Assembly (NCBI GenBank): GCA_013215465.1
Contig: JABSOW010000012.1
Span: 1-64,000 of the forward strand
DNA: 64,000 nt
Reading direction: 5' to 3'
From: Colwellia sp.
GTDB taxonomy: Bacteria > Pseudomonadota > Gammaproteobacteria > Enterobacterales > Alteromonadaceae
The translations under genes and the position numbers were made by a program. Each line of letters starts with the position of its first letter. Positions within the stretch are counted from its first letter, which is position 1. A model generated the notes under the pieces. It saw only the letters and a program-made list of their open reading frames with translations, was not told where the DNA came from and did not search any database. Below, piece after piece: positions 1 through 64,000 of the stretch.

Positions 1-187
1 ACATCTTCATTAAGCGTTTTTGTTGTCTTCATTCCCTAAGGAAGTCAAACTATGTAAAAACAAGTTAATGTGAGTATTCACACAAATTGCATGATAACTA
101 ATTGTTAAAGAAATAAGCAGTAATCGCATTCGTTACTCGCTTTGCGCTTCTTGGTTAACGTTGCCGTTGCCCCGAAGCAGGATGCGT
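1..187 (-). ncRNA. 5' leader of an rRNA operon transcribed leftward; 16S rRNA gene expected just beyond the left edge
   Basis: Reverse complement reads ...TTTCTTTAACAATTAGTTATCATGCAATTTGTGTGAATACTCAC..., closely matching the E. coli rrn leader boxA region (TGCTCTTTAACAATTTATCAGACAATCTGTGTGGGCACTC). boxA-like core at about 98-114. Preceded by strong promoters. Confidence 0.85.
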
Positions 188-215
188 ATCATACGCTCCC
201 AAGTTTTGATGTCAA
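188..215 (-). promoter_or_regulatory. rRNA operon proximal promoter (P2-like)
   Basis: Minus strand TTGACA (210-215), 16-nt spacer, TATGAT (188-193), followed by ACGCATCC; A-rich tract upstream (AAAAAAAGATTCAAAAAAACG) resembling an UP element. Confidence 0.8.
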
Positions 216-358
216 CGTTTTTTTGAATCTTTTTTTTAAAGTTTTTTCAAACTCTTAAAACCTGAACTTTAAAACGTTAAGTTAGCTGATTCGCTTCAAA
301 AACGATGAGATAACTTATCAAAACAGCTCTTTGGGTTACCCCTTGGAACTGGTTGCGC

Positions 359-386
359 ATTTTAGACGTTTTTCACTTGAGGTCAA
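359..386 (-). promoter_or_regulatory. rRNA operon distal promoter (P1-like)
   Basis: Minus strand TTGACC (381-386), 16-nt spacer, TAAAAT (359-364), then a GC-rich discriminator-like GCGCAACC. Confidence 0.65.
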
Positions 387-960
387 CACTTATTTTAAAT
401 CAATCACTCAACCGATACTTTTTCGTACAGACTAGGGTAGTACTGGCGTATAAACCATCGATTGAGTGAATTCTAAACAAGTTGAATAAATGAAAGTACC
501 TTTTCAATGAAAATATTATCCATGATGAATAGGTCTCTATAGCTATATTTAAATTGATTTTATCTAACCCTTTGCAATAAAACCTATCAAAGCACTATTT
601 TTCGCCATTAAAAATAAAATAATTTTCGCTCAATATAACAAAGTCAACCCTATAGTAAGAACCAATAACAATGTTAAAGGAGCTTTAGTGGCTGATATAA
701 CCATCCCACTTCTGAATTTCTATCGTAATACCAATACCAGTAAGTTAGTGATCAAATATTAATGAGGATAAATTTTCAAGGACACAGGTTTTTAGTTCCA
801 GACAAAACCTAAGTACCTACATATATGAACCCACTCCGTTTGCAAGATATTGATTGAGCAATAGCTGGCTATTGGGATTAAAAGCAACGACGTTATTGGA
901 ATAAGTACCATTCCCCAGCTTATTGGATTGCCACTATAATTGAATTCTGTAATGTAAACG

Positions 961-993
961 AATAAAGGGCGCTATTAAAGCGCCCTTTATTTT
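961..993 (-). terminator. Rho-independent terminator, possibly bidirectional, downstream of the acyl-CoA dehydrogenase
   Basis: Perfect stem AATAAAGGGCGCT-ATTAA-AGCGCCCTTTATT with T-rich flank. Confidence 0.75.
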
Positions 994-1047
994 CACACAT
1001 AAGCTTATTTAGCTATGTAAACTTTGATAAATAAACAATAGTGTTAT

Positions 1048-2856
1048 CTAAAATAACTCATCATCAATAGCAAACAAACAATCGCTGCCAGATTTTGCTG
1101 ACGCAATTAACGACAATCGACGCGGTAATAAGCGGGCAAAGAAATAACGAGCCGTATGCAATTTACTTTGATAAAAATCGGTACCACTTTCACCATTATT
1201 ATCTTGCTGTGACAAAGAAACCTGTGCCATTTTCGCCCAAACAAATGCCATTGCCGTATAACCAAACACATGTAAATAGTCATTTGCCGATGCACCTAAC
1301 TCATTTATATTACTTTGTGACTTAGCTAATAGATCAGTGGTTAATTCAGTTAAGTCAGTTACTGCTTCAGCTAAAGGAGTAATAAATTCATTCATGGCTT
1401 GATTATCTTTAGTGCCTTCGATGAAGGTATTCACTTCATCAGTAAACACTTTTAACATAGCACCTTTTGAACCTGCTACTTTGCGCATCAATAAATCCAT
1501 GGCTTGAATACCATTGGTGCCTTCATATATTTGGGTAATTCGTGCATCACGCACTAATTGCTCTTGACCCCATTCCCGAATGTAACCATGACCACCAAGA
1601 ACTTGTTGACCCGCAACGGTATTTTCAAAGCCTAAATCAGTAAAAAAGGCTTTGGCGATAGGTGTCATCAATGCCGCTAAAGTTTCACCTTTAGCCTGCT
1701 CTTCGCCTTCACCATAAGTCGCATAATCAAGTTGCATAGAAATATAACTAGAAAGTGCACGCGAGCCTTCATTCAATGCTTTCATATTTAAAAGCATGCG
1801 ACGAACATCACCATGTACCATGATAGAGTCGGCTTCTTGAGTAGGATTTTTAACGCCATTGGTTTTACTATCAAGCGCTCGACCTTGTAATCTATCTTTA
1901 GCGTACTCTAACGCATTTTGATAAGAGCGAACAGCAGCACTCAAACCTTGAATACCTACACCAATACGTTCAAAGTTCATCATGGTGAACATACAAGTTA
2001 AGCCTTTATTTAATTCACCAATTAAGAAACCTTTTGAATCATCAAAATTCATTACACAGGTTGCCGAGGCATGAATACCCATTTTATGTTCGATAGAGCC
2101 ACAGCTAACATTGTTATGCTCACCAAGTGTTTCATCATCATTCACATTAAATTTAGGCACTAAAAATAGAGAAATACCACGAGGGCCTGCGGGCGCATCA
2201 GGTAATTTAGCTAACACTAAATGAACAATATTTTCAGTAAGATCGTGCTCGCCACCAGTAATAAATATTTTATTACCAGTAACACTGTAACTACCATCGT
2301 CTTGTGGAATAGCCTTGGTACGAATAATACCCAAATCAGAGCCAGAATGTGATTCAGTTAAACACATAGATGCAGCCCAATCACCCGCATACATACGCGT
2401 TAAATAGCGTTGCTTTAATTCTTCACTACCGTGTTTTGCTAATGATAGTGCAGCGCCTGCGGTAAGTACTGGATAAAGCGCAAAAGATATATCAGCGCTA
2501 CATAACATTTCTTCATGCATTGCAGTTAACATTTTTGGCATACCCATGCCGCCATAGTTAACATCACCGCCAAGTGCAGTCCAACCTCCTTCAGCATAGG
2601 TATTAAAGGCTTCTTTATAACCAGGGGCGGTAGTGACTACGCCGTCTTTAAAGCTCACGCCAATTTCATCACCTTGACGAGCAATAGGGTCAAGTTCTTG
2701 CTCTGCTATTTTGGCACATTCTTGTAAAATTGCTTGAGCTGTTTCTTTATCAACTTGCTCCGCTAATTTAGGTAACTTTTGCCACATTTTATCCGCTTTA
2801 AACACTTCATAAAGCAAAAAACTCATCTCTTTTAACGGAACTTTATACTCAGCCAC
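1048..2856 (-). CDS. Acyl-CoA dehydrogenase with C-terminal extension
   Basis: 602-aa ORF; motifs LTESHSGSDLG, GNKIFITGGEHDL, GGHGYIREWGQEQLVRDARITQIYEGTNGIQAMDL. Confidence 0.93.
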   Translation of the reverse strand: MAEYKVPLKEMSFLLYEVFKADKMWQKLPKLAEQVDKETAQAILQECAKIAEQELDPIARQGDEIGVSFKDGVVTTAPGYKEAFNTYAEGGWTALGGDVNYGGMGMPKMLTAMHEEMLCSADISFALYPVLTAGAALSLAKHGSEELKQRYLTRMYAGDWAASMCLTESHSGSDLGIIRTKAIPQDDGSYSVTGNKIFITGGEHDLTENIVHLVLAKLPDAPAGPRGISLFLVPKFNVNDDETLGEHNNVSCGSIEHKMGIHASATCVMNFDDSKGFLIGELNKGLTCMFTMMNFERIGVGIQGLSAAVRSYQNALEYAKDRLQGRALDSKTNGVKNPTQEADSIMVHGDVRRMLLNMKALNEGSRALSSYISMQLDYATYGEGEEQAKGETLAALMTPIAKAFFTDLGFENTVAGQQVLGGHGYIREWGQEQLVRDARITQIYEGTNGIQAMDLLMRKVAGSKGAMLKVFTDEVNTFIEGTKDNQAMNEFITPLAEAVTDLTELTTDLLAKSQSNINELGASANDYLHVFGYTAMAFVWAKMAQVSLSQQDNNGESGTDFYQSKLHTARYFFARLLPRRLSLIASAKSGSDCLFAIDDELF

Positions 2857-3053
2857 AACAACCCCTTATTTATTTATTAAATTGTAATTGGCTTATTTTA
2901 CTTCATTGACAAACAAGCAATTAAAACAGTTGTTTGAATATACCTTAATCACAGTAAAAGTAAAGTATTCGCGCAAATTAGCTGTGTTTAACTTGATGTT
3001 TTATCAAAACTTGCGTTAGTGTTAATAAAACCTTAAAACGAAGTATAGATAAC

Positions 3054-4028
3054 TTGTACAAACCCGCAGTGAAAACCCTCATAAATGCACTCTCATTGGC
3101 CTTCTTACTTATATCGTCTGTGCACGCCAAACAGTTAATTTTCACTAAACAAGCACAAGACAATAGTTACCTTTTTAATTATCAGTGGCTTGATCATGAC
3201 AAAGTTCGTCAATCAATCAACTTTAGCTTAACTAAACCCGCTTTATTTGAACGTTTTAGAATGCTTAAACCTTATCAAGGTGAATTTGCCCAAAAAACAA
3301 TTTTACGATCAATAAAAAAACAACTTAGGCAACAGCCATTAACAGGCGCTCATGCTGTTTTTAAGCAACAACAAGGTAAAACTGTTATTGAAGTAAAAGG
3401 ACTAGATGATGAAAAAGTTGCCGCCGCCTATAAAAAAATAAAAGCGCTAGAGCAAAAAGTTACTGAGGAGTATTTTAAAAAGAATTACTATCAACGTTTT
3501 ACCACCCATGATCAACAAACTGGTATAAAAGTGGATCATGTGAATATTGCACAAAAATCTGTTGCTGACTTCAAAGTACTTAAACCAATAATTTTAGATA
3601 AAATATCAATTAAAAATATTCGTAAAGTCACTAATTTTGTTCTCAGCTTTGTCCAGAGTATTCCTTATTCAACTTTAGAGTCTCGCCTTACCTCCTCTGG
3701 TGCTGGCTTTAACCCCCCAGCTAAACTATTATGGGAGAATCAGGGAGATTGCGATAGCAAGATGGCATTAACAGCAACCATTTTACGTGCGCTAATGCCA
3801 AGAATTGATATGGTGATGATTTATATTGATCAACATGCTTTTATTGGCATTGCTATTCCCGCAAAAGTTGATGAGATAAGTATTGAACACCAAGACATTA
3901 ATTACCTATTAGCTGAGCCAACAGGCCCTGCTTTATACAAGTTAGGCAGCTTAGCCCCAGAATCTGAATTAGCAATAAATCAAGGCCGCTATGTGGTTGA
4001 AGAATTTCATTCCGACGGTAGTTTTTAA
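3054..4028 (+). CDS. Secreted transglutaminase-like domain protein
   Basis: 324 aa; signal peptide MYKPAVKTLINALSLAFLLISSVHA; Cys-His pattern NQGDCDSKMALTATILRAL...DQHAFIGI. Confidence 0.6.
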   Translation: MYKPAVKTLINALSLAFLLISSVHAKQLIFTKQAQDNSYLFNYQWLDHDKVRQSINFSLTKPALFERFRMLKPYQGEFAQKTILRSIKKQLRQQPLTGAHAVFKQQQGKTVIEVKGLDDEKVAAAYKKIKALEQKVTEEYFKKNYYQRFTTHDQQTGIKVDHVNIAQKSVADFKVLKPIILDKISIKNIRKVTNFVLSFVQSIPYSTLESRLTSSGAGFNPPAKLLWENQGDCDSKMALTATILRALMPRIDMVMIYIDQHAFIGIAIPAKVDEISIEHQDINYLLAEPTGPALYKLGSLAPESELAINQGRYVVEEFHSDGSF

Positions 4029-4044
4029 AAACATTTACCCCATA

Positions 4045-4091
4045 TATACCCAAAAACATACAAAAATGCACCTTGAATGAGTTTGGGTATA
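4045..4091. repeat. Small intergenic palindromic element (TATACCCAAA...TTTGGGTATA)
   Basis: 10-bp perfect inverted arms 4045-4054 and 4082-4091; similar end and internal sequence to the element at 33417-33471. Confidence 0.5.
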
Positions 4092-4215
4092 CATTCCAAT
4101 TTTAACCTTCTTTGATTTCACTTGTATACGTTTCGATAACAAGCTGTTAACATTTTTGTGATAAAAATTATTGCCAACAATAATTAAAAACCTGATATAA
4201 AATAGGAAAGCTAAA

Positions 4216-6330
4216 ATGAAATTCAATAAACAACCTAACAAAATTGCTTTAGCAGTAAGCTTTGCCTTAGCACTTTCTGCTTGTTCTGAACAACAAAATA
4301 TCACTACACAAATAAAACAAAACATCACTGAAGCGACTAACCATCCAACAAAGAATGAAAAACAGCTAAGTGAATTTAATTGGGTCGCCGAGCGTTTCGC
4401 CGATATCCGTGTTTTACGTTATCAAGTGCCTGGTTTTAATGAACTTCCCCTTGCAACCAAAGAGTTACTTTATTATTTATATGAAGCAGCGCTATCCGGT
4501 CGTGATATTACTTGGGATCAAAACTATAAGTACAACCTTACTATCCGTCACACGTTAGAAGCAATACTGACTGGTTACTCAGGTGATAAAAGCACTAAAG
4601 AATTTACTAAATTTATTGAGTATACCAAGCGTGTGTGGTTTTCAAACGGCATTCATCATCACTATATGTCGGCAAAAATACAGCCCGAGTTTAGCCAAGA
4701 AAGTTTTGCAAATTATATAAATTCAGTTGCACAAAATAATAAGTTACCACTAACTAATGGCCAAACTGTTGAGCAGTTAATAACTCAATTAACACCAATC
4801 ATCTTTGATAAAAAAATTGCCCCTAAAATGGTTGATCAATCAGCAAATATCGACAATGTAGTCGCTTCTGCTGTTAACTACTATGAAGGCGTAACAGAAG
4901 CTGAAGTTGAAGCCTATTACCAAGCAAAAATCAATAAAGACGACAAGCGTCCAGTGTCTTGGGGTTTAAACTCTAAATTAATAAAAATTGATGGCAAACT
5001 AGTTGAGCAAACTTACAAAGCAGATGGCATGTACGGCAAAGCTATTACGCAAATAGCCCATTGGCTAGAGAAAGCCGCGAGCGTTGCTGAAAATAAGCAA
5101 CAGCAAAAAACACTTGAGTTGTTAGTGAAATATTACCGTAGTGGTGATTTAGCTGACTTTGATGCCTATAACATTGCTTGGGTAAAAGATGTAAATTCTG
5201 ATGTTGATGTGGTTAATGGCTTTATTGAAGTTTACGACGATCCACTGGCATATCGTGGTTCATTTGAATCAGTAGTTTCCGTTAAAGATCATCACGCCAC
5301 TAAGGTAATCGCTGCTATTGCCGCCGAAGCACAATGGTTTGAAGATAACTCACCACTGATTGAGTCACATAAGAAAAAAGAAGTCAAAGGCATTACCGGT
5401 AAAGCCATCACTGTTGTCGTTGAATCAGGCGATGCCTCGCCATCAACGCCTATTGGTATTAACTTACCTAATGCTAATTGGATCCGCGCCGAGCATGGTT
5501 CAAAATCAGTGAGCTTAACCAATATTGTTGAAGCGTATGATCACGTCAAAGGTGGCTCTTTAGCTGAGTTTGCTTGGGATGACGCAGAAATGAAACGCGC
5601 TAAAGAATTTGGTCCCTTGGCTTCGCATTTACACACAGACTTGCATGAAGTTATCGGCCATGCTTCAGGGCAAATAAACAACGGTGTTGGCACACCAAAA
5701 GAAACCTTAAAACAATATTCTTCGGCATTAGAAGAAGGCCGTGCTGATTTAGTTGCCTTGTATTATCTCATGGATCAAAAACTTATTGATATGGGCATTA
5801 TGCCTAGTCTGGAAGTAGGTAAAGCGAGCTATGATAGCTATATTCGCAATGGCATGATGCAACAGTTACAGCGTTTAAAAGTAGGTGAAAACATCGAAGA
5901 AGCTCATATGCGTAACCGTCAGCTTATTGCCAGTTGGGCATTTGAGCAAGGCGCTAAAGATAATGTCATTGAAAAACGACTTCGCGACGGTAAAACTTAC
6001 TTTGTTGTAAACGATTATCAAAAACTACGTCGTTTGTTTGGCGAGTTATTGCGCGAATTACAGCGGATTAAATCAGAAGGTGATTTTACCGCTGGCCAAG
6101 CGCTAATTGAAGGTTATGCGGTAAAAGTTGATAATGCGCTACATCAAGAAGTATTAGCCCGTTACGAGAAACTTAACTTAGCGCCTTTCTCTGGCTTTAT
6201 TAATCCTAAATTAACACCTATTTACCAGGCAGGAAAAATCATTGATGTCAGCATTAGCTACCCAAGTGATTTCTCTAAGCAGATGTTAGAATACTCAGCA
6301 AACTATAGTTTATTGCCTTATGTAAACTAA
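4216..6330 (+). CDS. Dipeptidyl-peptidase III-like (M49-type) zinc metallopeptidase, predicted lipoprotein
   Basis: 704 aa; lipobox LSAC in MKFNKQPNKIALAVSFALALSACSEQQ; HExxGH-type motif HEVIGHASGQ and downstream EEGRADLVALYYL. Confidence 0.82.
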   Translation: MKFNKQPNKIALAVSFALALSACSEQQNITTQIKQNITEATNHPTKNEKQLSEFNWVAERFADIRVLRYQVPGFNELPLATKELLYYLYEAALSGRDITWDQNYKYNLTIRHTLEAILTGYSGDKSTKEFTKFIEYTKRVWFSNGIHHHYMSAKIQPEFSQESFANYINSVAQNNKLPLTNGQTVEQLITQLTPIIFDKKIAPKMVDQSANIDNVVASAVNYYEGVTEAEVEAYYQAKINKDDKRPVSWGLNSKLIKIDGKLVEQTYKADGMYGKAITQIAHWLEKAASVAENKQQQKTLELLVKYYRSGDLADFDAYNIAWVKDVNSDVDVVNGFIEVYDDPLAYRGSFESVVSVKDHHATKVIAAIAAEAQWFEDNSPLIESHKKKEVKGITGKAITVVVESGDASPSTPIGINLPNANWIRAEHGSKSVSLTNIVEAYDHVKGGSLAEFAWDDAEMKRAKEFGPLASHLHTDLHEVIGHASGQINNGVGTPKETLKQYSSALEEGRADLVALYYLMDQKLIDMGIMPSLEVGKASYDSYIRNGMMQQLQRLKVGENIEEAHMRNRQLIASWAFEQGAKDNVIEKRLRDGKTYFVVNDYQKLRRLFGELLRELQRIKSEGDFTAGQALIEGYAVKVDNALHQEVLARYEKLNLAPFSGFINPKLTPIYQAGKIIDVSISYPSDFSKQMLEYSANYSLLPYVN

Positions 6331-6386
6331 AGCAGCTTAAAAAAGAGGAGTTTCGAGCAGCGAGTAACGAAAACACTCAATGATAT

Positions 6387-6418
6387 GTGTGGTGCTAGAC
6401 GATAAAACTGCACCACAC
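6387..6418 (+). terminator. Possible terminator/hairpin downstream of the M49 peptidase gene
   Basis: GTGTGGTGC ... GCACCACAC 9-bp perfect arms; no clear T-tract. Confidence 0.3.
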
Positions 6419-6447
6419 TACTATCAACTAATATCTCGTAACTACCA

Positions 6448-6744
6448 TTATTCCGTAAACGGTTTTTTTACTCTGAAAGTTGCTACTGCCATCGCGATAG
6501 ATAACAAAATAATTGAATTAAAAAATACCAGTACAATAACAAAATGATAACCCAATTCATGTACGGTACTACCACCGATAACAGTCGAAGAAGCTAAAAT
6601 AGGATTCGGAATTAAGTTATAGGCACTTATACCAATAAAAGCAGAAATAATATGTCCACCCACCAACGGCCAAGGTTGAGAAACAGGACTATGTGGAATA
6701 GCAAAAATTAACATTGATGATGCACCCGTTGACACTAAAATCAT
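6448..6744 (-). pseudogene. HPP-family membrane protein remnant
   Basis: 98-aa ORF with HPP-like segments (IFAIPHSPVSQPWPLVGGHIISAFIGI and STVIGGSTVHELGYHFVIVLVFFNSIILLSIAMA). It lacks the usual N-terminal helices and the HPPGGA-type central segment. Confidence 0.5.
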
Positions 6745-7143
6745 CGGATGGTTTCCGCTTGCAGAATATTAAAACTAAAAAACGAAGCATACAAGATTAC
6801 AAAAATTCACCTATGATTGAAACCTAGACTTCCTTATAGTTGCTCCAAGCCACTCATCCAATAGTTTCATTTCCTATTATGATAAGTGGAATATGCTTCT
6901 GTTGGTTACAATTTTTTTTAATTGCAACTTGGTTATTTTTACTTACCATTGAGTTTGTTTTAACCTTTTTAAAATCTTTAGTAAAAGTTAACTGTTCTTC
7001 GTTACTATCAACATTAGGAATGATATCTAACACGTGAACCATAAACGACTTAGCAGAGACATAACCACATAAAACAAATATCGAACTAATGAATCAGACC
7101 TTTAAGTAGCGTATAACAATCTTTAAAATCTTATATGCTTAAT

Positions 7144-7998
7144 CTATACCTGATTATTGCTAGTTGGCAAAGGTTTACAAATTTTAGATTTATAGTGACT
7201 AATAAATTTTTTATTGTTATATAACCAACTACAAGCAAGCCTTTCTGCTTGGTGGCGTTTAATTATAGCGATTGCCAACTTTCTTGAATAAGGCCTTGGA
7301 TCATTAAAGGTAATTACCAGGTGCTTTCGTAAACCTTTGACAATTTTAGCGGTAAACGTGCTTTTGTTTTGATACAAATAAAAACCCACTTCAAGCCATG
7401 CTTGATTTACTTCTGGGCTATGTTGACCGAATTTATCAGCTTGAAATAAGTAATCAATTAATTGTTGATCAATTTCTCCAAGGCGCCATTTTAATATGGC
7501 TAATGTTGCCCAAGTTACCGGCCATGTTGGCCTTAGTTTTACCGCGTCAAGGTAGTATGCTTTTGCTTTAAGTAACTGTTGCTTTCTTTCTTTATCGTCA
7601 CTAAAAAGGTTACCCGTTCCGGCCCATTCATAGACAAGACCCTGAGTGATCAAATAGTGTGAATTATCAGGGTGAAAGTCATTGGCATCATTAATTGACC
7701 GTAATGCTTTTTGGTACTCCTCAACATCAGTGAGTTTATTCATATCCAACCAAGTTTCAAGATAATGATTGGCAGCATAAAAACTTAAATTTGCTTTACC
7801 CATTTTCATCGACTGCCAAGCCAAAGATAATAACAGCAGCGACATTATTAGCATTAGCAGTTTATTCAATCGACTAAGTTCATTACTACTTTGTTTACTG
7901 GTTGACTTACCGCTTGATTTACTAACTTGATTACTATCTATCTGACTGTTTATTTGATTAGTTTTTTGGTTATATGAATTATTGCTGAAAGTGCTCAT
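7144..7998 (-). CDS. VpsP-like polysaccharide biosynthesis-associated protein (TPR-like, membrane anchored)
   Basis: 284 aa; one N-terminal TM helix, then DANDFHPDNSHYLITQGLVYEWAG...AKAYYLDAVKLRPTWPVTWATLAILK; adjacent to export genes. Confidence 0.6.
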   Translation of the reverse strand: MSTFSNNSYNQKTNQINSQIDSNQVSKSSGKSTSKQSSNELSRLNKLLMLIMSLLLLSLAWQSMKMGKANLSFYAANHYLETWLDMNKLTDVEEYQKALRSINDANDFHPDNSHYLITQGLVYEWAGTGNLFSDDKERKQQLLKAKAYYLDAVKLRPTWPVTWATLAILKWRLGEIDQQLIDYLFQADKFGQHSPEVNQAWLEVGFYLYQNKSTFTAKIVKGLRKHLVITFNDPRPYSRKLAIAIIKRHQAERLACSWLYNNKKFISHYKSKICKPLPTSNNQV

Positions 7999-8025
7999 TT
8001 TTTACTATAGCCTCCATGATGTAGA

Positions 8026-8751
8026 TCAGATAAATTTACTAGCACTGATCAAATGGGGATTATCGAAGACTAACTGCTGTGCTTTTTCTTCACCAACTAA
8101 ATTTACCACCGCTACTCTCCCTTGGGCTAATTTAGGTGGCCGACGTTTTACACTGTGGGTATCGGTGGCAATAATAGTCACTAAATTTTCTGATAACATT
8201 TTTTCAGCCACCTGCAAAGGACCCTCACCGAAATCCCCAATTAGCGAAGAAGCTGTTAGCTGAAATAAACAATTTACTCTGCTTAACATTTTTAACTTAC
8301 TATAATCAGCCAAAATGTCACGGTTACGTTCAGGGTGAGCAATCATAGCTATGATATTATTTTTATGTAGCCATTTAATTAACAACTCAGTGCCTGGGGG
8401 TATATGACTGTGGGGAAGCTCAAGCAATAAGACATTCTTCCCTTGCCATTGACCAATAAAGGGTAACTTAGCTTGTTTTGCTAAAACCATTATTTCAGGA
8501 CAAATACGAACTTCAGCAGCAAAGGCTAATTTAATATTAAGATCTTTCGCAATTACTGCTTGCTGTAGTAACTCAAAAGCCGTTGAAATTGTATCGATGG
8601 TGTTATCAAAGCGGCCTAACTGAATATGAGGTGTACACACCATATGGGTAATACCATTGTTAATAGCGGCCGATATTAACGCCAAACTATCGTCTAAGTC
8701 TTTTGCCCCATCATCAATGCCAGGTAAAATATGACAATGTAAATCTATCAT
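8026..8751 (-). CDS. CpsB/CapC-type PHP-domain tyrosine-protein phosphatase
   Basis: 241 aa; MIDLHCHILPGIDDGAKDLDDSLAL, CTPHIQLG, IAHPERNRDI, ATDTHSVKRRPP. Confidence 0.88.
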   Translation of the reverse strand: MIDLHCHILPGIDDGAKDLDDSLALISAAINNGITHMVCTPHIQLGRFDNTIDTISTAFELLQQAVIAKDLNIKLAFAAEVRICPEIMVLAKQAKLPFIGQWQGKNVLLLELPHSHIPPGTELLIKWLHKNNIIAMIAHPERNRDILADYSKLKMLSRVNCLFQLTASSLIGDFGEGPLQVAEKMLSENLVTIIATDTHSVKRRPPKLAQGRVAVVNLVGEEKAQQLVFDNPHLISASKFI

Positions 8752-10988
8752 GAATTATCTTGTAGCTTTTCAGTTGTGCCGTTGCCAACTTGAGTGTTAT
8801 ACCCATATTGATCATAATACCCGGTGTACTCACCGTATTTAGCTGCTTGTTTTAAATCAACGCGATTAAGAACGACACCATCAATACGTGCACCCACTTC
8901 CATTAAACGACTTAAACCAGCTTTAATCACTTTTTCTCTGGTGCTATCGGCTTTAACAATATAGATAAGAGAATCACTTTGTTTAGATACCAATATTGCA
9001 TCACTTACCGCTTGTGTTGGCGCTGTATCTATTACAATACGGTCATATTTTCCTTTTACTGTACTTAACAATTCAGTAAATGCTTTTGAAGCCAATAATT
9101 CTTGCGGGTTAGGTGGTAATGTACCTGCAGTAATAATATCAATATCTGAGTCTTCATCATGTATGATGCATTCTTCCAGTGAATGGGTACCTGAGAGTAT
9201 ATTTGATAAACCAGATTGATAACTTGGGAATTCAAAGTTTTTAGCGATTGACGGTCGACGCATATCTGCATCTATCAACAATACTTTTTCAATTTGGGCT
9301 AAGGCAAAAGATAGATTTGTTGAAACGGTTGATTTACCTTCACCTGGTATTGAAGATGTTATGGCAATAACTTTGGCATCATGCTCAATATTTAATAACA
9401 ACAAACTGGTTCTGATTGTTCTAATAGCTTCACCAAAAGCATGTTCATTACCATCAAAAAAATGCCTTAGAGGCAGCTTTTGATTACGCTTTACATTTTG
9501 TAAAGGCAACAAACCCAACATCCGTTGTTTTAGTTTTTTTTCTACGTCTTCAACTGAGCGAATACCGTCGTTTAACATTTCAAAAAGAAAAGCTAAAATA
9601 CCCCCTAAACCTATGCTTACCACCAAGGCTAAACCTATAATCAGTTTCTTTTTAGGTTTAGCGGGTAATAATGGTGGCTGTGCCGGGTCTATCAAGCGGG
9701 CATTAGCCGATTGAAATTCTCCTACTTCTTTGGTTTCTTTTAAACGGGTAAAAAAGGCATTGTATAGCTGTTGGTTACTTTCTACTTCTCTTTTGAGTTC
9801 CTTCTGCTTGGTATCTAAAGTAGACAACTCTCTAAAGCGTTGGCCTTTTGCTGTAACAGCAATTTGCAAATTCAATTCATTGGCTTTAGCTGATTGATAT
9901 TCATTACTGATACCCGAAACCAATAATTTCACTTGATTATTAAAGTTTTCATTAACAGATTTTAATTCGGATTGGGCGGCAATCATAATAGGATGTTTAG
10001 GGCCGTATACGCCTTGAAGTTCAGAGACTTTGGTTTTAACTTTTTGCAATGCTTCATTAACTATTTGGATCAATTGATGGTTTAATATTTCAGGCAAAGC
10101 AATTAAAGAGTTTACATCTGCATTCTTTTTTTGGATTAAATTATAAATGTGTTCACTTTGCTTTAACCTTTGCTTTGCTGCTGATAACTGTCGATTAAGT
10201 TCTTGTAACTCCGCTGCTTCTATACCTTTAACACCATCTATATCTACCAATCGTTCTTTATTTTGATAAGCTTGTAAGGTATTTTCAGATATATCTAATT
10301 TAGTTTTCAAAGCACTTAAACGTTCATTAAGCCAAGATGATGCTTTTTCGGTCATCAATAATTTGGACTCTAAATGACTTTCAATATAAACATCGGTAAG
10401 GGTATTTACGATCTCTGCAGCTAGTTTTGGCGATTCAGAAATAAAAGAGATCTTCACTAATTGGGTTTTACGAATAGGCGATATAGTTAGTCTTGAAACA
10501 AAATCTGCAACAACTAAACGCCTCTTTATCATCAATTTTTCTTCATCTGAATAATTAGAAATTTGTTGCGGTAAAAAGGGTAACAATGCTTTTAGCTCAC
10601 TGACAAAATTAAAGTTTTTCGGTTGCTGATCAGGATCAAATTCAGGATGATTAATCAAATTGAGTTTAGTAACCACCCGCTGGGCAATTTGTTGTGATTT
10701 CAAAATTTCAAACTGAGTAAAAAAATACTCTTTACGTCCCGAATCTAATCCGTAAACTTCTTCAATTGAAACTACATTAGCCTGCTCAGCTTGTATTAAC
10801 AAAGTAGCACTGGCTTTATATTTTGGTGTTAAAGAAAAAACAACAACCGCAGTAAATAAAGTAATGATAAATGCCAAGCTGAGTATTCGCCACTTGAAAC
10901 GCTGGATAACACGAAGATAGTAATGAATATCTATAGTATCGTTATCATCTGGCTGATTTTCATTTGCTTGTAATAAAGTAAGACTCAT
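8748..10988 (-). CDS. Chain-length determinant / Wzc-type tyrosine autokinase
   Basis: 746 aa; N-terminal Wzz region, Walker A ITSSIPGEGKSTVSTNLS, LLIDADMRRPS, Tyr-rich C terminus YGEYTGYYDQYGYN; overlaps cpsB-like gene by 4 bp. Confidence 0.9.
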   Translation of the reverse strand: MSLTLLQANENQPDDNDTIDIHYYLRVIQRFKWRILSLAFIITLFTAVVVFSLTPKYKASATLLIQAEQANVVSIEEVYGLDSGRKEYFFTQFEILKSQQIAQRVVTKLNLINHPEFDPDQQPKNFNFVSELKALLPFLPQQISNYSDEEKLMIKRRLVVADFVSRLTISPIRKTQLVKISFISESPKLAAEIVNTLTDVYIESHLESKLLMTEKASSWLNERLSALKTKLDISENTLQAYQNKERLVDIDGVKGIEAAELQELNRQLSAAKQRLKQSEHIYNLIQKKNADVNSLIALPEILNHQLIQIVNEALQKVKTKVSELQGVYGPKHPIMIAAQSELKSVNENFNNQVKLLVSGISNEYQSAKANELNLQIAVTAKGQRFRELSTLDTKQKELKREVESNQQLYNAFFTRLKETKEVGEFQSANARLIDPAQPPLLPAKPKKKLIIGLALVVSIGLGGILAFLFEMLNDGIRSVEDVEKKLKQRMLGLLPLQNVKRNQKLPLRHFFDGNEHAFGEAIRTIRTSLLLLNIEHDAKVIAITSSIPGEGKSTVSTNLSFALAQIEKVLLIDADMRRPSIAKNFEFPSYQSGLSNILSGTHSLEECIIHDEDSDIDIITAGTLPPNPQELLASKAFTELLSTVKGKYDRIVIDTAPTQAVSDAILVSKQSDSLIYIVKADSTREKVIKAGLSRLMEVGARIDGVVLNRVDLKQAAKYGEYTGYYDQYGYNTQVGNGTTEKLQDNS

Positions 10989-10999
10989 TGAATAAACTC

Positions 11000-11542
11000 T
11001 TAGAAGTAACTCTGTTTGACTGTGATTATATCTCCCGGCTGCACCCGAGTATTTGCATCAACATTATTTGATTTTTGTTTAACATCATTACTACGGATAA
11101 TAAATATCTTTGATAATGATGCACGCTCTGTATATCCACCGGCCAAAGCTGCTGCTTTATTAATTGTTAAACCTGGCTGAAAAGGGTATCCGCCAGGCTT
11201 CTCAACTTCCCCATCAATAAAAAAGGGACGATATTTAACAATACTGACTGAAATATTAGGATTAACTAAATAATCACCTTTCAAGCCATTATAAATTTGC
11301 TGCTGCAGCTCTTCCAAGGTTTTACCTGTCGCTTGAATTTGTCCTAAAAAAGGATAGTTAATTTTTCCACTGTCATTAAGTAAAGTTTCAATAGATAAAT
11401 CTTGCTGCCCAAAAACAGTTATTTTAATTTCATCACCCGAGCCTAACTGATAATCAGTTGACGATTGCGCTATTGAACTAAACGTTACAGCGAAGAACAT
11501 CAGTAAAAAAAGACTCTGGTAACATTTTGATTTAATAGTCAT
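11000..11542 (-). CDS. Polysaccharide export protein (Wza/Poly_export family)
   Basis: 180 aa; signal peptide, YQLGSGDEIKITVFGQQDLS...INYPFLGQIQATGKTLEELQQQI...VEKPGGYPFQPGLTINKAAALAGGYT. Confidence 0.9.
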   Translation of the reverse strand: MTIKSKCYQSLFLLMFFAVTFSSIAQSSTDYQLGSGDEIKITVFGQQDLSIETLLNDSGKINYPFLGQIQATGKTLEELQQQIYNGLKGDYLVNPNISVSIVKYRPFFIDGEVEKPGGYPFQPGLTINKAAALAGGYTERASLSKIFIIRSNDVKQKSNNVDANTRVQPGDIITVKQSYF

Positions 11543-11603
11543 AAAACTCCTCTTAACTATTCATTTACAGACTAAGGTAACTGTTCACTCTTAATATTCA
11601 TTC

Positions 11604-12905
11604 CTAAAAAAGTGATATACGAACACCCAGCGTAATTAACTCCCTGTCGTAGATAAAACCATCACTAATACTTTCACGAGCTGAATCAAAGTATTTACTG
11701 TCGCGGTCATTGTAGTTGTAGTCAAGTGAAAAACTTAACCAATAGTTCATCTCATAGAAAATTGTGGCATTGATACCAGTATTGTTATCTTCACGAATAT
11801 CGCCGATATCACCTTTGTATATATCTTCACTTATTGCGTAAATAAATTCAGTTCTAATACGGTCACGCCATTGATGTTGCCATTGAATAGAATACTGAGT
11901 ATTGTAGATTAAATGGGCTTTGTCGGTTACTTCAAGCGTTTCAATGTTGAAATACCCTTCACCATTAGTTTCTTGAGCTTCACGAACAGTTGTTAAGGTG
12001 AATCGTGAATAGGTTTTGGGTTCCCATGCTACTTCTACTGCCCATTCCAAATCATTAAAAGAATCTTTTTCAGCTAAATCAAAATCTTTATTCTTGTAAC
12101 CTAGTTTCGCAAAACCTGTGGTCAGCGCCGTAGCTTCCCATGCAACACCAATAAAAATTCTATTTTCATCACTCGACAACTCTTCCGTTGGCTCGCTGGT
12201 AAAATCATAATTATAATCAGTTTTCCATGCTTCAATCGTTAAGTCAGTTGCATCACCAATTTTATAATAAAAGGTAGCACCAAATTCTCTGGTTTTACGA
12301 TCGCGGGTATCGGTTTCAAAACCATTTTCAGGTAACACACTGTCATAGTCATTATCAAGTATACCGGCGTCTAACTCTAGGCGAGCATCAGAGGTTTCAG
12401 AGCCAAAAGTATACTGAACAGCACCAAAAATCTCTTTAAATCTATCAGGCTCTACTAAGTTACTACCATTTCCGATAGAGAAACGACTGCCACGTTCATC
12501 ATGGGTATCAATATATCCCCCCTGAAACATTAGATAATGACGTTGATTAATTTCATAATTAACTTTACCGGAAATATCATGATCATTGTAGCTGTCTTCA
12601 CCACTGGCATGATAAGCACCATGAGTAAAGATCCAATCTAATTCAAAATTATGTTTGCCGAACTCACCGAATTCTCTGGTTACTTTAACGGCAGGCTGAA
12701 ATATTGTCACCCATGACTCGATTTCATCTGTGCTAGCACTAATTACATTAGTATCATAACGTTGTTGAAGTTTTAGTATTGGGGTTATAAGATAACCACC
12801 GACTGGAATACTTTGATCGTCAAAATCATCTTCATCAAAATTTGCAGCTATGCCACAAACAGGCAACAACAAACTACATAAAATCGCTCGTTTAATAAAT
12901 GACAT
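11604..12905 (-). CDS. Outer-membrane beta-barrel protein of the EPS locus (VpsM/EpsL-like)
   Basis: 433 aa; signal peptide, alternating amphipathic strands, terminal aromatic strand ...ELITLGVRISLF; adjacent to export genes. Confidence 0.7.
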   Translation of the reverse strand: MSFIKRAILCSLLLPVCGIAANFDEDDFDDQSIPVGGYLITPILKLQQRYDTNVISASTDEIESWVTIFQPAVKVTREFGEFGKHNFELDWIFTHGAYHASGEDSYNDHDISGKVNYEINQRHYLMFQGGYIDTHDERGSRFSIGNGSNLVEPDRFKEIFGAVQYTFGSETSDARLELDAGILDNDYDSVLPENGFETDTRDRKTREFGATFYYKIGDATDLTIEAWKTDYNYDFTSEPTEELSSDENRIFIGVAWEATALTTGFAKLGYKNKDFDLAEKDSFNDLEWAVEVAWEPKTYSRFTLTTVREAQETNGEGYFNIETLEVTDKAHLIYNTQYSIQWQHQWRDRIRTEFIYAISEDIYKGDIGDIREDNNTGINATIFYEMNYWLSFSLDYNYNDRDSKYFDSARESISDGFIYDRELITLGVRISLF

Positions 12906-13173
12906 ACTATTTCCCTTTTTATTATTTATAGAAGTACCTTAACCACTGTGCAATTAAGCAGCAGAAACTATTAAAACGATACTACGTAAATATTCTATCC
13001 GTAGATAAATTACAATGCCCCTACATTATCACATTGATTCTTAATATAAATATAAATGTTCGCTTTAATGGCTATTTTATCACCATTAGAATATTAAGCT
13101 TTTTTTTCTCAGCCAAATTAGCGTAGAATTGACGTTAGCTAGTAGAATACTAGCTACATTACAGGAAAACCCT

Positions 13174-14577
13174 ATGTCAAACGGACTAATTAATTCAATT
13201 CAAAGCAGCTTTTCGGCACTATATCGCTCAGTTGATTTGATTATTATTTCTATCGTCTATTTACTTGCTTTATATAGCCGTGATGTCTCATTAAACACCC
13301 AATATCAACTGGTATTGGTAATTTGCTTAACCTGTTTTCTGTTTTTTTCTCAAACATTTAATCTCTACCGTTCCTGGCGAACTTCTTCTTCATTAACCAT
13401 GATGGGTTACACCACACTAACATGGATCACATGTTGTACTATATTGATCACACTGGCCTATTTCAGCAAAACGGGCAGTGACTATTCACGCTTAACCATG
13501 GGTATTTGGTTTGTTGCTACGTTATTCACTTTAATTTTATGGCGACTTATTTTTAGAAAATTACTTTTTATTTTTCGTCGATCCGGTAAAAATTTAAAAT
13601 CTGTCATCATTATTGGTGCTACAGCATCTGGCGTACGGCTGGCCGCTCAAATAACAGAAAACCCACAACAAGGATTGAAACTATTAGGCTTTTACGATGA
13701 CCGACCTAAAAATCGTTTACCTGATATAGGTGAGCATTCAATTATTGGCACAATAGAAGAAGGTATTAATCTGGTTAAATCAAACCCAGATATTAGCCAA
13801 GTGTTCATTGCCATGCCAATGAAAGCGGAAGCAAGAATTACCGATATACTTAACCGCTGTAGCGACACCACCGCCACTGTTCATATAATTCCTGATTTTT
13901 TCATTTATAATTTATTACATGCTAGATGGCAACACATAGGAAATATGCAAACACTTAGTATTTATGATTCTCCTTTTGATGGTTTTAACTTAACCATTAA
14001 AAGAGCCGAGGACTTAATTTTAGGCTCAATGATCCTCTGCTTAATAGCAATACCTATGTGTTTTATTGCACTTGCTATAAAACTTACTTCAAAAGGCCCG
14101 ATAATATTTAAACAAAAACGCTACGGGTTAGACGGTAAAGAAATACAAATTTATAAATTTCGCTCAATGGCATTGGTTCATAAAAGAATAAACGATGTAG
14201 TTCAAGCAACTAAGTTTGATGCCAGAATAACCCCCATAGGCGCCATTTTACGACGCACTTCCTTAGATGAACTTCCCCAGTTTATTAACGTATTACAAGG
14301 AAATATGTCTATCGTCGGCCCTAGACCACATGCCGTAGTCCACAATGAAGAATACCGCCAATTAATTGATGGTTATATGTTAAGACATAAAGCTAAACCC
14401 GGCATTACTGGCTGGGCGCAAATTAATGGTTGGCGTGGTGAAACCGACACCTTATTAAAAATGGAAAAAAGAATTGAATTTGACCTGACATACATTCAAC
14501 GATGGTCATTATTATTTGATCTGAAAATTATTTTGTTGACTATCTTTAAAGGTTTTATTGATAAAAATGCTTACTGA
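13174..14577 (+). CDS. Undecaprenyl-phosphate glucose phosphotransferase (WcaJ-type initiating transferase)
   Basis: ORF listed from 13129; ATG at 13174 (MSNGLINS) follows an AGGAAA ribosome-binding site. KRAEDLILGSMILCLIAIPM, KQKRYGLDGKEIQIYKFRSM, RRTSLDELPQFINVLQGNMSIVGPRPHAV, KPGITGWAQINGWRGETDT. Confidence 0.92.
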   Translation: MSNGLINSIQSSFSALYRSVDLIIISIVYLLALYSRDVSLNTQYQLVLVICLTCFLFFSQTFNLYRSWRTSSSLTMMGYTTLTWITCCTILITLAYFSKTGSDYSRLTMGIWFVATLFTLILWRLIFRKLLFIFRRSGKNLKSVIIIGATASGVRLAAQITENPQQGLKLLGFYDDRPKNRLPDIGEHSIIGTIEEGINLVKSNPDISQVFIAMPMKAEARITDILNRCSDTTATVHIIPDFFIYNLLHARWQHIGNMQTLSIYDSPFDGFNLTIKRAEDLILGSMILCLIAIPMCFIALAIKLTSKGPIIFKQKRYGLDGKEIQIYKFRSMALVHKRINDVVQATKFDARITPIGAILRRTSLDELPQFINVLQGNMSIVGPRPHAVVHNEEYRQLIDGYMLRHKAKPGITGWAQINGWRGETDTLLKMEKRIEFDLTYIQRWSLLFDLKIILLTIFKGFIDKNAY

Positions 14578-14640
14578 TATTCTGGTCAAGCAAAAAGCGA
14601 GTAAATAAGCATAGTAGGATAGAGACCAAAGGCCGAACAA

Positions 14641-15645
14641 TTACCTTCTTATATCGCCCTCAGAAGACAAAAACCACTGATAAGTCTTACTCAAACCTTC
14701 AGTCAAAGCTGTAGAATACTGCCATCCCAATGACTTTAGCCGAGAAACGTCCATCAACTTTCTCGGTGCTCCATCAGGTTTAGTGCTATCAAAACGAATT
14801 TTACCTTTATAACCAACAACCTTAGCAATCGTTTCAACTAACTCACGAATGCTACAATCTTCACCCGTGCCAACATTAATATGACTCAACATTTCTTCGG
14901 TATTTGCTTGGTATTTATCTGATGATAATTCCATCACAAAAACAGCAGCTGCTGCCATGTCATCAACGTGTAAAAACTCTCTTTTTGGAGTTCCTGTACC
15001 CCAAGCAACAACCTCAGCTAAATCATCTAACTTAGCTTGATGAAATCGACGAATCAATGCAGGAATTACATGTGAGTTTTGCGGATGAAAATTATCATTT
15101 TCGCCATACAAGTTTGTAGGCATTACACTACGGTAATTTCTGCCGTATTGTCGATTATAAGATTCACATAACTTTATGCCTGCAATTTTAGCAATAGCAT
15201 AAGGTTCATTGGTTGGCTCTAATGTTCCTGTTAACAATGCAGACTCTATCATCGGCTGCTGTGCAAGCTTAGGATAAATACAGGATGAACCTAAAAATAG
15301 CAATTGAGATATATCAGCAAGATGTGCCGCATGAATAACATGACATTGGATCATTAAATTTTGATAAATGAACTCTGCTGGGTAGGTATTATTAGCGACG
15401 ATTCCGCCTACTTTAGCCGCAGCAAGATAAATTTGGTCAATATTTTCTTTAACAAAAAAATCAACAACCGCTTGCTGGTTCATTAAATCAAGCTCTTGTC
15501 TAGATCTTAAGACCAACTCTATATTATCTCTACACTGCAACTGCCTGACAATTGCAGATCCCACCATGCCATTGTGCCCTGCCACAAACACACGTATTTT
15601 ATTGATGCTTTGCTGCTGCTCTTTCTTACTTGACTTTAGCGGCAT
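14641..15645 (-). CDS. fcl: GDP-L-fucose synthase
   Basis: 334 aa; [69 protein letters not shown]. Confidence 0.93.
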
Positions 15646-15646
15646 G

Positions 15647-16771
15647 TTAACTCTCGCTGCTCAGACTGACGCTATAACCATGAGACTTAAGTAAAGCATG
15701 CTGTTTTGCTATTTCAAGATCATGCTGAACCATTTCGGCCACCATACTTTCAAAACTCGTTTCTGGCTCCCAACCTAACTTTTCTTTGGCTTTTGTTGGA
15801 TCACCAAGTAAAGTTTCCACCTCAGCAGGTCTAAAATATTTAGGATCAACCTTAACAATTACATCGCCAACTTTTATGCCTGGCGATTCGCTGCCGCTTA
15901 GCGCTGATACCACACCATTTTCTTCAACACCTTTGCCGTGCCATTCAATGGAAATACCAAGCTCTTGCGCTGAAAACTCAACAAACTGACGAACCGAATA
16001 TTGCTTGCCTGTGGCAATAACAAAATCATCAGGTTGTTCCTGTTGCAGCATTAACCATTGCATTTTCACATAATCTCGCGCATGTCCCCAATCACGCAGG
16101 GCATCCATATTGCCAAGATATAAACACTTATCTAAACCTTGAGCAATATTAGCAATTGCCCGGGTTATTTTACGGGTAACAAAAGTTTCACCACGCCGAG
16201 GGGATTCATGATTAAATAAAATACCATTACTGGCATGTAAACCGTATGCTTCACGATAGTTTACCACCATCCAATAAGCATACAACTTGGCAACACCATA
16301 AGGTGAACGAGGATAAAAAGGTGTAGTTTCAGTTTGCGGTGATTCTCTAACGTCACCATAAAGTTCAGAAGTAGAAGCTTGATAAAATCGTGTTTTCTTT
16401 TCCAAGCCTAAGAATCGAATAGCTTCAAGTAGCCTTAAGGTACCAAGACCATCGACATCAGCGGTGTATTCCGGACATTCAAATGAAACGGCAACATGAC
16501 TTTGGGCACCTAAATTATAAACTTCATCCGGTTGGATTTTTGATAGCAAGCGCGTCAAATTTGAAGTATCGGTTAAATCACCGTAATGAAGGAAAAAACT
16601 TGGACTACCTGAATGTAAATCTTGATAAATATGATCAATACGTTCGGTATTTAAAGAAGATGATCGACGTTTTATGCCATGAACTTCATAGCCCTTGCCT
16701 AATAAAAACTCTGCCAGGTACGAACCATCTTGGCCAGTTACACCCGTAATTAACGCCACTTTTTTTGTCAT
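15647..16771 (-). CDS. gmd: GDP-mannose 4,6-dehydratase
   Basis: 374 aa; [97 protein letters not shown]. Confidence 0.96.
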
Positions 16772-16903
16772 TCTATTTTTCCCTGAAACAACGGATTAGC
16801 TGTAGTTTATAGCGGTAACAAACCTAGCATCAATAAATAAAATAGTAGATTATTTCTTCATAACCACATGACTTGATGAAAGATTAATTAATTTACCACA
16901 CAA

Positions 16904-16940
16904 AAAAAGTCAACACTTTACAGTGTTGACTTTTTATTTT
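16904..16940 (-). terminator. Rho-independent terminator of the PEP-CTERM gene
   Basis: AAAAAGTCAACACT-TTAC-AGTGTTGACTTTTT perfect 14-bp stem with T-tract on both strands. Confidence 0.85.
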
Positions 16941-16953
16941 TCAATATAAAATA

Positions 16954-17709
16954 TTATTTTACTTTTCGTACAACAAGCCCAAACAAACCCATTAGCATAA
17001 GAGCGAAAACACTTGGCTCTGGAACTTGTGTCACGCTGGCTGTATCAATAAAGCCACCATTGCCATTTACAGTACCAAAACCAGAAAAAGCAAATGTCAT
17101 AGTGCTGCTTGTAGCTTCAAACACGCCGGTATACTGTTTCCAACCGTCATCATCTGTTCCTACAACATTAACCCATTCATTTGTATTAGAATCGGCTGTA
17201 ATAACGATATTTTGCATTAAATCAAATCCAGACAGGTCACCTTCAAACCAATAAGCATTTATACCATTATCATCGTCAGCGTCTGTTCTAGGTTGATAGT
17301 AAAAAGATAACTCATAAAACATGCCTTCAATTAAATCATTTAATGTTTGACCAATAGCACTATTATATGTTGCACCTCCAACATCAAGATCTAATTCGAC
17401 AAATAAACCGCCAGAATGAGCCTCTACACCACCAGTATTAGCACCAGTATGCAAGACTTCAACATAACTATCACCCATTAAAGGAAGTGTTGTCCATCCA
17501 GGTATCGAGGTAAAAAGCCCCCAATTATTAAAGGTATTCTCATCTAGCTCATCTAAATATGGTTGTGCATAAGCATCATAAATTTCGGCACTTTGAGAAT
17601 GATCAACTACATCAAAATCACCATTAACTAACAAACCTGCATTAGCAGAAAGTGATAGAAAAACACCGACTAAAATTAAACTTCGAATAATTAACTTCAC
17701 AACTTCCAT
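16954..17709 (-). CDS. PEP-CTERM sorting-domain protein
   Basis: 251 aa; signal peptide ...FLSLSANA, beta-rich NGDFD-type ectodomain, C terminus VPEPSVFALMLMGLFGLVVRKVK (PEP + TM + basic tail). Confidence 0.88.
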   Translation of the reverse strand: MEVVKLIIRSLILVGVFLSLSANAGLLVNGDFDVVDHSQSAEIYDAYAQPYLDELDENTFNNWGLFTSIPGWTTLPLMGDSYVEVLHTGANTGGVEAHSGGLFVELDLDVGGATYNSAIGQTLNDLIEGMFYELSFYYQPRTDADDDNGINAYWFEGDLSGFDLMQNIVITADSNTNEWVNVVGTDDDGWKQYTGVFEATSSTMTFAFSGFGTVNGNGGFIDTASVTQVPEPSVFALMLMGLFGLVVRKVK

Positions 17710-17949
17710 TCCTTATAATTAAACTTAAACTTTCGTAAAACACTTGAGTCATTCCATTTATAACAACTTCAGAGCACAAATCATGCCATATACAAAAAGT
17801 CTGAAATTACAAAGGCTTACAAACAACCTATAAACATTTAACGTTATTTAACTATATATTTGTAAAAAAAACTGACACTAGATTGCACATTTATCTACAC
17901 CTAGCTTTCCAAACGCACGAACAAACGTCAAACTTATATAACAATTCTA

Positions 17950-19203
17950 TCAGAATATCCCCCTTGGTAATGATTTAAATACTTTTATTTTCAAATCATC
18001 AACAAAACGATCAATTACTCTATCTAAATTAAGGTTTTCGACTGCATATTTTCGAGCTTCCTTATTTATTAGCCTTGTATTTCTTTCTGTACATTCAATC
18101 AATTTATTGATGAATGCTTCAAGATTTTCAGGCTCAACACAATTATAAATCAAAGGATATTTTTCAGCAATTTTCCCTAATTCGGTATCTGGCTCAGTCG
18201 TTACCAGAGCATGCCCACCTGCAGACAATATATTAGTTAATTTCGAAGGTAACACAGCATCAGCTGCCCCTGCTCTCTGCACTACTAGATGCACGTCAGC
18301 AGCTGCTAATATTTCCGGCATTAAACGCCATGGCTGCAATGGTTTAAAATATACATTAATCAGATTCTTATCTTTCGCCATTTGTTGAAGAGTGTCGCTA
18401 TATGCCCCATTTCCGATGATTACAAATTTAAGTTCCGACCGGTGGATTAAAGCCTCTGCAGCACTTATAACTATTTCCAATCCTTGTTTCTTACCTAAAT
18501 TGCCAGAATAAAGGATAATCTTATCCTGTTGTTCAAATCCCCATTCAGTACGTAATTTAGTTCCCGATATATTCGGGGTTATAAAGTCAGTATCTGCCCA
18601 ATTTGGAAAAAACAGCAAATCTTCCTTTTTAACACCTTTAGCATGAGCCTTTTCAAGCATGCTATAAGAAATAGATGAAACAACATCAAAACGTTTAAGT
18701 AACCACTTTTCCATAGCATAGATAACAGTTTTTAATCGCCCTGTATTTCCCATGCCTAAACCAAACATAGCGTCAATTTCAAAATCTTGAATATGCATAA
18801 TTGCTTTTGCACCTGTAATTTTACAGTACAACAGTGCGGCAGGTGCACAAAATAAAGTAGGTTGTACTAGAAATAAAGCATCAGGTTTTAACCTTAGCAA
18901 GGTTATCAAACGCAGTAATGAACTGAAAGAAAAACTGAAGAGATGTATTAACCGGCTAAACGTGGTTACTTTTTTTGGAATATATAAAGGGCAGCGATAA
19001 ATATAAACACCATCGACACTATATTTTTTAGACCATTTATTTTTAAAACCTTTATGGCATTGCCACTCAGGGTAATAAGGTATTGCTGTCACTACATGAG
19101 CCTCAATGCCTCTTTTTACTAAAGCTGGTGCCAATTCCCCATTATATTTACCAATACCGGTAAGTTCAGGGCTATAATTCAAACTATAAATTAATATTTT
19201 CAA
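17950..19203 (-). CDS. Glycosyltransferase family 4 (WcaI/WbuB-type)
   Basis: 417 aa; MKILIYSLNYSPELTGIGKYNGELAPALVKRGIEAHVVTAIPYYPEW, AAADVHLVVQRAGAADAVLPSKLTNILSAGG. Confidence 0.87.
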   Translation of the reverse strand: MKILIYSLNYSPELTGIGKYNGELAPALVKRGIEAHVVTAIPYYPEWQCHKGFKNKWSKKYSVDGVYIYRCPLYIPKKVTTFSRLIHLFSFSFSSLLRLITLLRLKPDALFLVQPTLFCAPAALLYCKITGAKAIMHIQDFEIDAMFGLGMGNTGRLKTVIYAMEKWLLKRFDVVSSISYSMLEKAHAKGVKKEDLLFFPNWADTDFITPNISGTKLRTEWGFEQQDKIILYSGNLGKKQGLEIVISAAEALIHRSELKFVIIGNGAYSDTLQQMAKDKNLINVYFKPLQPWRLMPEILAAADVHLVVQRAGAADAVLPSKLTNILSAGGHALVTTEPDTELGKIAEKYPLIYNCVEPENLEAFINKLIECTERNTRLINKEARKYAVENLNLDRVIDRFVDDLKIKVFKSLPRGIF

Positions 19204-20144
19204 CGAAGACTCAACCCTGTAAAAACTTCTAATATTTCTATTCGCTCCTCGTTATTAGCTACCCCTTCCATTAAATTTTCAGCTTCATAAACACGCAAAT
19301 CAACCAAAGAACGATACCAATACCCTTGAAAAAAATGAAAAACAAATCCCTGGACACCATCAAGAAAACCCAATCGAATAAAGTAACGGTATAAAAAATA
19401 CAATAAAGGTCGAATAAATAGGGGAAGTTTATTATAAATACTTTCTTTAACTGCTCGTTTAATTTTTGCCTGGGAACTTTCTTTTTCTAGTTTTAGTGCA
19501 TTGTCAAACGTAAATAGACCATACTTTTTATCAAGAATATCTATCATCTCTCGGTCAGCATACTTATTATGTTTATCAGTCCACCAGCGTGTGTTATTTA
19601 GATTATCATCGACAATATGTCCATTTAATTTGTCCGTATTTCCTGTTCCATCAAGTACAATATGCTCATCCATCCAGCGATTTTCTATACGACCCTTTCC
19701 AACTCGCCATATTCGTAATAAATTTAAGGGGTACACAGCACCTTTTTTAATCCATCGCCCAAGAAAAAAATATTTTCGACGAATATAAAAACCGATAGTA
19801 TCTGTACCTGCATCTAAAAGAGCCAGAGGGAGTTCATTTTGAAGATCTATCTGAATATACTCATCAGCATCCATTCTCATAACCCATTCAGTATTTATTG
19901 GACAATTGTCCAATGCCCACTGAAACTGATCGGCATAATTTTTCCAATTACGTTGATAAACCTTAGCTCCAAAGCTTTCACAAATTTTTACAGTATCATC
20001 AGTTGAAAAACTATCAATGATAAAAATGTTTTCTGTGGTCGACTGCAAAGATTTAATACAACGAGAAATATGTATTTCTTCATTAAAGGTTAAAATAATA
20101 ACACTTAAAAATTCTTTCTTGTTGGTAATTGAAGTCAAGTCCAT
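19200..20144 (-). CDS. Glycosyltransferase family 2
   Basis: 314 aa; LSVIILTFNEEIHISRCIKSL, IIDSFSTDDTVKIC, WVMRMDADEYI; 4-bp overlap with downstream gene. Confidence 0.88.
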   Translation of the reverse strand: MDLTSITNKKEFLSVIILTFNEEIHISRCIKSLQSTTENIFIIDSFSTDDTVKICESFGAKVYQRNWKNYADQFQWALDNCPINTEWVMRMDADEYIQIDLQNELPLALLDAGTDTIGFYIRRKYFFLGRWIKKGAVYPLNLLRIWRVGKGRIENRWMDEHIVLDGTGNTDKLNGHIVDDNLNNTRWWTDKHNKYADREMIDILDKKYGLFTFDNALKLEKESSQAKIKRAVKESIYNKLPLFIRPLLYFLYRYFIRLGFLDGVQGFVFHFFQGYWYRSLVDLRVYEAENLMEGVANNEERIEILEVFTGLSLR

Positions 20145-20701
20145 AGTTCCTGTTTTTTTCTTATTTTAACTTTTATTGCAGGGTTACCAGTATAAACTCC
20201 CCAAGCCTCTAATTCTTTAAATGCAACAGCTCTTGCTCCCAAAACAGCTCCTTCACCAACCTTAACACCGGGCCCGACAAATGCCTCCGCAGCAACCCAA
20301 GAGTGCTCACCAATTTCAATTGCTTTTATCACTAAATCAAAGCATTGAGTTTCATAATTGTGAGTACCTGTACAAATATGGGCCGCTTGAGATATCAAAG
20401 CATGTTTTCTTATATAAACCATGCCTTGATTGTATATAACCGTATCATTTGCAATACAAGAGCCTTCTTCCATTACTAAATTCCATGGAATCCAAACTTT
20501 AGCTTTAGGATAAATGGTTACTTTTTTATGAATTTTTGCGCCAAATAATTTGTATAAACCTATTCTCCATAGATTTAAATTTTTTGGTGTATATCGTATC
20601 AATATAAAATAAATCACATTCCAAAACAGACGTAAACATCTATTTGATAATGAAAAGCTAGCACTATTACGGGTTTTTCTATTTCCTACTAAATCATTCA
20701 T
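20135..20701 (-). CDS. WcaF-type putative colanic-acid-like acetyltransferase (LbH hexapeptide)
   Basis: 188 aa; hexapeptide repeats, AHICTGTHNYETQCFDLVIKAIEIGEHSWVAAEAFVGPGVKVGEGAVLGARAVAFKEL. Confidence 0.85.
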   Translation of the reverse strand: MNDLVGNRKTRNSASFSLSNRCLRLFWNVIYFILIRYTPKNLNLWRIGLYKLFGAKIHKKVTIYPKAKVWIPWNLVMEEGSCIANDTVIYNQGMVYIRKHALISQAAHICTGTHNYETQCFDLVIKAIEIGEHSWVAAEAFVGPGVKVGEGAVLGARAVAFKELEAWGVYTGNPAIKVKIRKKQELWT

Positions 20702-20713
20702 TTTAGTATCTTT

Positions 20714-20992
20714 TTAATTTTTTAATTTTTCGCGACTAAAATTATAAAAATTAGAGTGTGGATACACTTGATTAGATATATCCCCCCCTTTCTTATCGTA
20801 TTCAACGCCTACGGCTTTATAATTATTATTGTGCAAAACGTTCACCAAGCTACCATTACCAGAGCCAATATCAACTACTCTTAATAGTTGACTTTCTTTT
20901 AGTAAATCAAGAGTCTTAGGTATTATATAGCCACAAGACTCTGGCGATACAGTATCATTCCATCCATAACTATCGACATTATTATCACTCAT
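20714..20992 (-). pseudogene. Truncated SAM-dependent methyltransferase (N-terminal part only)
   Basis: 92 aa; motif I VVDIGSGNGSLVNVLHNNNYKAVGVEYD is present, but the ORF stops shortly after and the next gene starts 12 nt away. Confidence 0.6.
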
Positions 20993-21016
20993 AAACTTTC
21001 CTATTCATGCTAAACT

Positions 21017-21571
21017 CTACGTTTCAACTATTCCATTTTTAAGCTTTTTTGGTGGTAAACCTTTTTTTGAATAATTTTTTATTTCTAACAAGTGCTTATC
21101 TTCATCACTTTGTGAACTAAACCTTTTTCTAATAAATTTACTTGGAACCCCTGCAACAATACAACACGGAGGAACTGATTTGGTTACAATGCTTCCAGCT
21201 GCGACAATAGCTCCATTTCCTATCGTAACACCTGCCATAATAATAGCTCTATGACCAATCCAAACATCATGCCCAATCGTTGTATCTTTCAACTTAGGTC
21301 TTCCTGAAAAAACAATAGGACAACCTGACTTTTCAAATAAATGATCGCCACCTAATATCGATACTTGCGTTGCTAACATAGTATAATTACCAATATTTAC
21401 CTTTTCACAAATTGATGCGCCTTTACCGATATAACCAAATCCCCCCATACTTAAATCTTTAGAAATATAGCTACCGTATTTAACATCTGTCGACGTAGAC
21501 ACATTAAACAATAATCTAGGCCACAATTGAAATAAATTTCGAATCGATCTTATAAATAATTTAACTTTCAT
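21017..21571 (-). CDS. Hexapeptide-repeat O-acetyltransferase (CatB/LbH type)
   Basis: 184 aa; [56 protein letters not shown]. Confidence 0.88.
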
Positions 21572-22688
21572 TAGTCCCTTCTATTGCACGTCGTATTAAT
21601 TTTGCTTGAATTTTGGGGGTATACCTTTTCTCAATTTCTTCAATACAATTCATACGGATATTTCCAATGGGTTCATTGATAAATTCTAAGGTAACTTGGT
21701 ATAAAGATTCAAAGGAATCTCGTTCAAACAAACGGCCTGTTTTCTTATCTATAATCGCTTCAAATTCAGGCATTTGATGATTCACATCACTATGGGTAAT
21801 GACAGGAACACCATATCCTAAACAATGCATTGCAGTAAGCCCTACTTCTCCAGGAGAAATACACACATCACTACTACTAATAAGAGAAGCCAATATGGTT
21901 TCGTCATGACACGCTCCATAAAAATTTACGAGAGGCTCTATCTCTTTATGTTTAGTCAATTCAACCAATTTATTTTTAGCTTCACCATCTCCGACAAATA
22001 ACAAATTAACGGGTATACCGTTTTTCTGCAAAGTAGCAACTAACTCTAATAACATTTCTAATTTTTTATGATACGTTAATCGCCCAACATAAAGTAATTG
22101 AGGGTACTCGGGGGAATTAAACAACTCTTTTTTTACTTTTTTCTGCTGCTGTTCAGTAATTGCATCTCTTAATTGTTTTTGATGGTCATAATCTAAAGAA
22201 TTATAAATCACATGAAGCTTCTCAGCGGGTAAGCCTTTTTTCAATAAATTACTTCTGGCATGATGACCATAAAGTAACAAACCATTTGCCAGAAAATAAA
22301 AATATAATTTCAACCGTTCTTTTAATGAATCATCTCGAACAAAACCATGTGTCCAAAAATAAACTTTCCCTCCCATAACTCGAACCAACAAGGCAGACAA
22401 CCAAGTCGATATAAAATATGGGCTTGCTAAAAAGATAACGTTTTTAAATTTTCGTTTAAAAATTAATAAAAGTAATTTTTTTTGCCACAAAGTCTCCTTA
22501 CCAAACCAGCAGTTGACTAACTTAACATGTTCACTCGAATGAAAACTTTCCTCTAGGGATATTATTTCAATGTCGTTATTAGCGTTTTCACCAGCAGCGA
22601 GCATAACATCACCTGCCAACAACAACTCATCAAAAACAGCTTTCCTATAATGGGGAATATAGTGATATACAATTAATGTTTTTTTCAT
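21561..22688 (-). CDS. Glycosyltransferase family 4
   Basis: 375 aa; [54 protein letters not shown]. Confidence 0.85.
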
Positions 22689-22775
22689 AGTAAATCACTA
22701 ACCTTCACAATATGATTCATACTAATCATAAATAAACTAACACTCCATCATCCCCTTTTGCGCACAAAACAGCGT

Positions 22776-24005
22776 TTATGCATAATTATGTAATTTCACC
22801 TTTGGTATTTTAATATCTAGGTCTGAATAATATTTATAATTATTCATAATTGCTAAGAAAAAACCAAATAAAATAGAGCTAGATAATTCGCCAAAAATAG
22901 CAGAAGTTATATTCAATAAAAAAACAACTGAGATAAACAATATAAATAGCCTTAACTTCCCCAATGCAGTTAATCTTTTAGATCCAATAATAAACATAGA
23001 AAAAAAACGTAACATAAGCCAGATAGTTATAATATAACCAAACGATATGACCATATATAATAAAGAATTATCTCTTATACTCCCATCTATGCATGCAACA
23101 AAAGCATGACAAAACTCAATATCTGCTAACTTATAATATCCAACACCACTAGGTATGATAAAATAATAAAAATTATCAATAATATATCCGTAATAACTTA
23201 ACCTCACAGATTCAGAATCCGAAACATCTCTGTATTGAATATAATTCCATAAATCAATCCATTTGTTAACACCATGAATCATATGACTTTCACTTGAACT
23301 ATAATAAGAGGATATTAGAGGCAATACTGATAATCCAGCCAAAGCTAAAACACCTCCTATTAAAACACCTTTTATTATATTTTTCGTTGTTGTTCCTCTA
23401 CCTTTTAAAGATAGAAGCCAAATAAAAGCAAGTACAACTAAAACTATATTGGCTCTATATAAAGAATATGCCCCAAACACCGTAAACCCACATAAACAGA
23501 TCACAATAAAATAGTTGTATCTCAAACGTCTCATTATTAATAATGAAACCCACATACCTATCATTGGAAAATATTTCTTAACACTATGTGTTTCTAACAA
23601 AAACGCATAAAAAACGGCATAAAAAACAAATATAAAAAGAGTAAACAACAAGGCAAACATTATTCTTTTTTCGTATTCCTCTTCCTTAGTCGTTTCAGTT
23701 ATATTGAGAAAGAACATCGCTAATAAAATTGCAAAAAAACACCTTATCTCAGAATATATATGTAAAACATTATTCCCAAAAAGTAGTCCGATTAGTGCTA
23801 AGAAAACAATTAACATACCAATAAGTAAATATTTTGTTGCTAATATTTCCTTAAGTCCACTAACTCTAATAGAAATAAAAATAACATATAACCCCAATCC
23901 AATTTCTGGAAAGTAGCTTCCTCCAAAATTAAACAAGTAAAATGCACCAATAGGAGAAAAAATTAAGGCAAGAAAAAATGGAGCTATTAATGTACTAATA
24001 TTCAT
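22776..24005 (-). CDS. Polytopic membrane protein, probable Wzy-type polysaccharide polymerase
   Basis: 409 aa; about 10-12 hydrophobic segments, EPS cluster context; no strong sequence motif. Confidence 0.55.
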   Translation of the reverse strand: MNISTLIAPFFLALIFSPIGAFYLFNFGGSYFPEIGLGLYVIFISIRVSGLKEILATKYLLIGMLIVFLALIGLLFGNNVLHIYSEIRCFFAILLAMFFLNITETTKEEEYEKRIMFALLFTLFIFVFYAVFYAFLLETHSVKKYFPMIGMWVSLLIMRRLRYNYFIVICLCGFTVFGAYSLYRANIVLVVLAFIWLLSLKGRGTTTKNIIKGVLIGGVLALAGLSVLPLISSYYSSSESHMIHGVNKWIDLWNYIQYRDVSDSESVRLSYYGYIIDNFYYFIIPSGVGYYKLADIEFCHAFVACIDGSIRDNSLLYMVISFGYIITIWLMLRFFSMFIIGSKRLTALGKLRLFILFISVVFLLNITSAIFGELSSSILFGFFLAIMNNYKYYSDLDIKIPKVKLHNYA

Positions 24006-24011
24006 ATATCT

Positions 24012-25157
24012 TCACATTTTCTCTCGATATAGACACGCCAGAGTTTGGCTAAATTTTAAAACCGAACTGTCACCTAAAAAACGTCGATTATCTTTTTGAC
24101 AATAGCAGCGGCTATTAATTATTGCATTCAAAACCTTTACACTATCAGAAGCTTCAGCCACTGAACCTAAATTATATTTATTAATAGTTTCAGAAAGCAC
24201 ATTTTGATTAGTCGCAACAATAGGTACTCCAATCACGCCAGCTATAGTTAGCGGCCCACTTTGACCTGAAAAATTTGGTCGATATAATAACAAAAGGACA
24301 TCAGCAGCAGAGAAAATATCATTGACTTCATCATCGTCGATAAACCTATTCATGATATGTAGTCTATTTTCATTATCAGTAGCTATATTTTCCAATGTTT
24401 CATAACTAATATCTCCCTCTTTACCTGCAATTAACAAATGATAATTATTGGGTAAATTCTTTAATAATTTAACCGCTATATCAGCTCCTTTATCATACCG
24501 AGTTCCACCGAAACACAATAATAATTGATCATCATGAGCCAATTTCAATTTGCTTCTAATATCATTACGTCCAACTTCTGAAAATTTATAATCTTCAGAT
24601 ACAGGATAATTAATAGCGGTTACTGAGCCTTTTTCCAGTTTATTAATTTCATCAGCGATAAAATCTGAATGTACAATTAATTTTACATCATGTTTAAGTA
24701 GTTTTTTTAGTAAAAACCTTTCGAATCGAGCCGCAATTTTTTGTTTTATACTTTGGCAGAATGACGGCAGCATATATGCCCAATGCAAGGTTGCCAATAT
24801 AGGTATTTCAAATTGTCGACCACTGAAAAATAAAGCACGAATAAGACGATCAACATATAAAAAGTGGATCAAATCACTATTATTATTTTTTGCCAGAATA
24901 AAAACCTGTTTACAAAAAGTAATTCTATTAAATTCGCGACGAACAAGCTTACAGTTAGTATCAAGAACCAACGGTGTAACTGACTGTACTTTATCTTTTA
25001 TTTTTTCACATATTTGAGGTGCACCAACAAAATGGATTTTTATATTATGGGTATCAAACTCACTGATTGCGTTAAGGAGATATTCCATATGATGACCTGT
25101 AGCTATATGCTCAACTAAAGTAACCGTCAATCCGCTTTCACTGTTCATACAATGCAA
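24012..25157 (-). CDS. Glycosyltransferase (GT4-like)
   Basis: 381 aa; QLLLCFGGTRYDKGADIAVKLLKNL, IFSAADVLLLLYRPNFSGQSGPLTIAGVIGVPIVATNQ. Confidence 0.75.
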   Translation of the reverse strand: MHCMNSESGLTVTLVEHIATGHHMEYLLNAISEFDTHNIKIHFVGAPQICEKIKDKVQSVTPLVLDTNCKLVRREFNRITFCKQVFILAKNNNSDLIHFLYVDRLIRALFFSGRQFEIPILATLHWAYMLPSFCQSIKQKIAARFERFLLKKLLKHDVKLIVHSDFIADEINKLEKGSVTAINYPVSEDYKFSEVGRNDIRSKLKLAHDDQLLLCFGGTRYDKGADIAVKLLKNLPNNYHLLIAGKEGDISYETLENIATDNENRLHIMNRFIDDDEVNDIFSAADVLLLLYRPNFSGQSGPLTIAGVIGVPIVATNQNVLSETINKYNLGSVAEASDSVKVLNAIINSRCYCQKDNRRFLGDSSVLKFSQTLACLYREKM

Positions 25158-25176
25158 GTTACCTTATTTATAAATT

Positions 25177-25980
25177 TCATTTTAATCTTCGAATCCTTTG
25201 TAATAAGTGGTGTAAAGTTACCATTATTTTATGTACTAATTTATAGCTTACCGAAGATTTTGCTCTAAAATGTAATTCAATCATCGCAATAGATTTGTTT
25301 ACTTTGATTAATTCATCTTTTTGATTTGGAACAGCCACATTGTACTTAGTAACTAAATTTGTAAGTAGAGATTGGTCATGTCGATGCTCAATAAAATCTG
25401 CATGGTTAACAAGTCCGTCTCTATTAGTATCATCTGAAATTAACGCTCGTTGACAAGATACGTCTAACCAGTCTTGTAAAAGACTTCTGCTTGATTCACT
25501 ATTTGTCCATAATGAAATAGTCGCCTGTACTTGAGGTGTATTCCAAAATTCTTCACTGTCACAATTCATTTCAGCAAAAGCTTCTTTTTTTGTCCACTTT
25601 CTATTCTTTCCATGCTCCGGAACATATACACCTGGCATACAGCCGTGGGTTACAGCATAATTTATCAACCATCGAGGATAGATGAAGTTATTATATCGAT
25701 AACCAAAACCGCAGTCCTGATAAATTAAAATGTCTCCTGCTGGAATTTCTTTCAACCTTTCTAAAATGTAATATGGCTTCCAAGCCCAATAACCTGCACC
25801 ACGAGGTTCTTGTAATAAGTCTTTATTGGTTTGGTAAAAACGTGTTCTTTTTAAATCGTCATCTGTGTATATTTTTAAACTTTTCGGCTTTAAAAATGAT
25901 TGTACAAACCATGTGTTTCTTTTGATGTTCTTCTTAAAATCACCCGCAGCAAAGCTGATAAAATGGATATTATTTGGCAT
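25177..25980 (-). CDS. Putative glycosyltransferase-like protein of the EPS cluster
   Basis: 267 aa; PRGAGYWAWKPYYILERLKEIPAGDILIYQDCG resembles small glycosyltransferase-like proteins. Confidence 0.5.
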   Translation of the reverse strand: MPNNIHFISFAAGDFKKNIKRNTWFVQSFLKPKSLKIYTDDDLKRTRFYQTNKDLLQEPRGAGYWAWKPYYILERLKEIPAGDILIYQDCGFGYRYNNFIYPRWLINYAVTHGCMPGVYVPEHGKNRKWTKKEAFAEMNCDSEEFWNTPQVQATISLWTNSESSRSLLQDWLDVSCQRALISDDTNRDGLVNHADFIEHRHDQSLLTNLVTKYNVAVPNQKDELIKVNKSIAMIELHFRAKSSVSYKLVHKIMVTLHHLLQRIRRLK

Positions 25981-27271
25981 TATGAAAATCTCGTCGCTTT
26001 ACCCCTAGAAATAGAATGATGGAAGAGGTAGATATTCTAGCAACTATCATTGCAACCATTATACCTGCAACACTGGAGTCAAATAAGTTTGAATAGATTA
26101 AAACAACTAAAACTATCGATTCTATTATCAAAGCTTTACCTATAAATGTAAACACGCCGTATCCCATTAACATAACGATACAAGCTTGATTTAATGCAAT
26201 AGTTATAAAATAAATAGACATTAAGCTAAGCTCTAACTTAGAAAAATGAAACTCTCCGTTTGACCATAGTTTAAAGGCAAGTTCACCAAACAGAACAACA
26301 AAAGCCATCAAAACAATACTATAAAGAAGAAAAGATACAAATAATTTATTTCTTGTTTTTTCTACCCATGTATTATTTTTACTTTTGATAGCTTGAGTAA
26401 TAATAGGCCATAGAGGTTGTTGTATCGTGGCAAAAAATGTTCCTGCAAGCATAAAAAAACGAAAAACAAGTTCCAATTTAGCAGTGTCAATTAAACTAAA
26501 ACTTGCCATTGTAACCATCACCACACTCTTGTTAACAATAACAGAGACTTGAATCAATAAATTAGATAATGTTATAAAGGTAAGTACTTTATATAGTCTA
26601 AATGTTGGTTTTCTTTTACCTACATTATAATTAATTAAATTTACGGTTTTATTTCTATTCAAATAAAATGTATTTAACAACTTACTCACCAGTATTGGAA
26701 GATATGTAACGACAATAACGATATGAATGGCAAACTCTGTACTAAATTCAGAAAAAGATAATAGATATATAAATATGATACTTATAAAAGTAGCTAACGA
26801 AGCCCATAAATTGTTGTAGTGCTGCTCACCCATCCCTTGTCTAATAGAGTCAGTAAGGGAGTAATAAATAATGGGTAAGCAAAATAACAACATGGTAAAA
26901 ACATGATTATAGGAAAAAAGATAAATTTTTGGTGAATCAGAAAAGAGATAAAATAAAGCAAATACAATAATAACGAAAGAGATAAGCCCAAGATTTATTT
27001 TTTTAGCTGTACGGATAAAGCGCCCACTGATTGCCGTAATATTATTACGAGCAATAATCCGGGTGACGCCAGGATTTATCCCGCCTGAAATCAGAAATAC
27101 CCAGCCAAAAAGAGCGACTAATGTGGAATAAAGACCAAAACCTTCCGCACCTAAAAACGATAATAATAGGGGGAGCGAAATAATTTGATACACCAAGCTA
27201 ATGACTTTGGAAACCATAGAACTTGCAATTGCTTTTTTTAAAATTAGCGTTTTTTCGTTGGAAGACGGCAT
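25970..27271 (-). CDS. Polysaccharide flippase (Wzx/MATE-like)
   Basis: 433 aa; 12+ TM segments, N terminus SSMVSKVISLVYQIISLPLLLSFLGAEGFGLYSTLVALFGWVFLISGGINPGVTR. Confidence 0.85.
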   Translation of the reverse strand: MPSSNEKTLILKKAIASSMVSKVISLVYQIISLPLLLSFLGAEGFGLYSTLVALFGWVFLISGGINPGVTRIIARNNITAISGRFIRTAKKINLGLISFVIIVFALFYLFSDSPKIYLFSYNHVFTMLLFCLPIIYYSLTDSIRQGMGEQHYNNLWASLATFISIIFIYLLSFSEFSTEFAIHIVIVVTYLPILVSKLLNTFYLNRNKTVNLINYNVGKRKPTFRLYKVLTFITLSNLLIQVSVIVNKSVVMVTMASFSLIDTAKLELVFRFFMLAGTFFATIQQPLWPIITQAIKSKNNTWVEKTRNKLFVSFLLYSIVLMAFVVLFGELAFKLWSNGEFHFSKLELSLMSIYFITIALNQACIVMLMGYGVFTFIGKALIIESIVLVVLIYSNLFDSSVAGIMVAMIVARISTSSIILFLGVKRRDFHNAK

Positions 27272-27424
27272 ATAAGATTCAATATTTCAAAATAATCGAC
27301 TTAGCTTTAATACAAAACATAGAGGCTCTAGATAATTTAACAGATGAATGGCAGTGACACAATTAGCAACAAATGTTATACATTCATAACATTATAAAAA
27401 ACAAAGCCCATTACTTTTAATTCG

Positions 27425-28126
27425 GTGCTATCTTTTCATTATCGTAGGAAACTATTTGTGGCTGGTCATTTTGACATTCAAATAAAAAAATGGATATTGA
27501 CTAGTTTATGCTATCTCGCTATTTTCGTCATCTACGCTGCCGATCCCATCAACATATTTCCCCCTGGCCTATTAGATCGTGTAGAACAAGAATACGATGA
27601 AGATGCCCGTGAGCGTGTCCAAGAGTGGCAATCTTTAGTGAACAGCCAACAAGACAGTTCAGAAAAAAACAAACTTAATCGTGTTAACCGATTCTTCAAT
27701 AAAGTGCGTTTTGTTGACGACATCAGGGTTTGGCGCCAGGAAGATTATTGGGCAACGCCTGTTGAATTTTTAGGACGAAACGCTGGCGATTGTGAAGATT
27801 TTACTATTGCCAAATATTTCACCCTTCGTGCATTAGGTGTGCCTGCTGAAAAATTAAGATTAATGTATGTACGGGCTTTACGTTTAAAGCAATCTCATAT
27901 GGTATTGGCTTATTTTGAACAGCCAGATTCAATGCCATTAATACTCGATAATATTAATAAAAAAATCCTTCCCGCCAGCTATAGGAAAGATTTACAACCC
28001 ATTTATAGTTTTAACGGTGATGGTTTATGGGCGGCAAAAGCACAAGGGCGAGGCAGAAAAATTAAAAATAAAGGTGGCCATAGCTTATGGGAAAGTTTAA
28101 TGAACCGAATTGAGCGAGGCCAATAA
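27425..28126 (+). CDS. LapG-like periplasmic transglutaminase-like cysteine protease, canonical-looking copy (LapG1)
   Basis: 233 aa from GTG; VNRFFNKVRFVDDIRVWRQEDYWATPVEFLGRNAGDCEDFTIAKYFTLRALGVP...QSHMVLAYF...LILDNINKKILPASYRKDLQPIYSFNGDGLWAAK; Cys-His-Asp triad present. Confidence 0.92.
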   Translation: MLSFHYRRKLFVAGHFDIQIKKWILTSLCYLAIFVIYAADPINIFPPGLLDRVEQEYDEDARERVQEWQSLVNSQQDSSEKNKLNRVNRFFNKVRFVDDIRVWRQEDYWATPVEFLGRNAGDCEDFTIAKYFTLRALGVPAEKLRLMYVRALRLKQSHMVLAYFEQPDSMPLILDNINKKILPASYRKDLQPIYSFNGDGLWAAKAQGRGRKIKNKGGHSLWESLMNRIERGQ

Positions 28127-28206
28127 TGATTATTTACTTGAACTAACCCTTTACTTGAATTAACACTTTGAAAGATGAATAAAACAATATACAGAGAACA
28201 CAAATT

Positions 28207-30195
28207 ATGAGTTTATCTAAACAGCTATATTTAGGATTGTTGCTGGTACTGACATTAGTTTTTGTCGGTACTTTATGGATCAATGTTAATAACACCCGTA
28301 ATTATATAGATACCCAGCTTGCTTCGCATGCGCAAGATACCGCCACCTCTTTAGGTTTGTCTATTAAACCTTTTATTGGCAATCCCGATGATTTGCCTAT
28401 GGTCGACGGCATGATAAATACTATTTTTGACCGCGGTTATTATCAACAAGTTATTCTTAAAGATAATAAGGGTAAAATCATTTTAGAAAAAAACAATCCT
28501 ATCGTGTTTGATGATGTGCCTGACTGGTTTGTTAACATTTTTTCCTTAACACCTCCGCAAGCGTCAACCGAAGTACACGACGGCTGGATGAAACCCAAAA
28601 CACTTAGCATTATCAGCCACCCTGGTTTTGGTTATAGGCAACTGTGGCAAAGTGCAATAAAAAGCACTTGGATGATATTGGGTTTATTTTTGTTTGCCGG
28701 CACTTTAGTTACCATAATATTAAGAACCATTACTGAGCCGATCAAAAAAGCGGCCGAACAAGCAAATGATATTTGTCAGGGTAATTTCGTTCAAATTGAC
28801 GATATACCTAAACCTATCGAGCTAAGTTTATTTGTCAATGCGATGAATAGAATGTCGAGAATTCTGCAAAATATGTTTAATGAATTAACTCAGCAAACTG
28901 AAAAATATCAACGTTTCGCTTTTGTCGATGAATTAACAGGCTTAGCAAATCGTCGAGCTTTTAATAATCAATTTAAATCATTACTAGCCAATAAAGAACA
29001 TAATAATGCTGGGTTCTTAATGATTGTTCGCTTATCAAGTTTGGATACTATCAATAAAACAAATGGTTACGTTGCCGGTGATGAATACGTAAAAAAGGCA
29101 GTTGAATTGATTAATAAAACCCTAGTTAAAATTAATGGCGATATTAACAATGAACTTACAGCCAAGCACAAAACTTATCGATTAGCGGGATCCGACTTCG
29201 CCATTATAATGCAAGACTGTACCCAAAATGAGTGTCAGCAAGCGACCATTGAACTGATGTATTTATTTAATCAGACATCCGTACCAGCGTATAGTCAGTC
29301 TGCTATAGAGGCTACTGAACAAGAGCAATTAAACAATTTTGCTCATATAGGTATAACCAGTTACTCAACCAACAGTGAAATGCCTAAAGTATTGGCACAA
29401 GCAGATAACGCTTTAGTGAAAGCGTTGACAGATAAAAACAACTGGCAGTTTTCAGATGAACTTGCCCTGCCCCAAGGCAATACTGTTTGGAAGCAACAAT
29501 TAGAACAACTACTTGAAAATGAAAAGGTGATCTTGGTTGCGCAAGCAATTACCGATAAAAATAATAAAGTATTAACTCATGAAATTTATGCTCGTTTTAA
29601 TCATACCGAGCACAATACCCCAATTCCAATGGCTCAATTAATGTTAGTTGCTGAACGTCTTAACTTAGCCGAAAGTTTTGATAAATTAGTGATCAAAAAA
29701 GCGTTAACCCAAGTTAACAAAACACACAGTGATATTGCTATAAATTTAAGCTCTGCATCTTTGGGGCATATCAGTTTTTGTCATTGGCTAATCGCTGAAT
29801 TAGCTTTGTACACAGACATTTGTAAACTGTTAACTTTTGAAATAAGTGAACAAAGCCTTATTCAATATGCTGAAAACGTTTGTCTGATAACTAAAGAACT
29901 CAAAGCCCTAAACTGTAAAATAACCCTAGAACATTTTGGCGCAAGCACCTCCTCTTTTACTCATTTAATGCAAATAAAGCCCGACCATGTGAAAATTGAT
30001 GGCAGTTATAGTCAACAAATAGAACAATCAACGGAGAATCAATTATTTGTTCAGTCTTTAGTGAATATTGCCCACAGTTTACAAATAACAGTCATTGCTG
30101 AATTAATTGAAACAGACAGCCAACAGCAACAACTTGAATCGCTTTTTGTTGATTACTTCCAAGGCTACAATATAGATAAACCAAGCATTTGGTGA
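28207..30195 (+). CDS. LapD-like c-di-GMP receptor (LapD/MoxY-type periplasmic domain, HAMP, degenerate GGDEF and EAL) (LapD1)
   Basis: 662 aa; periplasmic DGWMKPKTLSIISHPGFGYRQLWQS; degenerate GGDEF (LAGSDFAI) and EAL (HEIYARF). Confidence 0.9.
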   Translation: MSLSKQLYLGLLLVLTLVFVGTLWINVNNTRNYIDTQLASHAQDTATSLGLSIKPFIGNPDDLPMVDGMINTIFDRGYYQQVILKDNKGKIILEKNNPIVFDDVPDWFVNIFSLTPPQASTEVHDGWMKPKTLSIISHPGFGYRQLWQSAIKSTWMILGLFLFAGTLVTIILRTITEPIKKAAEQANDICQGNFVQIDDIPKPIELSLFVNAMNRMSRILQNMFNELTQQTEKYQRFAFVDELTGLANRRAFNNQFKSLLANKEHNNAGFLMIVRLSSLDTINKTNGYVAGDEYVKKAVELINKTLVKINGDINNELTAKHKTYRLAGSDFAIIMQDCTQNECQQATIELMYLFNQTSVPAYSQSAIEATEQEQLNNFAHIGITSYSTNSEMPKVLAQADNALVKALTDKNNWQFSDELALPQGNTVWKQQLEQLLENEKVILVAQAITDKNNKVLTHEIYARFNHTEHNTPIPMAQLMLVAERLNLAESFDKLVIKKALTQVNKTHSDIAINLSSASLGHISFCHWLIAELALYTDICKLLTFEISEQSLIQYAENVCLITKELKALNCKITLEHFGASTSSFTHLMQIKPDHVKIDGSYSQQIEQSTENQLFVQSLVNIAHSLQITVIAELIETDSQQQQLESLFVDYFQGYNIDKPSIW

Positions 30196-30306
30196 TCTAA
30201 AAGATGAATTATACCAAACAACAAATGAATTGTTGATTTTTTACACAGCTGCGTTTAAAATCATTTTTATGTGTTCTAATGATTAGAACTATCACTGGAG
30301 AAAATT

Positions 30307-30771
30307 ATGAGAAAAGTAGTATTGGGCGTAGCCCTAAGTCTTAGTATGGCCAGTATGACAACATTAGCGGAAGAAGCTAGTCAGGCCGGTGGTAATGTAA
30401 CGGATGCAAACTGTACTGACTTTAGCCTAGTGCTTAACAACCAAGTAGCGAACATAACAACCACGGTTACACAATTACTTGGCTTCAGCAGTTGTTCAAC
30501 AATTGCCGATCAAGTTATTGAAACAGCCATTTCAGTGACTCAAGCAGCAGATCATCAAGCTATTTTACAAGCCGCTTCTGATACTGGTGTTATAACACCT
30601 ACTGATGCGCTAATCGCTGCCATTGCTGGCGGTGGTGATGTAGCAACATTAACTGAGCCTACTGCCGCTGGTGGTTCTACAATTGTAGCAGCCTCTGCAG
30701 CAACCTCGCCCCCAGTAATTGGTGGTCGCAACGGCGGAACAGGTATTGGTGAAGTAGCTTCTGCGAATTAA
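30307..30771 (+). CDS. Small secreted Ala/Gly/Thr-rich protein of unknown function
   Basis: 154 aa; signal peptide MRKVVLGVALSLSMASMTTLAEE; RBS-like GGAGAAAATT before ATG; contains EPTAAGGST. Confidence 0.75.
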   Translation: MRKVVLGVALSLSMASMTTLAEEASQAGGNVTDANCTDFSLVLNNQVANITTTVTQLLGFSSCSTIADQVIETAISVTQAADHQAILQAASDTGVITPTDALIAAIAGGGDVATLTEPTAAGGSTIVAASAATSPPVIGGRNGGTGIGEVASAN

Positions 30772-30799
30772 ACTGTTAACATAGTAATTAATATTTTGT

Positions 30800-30823
30800 A
30801 AAGGTTCCTAGCGAACCTTTTTT
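30800..30823 (+). terminator. Rho-independent terminator
   Basis: AAAGGTTC-CTAGC-GAACCTTT followed by TTT. Confidence 0.75.
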
Positions 30824-30949
30824 GATGTCTATACCTTTATAATTATTTTGTATTATTACTAGGATAATGTTGAGTTATGTTTGGTACAGCTTAACTAGCT
30901 CTGCTTTTTAATCGTATTTTCGACAAAACAACAATAATAAATTCAATTT

Positions 30950-32341
30950 ATGAAAAATATCAATAAAGCACAATTTTATTGCTTTCTTATGCTGATTTTT
31001 TGGCTGCCTATTCCGTTAGGCTCAAACCGACCTTGGGCTTGGTCAATCATTGAAATTGTCGCCTTTTCATTGTTAGCGTTTCACTTATTGCTTGCGGCTA
31101 AAAACAATGAAAACATCTGGCCACGTTTTAGCGCTTACAAACCTTTAATAATTACATTTTCAATTGTTCAAATTTGGCTTTTGATGCAAATAATTCCTTT
31201 ACCAAATTCACTTTTATATTCGTTAAGCCCTAATTTAGCTGACATTTATAGTTATTATCCGAGTACATTTAACACCTTATCTTTAGATCCAAGTGAAACC
31301 AAAGTATCATTATTTAAAGGCTTATCTTATTTAGCTTTAATGCTACTTTCAATTTTACTGGTTACCTCTGAAAAAAGGCTTAAACAGCTGTTATTGGTGA
31401 TAATATTATCCGGCACCTTTCAGGCCGTTTATGGCAGTTTACAGGCAATGTCTGGCGACAGTTTGTCTTGGGTGATAGGAGTAAAAAACAGTACCATCGC
31501 TACTGGTGGTTTTATTTACAAAAATCATTTTGCCAACTTTTTATTACTGTGCATTTCTATCGGTATAGGCTTCTTAGTTGCCAGTTTATCTAGTAATACC
31601 TCAGGCTCTACTAGGGTAAAATTACGCAATATGATCGGTGCACTCATTCAAGGTAAAGCCGTGATCAGAATTGCGCTGGCATTAATGGTTATTGGCTTAG
31701 TTATGTCTCGTTCCAGAATGGGTAATGCTGCCTTTTTCACGGCAATGAGCTTTACTGGCATTTTCGCATTTTTCTATTTTAAACATCGCAGTAAAGGCTT
31801 AACCATTTTATTGATCAGCCTGTTTATTATTGATACTTTCATCCTTGGCGCTTGGTTTGGCCTAGATAAAATAAAAAACCGCATCCAACAAACAAATTTT
31901 AACCAAGAAACACGCGATGAAGTAAATGTATACGGTGTAGAGTTAATCAAAAAATTTCCGCTCACCGGCACCGGTGCCGGAAGTTTCTATACTGTTTTTC
32001 CTATGGTAAAAGGCAATGACATACCGATATTTTATGATCATGCTCATAATGATTATTTACAGTTTGCCATTGAATTTGGTTTACCGGCCACCCTATTCCT
32101 AGGCCTGATAGTTTTATGGAGCCTTTGGCAAACAATTTATACGATGCGACATCGGCGAAATAACCTGATGAAAGGCACCGCATTTGGCTGCATGATGGCC
32201 ATTATTGGCATGCTGATCCATATTACTGTTGATTTTAATTTACAGGCACCTGCCAATGCGGTGTATTTTATACTTATAATCACCCTCGCATGGCAATCAA
32301 GATATTTATTACGGTATAAGAAAACTATTAAAGGACTCTAA
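30950..32341 (+). CDS. O-antigen ligase/polymerase family (Wzy_C-like) membrane protein
   Basis: 463 aa; polytopic; NVYGVELIKKFPLTGTGAGSFYTVFP...FYDHAHNDYLQFAIEFGLPATL (periplasmic loop with HNDYLQ). Confidence 0.88.
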   Translation: MKNINKAQFYCFLMLIFWLPIPLGSNRPWAWSIIEIVAFSLLAFHLLLAAKNNENIWPRFSAYKPLIITFSIVQIWLLMQIIPLPNSLLYSLSPNLADIYSYYPSTFNTLSLDPSETKVSLFKGLSYLALMLLSILLVTSEKRLKQLLLVIILSGTFQAVYGSLQAMSGDSLSWVIGVKNSTIATGGFIYKNHFANFLLLCISIGIGFLVASLSSNTSGSTRVKLRNMIGALIQGKAVIRIALALMVIGLVMSRSRMGNAAFFTAMSFTGIFAFFYFKHRSKGLTILLISLFIIDTFILGAWFGLDKIKNRIQQTNFNQETRDEVNVYGVELIKKFPLTGTGAGSFYTVFPMVKGNDIPIFYDHAHNDYLQFAIEFGLPATLFLGLIVLWSLWQTIYTMRHRRNNLMKGTAFGCMMAIIGMLIHITVDFNLQAPANAVYFILIITLAWQSRYLLRYKKTIKGL

Positions 32342-32345
32342 TTTC

Positions 32346-33407
32346 ATGAAAAAAAAATACCTGAACAAGATGTTTGCAATTTCTATATGTTCAATGTTCA
32401 GCATTGGTTCCGTCACTGCCACAGAGCAGCCTAACGCTGAAGATTTAGTTGGCAAGATTTTTGGCGGCTTACACGCCCTGCATATTAAAACTGATGACGA
32501 CCGACTCATCACCTCTGATCCGTTATCAGCTATGGATTACGGTAATGGTTTTGGTGGAGAAATTGGTTATCGCTGGCTGCCGTCCACTGAATTTAGATTT
32601 ACCCATAGTCAATTTAAGCTAACTAGTGAAAACGACGGCTATCCAGAGCCTGATGGTACATCCAATGCGCTTGATATTTTGTATTTCCCTACCGAGAAAA
32701 ATTTCTACTTATTAACCGGCGTTAATAATTTAGATATTGGCAGCTCACAAATATCAGCTAACTTAGGTGCTGGTTATCGTTATTACCTTAGCGAACGTTC
32801 TGCTATTTACATTGAAGGTAAAGCAAATTACCAATTTTCTGAGCGTTATGATGAATTTACCTCACAAATTGGTTTTGTCTATTTCTTCGGTGATAACGCT
32901 GATTATAAAAATAATAAGCCAAGTAAAATAGCGGCTATTGATAGCGATAAAGACGGTGTTTTTGATAATAAAGATCAATGCCCTAGGACGCCAATGGTTG
33001 ATAAAGTTAATACTATAGGCTGCACAATCTTTGCAGATCGTTTTATCACTCAACAATTATTAGTTAAGTTTGATCACAACAAAGTAATTATTAAACCTCA
33101 ATATAATATTGAAATTGCAAACATAGCTGATTTTCTTAATGAAAATAAATCACTGTCAATGACAATTGAAGGGCATACTTCAAGTTTAGGAGCTGATTTA
33201 TACAATAAAACCTTATCTCAACAACGTGCTCAGGCTATTGTTGACATTTTGATCAAGGAACATAATATTGATAGCGCTCGTTTATCTGCTGTTGGCTATG
33301 GCGAAGAACAATTAAAAAACAGCGCAAATACTAACGCTGCTCACGCTGAAAACCGTAGAATTGAAGCCAAATTAGAAATAACTCACAAAGTAGCAGTTAA
33401 ACGCTAA
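32346..33407 (+). CDS. OmpA-family outer-membrane protein with thrombospondin type-3-like calcium motif
   Basis: 353 aa; N-terminal beta-barrel, DSDKDGVFDNKDQCPRTP, C-terminal TIEGHTSSLGADLYNKTLSQQRAQAIVDIL...RLSAVGYGEEQL...NRRIEAKLE. Confidence 0.9.
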   Translation: MKKKYLNKMFAISICSMFSIGSVTATEQPNAEDLVGKIFGGLHALHIKTDDDRLITSDPLSAMDYGNGFGGEIGYRWLPSTEFRFTHSQFKLTSENDGYPEPDGTSNALDILYFPTEKNFYLLTGVNNLDIGSSQISANLGAGYRYYLSERSAIYIEGKANYQFSERYDEFTSQIGFVYFFGDNADYKNNKPSKIAAIDSDKDGVFDNKDQCPRTPMVDKVNTIGCTIFADRFITQQLLVKFDHNKVIIKPQYNIEIANIADFLNENKSLSMTIEGHTSSLGADLYNKTLSQQRAQAIVDILIKEHNIDSARLSAVGYGEEQLKNSANTNAAHAENRRIEAKLEITHKVAVKR

Positions 33408-33416
33408 GGATTAATA

Positions 33417-33471
33417 TATACCCAGCCACTTCAAAATGCGAGTTTCAGGATTTTGAAGTAACTTGGCTATA
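33417..33471. repeat. Small intergenic imperfect palindromic element
   Basis: TATACCCAGCCACTTCAAAAT ... ATTTTGAAGTAACTTGGCTATA; related in sequence to 4045-4091. Confidence 0.5.
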
Positions 33472-33480
33472 CGCTAAACA

Positions 33481-33519
33481 AAAAAAGCTAAGTGTATTTT
33501 TAAACACCTAGCTTTTTAT
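33481..33519. terminator. Bidirectional terminator between convergent genes
   Basis: AAAAAGCTAAGTGT...ACACCTAGCTTTTT stem with A/T tracts. Confidence 0.75.
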
Positions 33520-33560
33520 TTATTAACTAGCTCAACAAACGAATAGCCATGTTAAACATG

Positions 33561-35870
33561 CTATGCAGTTGCCAAACCTTCACTACATGTTATTGATAGC
33601 TCTTTAGGTTTATACTCACTTGCTGCATAAATACCTAGCTCTTTTAATATCTGCATATCCGCGTCAGTTATTACCTCTTCTGCGTATAGTTTTATATTGA
33701 GCAATACGGTTAGTTCTTGTAATGCTTGTACTAATCGTTGTTTCGGTGCTTCGACAGCAATATTTAGGGTTTGCTCTTTCGTTAATCTGACCGCATCTAC
33801 TTTAATGCCTTGCAAGGCTTTGAGCGATAATATAGTAGGATCATAACGCTTGATAATCACCGAGCTACCTAGCTGATGTATGGTATCAATAAATTGCTTA
33901 AAAGCTGGTTGTTGTCTAACGACGGCATAAGCGGTGATGCTAAAAACAAGTTGTGGGGCAATATGTTTGTTATCTACTAGCTTCTTTGCCAACCAATGCA
34001 TGAAATCAGCATTACTTATTGAGTCGATTGATAGGTTAACTAACAGCTGATGGTTAAAATGTTGTTGTTCAATATCGATAATTATTTTATTAATCACCTG
34101 TTGATCAAAACCAACATGTAACTGAAATTTTTCAATAATAGAAATAAATGTTGCCATAGCAACGTTGTTACCATGCTGGTCTTGTACTCGGGTAAATGCC
34201 TCTACCATGACCATGTGATCACTATTATCTGCCACTGTTAACAATTTACTTGGTTTGACATAATCAATGATAAAATTACCGGTAGTAACACATTGCTCGG
34301 CTAATTGACGCCATTGCTGCAGATCAAGTGCTTGGGCTGATTTTTGATTAATAACGGCTTCATTGGGGCCGATTTGTTTGGCCGACTCTAAGGCTTCATT
34401 GGCGGCATGTAGTACCGTGGTAATATCGCTATCTGGTTGAAAAGCGCCGACGCCTATATGAGCCATATCGGTAAGATTGAATTTTGGGGTCAATAGATTC
34501 AACTTATGGGTCAATGCTGTTGCTACAATGACCGCATCCTTATTGCTAGCATTAGTAAGTAATAAAGAAAATTCTCCACCAAAAAAGCGATAAGGGCTTA
34601 TCTGGTATGACTTTTCTCTTTTTTCTTTACTACATTGAACCAAGATTTTAGCAACATCTTTAATAATGTTATCCACCTCATTATGTTCATGTGTGGTCGC
34701 GATGTGATTTAAGTTATTTATTTTAATGATGAAAACATAACCTTGCTGAGCTAGTGCTAAAGACTGGTTAAAATCTATATCAAAAGTAGGCTTTAATGCT
34801 AATTGGGTTAGGGGATCAATATTAATTTCTTCATGCATCCGCATAACTTCTTTGTTTAGGGTATCTATATAACGATTTAATTTTCCAGACATATCATTTA
34901 TTGCCAAAGTAACCATTTTAAATTCCTTAGTTTTTGGAATAACAGTTACCTGTTCGAATATACCTTTGCCTATTTTTTCAACGGAATTTTGAATATCAAT
35001 TAACGGCTGCAGTATCTTATGTAAGAAAATATTGAGTATTAACATGGCGATAATTAATGCCACCAAAGAATACCAAAAAGCTTGGTTTACATATTGAAAA
35101 AGCCGATTATAAACATCCGCAGGATTAGAGCTAATAGATAAATAGGCGATTTTTTTCCAACCATTGCTAAGTTCAACTTTAGCAATATCAATAGTGATAG
35201 GTAATAAATCTACAAACCATTGTGGGGTTTGTTCAAATTTATTTTCTCGGCTATCCTTAAATAGCAGTCGCTTTATCGGAATGAACGCTGTGCCTTTAAC
35301 GAGGGGTGCATCATTTCGGTTTGTCGCATTTATTTCAACTGGGCTAGCTTGAAAATCTATCTGTATGACGGTGTCATCAATAAAGTTCTCATGCGGTAAA
35401 AAACGCAGCCATTCAATGGTGTTACTATGTTGATTATTTTCTTTATTATGTTGAAGGGCTGCTAAGCGTGAACGTAGCTCAGTTTGAGCTACGTTAGTGG
35501 TTAATTGCCCATGTTTTTTGTCAACATAAATACTTTTTAGCGCCCATTGCCCCTGAGCAAAGACTTTATTGCTTGCTAAGTTAAGTAATTGTTGTGCGCT
35601 ATATGTTACCGCAATGCTATCCAAACGAATTTCTTTAAAAAAACCTCGATTAGCGACAATATTAATCAAAGAAGATATTTTCGGATCGGTAATATCTTTC
35701 ATTAATGGGCTTAGTGATAACGCCAATGAAGTAGAAGTATCATGTGCACGACTATAGGATTCGCTTTGTAAAAACTGTTTACTTTCATTGACACTAATTA
35801 AAAAAATTCCGCTAAAAACGATAGTGAAAATAATTAACAAAAATATTCGTAATTGTGTATTTAATGACAT
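33561..35870 (-). CDS. LapD-like c-di-GMP receptor, divergent copy with enlarged periplasmic domain (LapD2)
   Basis: 769 aa; TM-periplasmic-TM-HAMP, degenerate GGDEF (FFGGEFSLLL) and EAL (MVMVEAFTRV); SNGW in periplasmic domain; ~110-aa extra segment relative to LapD1. Confidence 0.85.
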   Translation of the reverse strand: MSLNTQLRIFLLIIFTIVFSGIFLISVNESKQFLQSESYSRAHDTSTSLALSLSPLMKDITDPKISSLINIVANRGFFKEIRLDSIAVTYSAQQLLNLASNKVFAQGQWALKSIYVDKKHGQLTTNVAQTELRSRLAALQHNKENNQHSNTIEWLRFLPHENFIDDTVIQIDFQASPVEINATNRNDAPLVKGTAFIPIKRLLFKDSRENKFEQTPQWFVDLLPITIDIAKVELSNGWKKIAYLSISSNPADVYNRLFQYVNQAFWYSLVALIIAMLILNIFLHKILQPLIDIQNSVEKIGKGIFEQVTVIPKTKEFKMVTLAINDMSGKLNRYIDTLNKEVMRMHEEINIDPLTQLALKPTFDIDFNQSLALAQQGYVFIIKINNLNHIATTHEHNEVDNIIKDVAKILVQCSKEKREKSYQISPYRFFGGEFSLLLTNASNKDAVIVATALTHKLNLLTPKFNLTDMAHIGVGAFQPDSDITTVLHAANEALESAKQIGPNEAVINQKSAQALDLQQWRQLAEQCVTTGNFIIDYVKPSKLLTVADNSDHMVMVEAFTRVQDQHGNNVAMATFISIIEKFQLHVGFDQQVINKIIIDIEQQHFNHQLLVNLSIDSISNADFMHWLAKKLVDNKHIAPQLVFSITAYAVVRQQPAFKQFIDTIHQLGSSVIIKRYDPTILSLKALQGIKVDAVRLTKEQTLNIAVEAPKQRLVQALQELTVLLNIKLYAEEVITDADMQILKELGIYAASEYKPKELSITCSEGLATA

Positions 35871-35889
35871 TGATACTCCATGGATTATG

Positions 35890-36663
35890 CTATTTATTTA
35901 ATAATTTTTGCCAATTAGCTAAATTGTATTGTTCAGTTTTAGATTGCTTGCCACGATGTTTTGATTTTAATAAACTGCTGGCGTTAAAGCTGAAAATAGG
36001 CGTGATATCAGGGCGCTGTGAAGCGAATTTAAGTCGCAGGTTGACATTATCTAGCAAGATAGGCTCTGCATCTGGTGTAGTGAAGTAACTTAACAGCATA
36101 TGATTACTAGAATATTTTTTATTACGCGTTTTTAATTTAACATAACTTAGTTGTAATTTTTTATCTGCTACGCCAAGTAGCTTTAAACTAAAATACTTGG
36201 CGGTAGCAAAATCTTCACAGTCACCGGCGCCACTGCCGATAAATTCAAAGGCGGTCGCCCAATAATCACCTTTTCCCCAATGTTTTTTGTCACTAAGGTA
36301 TTTTATTCGATTAAAATAATCATTGACCGCTTTGAGCTGCTCTAATTCTGATAAGCCAGTTGCCTTGATCATCATTTTATTCCATAAACTAAGGCGTTTT
36401 CCGGCTCTGGCATTATATGTTTTAATTATATTTTTTAACTGTATTTGAGTGATAAAGCTTGCAGTATTAGCTTGAAGAATACTGTTAGGCATCAAAATTA
36501 AGCACATTAGTATTATGACGGAAATTATCGACCTCTTATATTTAAAATAGTAACACCGCAAATAGTGACTAATATTTGAGTTATAAAAACACCAGATAAA
36601 GAGCCTACCTCCTATTTGGACGTTGCAAGCTAAAATTAATAATATACATAAGTATTTCCTCAA
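35890..36663 (-). CDS. LapG-like periplasmic cysteine protease, divergent copy (LapG2)
   Basis: 257-aa ORF (true start possibly internal); VNDYFNRIKYLSDKKHWGKGDYWATAFEFIGSGAGDCEDFATAKYFSLKLLGV...NHMLLSYF...ILLDNVNLRL. Confidence 0.88.
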   Translation of the reverse strand: MRKYLCILLILACNVQIGGRLFIWCFYNSNISHYLRCYYFKYKRSIISVIILMCLILMPNSILQANTASFITQIQLKNIIKTYNARAGKRLSLWNKMMIKATGLSELEQLKAVNDYFNRIKYLSDKKHWGKGDYWATAFEFIGSGAGDCEDFATAKYFSLKLLGVADKKLQLSYVKLKTRNKKYSSNHMLLSYFTTPDAEPILLDNVNLRLKFASQRPDITPIFSFNASSLLKSKHRGKQSKTEQYNLANWQKLLNK

Positions 36664-36701
36664 TTAAGGTGCCATAGGCATGTCAGACAGTTGATCGTTA
36701 T

Positions 36702-36754
36702 GTGCTATACCTAAGTGAATTCTACAGAGTGTAGTTCACTTAGGTATCTAGCAC
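36702..36754. repeat. Strong 53-nt hairpin in the adhesin-lapG2 intergenic region
   Basis: GTGCTA-TACCTAAGTGAA-TT-CTACA-GAG-TGTAG-TTCACTTAGGTA-TC-TAGCAC; 6+12+5 bp arms; no T-tract. Confidence 0.7.
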
Positions 36755-36763
36755 GTCAATAGA

Positions 36764-39700
36764 TTAAATTATAGTATCTACAATCTCTTGTTCTACATGA
36801 ACGGTAACAGTAGGATCAGTGGCAGTGGCACTAGTATTTGTATAAACATCATAAACATGCCCATCATCAGTAACCGTATTCATATCTTTATTCCAACCAC
36901 TACTGTCGGTGTTGGTAAAAGAGACTTTATCATTAGTGTCCCCTTCTATTATTAATAGGTTATTAGTATCGGTCATCTCTAGCACATCTTGCCATGATAG
37001 CGCGACTAAATCATGGTCGCCATTTTGTTGTAAGTCAATTAATTCAATATTCTTAATACCGTCAGCATTAGTCAGGCTACTAAAATCAATACCCACATCA
37101 TTTGATAAAATTAAAGTATCTGTACCTGCTAAGGCATCAACATTATTTCCTTGTTTATAAAACAAGGTATCATCGCCACTTGTCGCATCCACCTTACTGA
37201 TTTCAACAGCAAAAGAGTCATCAACAATGACTGAGCTATCATTATTACTAGGATTAGCGGTGTCAAGGTCAACAGTATGGGCTTTAACATCAATTATTCC
37301 GCTAAAACTTTGCTGAACAAAGCTTAAATTATTGATATCTGCGGCGGCGATATTACTAATAGTATAAGTATCTGAGCCGTCGTAATTAATGTTGTTATCA
37401 TCAATATCTTGACCATTGGCTTTAAAGTTAGCATCAACACCAAGACCTGTAAGGGTTATGGTTACCGTTTCTGAGCCATCAAGATCAATGACATTGGCAT
37501 TAAGATTGAGGGCGATATCATCTCCTTCATCTCCAAAAGTCTTAGTGGCATTAAGTGTTAAACCATCCGCAACAGCATTAATAACAAGGTCAAATGTAGC
37601 AGTATTTGCAGATAAATCAGAAAGATGTTCTTCTGAGCTATAGGTAGTAAAATTAATACCAGTGAGTGTGCCTGACCAATGTTCAGGCGCCTGAATATAG
37701 ACCTTTGCCGGTAGGGTGCCATTATTTAATGGAATAGCCCATTGGTTGAATCCAGCGGTACTTATCCCTGCATTCTGTGCCAACAAAGTCTTGTTGACAT
37801 CAGCTGGATCTTGATAATAAACAAGGAAACCAACGGGAACATTATCTAATAATGCCGTCACTACGGTCTCAGAAGGGTCACTAGGAGATATACTAAGATC
37901 AAGTGCAACCCTATTAACGCCACTGGCGATAACCACATCCTCAGTGCCAGCAACATCATTAGCACTAATGTTGCTACCATCAATAACGGGAGTTATATTA
38001 AATGAGAACTGTTGAGTTGACAGGTTGATTGCCGTATCCGTAATACCATTAATATTAGGATAAGGTGCCCAACCATGTGCTTCTTGATTATGTGCATACA
38101 CCTCAACATCGACACTGCCTTGGCGATCTGTCGCTGGTGTATAAATGAAGTCTAAAATATCAGTGTAACTCACACTAGAAACAACATAATAATTACCAGC
38201 AGGTAACCCTGCGGGGTTATTTTCAGTAGCCAAGCTATCACCGCCACCATCAGTTAACGTTCCGGCTAGAACACCAGGGTCAGAGTCAGAGTAAGTTTCA
38301 GTTATTTTTATATAAACTTTATCACCAATAATTGTAGTATTGGTTCCATCGGCATCGTTGCTTAAGGTAATCGAGAATGCTTTGCCAATATCTTCTGGTG
38401 TACTACCATCTGGTGTTACCGCAATGGTTAAATCATCCGTTACTGGATAGACTGGTTTATCAAAAGACAATTGACTGGTATTTTGGGTATAAGCCGCATA
38501 GGTTGTCATCGTGGCATTAAAAACAAAAGTATCTGCATCAATATGGTTAAAGCTATTAAAGTTCGCTGGTGGCGTGATTGTTACCGCTTGCATTGCCGCT
38601 AATACTGCATTGGAATCGCCATTTCCATAAACAATCCAAGTATCTCCCTGCTGCAGTGCCCCGGTTACAGTACTGCCAGCTAACACACCGGTTAACACGA
38701 TAGAAAAAGCACTTGCGCCGGTTGTTGTTGCACTAATAGCCTCATCTAGGGTAAATGCAGTATCTTCAATGATATTGATCGCTTTTACTGAGAAGCTATT
38801 AATGGTGGCAGGTATACCCGTTACGTTGCTACCGCTGTAACTACCATCTTTTTCAATAGTAAATGAAGTAAAGTCATCTTGTAGCACATTGTTATTATTG
38901 TCTTCATTATAAGCAGTAATTTTAATAACGCTGGTATTAAAATTACCTGTCCCACCATCTACATTAAAAGTAATCGTTTTACTAACACCATCACTATCTA
39001 ACGCTTCATTGATATTTAAATACCAGATGCCTGAATCTTCATATTGACTGGTACTGGTATTATAAATATCTCCAGCATAAATACCACCCACCACAGTGAT
39101 ACCCGAGGAGACATTTTCAATAACCAAACGAGTAACTTGCTCTGAGCCATCAGTATCTGCGCCGTTGCCAGTACCGTTGCCTTCATCTGTATCATCAATA
39201 CCCGTAACCTTGACCTCAACAGTAATGGTGGTGTTATCTGTTACGGTAACAGTAGAGCCTGAAATAGCACCGTGAGTACCGCCATTTATAGTGCCTAAGT
39301 TGACATTAATATCATCAGTGATGGCATTTACTATCAGCTTATAAGACAAAGTACCGGAAAGTGTATTTTCTGATGTTCCCGCTGTAATGTTAACACTGTC
39401 CTTAATGTCATATTTCACTTCAAAATTATTATCGCTATGTAAGTCGGCAGAACCGAGTGCATAAACATTATTAAAGGTATGATTTGTTAATATATAATAA
39501 GTACCGTCATCACTGATCGCATTCGAAGTAACTGCTGCATCAAGTGTCACTGCGGGGCTATTACCAAGGTATAAGGTAAAATCACCTGCGGCCACCTCCG
39601 CTTTGTTAATATAAACGGCCTCAAGCGTTTCGTTAGTATCACCGTTTTGATAAACAATACTAAAATCAAGTAAACTTAACTGATCTTCATTTATTGTGGT

Positions 39701-42700
39701 GCCAGTATTTAAGGTCGCTTCGGCGTCAGGTGTTACCAGTATTTTAATATACTCTGCTGGGTGGGTGGCGCTATCACCTTCATTTTCTGTAGTGATATAT
39801 TTTACCTTTAAATCAATTTCACCACTAAAGTTTATTGGTGTATTCACTTTAATATTAGCAATATCACTCGCGTTGAATAACCATTGTCTATCTTCACCTG
39901 ATCCCCCCATAAAAGTTGCATTTTCAATGCTAAACTGGCTAGCTAAACCTGTGATAGCTATGGTTAGTGTTTCTGAGCCGTCATCATCATAGGAGTTTAA
40001 TGTGCTTGGCGTTTGGTATACTTTTTGAAAATAAAATTGATTCGGATTAAGGCTAGGGTCAGTAGCGTTATCAAGATAGGCTTCGGTGGTAACATAATTA
40101 AAAACACCAGTCGCATTGTTGCTATTGCCGTTAGCATTAAAGCCATTAAGTTCGGTATTTTTAGGCATATCAGCAACACCTATAACATCAACATCAATGG
40201 TCAGTGTTTGTGGTGATGCTGCCGTATTTTCAGTGCTGTCAACGGAATACGCAGAAACAGTAAAGGTATAATCACTATCATCGTTATGTGGTGGAATAAA
40301 GGTTAATGGTGCTGCATTATCAAAATTTTCAATTTGTAATGTCCAAATTTCATCTGAATTATCTACATCAGTTGCTATTAAAAAACCTGATACACCATCA
40401 TTCGTATTTGTCTGACTACCACTACCAATATTTATTAGAGTGCCATTGTAGTAAATTTCGCCGCCATCCGGAATACCGCTAATAGTTACGACGAAAGTTT
40501 CACTGCCATCTTTATCATCAGTGGTTGTAGTGATATCTAAAGCGATACCATTAGCAGCGACAGCCGTTATACCGTCAGCATTACGCCCGGCATCTTCATA
40601 ACCTGACGCTTGCTTGATGGCTAAGGTCACAAGATCTGCGACGGGGGTAACCACGAAGGTTAATGTGTCATAGTCAGAGATTGCCGAAGATGTTGTATTA
40701 TCATTACTATCCTCGTCAGTATCGATTGTTTTTACTGCCATGTGTATTTCAATGGAGCCACTAAACTGAGCGGGTGGCATAAATTCTACGGAACCCAAAG
40801 CCGCGAGAGGAATATCAACACCGTCTGCAACGTTAGCGACAACGAGTACGGTAGTGCCACCATCGATGGTAAACTGCGAACCCACTGGCACATTAGAGAA
40901 ATTGATAAGTGTTGTTTCTGAATTTGACGCACCAACTATGCCTGAGTTTTCATCATCTTCATTACTAGCAGATAAAGAAAATCCACCATCGGTATGGAGG
41001 ATAATCCAGTTGCTATCATCTTCCTTAATATTAGTATAAGTATAAGTATAATCGCCTTGGCTATTTACATCTTTACCATTTACACCCGCACTATCACCAT
41101 TAGTATCACTACTATCAGTTTCTGCAACCGGCGTCACTTTAATAATGAATGGATTACCATTAGTAGTAGTAAATTCTGTATCCAACTCAGAAAGTACGTA
41201 ACCCGTGTGTGAATCAATTGCTGTTACGGTTATATCCAGAGGAATATCAAGACTACTATGTGGTCGATGGCTGTCTAGTTCAATTTTTTGGGCATCTTCA
41301 AGAGTGAATACATTGTTGCCTGTATCCGTAGAATTACCAATGGTGATAGTGTACGACTCCCCCTCACTACCTGAAGTGTATAAAGAAATGGGGGAAACTC
41401 CTCCTGTAGTTAATTCAAAGCCAGTAGCTAGGTTACCAATTACGATTTTAGTAATGTGATCATTACCACCATCACTGTTATCATCGGTAATGCTTAAGTT
41501 TTGTAAGAAAGCAACGGGGGTATCTTCAGCAACTTCCACACTACCCAGTGCAACATCATTTGCAATGGGATTAACGGATAAGTTTAACGTTACAGAGTCG
41601 GTTTTAAGAATTGGGGTTGCGCTTGGAGAGTCTGAATCACTATCCAAAGCTGTTAAGGTAATGGTTATGCCAGTCATATCACCACTAAAATCTTTTGGTG
41701 GTGTTAAAATAATGCTTGGCCCATCTCCCGTGAACACCACTGAAACAATACCACTTGCAGGTGCTGTCGCTTCCACATCCTCAACGGTTAATTTTGTTCC
41801 TTCGGGTACCCCTGTTAACTTATAAGTAAAGGTCTCTGAGCCATCAAGTTTATCGCCAAAAGTTTCTGATAAGCCAGAACTTAAATCCCAACTGCTGTCT
41901 TCATTCATTGTGTACGTTAACGGTCCGTCCGTTAAGGTAATATCATCAGTCACCGCTTGCACATCGATAGTTACGGGAGTCGTGGTAGGCGCGCCGGCGA
42001 CACCATCAATCACAGAGCCATCGTCTTTTACTTCATAGCTGCTCACGTTGACCGTAAAACTGATATTTTCGTGAGTATCTAATGGCGGTTTAATTTGCAT
42101 ACTTTCATATTCGGTAACCGTCATGCTTAATTGACCAGTGGTGCCAGTTACATGGTTTTGGTGTAAACCTCCAGTATCTTTTTCTAACACTATGGTGATA
42201 GCTGAGCCATTAGCATTATGGACAACAGTACTACCATCGGCCTTAACTAACGTTGCCCCACTTGGAATACCATTCAAAGTAATAACACCATATAACTCTG
42301 GGTTATCTGCATCAACACCCATACCACTAGCATCAGTTATATCTGTTTGTGTTGGTGCGTTTAAACCAAGCGCAACAGCGGTATCTTCTTCTGTTTGTAA
42401 GCTTGGATTGTCAACAAGGTTTTTAGGGGTATCGGCAATGGGTGTTACGGTAATGGTTACTGTGGTTGATGAAGTATCGCCATTATCAAGTGTGGTGGTA
42501 TAAGTAAGCTCGTCTTCACCACTAAAATTACTAGTAGGCGTATATGTTAGCGTACCATCAAGATTAATTATCGCTGAGCCATAAGAAGTAATAGTGGTAA
42601 AAGTACCATCACCATTAGGTGTAGAGGTACCATTAATAGTAGTATTAGCTGCTGTCGCATCAGCATGGGTAGTAATAGTATTAACATTATAATTTAAGTC

Positions 42701-45700
42701 ACTATCTTCATCTACTGTCATACCTTGAATCGCTAGCGGCGCATCATCAATAATTTTGATGCTAATAGCTGAAGGTGCGCTATCACCATCATCATCAATA
42801 ATAGTGATAGGTAAGTTCATTACAATACCATTTGTTATAAACTCATTTGACACATGATCAAGGGGTTTAAGCCATGTAACAGTATACTCTACGTTTTGAG
42901 TGCCAGTAGTATTAACCGCATCAGAGATAGTCACGGTAAAAACTTTGCTGTCATTTATATTAGCCGCATTTGTATAGGCAGTTAAAATATGGCTATTACC
43001 ACCATTATCACTGTTAATGCTATAACTAATAGAATCACCACCTGATAAAAGGCCTAAGCTATCAAGTGATGTTAGCGTAGTAGCAGAGAACTGAATATCC
43101 ACGGCACCACTTTCTTGTGTCGCAACGATGGTACCCGTTGTCGTAACAACTTTTCCTGAATCAGGATCACTGCCTGTTGGTAAGTGTTTTTCTTCAATAA
43201 CACTCATTGCATCTGAGCTTACTGTCGGTAACGTGTCATCGACTTGAATTGTTTGACGACCGGTTATTATATCTCCATCGGTGTCTTCAACAATATAGGT
43301 AAAGGTAGTTTGAAAATTATTAACGCCCTCTGCCGTGTCATGACCATAAGTAGTAGGTGCGGTGTAAGTCCATGTACCATCAAAATACACTGTTAATTCA
43401 CCTTTACCATCAGTACTAGTAATCGTTGCAGAGTTACTGGGATCGCTTGGATCAATAACTTTGGTGATATCACCAAAGGTAAAAGAGACAAGATCGCCAA
43501 GATCGCTATCCGCAGTCAAGTCCAGTTTATGCGTCAGGGTGCTCGTTCCCTCTTGTGCGGCGTTACTGATAGATTTATCGTAGGGATCTACGCCATTAAA
43601 GATAACGGTTGAGCTACCTTCATAGACAATAACAAGAGGATTATCAATGGTCGTATTAGCACCATCCGATACCGTAATAACTTGTACTGCGGTATCCGAA
43701 CTGCCATCATTATCCATGAGTGTATAGGTAAATTGCTCACTTAAGGGATCCGTAGTGCTGTGATCTTCCGTAATATCTGAAATAAACACCCACCTACCAT
43801 CAGTATTTAAGGTTAAACTGCCGTATTGGGTATCAACACTCGCGCCTACTGTCCCAGTAACTACGTTACCCGCTTCATTGGTATAAGTGAATGAGGAAAT
43901 TATATTTAAAGTATCTGCACTAAGAACATCATCGCCATTATCGTTAGTCGTATTATCAATAACATTACCCGTAATCGTATTACCACCTTCAGTAACATTT
44001 CGAGTGATATCATTATTGGCGATAGGCGCATCATCAACAATATTAATATTTAAAATATCAGTATTACTGTCACCATCGGTATCGGTAACCTTGATAGTGA
44101 TATTGTCACTGACCGCGCCCGCACTGTGATTTTGATTTGCAGTTAACGTGTAAGTGTAGTCGACCGTGATGGTACCATCAGCAGCCATCGCATAACCATT
44201 AAGCACTAAAGTGCCGATACTGGTGGTCACGGTGATCGGTGAACTGGCACTAGCCACTAAAGTTTGTGCGCTAATAACACTACCATTAACAGTAATGTTG
44301 TCTAAGCCATCTAAGGCTTTTAGGGTAAAGCTGCTGTTAACCACATCATCATTGTTGGGGGTGCTGCCCGTCTCTAGACCATGCTCAAATACCTGCTCTT
44401 CGCCGCCACCGAGTGGCCCAACATTATCAGGAATAGTTAAGCTTACGCCATCATTTTCGCCACCAATAGTGATTGTTAAGGTAGTTGTTGCGCTATCACC
44501 ATCACTGTCAGTAATGGTGTAGGTAAATATATCAGTCAGTGACTCACCGTCAGTCAAGTCTAGTACCGCTAAATTATCACTGTTAAGTAGATAGGTATAA
44601 CTGCCATTCGCTTGCACTACCACCTCACCATAATTGCCCGTTACCCTAGTATTGACTTGGCCTTGAACAGCGTTACTGCTTTGACCGGCAACCACACCGG
44701 TGACTGGGGTTGAGGTTTGATCAGCGCCTATGGTGTCATTAGTAAAGACGTTGGCGGTAACACTAATACTGTCGCCATTAAGTGTATTGCTATCACTCAC
44801 GGCCGTAGGAATATCATTAATAATACGGATATTTAAGACATCCGTGCTGCTATCACCGTCGGTATCGGTGACGATAATACTGAAATCATCACTGATCGTA
44901 CTAATGCTGTGATCTTGATTAGTGGCTAAAGTGTAAGTGTAATCGACCGTGATGGTGCCATCCGCTGCCATGGCATAACCATTAAGCACTAAAGTGCCGA
45001 TACTGGTGGTCAAGGTGATCGGTGAACTGGCACTAGCCACTAAAGTTTGTGCGTTAATAACACTACCATTAATGGAAATATGGTCTAAGCCATCCAATGC
45101 TTTTAGGGTAAAGCTGCTGTGAACCACATCATCATTGTTGGGGTTGCTGCCCGTAGCTAAACCATGCTCGAATACTTGCTCATCACTGCCACCGGCAGCG
45201 CCTACATTATCGGGAATAGTTAAGGTCACGCCATCATTGCTACCGGTAATGGTAATGGTTAAGGTGGTGGTGTCACTATCACCATCACTGTCAGTAATAG
45301 TGTAGGTGAATACCTCGGTTAGTGACTCACCGGTAGTTAAGGCTTGTACCACTAAATTATCATTTAATAGTTGATAACTATAGCTACCATCCTTATTGAT
45401 AACAATAATACCGTATTCACCCTCTACTTCGGTGCCAACCGCTACGCCATTAACACTGGTCACGGGAAAATCGGGAATATCATTGCCGATATCATCATTA
45501 CTAAAAACGTTACCATCGATGGTGTTTGGCTGGCTATCTTCTGTTATTTCATTAAAATCTTCGATCGCCTCAGGTATGTCATTAACTAATACTGGCAACT
45601 CGGTAACGGGTGGTGTAGTTACTGGTGGAGGTGTAGTTACCGGTGGAGGTGTAGTTACCGGTGGAGGTGTAGTTACCGGTGGAGGTGTAGTTACCGGTGG

Positions 45701-46279
45701 GGGTGTAGTTACCGGTGGGGACACCGGTGTAATAACCGGTTCTTTTGGTGTAAAAACGGCATTATCAGATGCCGTTGGTACGGTAGGATCAGTAATTGAA
45801 AAAGAACCATGACTTTCTACTTTTTCATCGCTTTCTGGTAAAATATCAGGTTCCTGGCGGAGAAATGCAGCAGTGATTAAATCAGAATTAACATTGGTTT
45901 CGCCTGCTGTTCGACTCGAAATCCCTCCGGTGTCACTATTTTCATCGATTAAATCTTCTTCACCAGCGCCAGGCTCATCGATCTCATCTTCATCTATTTC
46001 GTCTTCTTCTTCCGAATTTTCATGGTCTTGATCAGTTATATTAAATGTTCCATCTAACAGTGCTGCATCAAATAATAGTCCATCGTTACCTGCAAGTATT
46101 ATTTCTTGTTGATTATCATTAAAACCGATAATAATTTTTCCATCAACGTCTTCACTAATAACAAATTCACCTTCATATATAGGGTCATTCAATTTTAGCA
46201 TCCTGAAACTACCATCAACGTTATTTGTTGCGGTAAAATTGCCAATAATCTCTTTAACATAACCAATAATATTATTCAT
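36764..46279 (-). CDS. Giant retention-module type I-secreted adhesin (LapA-like; VCBS/T1SS-143-type repeats)
   Basis: 3171 aa; N-terminal retention module MNNIIGYVKEIIGNFTATNNVDGSFRMLKLNDPIYEGEFVISEDVDGKIIIGFNDNQQEIILAG; PT-rich linker; many FTYTITDSDGDS/VCBS-type and cadherin-like repeats; C-terminal T1SS target-like region SGDDTLFYKQGNNVDALAGTDTLIL. Confidence 0.93.
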   Translation of the reverse strand: MNNIIGYVKEIIGNFTATNNVDGSFRMLKLNDPIYEGEFVISEDVDGKIIIGFNDNQQEIILAGNDGLLFDAALLDGTFNITDQDHENSEEEDEIDEDEIDEPGAGEEDLIDENSDTGGISSRTAGETNVNSDLITAAFLRQEPDILPESDEKVESHGSFSITDPTVPTASDNAVFTPKEPVITPVSPPVTTPPPVTTPPPVTTPPPVTTPPPVTTPPPVTTPPVTELPVLVNDIPEAIEDFNEITEDSQPNTIDGNVFSNDDIGNDIPDFPVTSVNGVAVGTEVEGEYGIIVINKDGSYSYQLLNDNLVVQALTTGESLTEVFTYTITDSDGDSDTTTLTITITGSNDGVTLTIPDNVGAAGGSDEQVFEHGLATGSNPNNDDVVHSSFTLKALDGLDHISINGSVINAQTLVASASSPITLTTSIGTLVLNGYAMAADGTITVDYTYTLATNQDHSISTISDDFSIIVTDTDGDSSTDVLNIRIINDIPTAVSDSNTLNGDSISVTANVFTNDTIGADQTSTPVTGVVAGQSSNAVQGQVNTRVTGNYGEVVVQANGSYTYLLNSDNLAVLDLTDGESLTDIFTYTITDSDGDSATTTLTITIGGENDGVSLTIPDNVGPLGGGEEQVFEHGLETGSTPNNDDVVNSSFTLKALDGLDNITVNGSVISAQTLVASASSPITVTTSIGTLVLNGYAMAADGTITVDYTYTLTANQNHSAGAVSDNITIKVTDTDGDSNTDILNINIVDDAPIANNDITRNVTEGGNTITGNVIDNTTNDNGDDVLSADTLNIISSFTYTNEAGNVVTGTVGASVDTQYGSLTLNTDGRWVFISDITEDHSTTDPLSEQFTYTLMDNDGSSDTAVQVITVSDGANTTIDNPLVIVYEGSSTVIFNGVDPYDKSISNAAQEGTSTLTHKLDLTADSDLGDLVSFTFGDITKVIDPSDPSNSATITSTDGKGELTVYFDGTWTYTAPTTYGHDTAEGVNNFQTTFTYIVEDTDGDIITGRQTIQVDDTLPTVSSDAMSVIEEKHLPTGSDPDSGKVVTTTGTIVATQESGAVDIQFSATTLTSLDSLGLLSGGDSISYSINSDNGGNSHILTAYTNAANINDSKVFTVTISDAVNTTGTQNVEYTVTWLKPLDHVSNEFITNGIVMNLPITIIDDDGDSAPSAISIKIIDDAPLAIQGMTVDEDSDLNYNVNTITTHADATAANTTINGTSTPNGDGTFTTITSYGSAIINLDGTLTYTPTSNFSGEDELTYTTTLDNGDTSSTTVTITVTPIADTPKNLVDNPSLQTEEDTAVALGLNAPTQTDITDASGMGVDADNPELYGVITLNGIPSGATLVKADGSTVVHNANGSAITIVLEKDTGGLHQNHVTGTTGQLSMTVTEYESMQIKPPLDTHENISFTVNVSSYEVKDDGSVIDGVAGAPTTTPVTIDVQAVTDDITLTDGPLTYTMNEDSSWDLSSGLSETFGDKLDGSETFTYKLTGVPEGTKLTVEDVEATAPASGIVSVVFTGDGPSIILTPPKDFSGDMTGITITLTALDSDSDSPSATPILKTDSVTLNLSVNPIANDVALGSVEVAEDTPVAFLQNLSITDDNSDGGNDHITKIVIGNLATGFELTTGGVSPISLYTSGSEGESYTITIGNSTDTGNNVFTLEDAQKIELDSHRPHSSLDIPLDITVTAIDSHTGYVLSELDTEFTTTNGNPFIIKVTPVAETDSSDTNGDSAGVNGKDVNSQGDYTYTYTNIKEDDSNWIILHTDGGFSLSASNEDDENSGIVGASNSETTLINFSNVPVGSQFTIDGGTTVLVVANVADGVDIPLAALGSVEFMPPAQFSGSIEIHMAVKTIDTDEDSNDNTTSSAISDYDTLTFVVTPVADLVTLAIKQASGYEDAGRNADGITAVAANGIALDITTTTDDKDGSETFVVTISGIPDGGEIYYNGTLINIGSGSQTNTNDGVSGFLIATDVDNSDEIWTLQIENFDNAAPLTFIPPHNDDSDYTFTVSAYSVDSTENTAASPQTLTIDVDVIGVADMPKNTELNGFNANGNSNNATGVFNYVTTEAYLDNATDPSLNPNQFYFQKVYQTPSTLNSYDDDGSETLTIAITGLASQFSIENATFMGGSGEDRQWLFNASDIANIKVNTPINFSGEIDLKVKYITTENEGDSATHPAEYIKILVTPDAEATLNTGTTINEDQLSLLDFSIVYQNGDTNETLEAVYINKAEVAAGDFTLYLGNSPAVTLDAAVTSNAISDDGTYYILTNHTFNNVYALGSADLHSDNNFEVKYDIKDSVNITAGTSENTLSGTLSYKLIVNAITDDINVNLGTINGGTHGAISGSTVTVTDNTTITVEVKVTGIDDTDEGNGTGNGADTDGSEQVTRLVIENVSSGITVVGGIYAGDIYNTSTSQYEDSGIWYLNINEALDSDGVSKTITFNVDGGTGNFNTSVIKITAYNEDNNNNVLQDDFTSFTIEKDGSYSGSNVTGIPATINSFSVKAINIIEDTAFTLDEAISATTTGASAFSIVLTGVLAGSTVTGALQQGDTWIVYGNGDSNAVLAAMQAVTITPPANFNSFNHIDADTFVFNATMTTYAAYTQNTSQLSFDKPVYPVTDDLTIAVTPDGSTPEDIGKAFSITLSNDADGTNTTIIGDKVYIKITETYSDSDPGVLAGTLTDGGGDSLATENNPAGLPAGNYYVVSSVSYTDILDFIYTPATDRQGSVDVEVYAHNQEAHGWAPYPNINGITDTAINLSTQQFSFNITPVIDGSNISANDVAGTEDVVIASGVNRVALDLSISPSDPSETVVTALLDNVPVGFLVYYQDPADVNKTLLAQNAGISTAGFNQWAIPLNNGTLPAKVYIQAPEHWSGTLTGINFTTYSSEEHLSDLSANTATFDLVINAVADGLTLNATKTFGDEGDDIALNLNANVIDLDGSETVTITLTGLGVDANFKANGQDIDDNNINYDGSDTYTISNIAAADINNLSFVQQSFSGIIDVKAHTVDLDTANPSNNDSSVIVDDSFAVEISKVDATSGDDTLFYKQGNNVDALAGTDTLILSNDVGIDFSSLTNADGIKNIELIDLQQNGDHDLVALSWQDVLEMTDTNNLLIIEGDTNDKVSFTNTDSSGWNKDMNTVTDDGHVYDVYTNTSATATDPTVTVHVEQEIVDTII
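44040..45583 (-). repeat. Two tandem ~260-codon repeats inside the adhesin, highly similar at DNA level
   Basis: A block beginning TCGACCGTGATGGT at 44160 recurs at 44943 (783-bp offset, 261 codons); proteins FTLKALDGLD.I..NGSVI.AQTLVASASSPIT.TTSIGTLVLNGYAMAADGTITVDYTYTL in both. Confidence 0.85.
45609..45720 (-). repeat. 18-bp in-frame VNTR encoding (PPVTTP)n linker of the adhesin
   Basis: Plus-strand unit GGTGGAGGTGTAGTTACC at 45624-45713 (5 units, one with GGTGGGGGT), plus partial flanking units. Confidence 0.92.
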
Positions 46280-46361
46280 GATAATCCTTGTTTATCTGTT
46301 GGAGTGATACTGAGTTATTACCGAGTCACTCTACAGTGGTAGAATATTTTTCAATTCATCG

Positions 46362-47750
46362 TTAACGTTCACTAAAGGTATAATAAGTTGCTCTTAATAT
46401 AGGCTTTAGAATGTAATCTAATACCGTTTTCTTGCCAGTAATAATATCAACACTGGTGGTCATACCCGGTATGATTTTTAATGGATCTTGACTATTACCC
46501 AGAAAACTTTGTTGAGTTTTGATATGTACGGTATAGAAGGTATTTTCTTGGCGATCTGTTTGGGTATCAGCACTTATTTTGACCACTTCGCCAGAGAGCC
46601 CACCATAAATAGAAAAGTCATAGGCGGTAAATTTAACGATAGCCTTTTGCCCAGGATAGATAAATGCTATGTCTGCTGGTTTGAGTTTTACTTCCACCCA
46701 AAGTACATCATCACTGGGCACTAATTCGATAAGATTAGCACCCGGTTTCACCACACCGCCGATAGTATGGACAAAAATTGATTGAATAATGCCATTACTA
46801 GGTGAACGTATAAACGAACGTTGCGTTTCATCCGTTAAGGCTTTGCTACTCGCGATGACTCGCTCTAATTCAGCAGTAACCTCATTTATCTCTTGTTGGA
46901 GTTTACTTTGTGATTGGAGCTTTAAAGCTACTAAATTATTTTGTGCTTCACTGATTGCCGCCTCTAAACGTGGGATAGATATTTTTGCTGATTGATAACG
47001 TTCCTCAATGGCATTTTCTTCACGTTGTAATTTAATAAACTCGACTTTAGATTTTACCCCTTTTATTACTACCGGCTCAGTAATTCTAACTTCTTCTTGA
47101 ATTAACAGTAGTGCAGCTTTAAAGTGTTTAATATGTACTTTAGCCTCATTAAGCTCATGTTTTCTTTGGTTGAGTTTTTGTTGAAAAACTTGTTGCTGAG
47201 TTTTCAGCTGAGCGATATTAGTTAGATATAGGCTCTTTTCTCGAGTAATTAATGGTGCCAATTCTGGCGATATATCTTTAGGGATAATAAATTCACTACC
47301 ATTGGCTTGGGCATTAAGTCGTAATAATTTTGCTTGCAGCTCCATATTTTTAATGGTTTGACCTTCAAACAAAGATGCCGTTTTCTGATTACTCAATTTG
47401 AGTAATACCTGCCCAGCAATAACTACATCGCCTTTCTCGACAAACACTTCATCAATAATACCACCTTCGAAATTTTGCAGTATTTGATTTTCACCACTAG
47501 GAACAATTTTACCCGTGCCTCTAGCTATTTCATCTATTTCTGCAAAAGTAGCCCAAATTAGCATTAAAAACACCGTAGCAAGCCAAAAGAGTAATACCCG
47601 ACGAATGCGTTTCGGCTGATGTTCAAGTACAGCAGCGCTAAGACTATGCATATAGGCTAAGTCTGCTTCACTAATACTGTGGTACTGATCAGCAGTATTT
47701 TTGCTATTATTTGTCAGTTTGTTCTTGAGGTTAAACATGGCTAGCTTCAC
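46362..47750 (-). CDS. HlyD-family type I secretion membrane fusion protein (LapC-like)
   Basis: 462 aa; one TM near N terminus, IARGTGKIVPSGENQILQNFEGGIIDEVFVEKGDVV, IRSPSNGIIQSIFVHTIGGVVKPGANLIELVP. Confidence 0.92.
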   Translation of the reverse strand: MKLAMFNLKNKLTNNSKNTADQYHSISEADLAYMHSLSAAVLEHQPKRIRRVLLFWLATVFLMLIWATFAEIDEIARGTGKIVPSGENQILQNFEGGIIDEVFVEKGDVVIAGQVLLKLSNQKTASLFEGQTIKNMELQAKLLRLNAQANGSEFIIPKDISPELAPLITREKSLYLTNIAQLKTQQQVFQQKLNQRKHELNEAKVHIKHFKAALLLIQEEVRITEPVVIKGVKSKVEFIKLQREENAIEERYQSAKISIPRLEAAISEAQNNLVALKLQSQSKLQQEINEVTAELERVIASSKALTDETQRSFIRSPSNGIIQSIFVHTIGGVVKPGANLIELVPSDDVLWVEVKLKPADIAFIYPGQKAIVKFTAYDFSIYGGLSGEVVKISADTQTDRQENTFYTVHIKTQQSFLGNSQDPLKIIPGMTTSVDIITGKKTVLDYILKPILRATYYTFSER

Positions 47751-49917
47751 TTGCCGTGGCGTGTAAATGGCTAGGCTTTGCTAGATGATTTAATACCTGC
47801 TCTTTTTTGCCACTGAGATATACTTGCCCATCTTTGATAACAATAATGTTTTCTACCAAGGTCAACAAGTTTAATTTATGGGTTATTAATAGCGTGGTCT
47901 TGCCTACTAAGCTATGTTTTAACTTAGCAAGCAATTCTGCCTCAGTAGACTGATCTAAATGACTACTTGGCTCATCAAGTAACATAATAGCTGGATTTAA
48001 TAAGAAAGCGCGAGCAATGCCAACACATTGTCGTTGGCCACCTGATAAGCCTGAGCCGCGCTCTTCAATTGGCATTTGGTAACCTTTAGGATGTCTATGG
48101 GCAAACTCGGCAACGCCACTAAGCTGAGCAGCGTCCAATAATTGCTGGTCAGTAACATGGGTGGAACGACCCAAAATATTATCTTTTAAAGTGCCTTTTA
48201 ATAGCTGAACATCTTGGGCAACATAACCCATGTTTTGTCTTAATTGGGCGGGATCAAGCTGATTAATATCTATGCCGTCAATAAAAATACTACCTTGATC
48301 AGGTTGGTATAATTTTAACAATAATTTTTCAATGGTACTTTTTCCCGAGCCAATACGACCAATAATGGCAACTCTTTCACCTGCTTCAATGGTAAAGGAA
48401 ACATTTTTCAAGGCCGGTAAATCGGCATCTGGATAGGTAAAAGTAACCTCTTTAAATTCTATTTTTCCGTGAATTTTATCAAGGGTAATAAAGTCTTTTT
48501 CATTAGGGCGTTCAGAAGGTTGCTGCATTAAATCATCAAGTAAAGAAAAAGAGGCTTTAGCATCTTCATAATTACTGATTAATGTTGCTGCTTGTCCCAT
48601 TGGCGCAACACAACGAGAAGAGAGGATCATAGTAGCAATTAACCCCCCCATAGTCAGTGATAAATCCTGTATTAAATATACGCCAATAATAATAACAAAG
48701 ACGGTATTTAACTGTACCAAGAAAGAAGTGATGGTGGTTATTGATGCGGTCATTTCACGCGTTTTTAACCCTTTACTGGCTATTTCTCCACAGGCTTCTT
48801 CCCAAAGCCATTGAGTTTGTCCTTCTCTGACTTGAGTTTTAATGGTTTCAATATTTTGCAATGCTTCTATTAATATTGCATTCTTTCTTGCCGCTGCTTG
48901 ATGGCTACTGGCTATTTGTTCATACAAGGCTTTACGCTTCATTAGTGCATGAATTAATATCAGTAACATAATCGTCAGTGGTACTAAGGCAATAATGCCA
49001 CCAATATAAAAAATAACCGCTAAAAATAGCACTGAAAAAGGTAGATCTATTAGGGCGGTCATGGTGCTGTTGGTTAGAAATGATCGAATTGAATCAAAGT
49101 CTTTAAGGTTACTGGCAAAAGCACCAACGGATCTAGGCACGTTAGCCATTTTTAAGCCTAATACTTTTTCAAAAAGCACTGAAGAAATGATGACATCACT
49201 TTTTTTAGCGGCTTTCTCCAATAAATTAGTACGAGTAAACTTTAAAAATACATCTAATAAATAAACCAGGATGACGCCAATAGCAAAAACATGCAAAGTT
49301 TCCATCGCGTTATTAGGAATAACCCGGTCATAAACATTCATGGTAAATAATGGCGTCGCTAAGACAAAAAGGTTAATTAGCAATGAAGCTGAAAAAACAT
49401 CCTGATAGAGCCCTTTAGAATAACGTAAACTACTCCAAAACCAGTGCTTTTTTTCAAGCTTTAAGGTGCGTGTTTCATTGTCATCATAAGCATATTTTTT
49501 TTTCAGTAAAAAAGAAAAACCTAAATACTGTGACATTAATACGTCGGTATCAACCCACTGCTCGTTAGCCTCTTCAGCAGGTAATATTATTTTGGCTTGT
49601 TTTTTATCGGCAGAAAAAGAGTCAAGAATACAAGTTTGCTGATCTTTTAACAATAAAATCACCGGTAGTTGTAACGGTGAAATTTTTGCTAATGGCCGCT
49701 CAATAAGACTACTTGCTAAACCCGCTCGACTAGCGGCACGAGAAAATAAACCTTTAGCTTTGCCTAATGAAAATAATTGTGTCACGCCAGATGGCTCAAC
49801 GGGTAAACCTTCGGTAATATATTCTGCTGACCTAGTTTGATGATAAATTTTACAAAAGAGTAAAAGTATATTCAACAAGCTATCCATCTGAACCGGGGGC
49901 ACATCACTCTTTGGCAT
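47731..49917 (-). CDS. Type I secretion ABC transporter/permease with N-terminal C39-like domain (LapB-like)
   Basis: 728 aa; VAIIGRIGSGKSTIEKLLLKLYQP, GSGLSGGQRQCVGIARAFLLNPAIMLLDEPSSHLD; 20-bp overlap with downstream lapC-like gene. Confidence 0.94.
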   Translation of the reverse strand: MPKSDVPPVQMDSLLNILLLFCKIYHQTRSAEYITEGLPVEPSGVTQLFSLGKAKGLFSRAASRAGLASSLIERPLAKISPLQLPVILLLKDQQTCILDSFSADKKQAKIILPAEEANEQWVDTDVLMSQYLGFSFLLKKKYAYDDNETRTLKLEKKHWFWSSLRYSKGLYQDVFSASLLINLFVLATPLFTMNVYDRVIPNNAMETLHVFAIGVILVYLLDVFLKFTRTNLLEKAAKKSDVIISSVLFEKVLGLKMANVPRSVGAFASNLKDFDSIRSFLTNSTMTALIDLPFSVLFLAVIFYIGGIIALVPLTIMLLILIHALMKRKALYEQIASSHQAAARKNAILIEALQNIETIKTQVREGQTQWLWEEACGEIASKGLKTREMTASITTITSFLVQLNTVFVIIIGVYLIQDLSLTMGGLIATMILSSRCVAPMGQAATLISNYEDAKASFSLLDDLMQQPSERPNEKDFITLDKIHGKIEFKEVTFTYPDADLPALKNVSFTIEAGERVAIIGRIGSGKSTIEKLLLKLYQPDQGSIFIDGIDINQLDPAQLRQNMGYVAQDVQLLKGTLKDNILGRSTHVTDQQLLDAAQLSGVAEFAHRHPKGYQMPIEERGSGLSGGQRQCVGIARAFLLNPAIMLLDEPSSHLDQSTEAELLAKLKHSLVGKTTLLITHKLNLLTLVENIIVIKDGQVYLSGKKEQVLNHLAKPSHLHATASEASHV

Positions 49918-50036
49918 AAATTATATAATCTACAAATTAAGGGGTAGTGAATACCATTTGTATAATACTTGCTCATTGACAAAATATTATTGATTCAAAC
50001 GGTATTACTTTACAAATGATTTAACTAACTAGCGCA

Positions 50037-51479
50037 TTATTTTTTAGTGCTAATCCATTCTGTAGGATAATCCATAAAAGTTTCGTGAACAGCTGCAGGT
50101 AATGAGTCTAAGTTATCTTCTACATCGGTTTTATCGCTATCAAGACCAACTTTTTTAAGATAAGTCTCGTCATCACCTAAAACAGCAACTAGCATAGTAC
50201 CCATAGCATCATGAATACGGTATTTAGCAAATAAACGATTATATTGGGCAGTGATTATTTCATTTTTTGCGGCAACAACATCATTTTGAGCAGCAAGCAA
50301 ATCAAGTAAGGTTCGACGACCAAAATCATACTCCTCTTCATAGTGCTCTAACGTTGAGCGACTATAATCACGGTATTTTATCAGTAATGATAATTGCTTA
50401 TCTACCATAGTATAAGCTGACCAACTCAACTCTAAACTTTCAACTACCTGACGGCGTAGCTCATCGCGAATTTGATATTCTTGATTAACGGCACTCACTT
50501 GTTGCTGTATTTTTGCTCGGTCAGCACCCCCACTATATAGGTTCCAAGTTAGAATAATGCCAGCTCTGCTTTCATTGACCTTACCACCGTAAAGGTCACC
50601 ATAAATATCGCTATTATCATTAAGATTATGACTTAATTGAAAATCTATCTGTGGATAATAACTATGCTTACGCTCTTTATATAATAGTTGCGCAGCATTA
50701 ACATTATGATTACTAGTCAATATTGAGGGGTTATGTTGTATGGCTATATTCGCCGCTTGCTTAAGTGTTTTAGGTAGTTCAGTATCAAAAGAAGGTTTTG
50801 ACATTGACTCAACTAAGGGTAAATAGCCTAAAACCCGTTGTAAATTGAAGCGAGCATCCATTAAGTTGTTTTCTTGTACAACAAAATTACTTTCGGCTAA
50901 CGCTAATGACGATTGAATTTTTTCTACTTCAGAAACGGTAGTTTGGCCATTTTCATAAAGCATATTTACCTTTTCAAATATTTTTTGATTATTCAAAATA
51001 TTTTCTTGCGCGGTAACTAAGAGCTCTTTATTAAGTAAAACCTGTATATATACATTAACTAGAGCTAAAGCAACATCATTTGATTTTTCAATATAGTTAT
51101 TCGCTGCCGCTAAAATGCGCTGTTGTTGAAAGTCGGTCTGATTTACCGTGCTAAATCCGGCAAATAAGTTTTGGGTTAAAATTAAAGAGTTTTCATAAAA
51201 ATTATAATCTTCACGATTAAATGCCGTTATACGGGATTTAGTTCTAGCGCGACCAACACTAGAAACAAGATCTAATTTAGGAAAGTATGCTGAATTTGCA
51301 ATCTTTAAATCTTGTACCGTCGCGCGATAGTTTTTTAACCTTTCTTGTACCACAGGGTGAGTGGCAAGTACTTGTTTGATACCTTCCTCTACCGTAATAG
51401 CTTGTACATGATAGGCCGAAAAACAAGAAATTAAACAGAGACTTTTTAACTTAAAAAATTTTGATAAATACACCGTCAC
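50037..51479 (-). CDS. TolC-family outer-membrane protein for type I secretion (LapE-like)
   Basis: 480 aa; signal peptide, VEEGIKQVLATHPVVQERLKNYRATVQDLKIANSAYFPKLDLVSSVG, LTWNLYSGGADRAKIQQQ, YEEEYDFGRRTLLDLLAAQNDVVAAKNE. Confidence 0.92.
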   Translation of the reverse strand: MTVYLSKFFKLKSLCLISCFSAYHVQAITVEEGIKQVLATHPVVQERLKNYRATVQDLKIANSAYFPKLDLVSSVGRARTKSRITAFNREDYNFYENSLILTQNLFAGFSTVNQTDFQQQRILAAANNYIEKSNDVALALVNVYIQVLLNKELLVTAQENILNNQKIFEKVNMLYENGQTTVSEVEKIQSSLALAESNFVVQENNLMDARFNLQRVLGYLPLVESMSKPSFDTELPKTLKQAANIAIQHNPSILTSNHNVNAAQLLYKERKHSYYPQIDFQLSHNLNDNSDIYGDLYGGKVNESRAGIILTWNLYSGGADRAKIQQQVSAVNQEYQIRDELRRQVVESLELSWSAYTMVDKQLSLLIKYRDYSRSTLEHYEEEYDFGRRTLLDLLAAQNDVVAAKNEIITAQYNRLFAKYRIHDAMGTMLVAVLGDDETYLKKVGLDSDKTDVEDNLDSLPAAVHETFMDYPTEWISTKK

Positions 51480-51687
51480 ATATCCTATGTTATGCCAAAT
51501 AAAACAATTAAAAATAAGTAAAGATTAAGTTATATCGTTCAATATAGAATTATTGATCATTGAACTCGATAAAAATAAAACTATTTACAATCAAATTGGC
51601 AGTATTAAAAGATATATATACTAATCAAATGTTGTATAAAAAACAACACATTAAACAAGGATGTGTAATGAAAATTATTCTCATTAC

Positions 51688-52329
51688 TTATTTACCTGCT
51701 GATACTTTACCTTCTATACGCCTATTAATTGCATGAGCTTGTATAGTGTCAGCCAAGTCAATCAATTGCTCTTCACCATAGCCCATGGCAGATAAACGAT
51801 TGTTGTCAATAGCGAACTTATCAGTTAAAACTTTCACTATTTCATTAGCACGTTTTTGTGATAATCTTTTATTATACTGAGAACCCCCTTGGCTAGAAGT
51901 ATGACCTTCAATAACTAGCGATTTATCTGGATATTGCTTAAGAAACTTAGCAACACGGTTAATTTCGGCAAAATATTTTTGCTCAACATTATACTTATCA
52001 TTTTCAAAGTTAACTAATAAAGCAATGGTAACTACTATTTCTTCTATTGGTTCTATTTTAGCGTACTTAGTACAACCATATCGATCTACGTCATTACCCA
52101 CTGGTGAATTAGGGCATTGATCATGTTTATCTAAAACGGCATCGTTATCACTATCAAGTTTCATTTGCTCTAAGGTGTCATGATTTCCTTCAGAGTGTTT
52201 TTGTTTAGTTGCCACAACCTCTGCTCTACTAGAATTTTCAAATGATTGTTCCGCCCTTGTCTCTTGTAGTGTTGTTAACAAAGTACAACTGGCAATGAGT
52301 AATATTTTAAATAATATATATTTATTCAT
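51688..52329 (-). CDS. OmpA-family protein (peptidoglycan-binding domain, TSP3-like motif, no beta-barrel)
   Basis: 213 aa; signal peptide, DSDNDAVLDKHDQCPNSPVGNDVDRYGC, LVIEGHTSSQGGSQYNKRLSQKRANEIVKVL...MGYGEEQLIDLADTIQAHAINRRIEGKV. Confidence 0.88.
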   Translation of the reverse strand: MNKYILFKILLIASCTLLTTLQETRAEQSFENSSRAEVVATKQKHSEGNHDTLEQMKLDSDNDAVLDKHDQCPNSPVGNDVDRYGCTKYAKIEPIEEIVVTIALLVNFENDKYNVEQKYFAEINRVAKFLKQYPDKSLVIEGHTSSQGGSQYNKRLSQKRANEIVKVLTDKFAIDNNRLSAMGYGEEQLIDLADTIQAHAINRRIEGKVSAGK

Positions 52330-52624
52330 AGGTAATTAATATTTCCTTTATTTTAGTTAAGAATTGATGAAGTTAATAATATGGGTATATGTAATATTAT
52401 CGAGAATAGACAATAAAAATACACTATTTAGTTGATATCATAGTGAATTACTTCACTATTCAAGTCAAATTATTTCAATAATCATGAAAAACATCGAAAT
52501 ATTACTGCTGTTTAGAGCAAGCATGAAGCTATATAAGCAATGCATGTAGGGAAAAATTTTGAGAGACTTAAAGCACTAGCGTTGCTATCAGTTTTTAGCA
52601 GGGATCCACAGCATTAAACAATAA

Positions 52625-52662
52625 AAAAAAGAGTAAGTTAGAAAACTAACTTACTCTTTTTA
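52625..52662 (-). terminator. Rho-independent terminator of rpoD
   Basis: AAAAAGAGTAAGTTAG-AAAA-CTAACTTACTCTTTTT, 16-bp perfect stem. Confidence 0.85.
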
Positions 52663-52684
52663 TATCATCTAAACAAAAAGTTAT

Positions 52685-54532
52685 TTACTCACCATCAAGG
52701 AAGCTTTTTAATTGCTCTGAACGTGATGGATGACGCAATTTACGCAGTGCTTTCGCTTCAATTTGACGAATACGCTCACGTGTTACGTCAAACTGTTTAC
52801 CAACCTCTTCCAAGGTATGATCGGTGTTCATGTCGATACCAAAACGCATTCTTAATACTTTAGCTTCACGAGCTGTTAAGCCGGCAAGGACTTCATGTGT
52901 TGCACCTTTAAGGTTTTCAGCGGTTGCTGAATCAACAGGCAATTCACCGCTACCATCTTCAATAAAGTCACCTAAATGTGAATCTTCATCATCACCAATA
53001 GGTGTTTCCATTGAAATAGGCTCTTTTGCTATTTTCAATACCTTGCGAATTTTATCTTCCGGCATGATCATGCGTTCGGCTAATTCTTCAGGTGTTGGCT
53101 CACGCCCCATTTCTTGTAACATTTGACGTGAAACACGATTCAATTTATTGATGGTTTCAATCATATGTACTGGAATACGAATAGTACGCGCTTGGTCAGC
53201 AATTGAACGAGTGATTGCTTGACGTATCCACCACGTAGCGTAAGTAGAGAACTTATAACCACGGCGATATTCAAATTTATCAACCGCTTTCATCAAGCCG
53301 ATATTACCTTCTTGAATTAAATCTAAGAATTGTAAACCACGGTTGGTGTATTTTTTAGCAATTGAGATAACTAAACGTAAGTTGGCTTCAACCATCTCTT
53401 TTTTAGCACGACGCGCTTTCGCTTCACCAATAGACATACGACGATTGATATCTTTGATGCCATGTATATTTAAAAAGGTTTCTTCTTCAATTAGATTTAA
53501 TTTATAGATACAACGTTCAACATCTAATTCGATATCAGTAAGCTTGGCTGAATAACTGTGTCCTGCTGCTTTTTCGGCCTCAAACCAGTCTTTTGATGTT
53601 TCATTACCAGGAAAGATTTTAATGAAGGTAGTTTTAGGCATACCTGCGCCAACTACACAGTGCTTCATAATCAAACGCTCTTGTACACGTAATCTATCCA
53701 TAACACTACGCATGTTTTTCACTAATTTATCAAATAACTTAGGAATTAAACGAAACTCTTTGAATACTTCAGCAACGCCATCAATGGCTTCTTGAGCATC
53801 ACTATGACCACGGCCTTTTTGTGCGATAATCTTATTCGCATTTTCATAAGCCTCGCGTAAAGCAGTGAATTTTTCTTTAGCAAGTTCAGGACAAGGGCCT
53901 GTATCTTCCTCTTCCTCGTCTTCCTCGTCTGAATCAGCTTTGTCTTTATCTTCCGCTGCTAATTCATCTTTAGAAAGCTCAGAGCCTACATGTGTAGCTG
54001 CTGCAGGTACTTCTTCTTCTTCTGCATCAGGGTCTAAAAAGCCAACAATGATGTCAGTTAAACGAAGTTCTTCTGCTTCAAAGTTATCCCACATGTCCAA
54101 TAAGAAATTAATGGCGGGTGGATATTCAGAGACACTACGCTGTACTTCTTTAATTCCTTCTTCGATTCGTTTGGCAATTACAATTTCGCCTTTACGAGTC
54201 AATAACTCAACAGTACCCATTTCACGCATATACATGCGAACAGGATCAGTTGTACGACCAATTTCACTTTCTACGGTAGCGAGTGCTTGCGCTGCAGCTT
54301 CAGCAGCGTCTTCATCAGTATTAGCTTCGCTCATCATTAATGTATCAGCATCAGGGGCATTTTCAAAAACTTGAATACCCATGTCGTTGATCATACTAAC
54401 AATGTCTTCGACTTGGTCTGAGTCGATAATATCTTGAGGAAGATGATCGTTAACTTGTGCAAACGTTAAATAACCTTGCTCTTTACCTTTGGTTATTAAA
54501 TCTTTCAATCTAGATTGAGGGGCTTGTTCCAT
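52685..54532 (-). CDS. rpoD: RNA polymerase primary sigma factor sigma-70
   Basis: 615 aa; [120 protein letters not shown]. Confidence 0.98.
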
Positions 54533-54730
54533 TGACGAGTGTCCACCTATGTCTGGTAATATGGTTTATTCAACAATATTTTATAAAATTGGATAGCAAA
54601 AGCTGCACAAATAAAGCGGGAAATTATAGCGAGTTTTCTGTACTATTTCCAGTCTTCAATCCAACTAAAAAGTGTCTGCTTTTTTTGTCTTAAATACTTT
54701 GTCTAAATAAAGTATAGTCGTTACGCTACA

Positions 54731-56488
54731 TTAAGCATTGAGTATTGCTTGTAGCTCTTGTTTTTCTTGCTGTGACATCTGCCCTGTCCGTGCTTTTTGC
54801 AACAAAAATTCGGCACGCTGTTCAACAAAATCATTCAGTAATTTTTCAATGCTATCGAGAAAAACATCCTCTGCGGCTTCCTCTTCAATATGATGTTGCC
54901 AACACAGTAATTTTGCTAGTTGTTTACCTTGTTCGGTATCACGAAAATACTCAAGTAATTGCGCTGTTTTTATAGCCGGGTTTTGTTGACATAAACCCAA
55001 TAATTGAGTGAGTAAATCAACACCGGGAATAGTTAACGGCTCTAATACTGAAATATCTCCTAATGCTTTAACTATATGGGGGTGCTCTAACAGTAATGCA
55101 ATGGCTAACCTAACTGGCGTTACTTTAGTGTGCACTTTGGGCTTTTTAATGGTACTCACCCCAGCCACGGTTTTACTAAATTTTGCTAAAAATTGCTCAC
55201 TGCCAGTACCAAAATTACTAGCGACATCATTAGCAATAGCATCTTTTAATTTGCTATCAGGTAGTTTTTTGAGTAAAAGCTCAAAGGATTCGGCAAAACT
55301 GGCTCGTCCTTCTAATGAGCTCATATCTACTTGATTCATTAACTGCTCAAATAAGAATTTAGATAAAGGCATCGCTTCATCAAGAATTTTTTCAAATGCC
55401 TGTTGTCCTTGCTGACGAATTAACGAATCGGGATCTTCACCATCAGGGACAAAAACAAACTTCATCGAGAAACCATCACGAATTAATGGCAACGCATTTT
55501 CCATAGCACGCCATGCGGCATCGCGTCCTGCTCGGTCGCCGTCATAACAACAAATCACTTCTTTAACTGTACGGAACATGGTTTGTAATTGCTCTGTTGT
55601 TGTGGCTGTACCTAACGATGCAACCGCATAATCAACACCATGTTGTGCTAACGCCACCACGTCCATATAACCTTCAACAACCACTAAACGCTTTAGACTT
55701 TTATTCGCTTGTTTAGCTTCATATAAGCCATATAGCTCTTGGCCTTTATGATAAACACGTGTTTCAGGGGAGTTTAAATACTTAGGTTTTTCATCCCCTA
55801 ATACTCGTCCGCCAAAACCTATCACTCGACCGCGTTTATCACGAATAGGAAACATGATACGACCACGAAACCTATCATACGGCCGGCTTTTATCTCCTTG
55901 AATTGCCATCCCTAATTCAACAAGTTGCTGATTTGCTTGGCCGTTGCGTGAATAAGCTTTCATCATGCCATCCCAGGCATCACTGATATAACCAATACCA
56001 AAGCGTTTAACTACTTCACCGCTTAAACCTCGTTTTTTTAAATAACTAATCGCAACCTCTTTATCGGCGGCAACTTTTAATTGCTGTTGATAAAAACGAC
56101 TAATGTGAGCCATCAATTCGTAATCATCTTGCTTTTGCTGATAAATTTGTTGCTGGCGACGTTGTTCAGCAGGAGTTGCATTACTTTCTTCTCGAATAAC
56201 TTCGATACCACAATGCTTAGCAAGCTCTTCTATGGCATCTACAAAATCAAGTCGTTCAAATTCCATTAAAAATGAAATGGCATTGCCATGTTCGCCGCAG
56301 CCAAAACAGTGATAAAACTGCTTGTCTTGGCTTACGGTAAAAGAAGGTGATTTTTCATTATGAAAAGGGCAACAAGCTTGGTAGTTTTTACCCGCCTTTT
56401 TTAATGGCACCCGTGAATCTACGATGTCAACAATGTCGGCACGCGCAAGCAGATCATCAATAAATTGTCGAGAAATACGTCCGGCCAT
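54731..56488 (-). CDS. dnaG: DNA primase
   Basis: ORF extends to 56506; likely start MAGRISRQFIDDLL. Zinc motif CPFHNEKSPSFTVSQDKQFYHCFGCGEHGN, VVEGYMDVVALAQHGVDYAVASLGTATT. Confidence 0.97.
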   Translation of the reverse strand: MAGRISRQFIDDLLARADIVDIVDSRVPLKKAGKNYQACCPFHNEKSPSFTVSQDKQFYHCFGCGEHGNAISFLMEFERLDFVDAIEELAKHCGIEVIREESNATPAEQRRQQQIYQQKQDDYELMAHISRFYQQQLKVAADKEVAISYLKKRGLSGEVVKRFGIGYISDAWDGMMKAYSRNGQANQQLVELGMAIQGDKSRPYDRFRGRIMFPIRDKRGRVIGFGGRVLGDEKPKYLNSPETRVYHKGQELYGLYEAKQANKSLKRLVVVEGYMDVVALAQHGVDYAVASLGTATTTEQLQTMFRTVKEVICCYDGDRAGRDAAWRAMENALPLIRDGFSMKFVFVPDGEDPDSLIRQQGQQAFEKILDEAMPLSKFLFEQLMNQVDMSSLEGRASFAESFELLLKKLPDSKLKDAIANDVASNFGTGSEQFLAKFSKTVAGVSTIKKPKVHTKVTPVRLAIALLLEHPHIVKALGDISVLEPLTIPGVDLLTQLLGLCQQNPAIKTAQLLEYFRDTEQGKQLAKLLCWQHHIEEEAAEDVFLDSIEKLLNDFVEQRAEFLLQKARTGQMSQQEKQELQAILNA

Positions 56489-56588
56489 ACGGTAAAGGTT
56501 CACCAATTAAAAATGATAATAAGATATTCTACACAAATAAGTTACATAAGTGCATAAATGACGATATATTTTGCTGTATTTTCGCGCT

Positions 56589-56627
56589 AAAAAATAGCGA
56601 CAAAAAATAGCGACAAAAAATAGCGAC
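56589..56627. repeat. Three tandem copies of a 13-nt unit AAAAAATAGCGAC
   Basis: Exact units at 56589-56601, 56602-56614 and 56615-56627 in the yqeY-dnaG intergenic region. Confidence 0.95.
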
Positions 56628-56629
56628 AA

Positions 56630-56664
56630 AAAAGCCGTAATAACCTAAGTCATTACGGCTTTAT
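56630..56664 (-). terminator. Terminator downstream of yqeY
   Basis: AAAGCCGTAAT-AACCTAAGTC-ATTACGGCTTT followed by T/A-rich sequence on both strands. Confidence 0.75.
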
Positions 56665-56683
56665 TAAAGCTTTTTAACCTATA

Positions 56684-57127
56684 TTAAGTTAAGGCGGCTC
56701 TCACTTGGCTACTTACAGCACCCATGTCGGCTTTACCTTGCATTAAAGGTTTTAACACTGCCATTACTTTACCCATGTCAGCCATTGAGGCCGCACCAGT
56801 TTCATTAATAGCATTATTAATTAAATCTTTAATTTCTGCGTCAGTTAAAGGCTGTGGAAGAAAGAACTCTATCGCCCTCACTTCTTCGGCTTCTTTAGCC
56901 GCTAACTCATCACGACCACCGTCGGTAAACATTTTGATAGATTCTTTACGCTGCTTAACCATTTTGGTTAAGATGGCAATAATATTATCATCTGTTGCTT
57001 CGGTTTTATGATCAATTTCAGCTAGTTTGATCGCAGATAATGCCATACGAATAACGCCAAGACGACATTTGTCTTTAGCGCGCATAGCATTTTTCATTTC
57101 ATCTTTAAGTTGAATTAGCAGTGACAT
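56684..57127 (-). CDS. yqeY: GatB/YqeY domain protein
   Basis: 147 aa; MSLLIQLKDEMKNAMRAKDKCRLGVIRMALSAIK, QPLTDAEIKDLINNAI, MADMGKVMAVLKPLMQGKADMGAVSSQVRAAL. Confidence 0.93.
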   Translation of the reverse strand: MSLLIQLKDEMKNAMRAKDKCRLGVIRMALSAIKLAEIDHKTEATDDNIIAILTKMVKQRKESIKMFTDGGRDELAAKEAEEVRAIEFFLPQPLTDAEIKDLINNAINETGAASMADMGKVMAVLKPLMQGKADMGAVSSQVRAALT

Positions 57128-57173
57128 CTAATACACTCTAGAGGTTACTAAGGTCATTATTAAAAATAATGAC

Positions 57174-57389
57174 TTAGTACATGCGAACGTGACGAGCGTT
57201 CTCACGAGAAACTTTTTTCGCAGCACGTTTAACCGCAGCGGCTTTTTTACGTTTACGTTCCCAAGTTGGTTTTTCATAAGATTCGCGACGACGAACTTCT
57301 GAAAGAATACCTGCTTTCTCACATGAACGTTTAAAACGACGTAATGCTACGTCAAATGGTTCGTTTTCTCTTACTTTAATTACTGGCAT
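57174..57389 (-). CDS. rpsU: 30S ribosomal protein S21
   Basis: 71 aa; [55 protein letters not shown]. Confidence 0.98.
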
Positions 57390-57639
57390 GTACTTGTTTA
57401 CCTTAGTATGAATCTATATAAATCGGCGTCGGACTTCGAATTGATAGTTGTTTTTTTGCAACTAACAAAAATATTGTCTACACCCGCTCTATCAAAAATT
57501 GGTGCCATATTCTACTGCTAACCACTAAGCAATGTAAAGACTAAATTGCAGCTAGTTAAAGAAATACTCTGGTGCCAAGGGCGCAAAAAGGTTAAAGTCG
57601 TCGCGTTTTTTAGCTTTTCTATTTTTTGGATCAAATTAT

Positions 57640-58674
57640 ATGCGTATTTTGGGTATTGAGACCTCTTGTGATGAAACCGGCATTGCCATTTATGATGACA
57701 ATGAAGGCATAATGGCACACAGACTTTATAGCCAAATTGCGGTACATGCTGATTATGGCGGTGTGGTGCCTGAGTTAGCTTCACGAGATCATGTGCGTAA
57801 AACCATTCCATTAATTAAAGCGGTGTTAAAAGATGCTAATTTGACACCGCAAGATTTAGACGGTGTTGCCTATACCGCTGGCCCTGGGCTTGTCGGGGCA
57901 TTACTTGTTGGTTGCTCTATTGGCAGAAGCTTAGCCTATGGCTGGGACTTACCTGCGGTACCAGTACATCACATGGAAGGTCATCTCCTCGCGCCTATGC
58001 TAGAAGATAATGTGCCAGAGTTTCCCTTTATTGCTTTGCTCGTTTCAGGTGGCCACACCATGCTAGTACGTGTTGACAGTATTGGTCAGTATAAATTACT
58101 AGGTGAGTCAGTCGATGATGCTGCCGGGGAAGCTTTTGACAAAACGGCTAAGTTGCTAGGGTTAGATTATCCGGGTGGTCCTGCACTTGCTAACATGGCT
58201 GAATCTGGTGTCGCCGGACGGTTTAAATTACCACGCCCGATGACAGACAGGCCGGGATTAGATTTTAGCTTTAGTGGCTTAAAAACGGCGGCAAGTACCT
58301 TAGTTAGAAAAGAATGTCTTGAGTTAACGGCAACAGAGCTAAAACAAACTCACGCCGATATTGCCCATGCTTTTCAACAAGCAGTAATAGATACCTTAGC
58401 AATAAAATGTAAACGGGCACTAAAACAAGAGAATTTAACTCGTTTGGTTATCGCCGGGGGCGTCAGTGCTAATACTGCCCTACGAGAAAAGTTAGCCGTT
58501 ACCACCAAAAAACTTGGTGGCAGTGTCTTTTATCCTCGCCCAGAGTTTTGTACCGATAATGGCGCCATGATCGCCTATGCCGGATTACAACGATTAAAAG
58601 CAGGTACTAACGCGGATTTAACCTTCAAAGCTAACCCGCGTTGGTCACTTGATTCACTACCTCCGGTAGGGTAA
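57640..58674 (+). CDS. tsaD: tRNA N6-adenosine threonylcarbamoyltransferase
   Basis: 344 aa; [81 protein letters not shown]. Confidence 0.98.
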
Positions 58675-58740
58675 GACATAAATTACAAGTAGCGAAGACA
58701 ACATATTGATAGGATGGTGACTTCGCAACCCGCAACACTT

Positions 58741-61700
58741 TTAACACGCAACTTTTCGTTTTTGCCCCATTTGCAATAAGCTTGGTAGAAAAATCAAGGT
58801 AAATACAGTGCTGACACTCATACCGCCAACAATCACTGCGGCAATGCCCCGATAAAGTTCAGCGCCGGCTCCTGGCACCAATAACAGTGGTAACATCCCA
58901 CATATACTGGTTAACGTGCTCATAAGAATAGGTCTTAACCTTAGTCTAACCGCTTGTTCTACTGCATCATGTCGAGACAGACCTTCACTCTCGCCCATGC
59001 GTGTTTGATAGACCAATAAAATAGCGTTATTAACCACCAACCCCAGTAAAATGATAAAACCAATCATGGTTAATAGGTCTAACGGTTGAAATATCACTAA
59101 ATTGGTTAATTGTAAAAAACCAATACCACCAACGGTTGCTAACGGTATGGTAAGCACCACTAACACACTGTCTTTAAAGGAGCGAAATAACGCCGCCATT
59201 AATAAATAAAGAATAACCAATGCCAGCGCAAAGCTTTGCCCCATACTGGTTAACGCTTCAGTTAACGCTTCAGCAGTGCCTCGGTAATTAACACTGGCAA
59301 CATTACCACTGTCATTAGCACTATCATTGGCCAATATGGCTAGAATTGCTGGTTCAGCTTTTGTTTTTATGGTGGCTATCGCCTCTTCTAAACTTAAATT
59401 ATCAGGCGGTGTTACTTGCAAGGTAATAGTACGTTGACGATTAACTCGTCTAATAGAGCTTGGGCCCGCAGTTCTAACAATATTAACTAACTCACCAACA
59501 GGTTGAACATCAGCATTTGGGGTATATAACGGAATGGCTGCCAGCTCTTCAGGTGTTTGCCAGTCGGCTGCTCTTAAAAAAACATCTAGTCGTTTTTGAC
59601 CATTAAAAAAGTCACCAACATATAAGCCCGTTCCTAAAGAGCGAGTAATAGCGGCAACTTGTGAGCGATTCCAACCGGCCTCGGCCATACGCCTTTCATT
59701 GGGAATCATGCGTAATTCAGGTTCGGCTAAGGTTAGCCCCGGCTTAGGTTGAATTTGCACCCCAGGTAATGCCTGGCTTATTGCCCCGTAGCCTGCTTGC
59801 GCTGCTTGTAACAATATATCGACATCATTACCCTGAATATCAACATCAATACGGCGACCACCACCTAAACGTCTAAAAATTTGTGATTGAGAAGCAAAGG
59901 CCATGGTATCGGGAAAGCCTTGTAAAAATTCACTATTAATAATGTTGATAATCTCACCAATATCATCAACATTTTCTGCATGACCCCCCATAAAACCAAA
60001 GCTGCCAAAAAACCCCATCCAAGTATGGGCAATTTTTGGTTCTTTTTCACCGGTTAAATAGGGTTTGATACGACGATTAATTTCATCACTCATTTCAACA
60101 CGAGCAGCAGGATAACTCAGCCCCGGTGGTGGTAAAATAAAGGCTTGAAATTGATTTTGATTACCTTTGGGTAAATAATCAACCTTGGGAAATAACAACC
60201 AACTACCGACAAATGAAAGAAACATTAAACCAAATACCCAAGAGAAGCGTTTGGTTGGCGTACTAGTAATACGCATTACACCTTGAGTAATATTACGCCA
60301 CCAATGCGCATGAGGATCAACCGCGCTTACTTCTGTTAATAATTTACGTGCAGCCGTGGGTAAAACCGTGACGGCAATAATCAAAGAAGCGACAACAGCT
60401 ACTGAAATAGTAATCGCCAAATCAGCGAATAATTGCCCTGACACGGCATCTAAAAAGGCAATAGGAAGAAAAATAGCAACCGTGGTAATGGTTGATGCGA
60501 TTAATGCCCCCCAAACTTGGGTAGCTCCCCTTAACGCAGCTCTGCTAGGATCATCACCTTTTTCACGCAAACGGACAATATTTTCTAAGACCACAATAGC
60601 CGCGTCAAGTACCATACCAACCGCAAAAGCCAAACCTGCCATAGAAATGATATTAAGCGTTCTACCGGTAATATTCATCACAATAAGGGTAACAACTAAT
60701 GAAATAGGTATTGCTAATGCAACAATTAATGTCGCGCGAAATTTACGTAAAAACCACCATAAAACGATAATCGCCAAGGCAACACCCATCAATAAATTAT
60801 TGCGTACTAAATCCATTGAGCGATTGATATAAATGGTTTCGTCTGACATTTGTATCATTTCCAAACCAACACGTTTAAGTGGTCCGGCATTTAATTCCCT
60901 CATAGCACTCTTGAGTTCAGCCATCACGGCAATAACATTAACCCCTTGCTCAGCTTGCGCATTCATCGCGATAGCGGGATCGCCATCTAAGGTTAAAATA
61001 CCCGTTCTATCTTGTAAGCTAACGGCTACTTTAGCAACATCACGGAGTAATATGGGTTGACCGTCACGCCAATCGAGTACCATTTCAGCTAATTGCTCTG
61101 CACCATATTTACCAGAAAATCGTAAGGTATATTTTCTTCGGCCAACTTCATTAAAACCACCAGAAGTATCGCTATTGTTTGCTAAGGTTGCTGCTAATGC
61201 TGGAATATTTAAGCCAAGTGCCGCCGCTTTATAGGGATCAAACGTTATGCGTAGTTCAGACGATAAACCTCCAAAAGCATTAGTTTTTGAGATACCCTCA
61301 ACCCGCTCTATCCTTGTTTGAATGACTTCTTCAACATAATCTAGATAACTAACAATATCTCGTTCATTACCCGGTAATGGTTTTAACGCAAACCAAGCAA
61401 TGGCAGTAAAAGTTCTATTACCACCCACTGAAATTACTGGCTCTGTAGCATCAGCAGGGTAATTAGGCACTTGATTTAACGCACTAATGACGTCAATTAA
61501 TGCTCGTTCTAAGTTGATCCCTGTTCGATAACGCAGGGTAATCTCACCTCGCCCTTGACCAGACGATGAAATCAATGACTCAAGTCCTTGCAAGCCTTTT
61601 AGGACATCTTCTTGACGTTCTATTATTTCAGCTTCCATTTCTTCTGGTGCCGCCGAACGCCAACCAGTTGATATTATTATTTCAGGCTTACTGATATCAG

Positions 61701-61812
61701 GCGTTAATTGAATAGGCAGTTGCAAGACACTGATAACACCAAACAATGCCACTAATAAAATAGCAACAATCACCGCGGTAGGGTTTTTAAGTGCGGAAGA
61801 GGTTAAATTCAT
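58741..61812 (-). CDS. RND efflux transporter permease (AcrB/HAE1-like)
   Basis: 1023 aa; MNLTSSALKNPTAVIVAILLVALFGVISVLQLPIQLTPDI, AGLAFAVGMVLDAAIVVLENI, LIILLGLVVNNAILLV-type TM motifs. Confidence 0.94.
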   Translation of the reverse strand: MNLTSSALKNPTAVIVAILLVALFGVISVLQLPIQLTPDISKPEIIISTGWRSAAPEEMEAEIIERQEDVLKGLQGLESLISSSGQGRGEITLRYRTGINLERALIDVISALNQVPNYPADATEPVISVGGNRTFTAIAWFALKPLPGNERDIVSYLDYVEEVIQTRIERVEGISKTNAFGGLSSELRITFDPYKAAALGLNIPALAATLANNSDTSGGFNEVGRRKYTLRFSGKYGAEQLAEMVLDWRDGQPILLRDVAKVAVSLQDRTGILTLDGDPAIAMNAQAEQGVNVIAVMAELKSAMRELNAGPLKRVGLEMIQMSDETIYINRSMDLVRNNLLMGVALAIIVLWWFLRKFRATLIVALAIPISLVVTLIVMNITGRTLNIISMAGLAFAVGMVLDAAIVVLENIVRLREKGDDPSRAALRGATQVWGALIASTITTVAIFLPIAFLDAVSGQLFADLAITISVAVVASLIIAVTVLPTAARKLLTEVSAVDPHAHWWRNITQGVMRITSTPTKRFSWVFGLMFLSFVGSWLLFPKVDYLPKGNQNQFQAFILPPPGLSYPAARVEMSDEINRRIKPYLTGEKEPKIAHTWMGFFGSFGFMGGHAENVDDIGEIINIINSEFLQGFPDTMAFASQSQIFRRLGGGRRIDVDIQGNDVDILLQAAQAGYGAISQALPGVQIQPKPGLTLAEPELRMIPNERRMAEAGWNRSQVAAITRSLGTGLYVGDFFNGQKRLDVFLRAADWQTPEELAAIPLYTPNADVQPVGELVNIVRTAGPSSIRRVNRQRTITLQVTPPDNLSLEEAIATIKTKAEPAILAILANDSANDSGNVASVNYRGTAEALTEALTSMGQSFALALVILYLLMAALFRSFKDSVLVVLTIPLATVGGIGFLQLTNLVIFQPLDLLTMIGFIILLGLVVNNAILLVYQTRMGESEGLSRHDAVEQAVRLRLRPILMSTLTSICGMLPLLLVPGAGAELYRGIAAVIVGGMSVSTVFTLIFLPSLLQMGQKRKVAC

Positions 61813-62951
61813 GGCTGATTTCCTTTGTTATCAGACACTTTTTTTTCTGTATTTCGATGATGAGAAATGAGTTCATGGTTATTATTTTTTATCACCACAC
61901 TTTGGCCACTTTGCAAACGCTCTGCGCCGCGAATAATAACTAAATCGCCCGCTTGTATACTTTTATTGGCATCGGTACTCGTAACAGCCACAAGCCCCCC
62001 CATACCAACACCAATAGCTACGGCAATTTTTTCTGCGGTTATGCCTTGATCACTTTTAATAATTCGAAACACGCTAGCGCCATCACGACGTAACACTAAA
62101 GCATCACGGGGCACAGCTAATAAAATTTCACTTGGACCATTAGACACTTGTGCTTTAAAATTCAAACCAATCGGCCAATCAAATGTTGACATATCTAACC
62201 GTACTTCCATCAAATGAGAGCGAGCATTAGCAACAGGTACTAGCGCTTTAATTTTTGCATAACCTGATCCCAGTGGTGATTCAACTGATAACTGCTTAGC
62301 TTTTTTTAGAAATTTAAAAGCGACAATAGGTACAAAAACACTGGCTTCACTATTCTCTATTTCTACTAAGCGGATGATAGCACTGCCATTATCAACATAT
62401 TCGCCAAGATTAGCGATGCGCTGAGTAACCATGCCGGAAAAAGGCGCTTTTAATTGCGTATAGGCGATATTTTGCTCTATTTTATCTAATCGAGCCTGGG
62501 CAACAATCACGTTACCCTTGGCAATATCACGTTCAGATATGGTTTTATCTAATTCAGTTTCTGGTGATAATTTTTGTTTAAACAATTGTTTTTTTCTAAT
62601 AACTTCAGCTTCTAGGAAACGTAAGTACGCTTTACTATTGAGCACATTTGCTTGCGCTTCCCTTGATTGAATTTTTAACTGTTTATCATCAATTCGAGCA
62701 ATAACATCCCCTTGAGTAACACGAGCACCAATTACAGATAAACTGGTTAAGCGTCCTGAAATTTCGGCGGCAATTTTAGCGTCATTTTGACTAACCACTG
62801 TACCCGACACCCAAACTACTGGTGATAGCTCAGTCATTATTGCGCTATCAACGTTAACACTAGCAGGGGCAAACCCTCGTGCCAGTACAGTCTGTTGAGC
62901 AAAAGCCAAAACAATTAAATTTACAAATAGTGATTGGTATAATTTTTTCAT
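61809..62951 (-). CDS. RND efflux periplasmic adaptor subunit
   Basis: 380 aa; VSGTVVSQNDAKIAAEISGRLTSLSVIGARVTQGDVIARID, YTQLKAPFSGMVTQRIANLGEYVDNGSAIIRLVEI; 4-bp overlap with permease. Confidence 0.92.
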   Translation of the reverse strand: MKKLYQSLFVNLIVLAFAQQTVLARGFAPASVNVDSAIMTELSPVVWVSGTVVSQNDAKIAAEISGRLTSLSVIGARVTQGDVIARIDDKQLKIQSREAQANVLNSKAYLRFLEAEVIRKKQLFKQKLSPETELDKTISERDIAKGNVIVAQARLDKIEQNIAYTQLKAPFSGMVTQRIANLGEYVDNGSAIIRLVEIENSEASVFVPIVAFKFLKKAKQLSVESPLGSGYAKIKALVPVANARSHLMEVRLDMSTFDWPIGLNFKAQVSNGPSEILLAVPRDALVLRRDGASVFRIIKSDQGITAEKIAVAIGVGMGGLVAVTSTDANKSIQAGDLVIIRGAERLQSGQSVVIKNNNHELISHHRNTEKKVSDNKGNQP

Positions 62952-63013
62952 GACGTTCCTAAAAAGCTGATAGCCGTTTATGAGTAGTTAAAAACTCTTA
63001 AACCGAGTTGAGG

Positions 63014-63610
63014 TTAGTTAATTTCACTTTCTGTGCCTTTAAGTAAACGAACAATATTATCCTTATGACGAAAAATAATTAACGCACTCAACATCAACGT
63101 AGGATATACATAAAGCGGTTTTAAAAAAAACACATAAAGCGGCGCCATCAATACAGTAATGATGGCCGCTAAACTAGAATATTTAGTCAATTTAGCTACC
63201 GCCACCCAAGTAAGAATAAGTAGAGCACCCAAGCTGAAACCTATGGGTAACAGTGTTCCTAATGCTGTGGCGACCGCTTTGCCTCCTTGAAAGTTAAAAA
63301 ATAAAGGATACATATGCCCTAAACAAGCAGCGACACCAATAACACCTAAATATAAGGGTTCTCTTTCTAAAAAATGAGCATATAAAAAGTAAGCACCCCA
63401 GACCGGAATAGTCCCTTTTAGAATGTCTAAAAATAACACGGTAGCTGCGGTTAATTTATTGCTAATTCTTAAAACATTAGTCGCCCCAGGATTATGTGAA
63501 CCTGTGGTGCGGGGATCGGGTAAGCCAAGCATTTTGCATATTAAAATAGCACTAGAGATTGAGCCTATTAAATAAGCAACAATGATCATGGCAAGTGTTA
63601 ATAGCAACAT
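63014..63610 (-). CDS. plsY: Glycerol-3-phosphate acyltransferase PlsY
   Basis: 198 aa; [65 protein letters not shown]. Confidence 0.96.
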
Positions 63611-63716
63611 GGCAATCTAAATTTCTTCATAAAATTAACATTATTACTCATTCTATCTTGTTATCTGCTAGTTTTTCTACACCTGCACAGGTAAACTCAG
63701 CTTTTATTTTGTAACA

Positions 63717-63764
63717 ATACTAATTAAGGTAATGAATTGACTAATTCATTACCTTAATTAGTAT
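63717..63764. repeat. Perfect 22-bp inverted repeat with 4-nt loop in the plsY/folB divergent intergenic region
   Basis: ATACTAATTAAGGTAATGAATT-GACT-AATTCATTACCTTAATTAGTAT. Confidence 0.9.
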
Positions 63765-63797
63765 CATTCTTTCAAAAAATAATTTAACGGAAAATTC

Positions 63798-64000
63798 ATG
63801 GATAAAGTTTTCATCAAAGGTTTGCATATTCAAACAACTATTGGTTTTTTTCAATGGGAAAAAGCCATCAAACAAACCTTAGTTATTGATGTTGCTATGG
63901 CATGGGATACCGCCAAAGCAGCTAAAAATGATGAATTAGCAAAAACCTTAGATTATGCTGAGATATCTACTGCCATAGAAACCTTCGCCAATGAAAATCC
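63798..64000 (+). CDS. folB: Dihydroneopterin aldolase, 5' part (truncated by window end)
   Basis: ATG at 63798; MDKVFIKGLHIQTTIGFFQWEKAIKQTLVIDVAMAWDTAKAAKNDELAKTLDYAEISTAIETFANEN; plsY-folB divergence is common in gammaproteobacteria. Confidence 0.93.
   Translation, partial: MDKVFIKGLHIQTTIGFFQWEKAIKQTLVIDVAMAWDTAKAAKNDELAKTLDYAEISTAIETFANEN

Follow-up and report, generated by a model that had tools for sequence, protein, structure and literature searches.

Two LapG/LapD pairs in one Colwellia locus and a candidate small LapG substrate encoded beside an exopolysaccharide gene cluster

Why does a single locus of Colwellia sp. encode two LapG/LapD pairs, and on what would each of them act? 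In the stretch of 64,000 nucleotides analysed here (the window), a sequence-only reading had placed two such pairs in opposite orientations, and positions, frames and domain matches all confirmed this: lapG1, lapD1, lapD2 and lapG2 are open frames with PF06035 or LapD_MoxY_N-GGDEF-EAL matches. A profile search of the whole genome found lapG1 and lapG2 as its only PF06035 genes, and a third LapD_MoxY_N match (30.9 bits) lies on a different contig. Our main reading, to which we give a probability of about two in three, is that pair 1 is an EPS switch whose protease cuts a small exported protein, and that pair 2 is the adhesin's, with sensing by the LapD2 EAL domain probably lost. This reading is based on gene order, clades, site conservation, tail-ligase co-occurrence and residue losses, from which we infer the cleavage, the c-di-GMP control, the glycan attachment and the export route of the small protein.

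Pair 1 runs rightward from the EPS cluster in the order lapG1, lapD1, a 154-aa ORF, a Wzy_C gene and an OmpA gene. The features concerned are the following.

8026-27271, minus strand: divergent Wzx/Wzz/Wza-type EPS cluster (domain annotation).
27425-28126, plus strand: lapG1, BTLCP/LapG protease of the EPS-linked clade (PF06035, 2e-14).
28207-30195, plus strand: lapD1, LapD receptor in which the conserved EAL residues are kept (LapD_MoxY_N, 4.2e-39; GGDEF; EAL).
28582-28587, plus strand: GW anchor of LapD1, equivalent to W125, which binds LapG (residue map; role, PMC4359373).
30307-30771, plus strand: candidate LapG1 substrate, a small exported protein of 154 aa (signal peptide and helical body, then LapG site and Gly-rich tail).
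30598-30627, plus strand: helix 98-107, directly before the site, in the position of the targeting helix (AlphaFold2 model, local pLDDT about 84-73).
30661-30672, plus strand: TAAG with the predicted scissile bond Ala120-Ala121 (sequence; motif definition, PMC13090378).
30673-30768, plus strand: 32-residue tail, GSTIVAASAATSPPVIGGRNGGTGIGEVASAN (tail/ligase co-occurrence).
30950-32341, plus strand: Wzy_C family ligase/polymerase, partner of the small protein (PF04932, 3.2e-20).
32346-33407, plus strand: OmpA-family protein, on the same strand as pair 1 (PF00691, 5.5e-20).

The EPS cluster encodes Wzz/kinase, Wza, CpsB/CapC, sugar transferase, flippase and glycosyltransferases, a sugar transferase at 13129-14577 lying inside it on the plus strand. 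A 251-aa protein encoded at 16954-17709, also inside the cluster, has a PEP-CTERM motif (5e-5). The OmpA-family gene was found in loci L054 and L158 too. The Wzy_C protein is assigned to the O-antigen/EPS ligase family by its PF04932 domain and by its relation to a solved ligase, the sole PDB match of its profile being 7tpg, annotated as a cell-surface polysaccharide polymerase/ligase (7.7e-5). Since some EPS loci carry another Wzy_C gene, a ligase role is possible for the partner of the small protein; alternatively, it could be a polymerase.

The sequence-only reading had proposed an EPS-associated partner for pair 1, and ORF 30307-30771 now provides a specific candidate. LapG substrates combine a targeting helix, a DP turn and a [T/A/P]AAG motif cut between the alanines (PMC13090378; PMC3032545). 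In the small protein, the signal peptide and helical body are followed by 'AAIAGGGDVATLTEPTAAGGS', and these substrate features were recognized as GGGDVATLTEPTAAG after helix 98-107; the DP of the LapG site is seen in the relatives L158 and L169. No Pfam family matched the protein, and NF033682 (retention_LapA) matched it at profile positions 68-115 only. The AlphaFold2 model is of low confidence (pLDDT 62), with site and tail disordered, and Foldseek returned no fold match for it at E<=0.001; the best PDB profile matches were designed helical proteins. No description of such small proteins was found in the open-access literature on LapG with O-antigen ligase, TAAG cleavage site and Wzy/polysaccharide.

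The survey of LapG neighbourhoods drew on 61 genomes from the genus and order, where the same-genus sampling includes repeated close relatives, and on a scan in which each GTDB species was represented by one genome. Where lapG-lapD occurred with a Wzy_C gene, a small exported protein with signal peptide, LapG site and Gly-rich tail was encoded between lapD and the ligase in 20 of 20 distinct loci (Colwellia, Thalassotalea, Glaciecola, Alteromonas, Rheinheimera, Psychrosphaera, Pseudoalteromonas and others). The site of the family is of LapA type, AGxDPTxxxEATAAG, and leads into a Gly-rich tail ending S-x-N; typical examples are GGGDPVTLSEPTAAG (L158), AGVDPTIVAQATAAG (L091) and SGVDATIASEATAAG (L052), and in related genomes the LapG sites of giant adhesins are GGADPTQILEATAAG and QGADPTQVLEATAAG. 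A strict form of the site, D[PATVS]x2-8[TAP]AAG, was present in 13 of 23 small proteins, against a mean of 1.1 in shuffled sequences (maximum 6 in 2000) and 23 of 1119 background ORFs. An Ala/Gly-rich composition favours chance matches, for which the shuffles and background ORFs are the control; both counter the idea that TAAG arose by chance in a protein rich in Ala.

A profile search blind to gene context recovered 30 loci, 29 of which adjoin lapD and/or a ligase; once the query rows were left out, this was true of 24 of the 25 further copies. In giant adhesins the small-protein profile matched the site segment only, and retention_LapA was the only NCBIfam family matched by more than two small proteins (5/14). 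Some members have a variant site (TASG, TAGG, TAAA or TQTAGG), including the close relative L054 with TAGG, so cleavage is uncertain in these.

These comparisons bear on the idea that LapG1 is instead a regulator of a capsule/EPS machinery protein, the TAAG of the small protein being incidental. The precedent is HvyA, a BTLCP of the Caulobacter capsule locus that prevents capsulation (PMC4241560). Against it, distant small proteins conserve the site along with the DP turn and the helix that comes before it, and we consider such a role for LapG1 very improbable.

What lies beyond the site is informative as well. In most small proteins, a tail of about 28-50 residues, rich in Gly, Pro, Ser and Asn and ending S-x-N, follows the site; tails are variable, and some have few Ser/Thr. 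Five tail-less small proteins stop 3-6 residues past the site (RKK, YKKK, KSSE, KAKK and IAKTIQ). A search was designed as a test on these two classes, the ligase being expected with a tail and absent without one. It was found in 14 of 14 tailed genomes (E below 1e-145) and in none of the five tail-less genomes. The ligase gene was non-adjacent in six of the 14, about 25 kb off in two that were measured. It was also missing from four Colwellia genomes with a T1SS-type LapG only, and one genome (G044) has the ligase with no small-protein neighbour detected. Fisher's test of tail against ligase gave P = 8.6e-5 on the assumption of independent genomes, which these are not fully; as the tail-less proteins come from two families only, 14/14 versus 0/5 does not represent 19 independent events. 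Because the tail was found only with the partner Wzy_C ligase, it is probably the working target of this enzyme, that is, a ligase partner such as a polysaccharide acceptor.

The same data weigh on another explanation, in which the small protein acts as decoy or inhibitor: its LapG site would titrate LapG1 and so tune LapG activity, and its cut product would have no role. A small, co-encoded protein with a canonical site would suit this, and the tail-less versions, ending 3-6 residues past TAAG, would leave little product. However, that the tail tracks the ligase and ends in a conserved S-x-N suggests that the product matters, and Vibrionaceae-like genomes keep the small gene together with the ligase and apart from lapG. 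A decoy therefore appears unlikely. In these Vibrionaceae-like genomes, the small gene and ligase stand in EPS clusters without lapD. LapG was present in 21 of the 21 genomes with a small protein in the family sample f21, against 130 of 151 overall (hypergeometric 0.034), so that LapG would act there in trans. Small protein and ligase are usually followed in such clusters by a low-molecular-weight tyrosine-phosphatase-like gene (L194, L195, L196, L197, L203), and one genome (G235) has two small-protein/ligase pairs on different contigs (L194, L242).

The two proteases themselves were then compared. LapG1 and LapG2 share the Peptidase_C93 fold, the Cys-His-Asp residues and the D-C-E calcium motif, with GDCED, HM and LDN segments in each. 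LapG1 matched the solved LapG 4u65 at 9.3e-52 and NF045674 at 6.9e-71, under the equivalog cut-off; with 237.9 bits for LapG1 and 166.9 for LapG2, both stay below the 320 bits set for the NCBIfam LapG equivalog. Judged in this way, they are LapG homologues and not the curated equivalog. The motifs quoted earlier for LapG1, LapD1 and LapD2 are present. The loss of consensus ascribed to LapG2 was borne out only for the protein as a whole, whose terminal branch is 1.73 against a median of 0.27 in the LapG tree; its active-site consensus is intact (DYWATAFEFIG..GDCEDFATAKYFSL..SNHMLLSYF..FSFN; 7.6e-39 to 4u65).

In the LapG tree, which like the LapD tree is a quick tree, the EPS-linked LapGs, LapG1 among them, group together (26 rows, support 90) and are separate from the main group of T1SS-linked LapGs (48 rows, support 98). 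Pair 1 thus falls in the EPS branch and not, as the description 'canonical' had implied, in the adhesin branch. LapG2 is a long branch with no settled position. Its nearest relatives in the class are about 38-45% identical, and nine of nine checked have LapD1-like neighbours; a single donor for LapG2 and LapD2 is not indicated. A recent duplication of the pairs was ruled out by the 37% identity of LapG1 and LapG2 and their separate tree positions. The LapD positions are separate too, and the pairs are old, distinct lineages. Three or four PF06035 genes per genome were seen in G047 and G055 (L069/L070/L071 and L076/L077/L078); several LapGs in one genome are therefore not rare.

Pair 2 runs in the leftward direction, next to an adhesin of 3171 aa and the T1SS that goes with it.

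33561-35870, minus strand: lapD2, LapD with lost EAL pocket residues (domain matches, residue map, tree).
35274-35609, minus strand: insert of about 112 aa in the LapD2 periplasmic domain, limits approximate (alignment A7).
35890-36663, minus strand: lapG2, divergent LapG with retained active-site segments, start codon uncertain (PF06035).
36764-46279, minus strand: T1SS adhesin of 3171 aa (weak retention module).
46362-51479, minus strand: T1SS HlyD, HlyB and TolC-like ORF of the adhesin cluster (TIGR01843 and TIGR03375 for HlyD/HlyB).

Both receptors have the LapD layout of a periplasmic LapD_MoxY_N domain, a GW loop and GGDEF-EAL, the GW anchor being the part of LapD that binds LapG (PMC4359373). 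The degenerate GGDEF/EAL motifs reported for both are there, to unequal extents. LapD1, which falls in a 100* clade with Thalassotalea and Colwellia relatives, keeps the c-di-GMP-pocket residues of a degenerate EAL domain (ERNEEEGKDEEQG versus KRNEEQGKDEEQG in P. fluorescens LapD). In LapD2 the pocket reads ERNSAKDRTEISE, with seven otherwise conserved residues lost (E, E, G, K, D, Q, G), which makes c-di-GMP sensing doubtful: binding by its EAL domain is unlikely, and this sensing has probably been lost. The insert of LapD2 is missing from eight other LapDs in alignment A7.

The LapD2 pattern is common to six methylotroph LapDs (clade 100*): those of Methylophaga and Methylococcaceae group with LapD2 at support 100 and share the loss of E, E, K, D, Q and G. 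The LapD2-type clade (33561-35870 with L102, L103, L107, L113, L115 and L144) has a conserved alternative EAL set (E/E to S/A, K to R, Q to S or G), and its methylotroph members are paired with lapG, with no adjacent adhesin.

The adhesin matched NF033682 (retention_LapA) at profile positions 3-89 with 21.9 bits, under the 50-bit cut-off. A motif scan found no canonical [T/A/P]AAG site in its first 350 residues, and only RTAGE at 124 and GAAG at 361 in its first 400. Retention module and canonical LapG site are thus split between two proteins, adhesin (profile 3-89) and small ORF (profile 68-115). The TolC-like ORF (50037-51479) matched TolC genes at other T1SS loci. No relative of adhesin residues 1-160 was found among 198 other family genomes, so a foreign origin is probable for the pair 2 cluster.

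One form of what the sequence-only reading had proposed is a set of two insulated adhesin switches that differ in c-di-GMP threshold, the giant adhesin belonging to pair 2 and a remote adhesin to pair 1. Two old lineages, the adhesin beside pair 2 and five other genomes in which an EPS/small-protein LapG and a T1SS-linked LapG occur together (G010, G014, G023, G041, G047) speak for it. The genome search for other LapA-like adhesins, by the retention_LapA profile, found no second credible retention module, however, and the sole significant genome match to the small-protein/LapG-site profile was 30307-30768. The EAL losses of LapD2 also go against it: if LapD2 may not bind c-di-GMP through this domain, different thresholds lose their basis. 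Nor does biochemical insulation follow, as the catalytic segments in both LapGs and the GW anchor in both LapDs leave cross-talk possible. Different substrates do fit the different partners, a small protein and an adjacent T1SS adhesin. We regard two adhesin switches as quite improbable.

Returning to pair 1 as an EPS switch, the following scheme can be proposed. At high c-di-GMP, LapG1 would be held by LapD1 and the small protein would stay uncut. At low c-di-GMP, LapG1 would be freed and would cut TA|AG between Ala120 and Ala121, so that helical body and 32-residue tail come apart. If the ligase joins polysaccharide to the tail, the cut would then release or re-localise this polysaccharide. 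Such c-di-GMP-gated release, with a dedicated ligase loading EPS on the tail and the LapG cut shedding it, is a tentative proposal which we hold as possible but rather doubtful. Pair 2 would serve, or would once have served, the adjacent T1SS adhesin.

Like pair 1, LapD-LapG-LapA of Pseudomonas fluorescens and FrhA/CraA of Vibrio cholerae involve LapG and a LapD with GW anchor and c-di-GMP-type EAL residues, and their adhesins share with the small protein a targeting helix, DP and a [T/A/P]AAG site (PMC3032545, PMC13090378, PMC6890996). Unlike them, the candidate substrate is a 154-aa Sec protein with neither retention module nor RTX part, and its EPS locus has a Wzy_C ligase and not a T1SS. 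P. aeruginosa LapG acts on CdrA, which is outside the LapA family and has its proposed site close to the C-terminus (PMC4694147); unlike the small, ligase-linked candidate here, CdrA is a large two-partner-secreted adhesin. HvyA resembles LapG1 as a BTLCP tied genetically to surface polysaccharide (PMC4241560); no LapD partner is described for it, whereas pair 1 co-encodes a LapD and a candidate substrate. RbmD, an OTase-like protein of the V. cholerae VPS region, is proposed in PMC6901666 to transfer EPS/VPS-derived glycan to protein; the paper also has VPS bound to an unidentified component. RbmD and the partner Wzy_C protein are alike as ligase-like proteins of an EPS region, the OTase activity of RbmD being putative.

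The EPS-locus LapG/LapD clade, found across Alteromonadales, is a little-noticed branch of the biofilm switch. A further question, prompted by LapD2 and its methylotroph relatives, is what signal a LapD lacking the usual c-di-GMP residues would sense. Demonstrated LapG substrates in the literature surveyed are giant adhesins and CdrA. If the small proteins are cut, the EPS-locus LapGs would gain a substrate, c-di-GMP would be tied directly to polysaccharide retention, and work on capsule-locus BTLCP proteases such as HvyA would have a starting point. If the release switch is true, LapD/LapG would govern the sugar matrix as well as protein adhesins, in Alteromonadales and Vibrionaceae-like genomes.
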